This document shows positions 1 to 27,063 of a stretch of 27,063 bases of DNA, piece by piece. Under the pieces are notes generated by a model that was given only the letters and a program-made list of their open reading frames with translations, did no database searches and was not told the DNA's origin. Every line of letters begins with the position of its first letter. Within the stretch, counting starts at the first letter, position 1. Both the position numbers and the translations under genes were made by a program. This DNA comes from JAGLHV01 sp023143305 [NCBI: Clostridia bacterium] (GTDB lineage: Bacteria > CBDUZB01 > JAGLHV01): positions 1 to 27,063 of the forward strand of contig DAOVVV010000034.1 in NCBI GenBank assembly GCA_030637025.1, written 5' to 3'.

Positions 1-2
1 AA

Positions 3-2321
3 GCGATAAAAGAAGTATCTATGCCGGAAGTTATGTTGGAGCTAAGCAAGGTAAGAGGAATAAAAGAGGCAGATATAAAGCAGTTAAGTATTGATACGGT
101 CAAAGAAATAACAGCGATATACGAAGGTAAAGCAGTTGTGGCAGCGGAGGGAAAGGTTTTTAAGGAAGTAGAAGTAAGCAGAGGCATACAGAATAATTTA
201 GGTTTGGATATATCCGGCCGTGAGTATCAGACGGGAATAGGGGATATAGCGCAGATAGTTTATGGCGGGGACATATCGCAGACGGTTTATAGCGGGAAGG
301 CGGGTACAGGAATCATCCCGAAGGTTTTATTGGAGATAAAGCAGATAGAAAGAAGTGGGAATATAGCAGTGAATATAGTTACGACTTCGGAAGGGAAAGC
401 AGTAATAGTCTTAAGTGTAAAAGAAGGAGTGAAGTTTAAAGTTAAAACGGTGAAGGAAGCTTTGAGCAATGTTAATGTTCGGGAGGTAATAGTAGATGTT
501 TCGTGTTTAAATAGGAGTGAGATAAAACAAGTGGAAGCAGAAGTAGTCAGAATAATAAATTTAAACAAGGATAAGCAGATTACCTTAATTTCCGAAACTC
601 AAGGGGAAATAGTAGTCCGGGTGTTTAATAATAAAAACATAAAAGGGGAAGTATGCCGTTTGCCGGAAAATGTTATGAACAATTTAAGATTGGACATAGA
701 AAATAATAATTATAAACAGGGATTAACAGATGTTGTTGATATCGTTTCTAATCAGGGAAAAGGGATAAATCGTCCTGTGGATATAACTATAAATTATGCG
801 AAAAATTTAGAGTCGAAAGGGTTGATTGTAAATCCAATAAATCCCAGAAAGGGTGTATTGGCTGTGACTACAAAGGGAAAAGTTTTTGATTTGGGAGCGA
901 TGGAAGAAGTTTTAGGTATTCCGGCCAGAGAGATAATTGTAGATTTTGCTAATATAAAAAGTAACAGGCAGCGGCAAAAAATTCAGGAAATGATAGTAGA
1001 AGCAAGAAATAATGATATAAATAAACAGATTACATTAATAGATACTTCCATAAAAGGAAAAGAGGGAATTATAAATTCTGACAATCATAATATTAATAAA
1101 CTTAATTTGCAGAAGGCAGAGGTTTTTATTCAGAATATAAGGGATGGATTAAAGATGAGGGAAATTGCTTTAATATTTAAAGATAGGGTTGTTGTAGAGG
1201 CTAAAACACCGGCAGGGACTATCTCACCAAAAACTCCAGGGGTTGGTGTTAATGCTGCTATGGCAGGGGTTCTGGGTGGAATAACGGCTTTTACCAGATT
1301 AGATGATTTAAAACAACTTCTTTTGGGTAAAGAAACGGGTATTACTATGGATATTTTAGAAGTAAAGGGTAAAATTAGCATGCTTAAACTCAAAGCAGCA
1401 ATTGATACAATTGATTTTAAATGGATAGAGGAAGAAAAAAAATGGCCTAACATAATACAATCGTTGGTGAAAACAGTTGTCCTTAATAGACGGGCAAGAG
1501 GTACTGTTTTGATAGAAGGACAGAAAAGGGTAGTAGCCATTTGCGGGGAAATATTGGCGAAATTACCGGTAGAGAGACATTCTGAAGCTTTACAAATGGC
1601 CCGGGATATTGATATATCACAAAATCGTTTTACTTTTCCTCACTTGAAAGAGGTTGCCAAAACGCTGGGAATGAAGACAATAATATTAAAAGATACGGCA
1701 AGTGAAAGTAAGCAGTTTAAGCAAATAAAGAAAATGGGAGATAGAACTTCTGATCCGATACTTATAACTATGCCGGGTCAACAAGTAAATGTTCAAGAAC
1801 GAATAAATAACTTGAAGAATAGGTTTCATGAAGAAGGTTATATGGATAAATCATTTGAAGGCGGGTTAGTAGTAACCAGCAGTAATCCGATAGTGATATC
1901 TTCAGATGTTAAAAATGTAGGAGTAGATTTTATGAACGCCTTACAGAAAAATATAGAGATAGCTGCCAGGAAAGGGTTTCAGGTGAGTAATGTTCAAGTG
2001 AAAGTAATAACTAAAGAAGGTTCTAAACAACAAGAGGTAATGAAGGCTCTTGAAGAAGATTTAAAGCAGGCAGGAATGAAGATTATTCCCAGATTTAGAG
2101 ATAAAACCAGGATTATTGTTTCTCAGATAAATAAACAAACTATGGCTAATCTTGTTCAAAACAAGGGGGGTATTAAGGTGGCAGATGCTCAACCACCAAT
2201 ACCATATATACCGGTACTTACTGATCATAAAGAATGGACCTCTAGAAAAGGGCCGAAAAATGTTTATATACTTAATGTCCCTGATATAGGGGGAATTACC
2301 GCAATAATCGGGTCTAATTAA
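3..2321 (+). CDS. C-terminal part of a large repeat-containing protein of unknown function (5' end outside window)
   Basis: The frame is open from base 3 and ends at TAA 2319-2321. An ATG at 21 exists, but what follows has no signal peptide, only a weak purine stretch precedes it, and it lies inside repeat-like sequence, so I read this as the 3' end of a longer gene. Two copies of an alpha/beta module of about 150-160 residues can be seen: the segments at 480-600 and 927-1040 match (RE-[VI]-I-VD, then helix, then K-QITLI), offset about 149 codons, and the N[LR]xLDI segments at 192-215 and 678-700 also match. An earlier partial copy seems to begin at the window edge. The part after about 1230 contains another set of alternating strands and helices, with no motif I recognise. 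There are no membrane helices and no catalytic signature. It is followed after 122 bases by a secreted-protein gene on the same strand. Function unknown; a scaffold or surface role is a guess from the repeats. Confidence 0.8.
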   Translation, partial: AIKEVSMPEVMLELSKVRGIKEADIKQLSIDTVKEITAIYEGKAVVAAEGKVFKEVEVSRGIQNNLGLDISGREYQTGIGDIAQIVYGGDISQTVYSGKAGTGIIPKVLLEIKQIERSGNIAVNIVTTSEGKAVIVLSVKEGVKFKVKTVKEALSNVNVREVIVDVSCLNRSEIKQVEAEVVRIINLNKDKQITLISETQGEIVVRVFNNKNIKGEVCRLPENVMNNLRLDIENNNYKQGLTDVVDIVSNQGKGINRPVDITINYAKNLESKGLIVNPINPRKGVLAVTTKGKVFDLGAMEEVLGIPAREIIVDFANIKSNRQRQKIQEMIVEARNNDINKQITLIDTSIKGKEGIINSDNHNINKLNLQKAEVFIQNIRDGLKMREIALIFKDRVVVEAKTPAGTISPKTPGVGVNAAMAGVLGGITAFTRLDDLKQLLLGKETGITMDILEVKGKISMLKLKAAIDTIDFKWIEEEKKWPNIIQSLVKTVVLNRRARGTVLIEGQKRVVAICGEILAKLPVERHSEALQMARDIDISQNRFTFPHLKEVAKTLGMKTIILKDTASESKQFKQIKKMGDRTSDPILITMPGQQVNVQERINNLKNRFHEEGYMDKSFEGGLVVTSSNPIVISSDVKNVGVDFMNALQKNIEIAARKGFQVSNVQVKVITKEGSKQQEVMKALEEDLKQAGMKIIPRFRDKTRIIVSQINKQTMANLVQNKGGIKVADAQPPIPYIPVLTDHKEWTSRKGPKNVYILNVPDIGGITAIIGSN
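180..1090 (+). repeat. Two diverged tandem alpha/beta protein modules
   Basis: Within the first coding region, about 180-650 and 650-1090 encode two diverged copies of the same module. Anchors are the NNLxLDI segments (offset 162 codons), the RE[VI]IVD segments at 480 and 927 (149 codons) and the KQITLI segments at 573 and 1023 (150 codons). The changing offset shows small indels between copies. The match is at protein level; the DNA has diverged. Confidence 0.65.
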
Positions 2322-2336
2322 ATGCGGCTTTAATTA
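2315..2336. repeat. Perfect 8-bp AT-only inverted repeat overlapping the stop codon
   Basis: TAATTAAA (2315-2322) and its exact reverse complement TTTAATTA (2329-2336) flank a six-base loop TGCGGC. The left arm contains the TAA stop of the first gene. The stem has no G:C pair and no T-tract follows it, so it is not a standard intrinsic terminator. It could slow decay of the mRNA 3' end, or be a chance feature of AT-rich DNA. Confidence 0.35.
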
Positions 2337-2443
2337 AATATTTAAATCTATTAATCAAATACTCGCGCTTTCTCGGGGAGAAGTGAAGGGTCTAATAAAT
2401 GAAAGAAGGGTTAATTTTTTTTTCAGTTAAAGGTGAATAATAA
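2322..2443 (+). other. 122-bp intergenic region between the first two genes
   Basis: This is the only real intergenic gap in the window. It holds the right arm of the AT-only inverted repeat and a second weak hairpin around a GGG loop (about 2366-2385, eight pairs with one bulge). A run of nine T's at 2415-2423 and the ribosome binding site of the next gene follow. The T-run lies about 30 bases after the hairpin, too far for an intrinsic terminator. I see no convincing -35/-10 pair, so whether transcription restarts here is open. Confidence 0.5.
2431..2436 (+). promoter_or_regulatory. Shine-Dalgarno AGGTGA for the 360-residue protein
   Basis: AGGTGA ends seven bases before the ATG at 2444. 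The residues after this ATG form a typical signal peptide, which supports this start. Confidence 0.7.
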
Positions 2444-3526
2444 ATGTTAAAATTGACTAAAAAAGAAAATAGTTTATTTTTTAAATTAATGGTAATAATG
2501 GTGATTTCTTCTTTTATGGTTACCTCTGTTCCTGAATATAGTTGGGCACATTTAAGCGGGATATTAATTACTGATTTTATTTCTTCTCAAAAGGTAGTGG
2601 GTGATTTATATCGTTTACCCCAACAGAGCAAATTGATTTTTCCTTCCTTTTTTATGCAACAAATAAACAATGAAGATTTAAAAAAAGAAATAAAACAAGC
2701 GGTTAATTTTATTTATATTAGCAGGAAATTATCCGGAGAAAATAATAAACTGTTTAATACTCAAGTATGTTTAAAGGGTATAAATGAAAAAATATATGCC
2801 ACAGCAGAAGAAAGCTCAAAAATTATCACAAAATTTTGCGAGCTTCATTTAAACGGTATTAAAAAATCTTTTAATTTAAGGTTGGAAAATAATTTTTTAC
2901 TAAAATATATAAAACCAATCTTTTTTAGTCCGAATTTGTCTTTGAATAAATGGGAAGACAATCTGATTATGCTTAAAAAGCTGGGATTGCCGGTAAATAT
3001 TTTGACTGTTTTATTTGGGGAAAGGATTTTTCTTTGTTCTTCACGATATGTGCTTCAAACAAAAAAAAGACTTGTTCTTAAGGGAAAAAAAAGGATAAAA
3101 CAAAAAACAAAAATAAAAGAATGGAAAAATAGAAATAATTTTTGTTTAAACAATTTTATTTTAACGGCTTTAAAGAATTCAAATAGTAAGAATAAATATA
3201 TTATTAATTTACCTCAGGGGATAAGGGGTTCTCCTAAAACAAGCATAATAAAAAAGATTAATCAACCGGAGGCAAAAGACGAAGAAGAAGGGGTTTTTCT
3301 GCAGTCAAAACAAATCTTTAGAAATTCAAAATTTCATTTATTTTTTAAGAGTATAACTAAACACACAAAAAGTATATTAAATAATTTTCCAAAAGCAAAC
3401 CAAATCATTAATAATAAATTCCAGAAAAAAATAACCATAAAATTTAAATACTTCCTGCATCAGCCAGGGAGTATTTTTAATATTAAATATAAAATTACTG
3501 ATTTATTTTTAAAAGGTAGATCATAA
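2444..3526 (+). CDS. Secreted, strongly basic protein of unknown function
   Basis: 360 residues. Residues 1-35 look like a Sec signal peptide: a Lys-rich start, a hydrophobic core at about 11-29 and the cleavage-like end PEYSWA before His36. The giant protein encoded next ends its signal peptide in the similar PNYAYA, and both mature N-termini soon show a Pro-x(4)-[KL]-x-x-Pro-x-Ser-Phe-like patch, so the two N-termini may be related. The rest is helical with no known motif; about 200-235 and the C-terminal third are very rich in Lys and Arg. No membrane helix is seen after the signal peptide. Codon use is AT-rich like its neighbours. The 16-base gap to the giant gene suggests co-transcription and co-translation. 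It could bind an acidic polymer or another part of the giant protein's complex; that is inference. I do not recognise a family. Confidence 0.8.
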   Translation: MLKLTKKENSLFFKLMVIMVISSFMVTSVPEYSWAHLSGILITDFISSQKVVGDLYRLPQQSKLIFPSFFMQQINNEDLKKEIKQAVNFIYISRKLSGENNKLFNTQVCLKGINEKIYATAEESSKIITKFCELHLNGIKKSFNLRLENNFLLKYIKPIFFSPNLSLNKWEDNLIMLKKLGLPVNILTVLFGERIFLCSSRYVLQTKKRLVLKGKKRIKQKTKIKEWKNRNNFCLNNFILTALKNSNSKNKYIINLPQGIRGSPKTSIIKKINQPEAKDEEEGVFLQSKQIFRNSKFHLFFKSITKHTKSILNNFPKANQIINNKFQKKITIKFKYFLHQPGSIFNIKYKITDLFLKGRS

Positions 3527-3530
3527 ATTC

Positions 3531-3536
3531 GGGAGG
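3531..3536 (+). promoter_or_regulatory. Strong Shine-Dalgarno GGGAGG for the giant gene
   Basis: GGGAGG lies six bases before the ATG at 3543, optimal spacing, and lies in the 16-base gap after the preceding stop. With the signal peptide right after it, this fixes the start of the giant reading frame. Confidence 0.85.
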
Positions 3537-3542
3537 ACGGAA

Positions 3543-3653
3543 ATGTCTTTGATTCAAGGTGCGGACGGAAAATATAGATCGTGGATTAAAATAGTGGCAG
3601 GGTTAACTTTGAGTTTTTTTATTGCTACTTTTTTACCAAATTATGCGTATGCT
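3543..3653 (+). other. Signal peptide of the giant protein (residues 1-37)
   Basis: Residues 10-16 carry Lys and Arg, 15-31 form a hydrophobic core, and PNYAYA ends at Ala37 before Gln38, an AxA-type site for signal peptidase I. This predicts that the N-terminal domain is exported, or that the segment stays as an N-terminal anchor. Confidence 0.85.
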
Positions 3654-6600
3654 CAGGTGTCAATGTTGCCGCAGGCTATACCTTCGGATATGGCTTTGAA
3701 AGAGGTAATGATTAATCCTGAAAAATTAAAAGTTCCTACCAGTTTTGGTAAAATTGTAGATACTCATTGCGGGAAAGGCGATAAATTACTTATTTATATT
3801 CAGGATTTACATACTAATTATGAAGTGCAAACCAATATTTATAGTATTCTGGAAAATTTAACCGAAACTTACGATTTAAAGATAGTCGCCACAGAAGGAA
3901 CACAGGGAGAAATTGATACCTCCCTGCTTTCTACCTTTCCTTTGAAGAAAGTGAAAAAAGAAGTGGTGGAATTTTTTATGAGGAGGGGAGAAATAACCGG
4001 GCCGGAGTGTCTTTCTATAATGGGTCAAAAACCCCCTATTTTGTATGGTGTGGAAAAAAAGGAGTTATATCTTAAAAACTTAGGTTTGTATAAAAGTTCC
4101 CTGGATAGTAGAAAAAAATTGAGGGAATCATTAATTTCATTAGATAAAATAATTAAAGTTCTCCAGCAACAAATTTATTCTCCTGAAATTTTAAGATTAG
4201 TGGAAAAGGTTTCTTTGTATCAGAAAAACGAAATTTCTGTGGTTGATTTTGTTGGTTATTTGCAGGAAAGAGCTAAAGATACCAAGATAAATATAGAAAA
4301 AAGATTTAAAAATTTAGCGATATTAATAAAATTAATCCATTTAAGACAAAAATTAAATTCCGGTAAGAGCTTACAAATAGAAACAATGGCCATAGTATCA
4401 AGACTTTATGCAGTGATGAACGTTACGGAAATAAGAGGGTTGACCCGCAGAAGCCAGGAAAGCAAGGATTTAGAAAGTTATTATTTGTATTTAGAGAACT
4501 TAGCTAAGAAATATAAAGTTGATTTAAAATATTATTTTCCTTATTTAGCCAGTTATTTTGAATATATGGAACTTTCTCGCGGATTGAATAGTGTGAAGTT
4601 AGTAGAGGAGCAAATAAAATTAGTAGATGAATTGATTAATTTCTGGTGCAGGAATAAAGAAGAGAGAGAAATTATTCATTTGAGTAAAGTAATTGAAACA
4701 ATGAAGAAATTCATTGATATAAAGATGACCGGATGGGATATTGAATATTATCTAAAAAATAAGAAATTTTTTGACCGGGATAGAATTATAAATTTCTTAA
4801 AGAAAGAAATAAGAAAATATAAAAAGGAACCTTCTTCTGATATGCCTCCCGATGCTCTTCCTATGATTCTTGGCCGCTATGATTTGAATGAATTAGATGA
4901 TATACCGGATTTTAAAGAAGTCCTTACTACCAGTGAAGAATATTATGCTACCGCAGTTGGTAGAAATAAGTTCCTCCTGGAAAATAGTTTAAAAAAGATG
5001 GAGGCAGAAGAAAATTCCGTAATTGCTCTGGTTACCGGAGGTTTTCATACCCCGGGAATAACCAAACTGGCTAAAGAAAAAGGCCTTTCTTATGTGGTTG
5101 TTTCTCCGAATGTTACTCAGGCAGTAGATAGTAAGAGATATTTTGCTCTTTTAGAAGGGAAGGAAACCCCGTATAAAGATTTATTACTGGAACAAAGTGA
5201 ACTTTTACTTGCTCTTGCTTCCAAATTTATCGGTAAGGAATTTACCAGAAAGATAGCTTTTCTGATTACTAATTCCTTGATTAAAATGTATAAAAATAAA
5301 GATTGGTCAATGGAGGATATAAAAACTGAAATTGAAAATGTTTTTAACCGGACAAATGTGGAAAATGTGGAAAATTCTAAATTTCAGTTTCAGTGGGTAG
5401 AGGAATTAACCCAAAAAGATACAACCAGGGAAGTATATTCATTTAAGGTATTTGAAAATGACACCATAAAAAATGAGGGGATAAAAAGTATTTTGGCAAG
5501 CCGTATAATTATAGAAGGGGAAAAGAGATGGGAGACTAACTTTATAGATTCAAAAGAAGCTGAGGGGAATTTATCTGAAATAAAAATGGAAAAGATAAGA
5601 ATACAGAATTCCCTTAGAGGCCAGTTAGGTTTGTGGATTAGTGGTTCAATTAATTTCTTGAAAAGGGGCATGCAGATGCAATATTTTATGCATCTGGCAG
5701 GAAGAGTACAGGAAAGGGTTAAACAACAAATTATCGCCCAGGGAACCCTGGTTAACCTGGTTAAAAATACCTCCGCTTTACTTTTTTCTGCCTCGGCAGA
5801 TGTTGTTCTGGTAAAAGAAGAAATGATTGCTGAAGTACCTGGAGTGGAAGAAAAAGTGGGTGAGGTAAAAGTAGTGGAAGCGGAAGTTCCTGATGTAGAA
5901 GTGGCTGAAGTGCCGGATGTAAAAGTAGTAGAAGTTCCTGAAGTGGCAGAGAAAGTAGATGAAGTGGTGGAAGTAGTACCGCTGATTATACCTGTTATGA
6001 CTACCAGAGAATTGGGTAATGTTTCTTCTTTATATCAGGTAAAAGACCTTTATCAACAGCCCCTGCAGGATTTTCATGTTCCACCTTCTACCATTTCTGA
6101 GCAGGAGATGAGAGTAGAGGCAGAACAGGGTAAAATACTTATTCAACAGGGGAAATTTAATATTCTTAAACGTATTTCTCAGGCAAGAGGAATGAGGCTG
6201 GAAGGATATATTGAAGAATACGCCGTGGGAAAAATAAAGGGACGGCAAAATATGGCTAAAATACTTTCCGGAGTAATAATTAATCTGTTTCAATCTCTGG
6301 AAAATAAACTTAGTTCATCTAAAAAGGAATACTGGGATATTTTAGAAAAAATCAGTCAGGGGGAAATGGATTTTAATTCGGAGGAATTTTGGAATTTTAT
6401 GGCGGGAAATGACAACAGTGCGGAAATTTGGAAACTTATGCGTAGCGAAATAGCTAAGGCTTATGGTGCGGAAATATGGGCTAAAGAAAAAAATATTTCG
6501 ATAGAACAAGCAGAGCAGGAGATTTTAAAAGAAGTATTAAGCCCGATGGTGGATGGATTAACTGAGGAAATTAAAGCTGATTTAAGGCAGACAGGAGGAG

Positions 6601-9600
6601 AATTTACCGATAGTATTTTATATAAAGCACAGCTTAATCTTGATTTTGCTTATATGATTGATAATGCTGCTTTTGCCAAGGGTTTATATGAGGTGCAGGA
6701 TTTAGCGGCTGCTTATATGGCTAAAGATGGCGGTAGCTTTGTGGAAGTGCGTACGGGTGGAGGTAAGACCCTGATTGGTATGTTACCGGCTTATTTGATA
6801 GCCCTTAAAGGGGAAACTTGTCTTTTTATAACTAGAGATGCTACTCTGGTAAATCAATTTATAAAAGATAACCAAAATATTGCAGCTATTTTAGGGGTTG
6901 ATATGGAAGGATTCCTGAGGGAAGGTTCTGAAAATGTCAAAAAAGCGGATACCCCGGAAATTCAGCGTGAAATATTGAATGTTACTCCGGAAAATCAGGC
7001 AATAAGGAGAGGAAAGATTGTAGTTACTACTAGCCCTGATGTAGCTTTTACCGTGGGTTCGGATATGAAACTGAGTGAAAATGAAAAGGTTTTTCCCAAA
7101 GAATTTATATTTAATTTAATTTTTGATGAAGTAGATATGTCCGCAGCAACCCAGGCTACTATGGCTTATGTAGAAGCTTTGATGGCTGAGCCCCTCAACA
7201 AAGGGGAATTAAAAAGAGGTGTTTTTGCCGATTGGCTGGCTGTAGAATTAATCGGAGAAGGCGTAGATGAAATTCATAAAGCAGTAATAAAAGCTTATGA
7301 AAAAGGAGAAGAGCGTGAATTTTTGACTAAAGGAGGATTGGTACGAATTAATCTAACTGCGGGCAGAAAGGGCAGTCTAACGATAGCTCCGGAGGCAGAA
7401 TCTGTAATTAAGCAGTGTTATGATACGGCCCAGGAACAGGGATTAAGTTTAGGTAAATATAAAAAGTTCAGACAGATGGTAGAAGATCAGCTTACTGCTC
7501 AACTTTTACGAAAGAGTGATGAACAGTATGCATTTGAGAAAGTGGACGGTCAAATAGAAAGCAAATGTATTGAACCGGCTACAGGTGCCCGGACTAATCA
7601 ACGGGAACAAAGGATTCAGACTGCTATAGAAATTAAAGAATATAGAGCGGGAAATTTTAAGGGACAGGTCCTGGGAGAATCTCAGACCAATAATAGCCTT
7701 ACCATTCATTCTCTTATTGCTTTGGCTGTTAAATCGGGTGGTTTGGTGACGGGAATGAGCGGAACTTTCGGTAAGACAGTAACGGATGAGTTAGCTAAAA
7801 TAACAGGGAAAAAACTTTCACAGATCGGAATAGAGGTTCCTAGTCATTATGAAAGTGTGGTTGTAGACGAGGGTTTTATTTCCGGGGATACGGATTCTTC
7901 TACTATGGAAAGTATTATTAATTGGATTACTATGATAAAGAATGACAGAAAAGGGGCACCGATGTTGATGGCTTTAAATTCGGACAATACTACCCAGTGG
8001 ATAATAGAACAGATTAAAGAAGCGGTTAGTCTGGAGAAGTTTGCTTACAAAAATATTAAAGTGATTGGAGCAGAAACTGTTGTGGAGAAAATGGAAGAAC
8101 TGGAGCAGAACCGTTCTTCAGACACCTTGTTTGTTTATACGGTTACTGCTGCGACTACTGATTCCCAGATAGAACATATTCGTAAATATGGCGGACAGCC
8201 GGATACTTTACTTATCGGAGGAAAGACTATCGGGCGGGGTTTTGATGCTGGTTTTAAGACCATTAATGTTGAAGAAATCGGTCAACAGATAAAAACGATG
8301 TTGTTCGAAGCAGGAATATTCGAAGCAGAAATAGCGGAGGAAAAAGCAGCGGGTATTATTTTATTAATGGAAGAAATGCTCAATGATTTAAGAGCTGAGC
8401 GAAATATGGATATACGAAAAGAAAAAATTGAAAATATTAAAACATATTTTGATACAGTGCGTAATTTGTTAAAAGAAGGGGGAGTTAGCCTGGAGGTATT
8501 AGCTGAGTTTGAAACAATGGAACGACGGATATTTGCCCGGGAAGTATATGGTTTTCAGGGAGTTAATCAGTGTGATGATCTAACTTCTGGAGAAAGACGT
8601 CAAAGACAAGGACGGGTTGGCCGTCAAAGTGAGGCCGGTTCGACATGCGAATTAGTTTGTTATCAAAAAGGAGAAAGTAAATTTGGTGATATGATAGATT
8701 TTGAACGGGGGATAGAAGCTCCGTTGGGTGGAGTAATGGAAATGGGTAACGTCTTTAAATCTTTGTTAGCCGGAAAAATTAGTTTAAAAGAAACGTTTAT
8801 TCAGTTTGCACAAACTTCGTTTGTAGATAAATTGAAAGGATTTATATTGGGTGAAAATTCCGCTGAAGCGGCTTTTCGCAGGATGAATAGTTTAATAAAA
8901 GAATACAAACAACTTATTCAAGATCAAGGGAAAATAATAGAAAAAATTAAAGTCTCAGTCGGAGAGCAGGAAAAATCAGAATTAGAGCAACAATTAAAGG
9001 ACGTAAATGGAAAGATGGCAGGGATTAATAAGAAAGCAATTGCCCTTAAAATATATGCAGTAGATAGATTAGAAAGAAGTGATTCCCACTACCGTTTAGC
9101 TACCAGAAAGCGTAGTCTTTTTGCTACCCGGGTTTATGAAAAAATAGAAAAGTCCCGTAAGAATATTCTTAAAGCGGAAGTTACTAAATTAAACATTATT
9201 CAGCGTATTATTCAGGGTTTAAGGATAAGACAATTTTTTAGCCAGGAAGCTTTAGTCAGATTATTTATTAAAGATGAAATTAAGGATTACCGCAAAATGG
9301 CTAAAGAGATAGAAGATCCGGTTAAACGCAGTGAAATTTATCAACAGATGATTAGCCGTTTGGAAAAAGGATTAAATATAAAAGAAGGTGAACTTGCTGC
9401 GGAGTTGACTGAGGAAGCGTTGTTGTTTAAAAAATTAAAGACGAAAAAACTGGTAAATATGATTACGGAAAAGCTTATTGAGCAGAGGGGAGAGGAAAAT
9501 ATTTTTTATGTCGATGAACAAACCAATACCGGTGTTCTGGATGATGCTTTTAATTCGGTTAAAGCCCAGTATATCAGCTATGCGGAAAGCCAGCAGCACA

Positions 9601-12600
9601 AGAATATGGCTGTTCCTCTGCTTGCGGAGTTAATTAAAGTACAAATTTATAAAATAATACTCACTTATCGTTATCAAAGGGATATGCGCAGGATTGTTTC
9701 CCGGATGAGCCAGACAATGAGAGAGGGATTGGATAAAACCATAGAGACGGAAAGTTTGGGTAAAAAAAATATGGAAGTAGATGTAAATGCAGTTATTAGG
9801 AATGTTTCCGCAGGGATGACCGATGCTTTGAAAATAAGTGAATTAATGGCCGGTAAAGAAGAACGCAGTTTAAAAACACGGGTAGGAAAGGGTTTAGATA
9901 ACGCGGCTAAATTGTTTGCTGATTTTATGTGGCGAGCCCGGGGAAGATTATTAGGTGAAATTAAAGAACGGGTAGTTACCGTAGCGGAAAAGCGTGAAAT
10001 GGCGGCAGGTATACCCATGGTAATGGGACAGGCAGGTAAATCCCATACCGGAATAAAGGTTGCTGATTATAGAAAGGTGAATACTGACCAGATAGAGCGA
10101 GAAAAAGAATGGATGGAAAATAATCAAGTAACCCTGGATTTACAAGCTGGCTTAAAAGCAGAGGGATTTTTTGTGACTATGCCGGAAGAAAAAGTAGCAG
10201 AGGTAGCAGAAGAAAAACCAGTGGAAGTAGAAAAACCCGCAGAGGTAGTTACAGAAGTTCCTGGTGAGGGTCCTGAGATTCCCGAGGAAATCGTTCCTTT
10301 TGATACTAAAATAATTGCTCATTTTCAGGGGGAGACTGACCAAATAAATAAAGATTTGAATAATATTCAAACAGCTATTGAGGGGTTAGATATAGAGTTA
10401 GAAACAGAGGAAGTTAATAAAGTTTATCAGCAATTAAGTGAAATTCGGACAAAGATTTCCAGCTTAAGGCGCGAATATAAAACTATGGAAGTACCGGAAG
10501 ATTTAAGCAAAGATATTCAGTCATCATTAGAAAAAATAGGGACGGTTATCAGTACTCTGGATAATCAGGCAATTAAATTAAATAATGAATTGGATGATAA
10601 AACCGGAGCCCACATAGTTCCTTCCCGTTTTGATGTAAAGAATATTATTAGAAAAATTGACGGGAGGGTTTTAACTTTTACTCAAAATCTTGCTTCAAGC
10701 AAATTAGGCAAACCGGTTTTTGGACTTTCTTTAGGGGTGGTATTTGCCGGGTTTCTTTTTATTCTTTTTAATGGTTTATCTTTTGGTATGTTGCCTATTT
10801 TAGCTTTAGTTTTTACTCCGCTAACTATTTTATTTTCTTTCTTTAAAAAGGAGTCGGGAACTACTTTTCCTGCCCAGCCTAAAAAAGGAGCATTGGGTAA
10901 ATTAATGAATATTAGTGAAAAAGTTAAAGAGGTTATTGGCGGTACTCCCGGAAAGCCGGCTTCATGGACTAACCTTTTTATTTCAGGAATAACTTTAATT
11001 GCTTTCGGAATTAGTTTAGGTTTTGGCCCGGCTGTTCTTTTAACTGCAGGAACAGCTGTTTCTGCCGGAGTAAGTATGATGGGTTTTGGGTTCAGTCCTA
11101 TAATCTTCATTTTTATAACCAATGCTATATTACAGAAAACCAAATTTCTGGATAAGCTTGCCGATAAAATAAGCGGCCTGTTAGGTATTCGTAAAGCAAA
11201 AATAGAAAACAAAAAAGGCTTTGAAAATCTGAGATTACGGATGGAAGAAAATATTCGCCAAAACAAGGAAAATGTTCCTTTACCAATAGAACAGTTAGAA
11301 AAACAGGCAAGGATTATTGCTTTTGGGGGGGAGGAAATAGCGGAGGAAAAATTAACCCCGGCAATGAAGGAACAGTACCGGAATGTTCTCAAAGGTTTGG
11401 AAACATATTGGCGCAGTGTGGAAAGAGAGCTTTTGAAAGAAGCAATTAGTCAAAGTGAAAAAGATATTTCTCATGCGGCTGAGGTAAATAAAGCGGTAAA
11501 CGATGAGGCAATTGCCGCTTTTTGTGGTTTGAGAGTGAATTTCCAAAGAATTAAAGAAAAAAAGACATTACGACCCGATAATGAAAAATTAGAAGAGTTC
11601 GCTGTACAAATAGCTGCAGCTGAATTGGAAAAAGATGTTTCAGTAGGGGTGGTAAATGCCCGAGTTGAGGAGGTTCTGCCATATTTAAAAGAATATTGGT
11701 TTGAGGCTGAAGAGGAGGTCTTAACCGGGAAAATTGCTCAGGCTAAAGCAGATTTGGGTAATATAGTAAAAATAGCCGGAGAAGAGCAATTGGAATTAAT
11801 TGCTTCCAACGCTGTTCAACGTGCCCGGGCAGGGGAAAATGCACAAGCTTTAGAGTTATTGCAACAACGATTTGAAGAAAACAGAAAAATTTCTCAGCTT
11901 ACTCCCCAAAAATTAGCAAAAAGGCAAAAAACAATATGGGCAAACGTTGCCCTTAAATTGGGGTATCAACCGGGAGAAGAACTTTATCTCCAAATAAATA
12001 AGGCTTTACAACAATACTGGGTAAGTATAGAAGGGGAATTATTGCAATCAGCCATTAAACAAAGCCAGGAAGATATTACCCGTGCTTCTGCATTAAACAA
12101 AGCAGTAAATGATGTGGCTATTGCTGCTGTTTGCGGATTAGAAACCAGTCTGGAAAGAAGCCGGCAGAAAGAAACCTTACCTTCTGCGGAACAATTACAA
12201 AAACTAGCCGTAGATATAGTTAATGTTGAACTTAAGGAAGATGTTTCAGCTCAGGAAAGAAATGCCCGAATAGTAGAAGTGGTTCAATATTTAAAAATGT
12301 ACTGGTTTGATGCTCAACAAAAGCTTTTATCCAAAAGAATTGCTCTGGCAAGGGGGGATCTGGATAATATTGTAGACATAGCTAAAGCCCCTCAGGAAGA
12401 GTTAATTGCTCAATATGCCAGTCAGCTGGCACAGGCAAAAGAAGGGGTTGCCTTAAAAGAAAAAATAAAAAGATTAGCTACTTATATTGAACAGGAATTA
12501 GCTGAGTGGTCCATTCAAACAGAACTAGAGTTTATTTCAAAATCACAGGAAGATTTAATTGCTTTAGTAAACAAAGCAGAATATTTAACCGATAAAACAA

Positions 12601-15600
12601 AAGAAAATCATATTAACCAAATTAATCAAAAAGTTGCTCAGTTAGAGCAAGCAAGAACAGTACAACCGGAGGAAACGGTAGAGGAAGTAGTAACACCAGC
12701 GGAAGTAGATGTGAAAAAGAAAGTAACTATTGCACAGATTATAGGGGATGTTTTTGATGGGGCTTTGCGTCCATTCAATGCTTTGCATTGGGAAATAGAA
12801 GAGGGGGTAGTAGATGCGATTATTGCCGGACTGGGGTTAAAGCAAAAGGAGGTTAGCTTAACGGCAAAGCAAAGAGAAAAGGTAGTTAATGCCCTGGAAT
12901 TATTAAAAAGAGAATTTCCGGAATTGGAAAATAAAGAATTATCCGGTGCTATACAAAAAGAATTGGATGGGTTAATTAATAATCCGGAAGAGTTGAAAGT
13001 AGTCGAAGGTAAGTGGTTTATTATGGATGAGTCTAATACGCTTAAAGCCTGGGTAGGGGCATTTTTAAATGGACCGTATGTATTTATTTTAAAGGCCATG
13101 ATTAAAGGAGCGACAGAAAAACAATTAGCCGGGGCTATCTTACATGAGTTGTTGGAAGTGCAGGGAATAGAGCATGAGCCGGCAAAAAAAATTGTAGATA
13201 GGTTTATAGTCGGTGAGGAAGCTATTGAAGAACGGATGGAAAAGATTGCAATACTGGAGGCGGCAGGTTTTAAAACAACTAATCAAGAGATATTAAAATT
13301 AAGTATAAAGGAAATAAAGGAAAGAATTGCTCTTTTAAATGAATTAAAAGAATCAGGAGTAAAAGTATCGATTGGTTGGTTAACATATGCGCCGGTTACA
13401 TTGAAAGAGTGGGTAGAAGCGTTGGTGGAAATGGGTATTACTTATGCTCAGATTACTTCGAAGTTAATTATTATTCAGAGTTATATCCAGCGGCTGGCTG
13501 AAGGAGAAGATGTTGGGGAAGAACTAAATAATAAAATTGTCCGGTTAAGTGAACAGCCGGAAAATGAACAGATAGTAAATAAGTTGAAGGGAAGAGTTCA
13601 GCAGCTAATTCCTGAAGCAGTGGAAAAAGTCGAAGATGATATTGAAGAGATAAAAAATAAGATAAAAAGTTTGCCGGACGAAGAAAAACATTATATCCCA
13701 ATAACAATATCAGACACGAAAGATGTTAAATTTCTTTTAACCCGGGAAGATTATGCGGCGGGGATGAAAGTAAGTGAAGGGGGCATGCTTAGTTTATTAA
13801 GTAAAGCATTAAGCCTGGAGAAAGAATTATATTTTGGTATATATTATGAGCCATTAAATGAAGAAATTGTATTATCACTTCTTGACCAACCCCACTATTT
13901 CTCCGAGGAGCATGGGAAGAATGGTTTTATCGGAATAAACAAATCCATAGTTGAAATCAAAGATGAAAAAATACGCAATATAGTTTTGATAGTAGCTTTA
14001 ATGCACGAGTTAAGGTATGAAGTAACCGGGCGGGATGACGATGCTTTTGAGCAGGAACAATTAGCCTGGGACATTCAATTGACCCTTTCTTTATTAAATG
14101 AAGAAGGAATTTTATTAGATGATTATATTAAGACACTGGGATTATTAGATAAAGAAACTCCGTATTTAAGAGGACTGCAACAATTTCCTTATAAATATTT
14201 TGTAGAAGTATTATCAAGGACATTTGAAAGAGATGAAACTATTATCGGACAAATATTTGATAATTTTTCCGGGGATATTAATTTTGAAAAATTAACGGAA
14301 AATATTTTTAAAATGATTAAGGAATTAGAAACATTAACCGATATTGAAAAAACTGATCTTGATAAATATGAAAAATTCTCCCGGCTTTCTCTGGAAATGT
14401 TGGTAGCCATTGTACCGGCTTTGAAAGAAAACTGTCAACAACTGGATAGAGTAATAAAAGGAAAAGTAAAACCGGCAAAGGTAGATATTATTGAATTAGT
14501 TGATTCAGTAATAGAGGCAAATAAAATAAGTAATGTTAATGTATTATTACCTGAGGGGGATAATTTACCCCAAATAGAGGGATTTAGTGATTACATAGAA
14601 CAAACATTAGTTGAATTAATAACTAATGCTAATGAACATGGGGCAAGAAATATCGAGGTAACTATTTTAAAAGCCATACATCCCCAGACTAGAGAAGAAG
14701 GGATCCAAATTAAAATAAAAGATGATGGGAGGGGGATTAATTCTGAAGATCAAAAAAATATATTTAACAAGGGATTCAGGGGTGATGTAGAAGTTGGGGA
14801 AGGAAAGAAAATTACGGGTACAGGGTTAGGTTTGCATTATGCTAAAAGATTTATAGAAGAGTTATACCGGGGGGATATTAGGGTCAGTAGTGAAGGCAGG
14901 GATATTAATAAATGGGAAGCAGGGAAGGGAAATGGAAGTACCTTTAATTTGACTTTATTTGATATCGACAAGGAACGGGATTATCAAGAATATCGCTATG
15001 AGCTTGTTGTTTCTATAATTCATAATATAGGTAACAATCTCACCGTTTTAAAAGAATCTGCTGCAATGTTATATGAAAGTAAAGAAGATGATAAATTGTT
15101 TTTAGGGATAAAAAACAAGGTGGAAGACATTATTACCTACATAAAAATATTTATGGTAATGAGAGATCAAACTACTTTAAAAACGAGGCTTGAAGAAACA
15201 TGGAAAGAAGAACCGGTAACGGAAAAAAGATTTCCATTTATAGCTTTAACCTCTTTCTTAGTAAGTATATTTAGTGTGTTTGGACTTGTTGGTATAGCTA
15301 TGGCAGAATCGGGAGTTGTAACAAATGTTGTTTCCGGAATATCTTTATTAGGGATAAGTGTACCGGGGATAGTAATTGGAGGTATAGGTATAGCTCTGGG
15401 TGTATTAGGGTTGAGATGGATACTAAAAAGGATAAAGGAAAGAGCGGATAAAGAAAGAATAAAAATAGAAGCACCCCCGGTCATTGAAAAGCTCAGTAAC
15501 GAAGAAGCAGGAGCAATAGTTAATAATGCGGCTATTCTAAGTAATAAGGAAAGAGCTTATAATGAGGATATAGATGTTTTGCCTGTAAAAGTTAGGCCAA

Positions 15601-18600
15601 AAGAAATGAGAGAATTATTAAAGAGTGAAGTATTTCGGCCAAAATATCAATATAAAATTGGCAAATATACGATTTATTTATCCAATTCTTATAAGAGTGA
15701 TAAAATTACCGACCGGGAGTCAGTTGTAGCATATATTAAAAGTCCGGACGGTAAAATTGTAATAAGGTCTTTTTACTGCTCTTTATCTTTAGGATTGTGG
15801 CATAGTGCCAGTCATTTTGGGCAGCCCGGAAGCCCTTTATGGATTGGAAAAGGTATGACAGCTTTTAAATTTTCTACTCAGTTACCAATACAGATGCAAA
15901 AGGTGCTTTTTGATATTCGTTCTCAAGTTGGGTTTGCTCAAGAAGTCAGCGGAGAGGAAGCAAAGAAAGTTTTTTACGGTGCGTTACAATATTTAATTCC
16001 TACAGAATACGAAAAAGAATTGGAAGGAATTTCTGAAGGAATTAGAGACATGATCAGAGATGTGCCTGAAAGTAGAAAAGTATTGGATTCTCAAAAAGGA
16101 ATGCACATAAAACCGGAAGATTTAAAGATTAAAAGTAAAAAACTTAGACCGGATTTCAGTAAATTAATAACCAGATTTGAAGTCAGGTTAAATCCGGAAC
16201 TTTATAAAGAGGGAATAGGTGAAGCCTATGTTTTTTATTCTAACGATAAAAAATTACAGTATCTGTTTTTAAGGGATACTTCCGGGAATGTGTGGTTGGG
16301 AACGATTGATTTTATAGAGGAGGATATTAACAATTTTGGGATAAGAAGGGTTATGTATAATCCTCTTGATTTAAGTAAACCGCCGTACGAATATTATGAC
16401 AATATTCCGGAGGGATATATAGGAGAACGGAAATCTGGAAGTTATTATGAGGTTATAAATTATCATCGTAACGTTTCGATTTTAAATGAAGCGAAGAAAG
16501 TGATAGAAGAGAGAAGTAAAGAAAGAACATGGGATGAATGGAAGAATATTTTCCGGGGAGAGGGTGTTGAAATTATACAAATGGAACCTGTTAGTGTTGA
16601 TGGTTCTGAAGTTTTAACAGAGGGAGATGCCCGGAGAAGACTGGCAACATATACTTTGGAAATAGATGCAGATAAAATCACCGCAATCGAAAAAATATTT
16701 GAAGAAATCGCAGTAATTGAAAAATACATTTCAGAAATTAAACAAAAGAACGTGAAGGAAATAGCAGCAGATTATAAGTCGTGGAATATAGATAAATTAG
16801 AAAATAAATTAAATGAAATTTTAAAAACGGGTAAACTGGATGATAAAGATTTAGACAAAAAAGTATTAGAAGAAGTTAAAGTAAATATAGATAAAATTAA
16901 ACAAATTAAAAATAGCATTAACCATGAATTAAATGTTAATCGGATTAAAACAATTGAGCAAGAAATAGAAAAAATCAGTAAACAAATTAGTGAAGAAATC
17001 AGTAAAGAATCGGAGTTTGTTTATTTAATGGATGTTAATGCTTTTAATAAATTCAACGAAACACTGGAAACAATCGATAGTAAAAGGCTGGAACTTATAA
17101 ATGTTAAAAAGCCCTTATTAGAAGAAAGTAGCATTCAGCAATTAAGGGAGTTTAGAAATCGCGTTAGGGATGAAAAAAGGTTGATAAAACAAAGCCTTGA
17201 CCTTTCTGTTGATGAACGGCAAATATTTATTGGCTGGTACTTATTTAATGAATATTATGAATTATATAAGGAAGACGATAAGCATGAGCAATTAATGCAA
17301 AATGTTAAGTTTGTTGAAAGATTAATTGCCTTAAATAAAGAAAATGATATTCCGGCAAAAGAAAAAGAATTATTTGCTTTGATTAGTGAGTTAAGAGCCA
17401 GAGGTATAAATGAGGAAATTTATAAGCAGGTGCAGAAAGTTAGAGCAAGGCATATAGAGCAAAAACAATCAGTTCAGGATTCTTTAAATATCATGATCAA
17501 TCAAATGAATGTAATAAGCGGTCAGCCGGAAGAATTATTACGGGATTTAAAAAGTAAGGAATCTACGGTAAAAGTTTTAGAGGAAAAAGCATTAGTTGAA
17601 TTTAAAAGTGATTCGGAAAAATTTGCTTTGTTTAGTAAAAAGAAAACTATTTCGAAAGTTGGAAAAGATGATTACTTTCAGCAACACCTGGCCACACATG
17701 CTAAACATTTTTTCGGAGAGGCAGAGCCGCTTAATGCAAGGCAATATAGAGAACTTATTGAGCAAATAAAACAAAAAGCGGATATGTGGTTTATCTCTTT
17801 TGATGAAAATGGAGTAAAAAGATATAACTATTATGAACAGGGACATAATGTTTTATTAATAATAACAGAATACAGAGACTCAAATCCATTATTTATAAGT
17901 TGTTATCCGGTTACTTCCGATAGAGTGGGAGAGCTTTTAAAGAGAGAAAAAACCTATGTTGTATCTGATTTGAGGGAAGAAAAAGAACCGGTAAAGGGGA
18001 AAAGATTTTCTACTACAGTCTTAATTTTTTTATTAGTAAGCATAGTCAGTTTTTTTGGACTTGGTGGTATAGCCATTGCAGAATCGGAAGGTTTAACAGG
18101 TGTTGTTTCCGGAATATCTTTATTAGGGGCAAGTTTACCCTGGATAGGAATTGGATTATTAGGTATAGGGATGGATGTATTGGGGTTGATATGGATGCGA
18201 GAAAGGATAAAGGCTCTACCTACATTTTTGACTCCAAAAATAATTGCTGGGTTCGGAGGAGGTATTGGGAGGATTGAGAAAAAATTAATAAGGGTTTCTA
18301 TTGCTATGAATACAAGGTCAGAAGATGAAGAGAGTGAAAATAAAATAATTAGTGGAATGTATAAAAATTTGAAGAAAATTCAGACTCAAATTTCCGCACT
18401 TAACCGTAAATATCAGGCTGTAGAAATTCCCGCGGGTGTGAGTGAAGAACTTAAGGAGGCATTTAAAGATATTGGAGTTAGATTAACTAATGTCAATAAT
18501 CAGGCAATTGACTTAAATAGGCAGCTTGATGAAAGAAGAGGACCTATAGAAGTTAAGCCCCCGGTCGAAAAAGAAGTGAAAGTCAAGCCGGAAGTTGTTA

Positions 18601-21600
18601 CTACCGAGATAAAAGATTTGGTGAAAAAATTTTATGTAACAGGTTTACTTTTGGGAATATATATTCTTGGTTCCTTCATATTACTTCCCGGATTTAATAG
18701 CGCAGTTCCGGAGCAAATGAATTTGTTTTCTTTTTTCTTTAAAATATCTTTAGAAATGTTAACCGAGCAAGGGGATGTTGTCGGATTAATATCTCTTTTT
18801 TCCGGTGGAAGTATGGCTTCTATTTTTGCTATGGGTCTGTTGCCGTATTTTCTTGCTTCCACGGCAATTCAATTAGGAAGCTTTGTTTTTCCGGGAATAA
18901 AGAGAAGGATAAGCCAGGGAGATGCGGGAAAAGAACGACTGGAAAAATATACCCGATATTTAGCTTTAGGGATAGCAGTTTTTCAGGCGATAATAATGGT
19001 GAATTACTTAATGCCTTTTATGGTAGGTGCGGCATTAATACTTAAATTATCTACGGCTGTATCTTTAATTGTCGGGACTGCTTTTATTATGGGGATAAGC
19101 GAGCAAATAGGAAAAAGAGGCCTGGTTAAAAGAGGCAGTTTACTGGTAATAAGTGTAGGGATGTTAACCAGTATGGTATTTACTTTATTTAGCGGTCCTA
19201 TAGCAATGGCTGCGATATTTTTCGTAGCAATTGCCGTTCCTTTAGCTATAGTTATTCATAAGGTGCATTATAAAATTCCGGTCAGATTTGCTCCGCTTGC
19301 CCGTAAGGAAGCGAAAGAGAAGATGGGGTTTTTGCCTTTAAAGCTGGATACTGCCGGGGTAAGTGCGATTATTATTACTATGTCTTTTCTGATGGTAGGA
19401 TCGATGATTTCTACTGTTTTTATGGGGGCAGGGGCTATTACTATTGGGCCGAATTTAATGACCGCTATTACAGGGATAATGATATTTTTCTTTTCTTATG
19501 TAGGTACGACCAGGGTACAGATGAATGTAAAAGATCTGGTCAAGGATTTTTTACGGGGAGGAAAAATCATTCCCGGTGTTGCCCCTGGTGTGCAAACAGG
19601 GGAATACATAAAAAAGACAATAAATAGAGTGGGGTTTTTAGGTGCTTTATTGGTTACTGCCATTACTATTGCCCCAGCGGCGTTAGGGATTGGGACTTAT
19701 GCTTTAGGAATGACTATTTTAATTTCCACTCTGGTTTTCTTAGAAATTTTCAATCAGATAAGGGTTGCCTGGTCCAGTTTAAAAGTAGCTACACCCGAAG
19801 TGGTTGAAGCAGAAGAAACAGCGGAGAGGAAAAGCATCAAGTATTTAGTTGTGGCAGCAAGTGGATTATTGGGGCTGGTTAGTTTATTTTATTTAGCTTT
19901 ACCCTCTTTAGTAGACATACTTACCATGGAAATTACTTCCACACTTTTTCTGGTAGTAGGAACGGCTGTTTTGATGGGCGTGTTGTTTTTTAATTTAACT
20001 TCTTTCGGCCAACAGATTTTAAAAAACAGAGCCAGGAAAATATCTATACTCAGAGAGAAAGCAGACATAATAGATGTATTAAGGGAGAAGTATGCCGGAA
20101 AGAGCAATGAGCAATTATTGGCAGAAGCTGAGCGGTTAAGAGGGTTATTTACTCCTGAAATGACCGATGAAGAGGCGGTCAAAATACTGGAATCAATGGA
20201 CGAAGACGGTATACCGATTAAGCTGAAGGGTATTGCCTTAGCTATGACTAATATTGAACGAACTTCCCGGGAAAGTGCAGTGGAATCAGCTATTGAATGG
20301 TTAGAAAAAGATACAGAGTCGATGACGGATAAAGCAATAAAATTAGCCATTAAGCAGGCGAAGGGAAATAATGGGGAAGCATCCCAAAAAGTAGTAGATT
20401 TAGTTTTGTTTAAAATAAATAAAAAATTAGAGCAAAAGATAAGTGTACATGAAAGATTGAAATTAGAAGAAGAAATAGGAAAGATTGAGAGGAAATGGAA
20501 TTTCACTTTTAATCCCAATCAGGTATTTACTGCCCTGGCTTTGTTAGAGCGGGAAATTAAAGAAAAAACATTACTTGGTGATTGGTCAGGGAGGATACAG
20601 GGGTGGATTACTCCCAGCGACTTAATGCAGAAAATAGTAGGCAATTATGTTCAGCTACCCGGGGGAGAAGGGAAAACCCAGGTAGCTGCGAGTGCTTTAT
20701 TTACAGCATCTTTAGCCGGCCGGGGCAGTCAGTTATTAACATCGCATAAAAATCTGGCTAAGTCGCAAGGGAAAGAGATGGCTATGTGTTTAGCGCGTTT
20801 AGGGACCAGTGTGAGTGTTGTAGGAGCCGAGTATGATGAGCAGGGAAGGCAGGTGCATTATGTATATAAACTGAAAGAATTGGGTAAAGATAAGGTTAAG
20901 GTTGAATTGGTTAAAACTACTGATGTGGAAGTAGCTTATAATGAATGTGATATTACTTATAGTGATGAAGCTACGGCTAATCATCTAAGGCAGATGCACT
21001 TTTTAAATTTGCGTCCTTCTTTTTACGCTGCTTACGATGAAGGAGATGCGATTTTTAAAACTACTTCTCCCAGGAAAATATCCGCAGGAGCAGAAGGGGA
21101 AACATGGAGTAATGAGAATATAATTGCTTTAAGAAAACTCTTTTTAGAAGATGGATTAAGGGAAGGTGATTTTAAATTGGATTTCCGGGGGGATGGAAGG
21201 ATCAGGCTTACCGGAAATGGACAGGCTCAATTAAAGAGAATAATTAAAAATGAACAGCAAGCGGAAAAAATTATTAACTATTTCAGAGAAAATGGTTTAC
21301 CGGAAAAATTTGTTTTTGGGATGCTGGTAAAAAGGTTAAAACAAGCTCAGGAACGGAGAGAAGGGGAATATTTTAAGGTAAATTATGAGGAAAAAGAAGA
21401 AGTAGTAGAATTAACCTCTGCCGGCAGGGAGATAATCGAACGGAATTATTTAGGGCTTCCTTTAGATTTATCACTTACCCAGTTGGATATAATTCATTCC
21501 CATTGTTTACACGCGGCAATGCAGGCGGAATTTTTCTTCAGGCGTCACAGTAAAGAAGCAGTGGAAGAAGCAAAAAAGCAGGCTGAAGAAATAGGTGCCC

Positions 21601-24600
21601 CTCAGGTTCAGCAGTTAAAGTGGTATGACCTGGCATGGGTAAAGGATGCACAGGGGAATGATATTGTAGCCTTAGGCCCGATTAATCCGCTTAGCGGAGC
21701 ATGGGAAAGAACGCAAGTAGCAGGAGGCATTCATCAGGCGATGGAAATTGCCGTAGTATTAGATAGAGTAGAAAGGGAAGAAGTGGTTGCTAAATTTAAA
21801 TTAACCGATGAGGGAGATACCTTCAGTCAATGGACTATTCAGCAATATACTCAACAGCATTTCTGGATGGGGGCTTTATCTGCTACCGGGACAGAAGATA
21901 GAGGGTTTGAGAAAGAATTAAAGAGAGATTATGGCCTGGCTATGGTAGATATTCCCCAGGATAAAGCAGTGAGTTTAAATAGGGATAAATATGAAAATGG
22001 TTATTTTATGAAAATAAAAGACCAGATTAGTTATATTAGTGGGCTTATTGGGGAACATTGTAATATAGGCGGGATATTTGTAGTTGCTTATACCGAGGAA
22101 AAAATGATGCAGATTTTTGCGGAAGTTAAACATTCCCTGGAGAAAAAGGCTGAATGTGCCACTATTGAACCTCCGGATGTATCTCTTAGTCCGGATGAGT
22201 TTGATAAAGAGCTTATAGCTAAAATTTCCCGGGCACAGAAAGTAGAACCAGGTAAACTTACTTTATGTAAGTTAGCCAGTGGAACTACTGATGAACAGAT
22301 AGATGCTATTGCCGAGATAGGTAAATTACCCGGGGTAATAATATTTACAACTGCACGCGGTTCCAGGGGATTTAGTGTAATGGGTAAGAAAATGTTGATG
22401 ATTGAAGCGGAACTGGCACAAAGTCCGGCTGATACTATTCAGTCTTTTCGCCGGGTAGCCAGGCAGGGAGAAGAAGGTTTTGGGGTACAGGTGTTTAGTT
22501 TTGAGGATTCCGGATTATTTACCAAATATGCAAAAGGATTTGTAAAGAAGTATTTAACAAAAGGAAAAGAAGGGAACTTATTTGGAACGACCCTGGGGAC
22601 GTTATTAGAGAATATGATTAGAAAAGAAATACAGCTTACTATTGGGCTTAAACAATTATCGGAAAGAATGTTTTTTACCAAATATTATAAGACTACCCAT
22701 AAAAACAATTTAAAAGTTTATCAGTGGCAGGAAAAGATTGGGGATGCCTCTGACAGACAGATAAACAGATATGTAGAGAGATTAATTGAAATGCAGATAA
22801 GTAGTTTAAGTGGTAAGTATGCATCTTCCAAGGGAATAAAAGAAGTATTAAATGAAATAATAGCAAGGAGCGTAGAGGAATACACCTTGACCCAAAACCC
22901 CGAATTTTGGAAATTGGAGAAATTAGAAAGAGGTTTAATTAATTTATTTCCTCAGGAAAAAGATGAATTAAATGAAGTTTTCGCAGAGATAAAAATGGTG
23001 GTGGAAAGTCGTAAAGGTCCTCTGGATAATCGCGCTTTGTTTGCTTTAAGAAAAAAGGTAATTAAAAAATTGGAAGGATTTGTTGCTCAATTGGATGATG
23101 AGGTTTTAATAGAAAGAGGGCGGTATTTATTAACGAGGCAATTAATTGGTTTGGGGTTACCTCCAAAAGAAGTAGAAAAAATAGTTTCTTCGGAAGATTA
23201 TCGGGAAATGGTTGAAGGAACCGGTGACAGGTTAAGTAATAATTTATTGTTTTTAGTTAAGGACGGATATAAGGCAGGGATTGAGGTAGGGGATTTTTCT
23301 GTAGAACAAATAAAGCAGATGTTGGTTAATGTAATTAGTAAAGAGAGAATAAATTATTTAACTACAGTTGATGTGGCAATGCAAAAAGTACAATTGCTTG
23401 CTTATGCAGGAGAAGAACCTTTAGGGGAATTTAATTTTGAAGTCAACAAAAATTTTCAGGAATATACTCAGAAGGTAGTAAGAAGGGTTTTTAAAACGGT
23501 TTTTATCAACAGGATGAGAAAAGAGGAGAAACCTATTTCTTTTGCTCAGGGGATTAAAAGAATAGAAAAATTACCCACATTAAAAAGAGTTATTTTTATA
23601 GAAGGGGCTGCTCAAATCCGGGATTGTTATCAATATCGTCTCCACGGTGTGGCCGGGGAAAAATTTTTATATGAATCCCTGGAGGATTTAGGGATTAAGG
23701 AATTAAAGGAAATTTTTGCCGTACCGGAAAAAATAAAAGAAGAAATCGTAGCTGAGGGGATAGAACAAACAATTTATTCAATGCCGGAAAGAGTTATTTC
23801 CCAGGAAGTAAATTTAGATGTTGATAGAAACAAAGATATAAGGGATGCTTTAGCCAGGAGAATAACTCCTTTATCCGGGCAGTTCACAGCAGAGAATATC
23901 GGTGCGGTGGAAATAGCCGGTTTTGGAAAAACTACCAGTCCGTTGACAATAGTAAGAGTGAATAACCCTGAAAAAATTGATTCTACTGTATTGCAATGGG
24001 TGGAAGAAAGATTAGCTTTGATAAATTCAAACAGCAAATTGGTATTTGTTTATGCCGGAAGTAAAGAATCATTGAGAATGAAGAAAGGGGTTACGGCAAA
24101 AGTTTATTCTCTGGTAAAGAAAGAAAATAGAAAGCTGAAGGTGAAAGAATCAGTACCCATGTATTTTTATGATGTATTTAATGAGAAAATATCCGATGAA
24201 ATGCCGCGATTGGGAATTGTTTCCGTAATACTGTGGTCAGTCGGCCGGTGGATTTCAGGGATTTCTATTCGTTCTCCGGGAATGGCTTTAAGACGTATCT
24301 TTAGTGAATTGGGACTGGAAAATTTACGGGAAGCAGGAATTATCCGCACAGTCTATAGTTTCTTTTCTCTTTTTGCTTTAGCCGGCGGGCTTATGGTTGG
24401 ATTGGCTCAGAGTGTAGCGGCAAGTGATGAGGTAGCAGTTCCGGTAACGGAAGAAGAAGTAATAGAAGAAGTTCCCGGAATAGAAATAGCAGAAATAGAG
24501 GAAGAAGAAATAATTACACCTGAACCTACGGAAGAGCCCACAGAAATACCTGCGGAAGAGCCGACAGAAATACCTACAGAAGAGCCGACGGAAATACCCA

Positions 24601-27063: not shown

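What the first reader, a model, noticed from the sequence alone, without database searches (positions are those of the whole stretch)
18606..22590. SecY channel and SecA motor fused in one polypeptide
A full ten-helix SecY homologue is followed by a two-helix hairpin and a SecA-like ATPase in the same chain. The order keeps SecA on the cytosolic side, as needed for function. A covalent SecY-SecA translocon would be a new form of protein export machine, perhaps dedicated to the lineage's own giant exoproteins. To my knowledge, SecY and SecA are normally separate genes.
Basis: partly seen in the sequence, partly recalled or inferred. Interest (0 to 1): 0.95.

Follow-up and report, generated by a model that had tools for sequence, protein, structure and literature searches.

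The report
Natural SecY-SecA fusion in giant protein
A very large protein of an uncultured bacterium carries, one after the other, relatives of the cell's protein-export channel and of the motor that drives it, two parts that are normally separate proteins, and the same pairing turns up in a giant protein of a different bacterial group.

Summary
Window 18606-23520 lies in one open frame, 3543 to beyond the window end (at least 7,840 aa). The fusion also stands in a second species of the genus (60% and 52% identity; dN/dS about 0.2) and in a 20,415-codon frame of a genome of another phylum (G495). The fused motors are each other's closest relatives (213-226 bits; at most 150 to 19 ordinary SecAs); the SecY halves are not (82-91 bits). 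G001 and G003 also have ordinary SecY and SecA. ATPase motifs and SecY charge topology are kept; 19 of 48 otherwise invariant SecY columns are changed. I read it as a real, selected, fused translocase module, probably a dedicated export or insertion device; activity is inferred. My paper searches listed no natural fusion; an engineered one works in vitro (PMC5562318).

The parts
3543..27062 (+). giant ORF, at least 7,840 codons, open at the window end
   Evidence: likely ribosome site before the ATG
3543..3653 (+). N-terminal signal-peptide-like segment (ends AYA)
   Evidence: hydrophobic segment; AxA-type site; same in G003 C178
6654..8642 (+). first SecA-like ATPase (N-motor): SecA_DEAD match at aa 1038-1198, motifs VRTGGGKT, FDEVD, GRVGRQ
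   Evidence: (E 1e-11); firm match only to the first nucleotide-binding part of an ordinary-SecA profile; end placed by motif
18000..18197 (+). hydrophobic pair with positive flanks before SecY
18606..19787 (+). SecY homologue, ten membrane segments
   Evidence: Pfam SecY 153.4 bits; solved SecY chain E 9.7e-34; 182.7 bits against a profile of 32 ordinary SecYs; charge topology
19833..20009 (+). two extra hydrophobic segments between SecY and SecA
   Evidence: alike in G003 (84 bits); in G495 by hydropathy only (no sequence likeness)
20010..20612 (+). helical N-terminal stretch of the SecA part
   Evidence: position between the extra helices and Walker A; least conserved of the six stretches counted, 35% identity to G003 over 184 codons
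20613..22592 (+). SecA nucleotide-binding and preprotein-binding part; LPGGEGKT 20655-20678, YDEGD from 21033, GGIHQAMEIA from 21723, ALSATG from 21873, RGSRGF, RRVARQGEEG 22449-22478
22593..23522 (+). SecA wing/scaffold part
   Evidence: Pfam SecA_SW 24.1 bits, E 4.4e-5 (under its gathering score of 26.7); profile matches; weak piece
23775..24278 (+). domain after SecA, shared with G003 and G495

Best explanation
A naturally fused SecY-SecA translocase module built into a giant membrane protein. Shown: one unbroken frame with a full-length SecY homologue, two extra membrane segments, then a SecA homologue with its ATPase motifs; the same order in a second species and in a genome of another phylum; purifying selection on both halves. 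Inferred: SecY sits in the inner membrane with its N-terminus inside (charge pattern), the two extra helices bring the chain back to the cytosol, and the tethered SecA docks on its own channel and uses ATP to push a chain through. Ordinary SecY and SecA are also present in sister genomes, so this is probably an extra, dedicated device. The likeliest client is the giant protein family itself (its long exported stretches), with the fixed 1:1 tether standing in for SecA recruitment.
For: SecY and SecA_DEAD over Pfam's gathering scores in one frame in the window, G003 and G495. Two further assemblies carry the junction uncut. dN/dS window against G003: 0.22 in SecY (393 codons), 0.19 and 0.21 in the two SecA core stretches (458 and 200 codons). 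Walker A, DEAD-type and RxxRQG motifs kept in window and G003. K/R in cytosolic against periplasmic SecY loops: 29 v 1, 31 v 3, 22 v 2 in the three fusions; 24-30 v 2-10 in 32 ordinary SecYs. Fused motors closest to one another. An engineered SecY-linker-SecA fusion with SecE and SecG translocates protein in vitro (PMC5562318: part 1 of 3 and passages read).
Against: Neither half meets the NCBIfam equivalog cut-offs. 19 of 48 SecY columns invariant in 32 ordinary SecYs are changed. The arginine of the PGIRPG loop, which I recall as needed for SecA work (no paper found), is A in the window and M in G003, and the motif is lost in G495. G495's Walker A ends in K, not T. No SecE family was listed for the window's frame. 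A signal-like N-terminus followed by an odd number of hydrophobic segments before SecY (one in G495; one plus four pairs in the window, counted by eye) conflicts with an N-in SecY. Structure models failed (pLDDT 34.9 and 32.7). dS is above 1 in most stretches, so the ratios are rough. The fusion was found in only two of the genomes searched.
Confidence: 0.55

Rival explanations
1. Giant-ORF domestication without transport: SecY serves as a membrane anchor and SecA as a generic ATPase or mechanical element; the pair no longer moves proteins.
For: SecA-like ATPases with no SecY found beside them stand in other long frames, so motors are common building blocks there (fetched stretches of G002, G287, G474, G529, G349, G577, G595, G413, G613, G565; in some only part of the frame was fetched); many SecY invariants changed; equivalog cut-offs not met.
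Against: It leaves open why SecY and SecA stand in this order, with dN/dS about 0.2 in both within the genus, in two phyla; ATPase motifs kept.
Confidence: 0.25
2. Polyprotein: the giant chain is cut after synthesis and SecY and SecA work as separate subunits of a second Sec system.
For: Internal signal-like sites: four internal lipobox-like sites in G495 against a shuffled mean of 0.03, maximum 1.
Against: In the window the two AxA-type sites called (aa 37 and 4846) are within the shuffled range (mean 0.31, maximum 2), and no site was called between SecY and SecA; the single lipobox-like call in L009 lies inside a SecY helix. The halves are joined through two membrane helices.
Confidence: 0.12
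3. Artefact: chimeric assembly or decayed gene.
For: Metagenome-derived, fragmented sister assemblies; the stretch was not found in the G001 and G002 assemblies.
Against: No stop in 7,840 codons (simulated maximum 208); same fusion in G003 and G495; purifying selection.
Confidence: 0.03
4. Device used outside the producing cell: the giant protein is exported and the module works in or across another cell's membrane (predation or symbiosis).
For: Signal-like N-terminus kept in window and G003; the odd count of hydrophobic segments before SecY would put it the other way round; giant ORFs of Omnitrophota are discussed as predation or attachment factors (PMC10066038 section 11).
Against: The charge pattern of the fused SecY is the ordinary N-in one; several ATP-using domains need cytosol-like surroundings; no direct evidence.
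Confidence: 0.05

Closest known systems
Ordinary bacterial SecY and SecA (Sec translocase)
   Same: Full-length SecY match; SecA profile pieces in the ordinary order; ATPase motifs; charge topology
   Different: One chain instead of two genes; two extra helices; SecY 27.1-32.0% identical to 32 ordinary SecYs; equivalog cut-offs missed
Accessory SecA2/SecY2 system that exports serine-rich repeat adhesins (PMC6973325, passages)
   Same: A second SecY and SecA beside the ordinary pair; large surface proteins as possible clients
   Different: SecY2 model scores lower than the SecY model (84.8 v 139.2 bits; its cut-off 249.6); separate genes there
Engineered T. thermophilus SecY-(GGSG)4-SecA fusion (PMC5562318)
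   Same: SecY first, SecA second, one chain; translocates in vitro with SecE/SecG
   Different: Man-made flexible linker; here two membrane helices and a giant host protein
Giant ORFs of Omnitrophota and neighbours (PMC10066038 passages and section 11; PMC12057145 passages)
   Same: Very long ORFs; many membrane helices and few annotated domains
   Different: The passages read name no SecY or SecA.
Secondary SecA_DEAD proteins of PVC bacteria (PMC4452313 section 14)
   Same: Extra SecA_DEAD protein beside ordinary SecA
   Different: Those lack SecA_SW or hold a small piece of it; here a SecA_SW-like part and a SecY are in the chain

Membership tests
SecY | Pfam SecY match over its gathering score, full length | tested here: met
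   153.4 bits v 32.2, positions 1-305 of 306
SecY | NCBIfam SecY equivalog cut-off (TIGR00967) | tested here: not met
   139.2 v 253.6 bits
SecY | Ten membrane segments with positive cytosolic loops | tested here: met
   29 K/R cytosolic v 1 periplasmic; segment bounds placed by eye on the G001 SecY
SecY | Residues invariant in ordinary SecYs | tested here: inconclusive
   29 of 48 kept in the window, 28 of 48 in G003; an ordinary SecY left out loses at most 5 of 53
SecA | Pfam SecA_DEAD over its gathering score | tested here: met
   41.5 v 24.6 bits
SecA | NCBIfam SecA equivalog cut-off (TIGR00963) | tested here: not met
   29.4 v 800 bits
SecA | Walker A, DEAD-type and motif VI residues | tested here: met
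   LPGGEGKT, DEGD, RRVARQG in the window; G003 keeps GGEGKT, DEGD and RxxRQG; motif names recalled
SecA | Preprotein-binding and scaffold domains | tested here: inconclusive
   SecA_SW 24.1 v 26.7 bits, SecA_PP_bind not listed; profile pieces in order
SecA | ATP-driven translocation | not testable with these tools
   -
Accessory SecA2/SecY2 | SecY2 and SecA2 equivalog cut-offs | tested here: not met
   SecY2 84.8 v 249.6; SecA2 39.5 v 930 bits
Accessory SecA2/SecY2 | Asp and glycosyltransferase neighbours | not tested
   -
Giant ORFs (over 20 kb) | single ORF over 20 kb | tested here: met
   23.5 kb and still open

The most novel reading that the evidence does not exclude
Giant bacterial proteins that carry their own export machine: a SecY-SecA fusion that threads other parts of the same giant chain (or sister giants) across the membrane, an inherited module shared between phyla whose giant ORFs have grown by taking up whole genes with their signal peptides.
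Probability: 0.25. Interest if true: 0.92.

Novelty: new variant of a known kind. Interest (0 to 1): 0.8.

Why it matters
SecY and SecA are an ancient pair of separate proteins. A natural covalent fusion would give a fixed 1:1 channel-motor unit, which bears on the debate about how many SecA copies are needed (PMC10465204, passages). It would also give a first mechanistic handle on how bacterial proteins of 8,000-20,000 residues get to or through a membrane.

Tried and rejected
Structure prediction on two-row alignments of window and L009 gave no usable model (SecY pLDDT 34.9; SecA 32.7), so no fold search was run. Viral contigs scanned with the fused-SecA alignment: 48 stretches matched a pattern, none a relative. 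Plasmids: 76 records match, none over 80% of the query; the five listed cover 28-29%, the SecY part. Phages: 14 records, none over 80%; the five listed cover 29%, the SecY part. A mobile-element origin is not supported by these collections.

Accessory Sec membership was rejected on scores. The one-origin claim for the fusion is kept modest. The SecY tree joins the three fused SecYs (99/97) and the SecA tree the three fused motors (100/99), but both have very long branches and the SecA tree printed long-branch warnings. By pairwise score G495's SecY (82 bits to the window's) is no closer to it than to 32 ordinary SecYs (73-108), and the window's SecY scores higher to all 32 (102-160) than to G495's. 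Only the SecA half (213-226 v at most 150 bits) and the domain after it (63.9 bits) argue for shared descent; the extra helices show no likeness to G495's.

A first scan of whole frames missed weak motors in long frames, the window's own among them, so I repeated it on overlapping 1,500-residue pieces; the report uses the second. Of the ten weaker-SecA genomes fetched, some frames (G529, G349) were fetched in part only, so a SecY elsewhere in them is not excluded.
Full report
What is there. The window holds an ORF tail at its start (3-2321, open at the window's first bases), a small ORF (2444-3526), and one giant + frame from ATG 3543 to beyond the window end, at least 7,840 codons. A likely ribosome site precedes the ATG. 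In 200 first-order Markov simulations of the window no stop-free run exceeded 208 codons. Along the giant frame Pfam finds SecA_DEAD at aa 1038-1198 (E 1e-11), HATPase_c at aa 3683-3805 (E 2.6e-16), SecY (E 1.2e-44, nearly the whole profile), SecA_DEAD again (E 1.3e-10), SecA_SW (E 4.4e-5, just under its gathering score) and PT repeats (just under) (positions converted).

The finding itself. SecY spans about 18606-19787. It matches solved SecY chains over nearly their length (best E 9.7e-34) and a profile of 32 ordinary SecYs (182.7 bits). It is 27.1-32.0% identical to those 32, which are at least 39.1% identical to each other, and keeps 29 of 48 columns invariant in them. Charge topology is the ordinary one: 29 K/R in cytosolic loops, 1 in periplasmic loops. 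Two further hydrophobic segments follow (19833-20009), then SecA. A single-sequence search of solved structures gives only weak SecA hits (best whole-sequence E 6.4e-4; its pieces lie in the right order but each is weak). A profile of 19 ordinary SecAs matches in three firm pieces in order, profile positions 100-314, 347-435 and 708-819, and one doubtful piece. Motifs: LPGGEGKT, DEGD, GGIHQAMEIA, ALSATG, RGSRGF, RRVARQGEEG (motif names recalled).

Not an artefact or a relic. G001 is reported 100% identical in DNA to the window over 6,694 and 4,618 bases, but no contig of it was found to cover the SecY-SecA stretch. G003, same genus, carries SecY-SecA on a 7,290-base contig that is one open frame. 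It is the record JAUVLC010000116.1, 'Clostridia bacterium isolate CSMAG_496' (two fetched G003 stretches are contained in it). The name CSMAG also occurs in a cold-seep genome catalogue (PMC10491686, search listing only). Window against G003, dN/dS: 0.22 in SecY, 0.19 and 0.21 in the SecA core, 0.30 in 219 aligned codons of the scaffold part, 0.18 in the 184 codons before the ATPase core (there dS is 3.2), and 0.48 in the 85 codons of the extra helices. Most dS values exceed 1, so these are rough.

A second phylum. A search of 384 genomes of the phylum of G287 with the fused SecA alone found 1 of 384 at E 1e-6 or better: G495, in a 20,415-codon stop-to-stop frame with both ends on its contig. 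That frame has a SecY (126.3 bits) and then SecA_DEAD (37.9 bits), both over Pfam's gathering scores, in the window's order. The fused motors are mutually closest: 213-226 summed bits between window or G003 and G495, against at most 97, 150 and 104 from window, G003 and G495 to 19 ordinary SecAs. The domain after SecA is also shared (63.9 bits). The SecY halves show no such closeness, so one origin of the whole fusion is likely but not proven; the trees agree with it under long-branch caution.

How common. By query: 1 of 3 genomes held of the window's phylum; 1 of 290 in a domain-wide draw that includes those three, the same G003, with at most two candidates scored per genome and not all match rows listed; 0 of 10 chosen genomes, nine from other groups that have the giant N-terminal domain plus G002. 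In three overlapping draws of 384 round G287 and G495 the full-length fused-type motor was seen in 1 of 384 each time, always G495. With the three-row alignment 161 and 26 other genomes gave weaker, partial SecA matches (at most 68.2 bits among the rows listed; 162 of 384 at E 1e-6, 27 of 384 at E 1e-12), many in frames of ordinary SecA length; not all were followed. Stretches round eleven of these and like matches from ten genomes were fetched. In a piecewise scan of 829 frames from all loci held then, SecY and SecA stood in one frame only in the window and in G003 and G495 loci. SecA-like ATPases without SecY in the fetched stretch stand in long frames of G002, G287, G474, G577, G529, G349, G595, G413, G613 and G565. 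The giant N-terminal domain recurs in 11 of 290 genomes, in frames of up to 24,620 aa. So the SecY-SecA pair looks like a rare member of a wider class of giant ORFs that take up motors.

How it may work. Ordinary SecY stands in G001, G002 and G003, and ordinary SecA in G001 and G003 (883- and 893-aa frames) and, in a 246-aa frame, in G002. The fusion is thus an addition. With an N-in SecY and an even number of extra helices, SecA would sit in the cytosol on its own channel. An engineered SecY-SecA chain with SecE and SecG moves protein in vitro (PMC5562318, part 1 of 3 and passages), so the geometry is feasible. Against a plain reading: the PGIRPG arginine (its role recalled) is replaced in all three; no SecE family was listed; and the signal-like N-terminus leaves an odd count of hydrophobic segments before SecY.

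Literature. Searches for SecA or SecY with giant ORFs or giant proteins, and for SecY-SecA fusions, listed no paper on a natural fusion, judged by titles, starts of abstracts and the passages opened. Of the four papers with the words 'SecY-SecA fusion' one is the engineered fusion, one discusses it and two show the words only in their reference lists. The library holds open-licence PMC papers only. Giant ORFs are known from Omnitrophota (PMC10066038 section 11) and are said to be common in Omnitrophota, Elusimicrobia and CG03 (PMC12057145 passages). The phyla of the window and of G495 could not be named here.

Noticed in passing
window 6654-8642: A second SecA-like ATPase in the same giant ORF, with a firm match only to the first nucleotide-binding part of ordinary SecA, and VRTGGGKT, FDEVD, GRVGRQ; also in G003 C178.
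   Followed up: partly
window 3543-5600: N-terminal signal-like segment plus a domain that recurs in 11 of 290 genomes, often in frames of thousands of residues, up to 24,620 aa: a possible hallmark of a giant-ORF class.
   Followed up: partly
window 3-2321; L067 3040-15747: The first ORF of the window is open at its start; at the matching place G003 has a 4,235-aa ORF (weak DEAD-box match under its cut-off), so a second large ORF may stand just upstream.
   Followed up: no
window 14589-14957: Histidine-kinase-type ATPase domain inside the giant ORF.
   Followed up: no
window 12934-14166; L068: A stretch with HELLE and HELRYE motifs, parts of which match G003 C178 at four places and one part of which stands directly before SecY in L009: module order differs between species.
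   Followed up: partly
L131-L134 (G495 C94): 20,415-codon frame with four internal lipobox-like sites (shuffled mean 0.03, maximum 1) and another large frame with a like start just after it: suggests growth by taking up whole genes.
   Followed up: partly
L128 (G002 C301) aa 2242-2732: A different SecA-like part with SecA_DEAD, SecA_PP_bind and P-loop_SecA matches in the giant frame after the stretch shared with the window.
   Followed up: no
window 24524-24679: Tandem repeat encoding a proline-threonine-glutamate stretch after a signal-like hydrophobic segment at about 24351.
   Followed up: no
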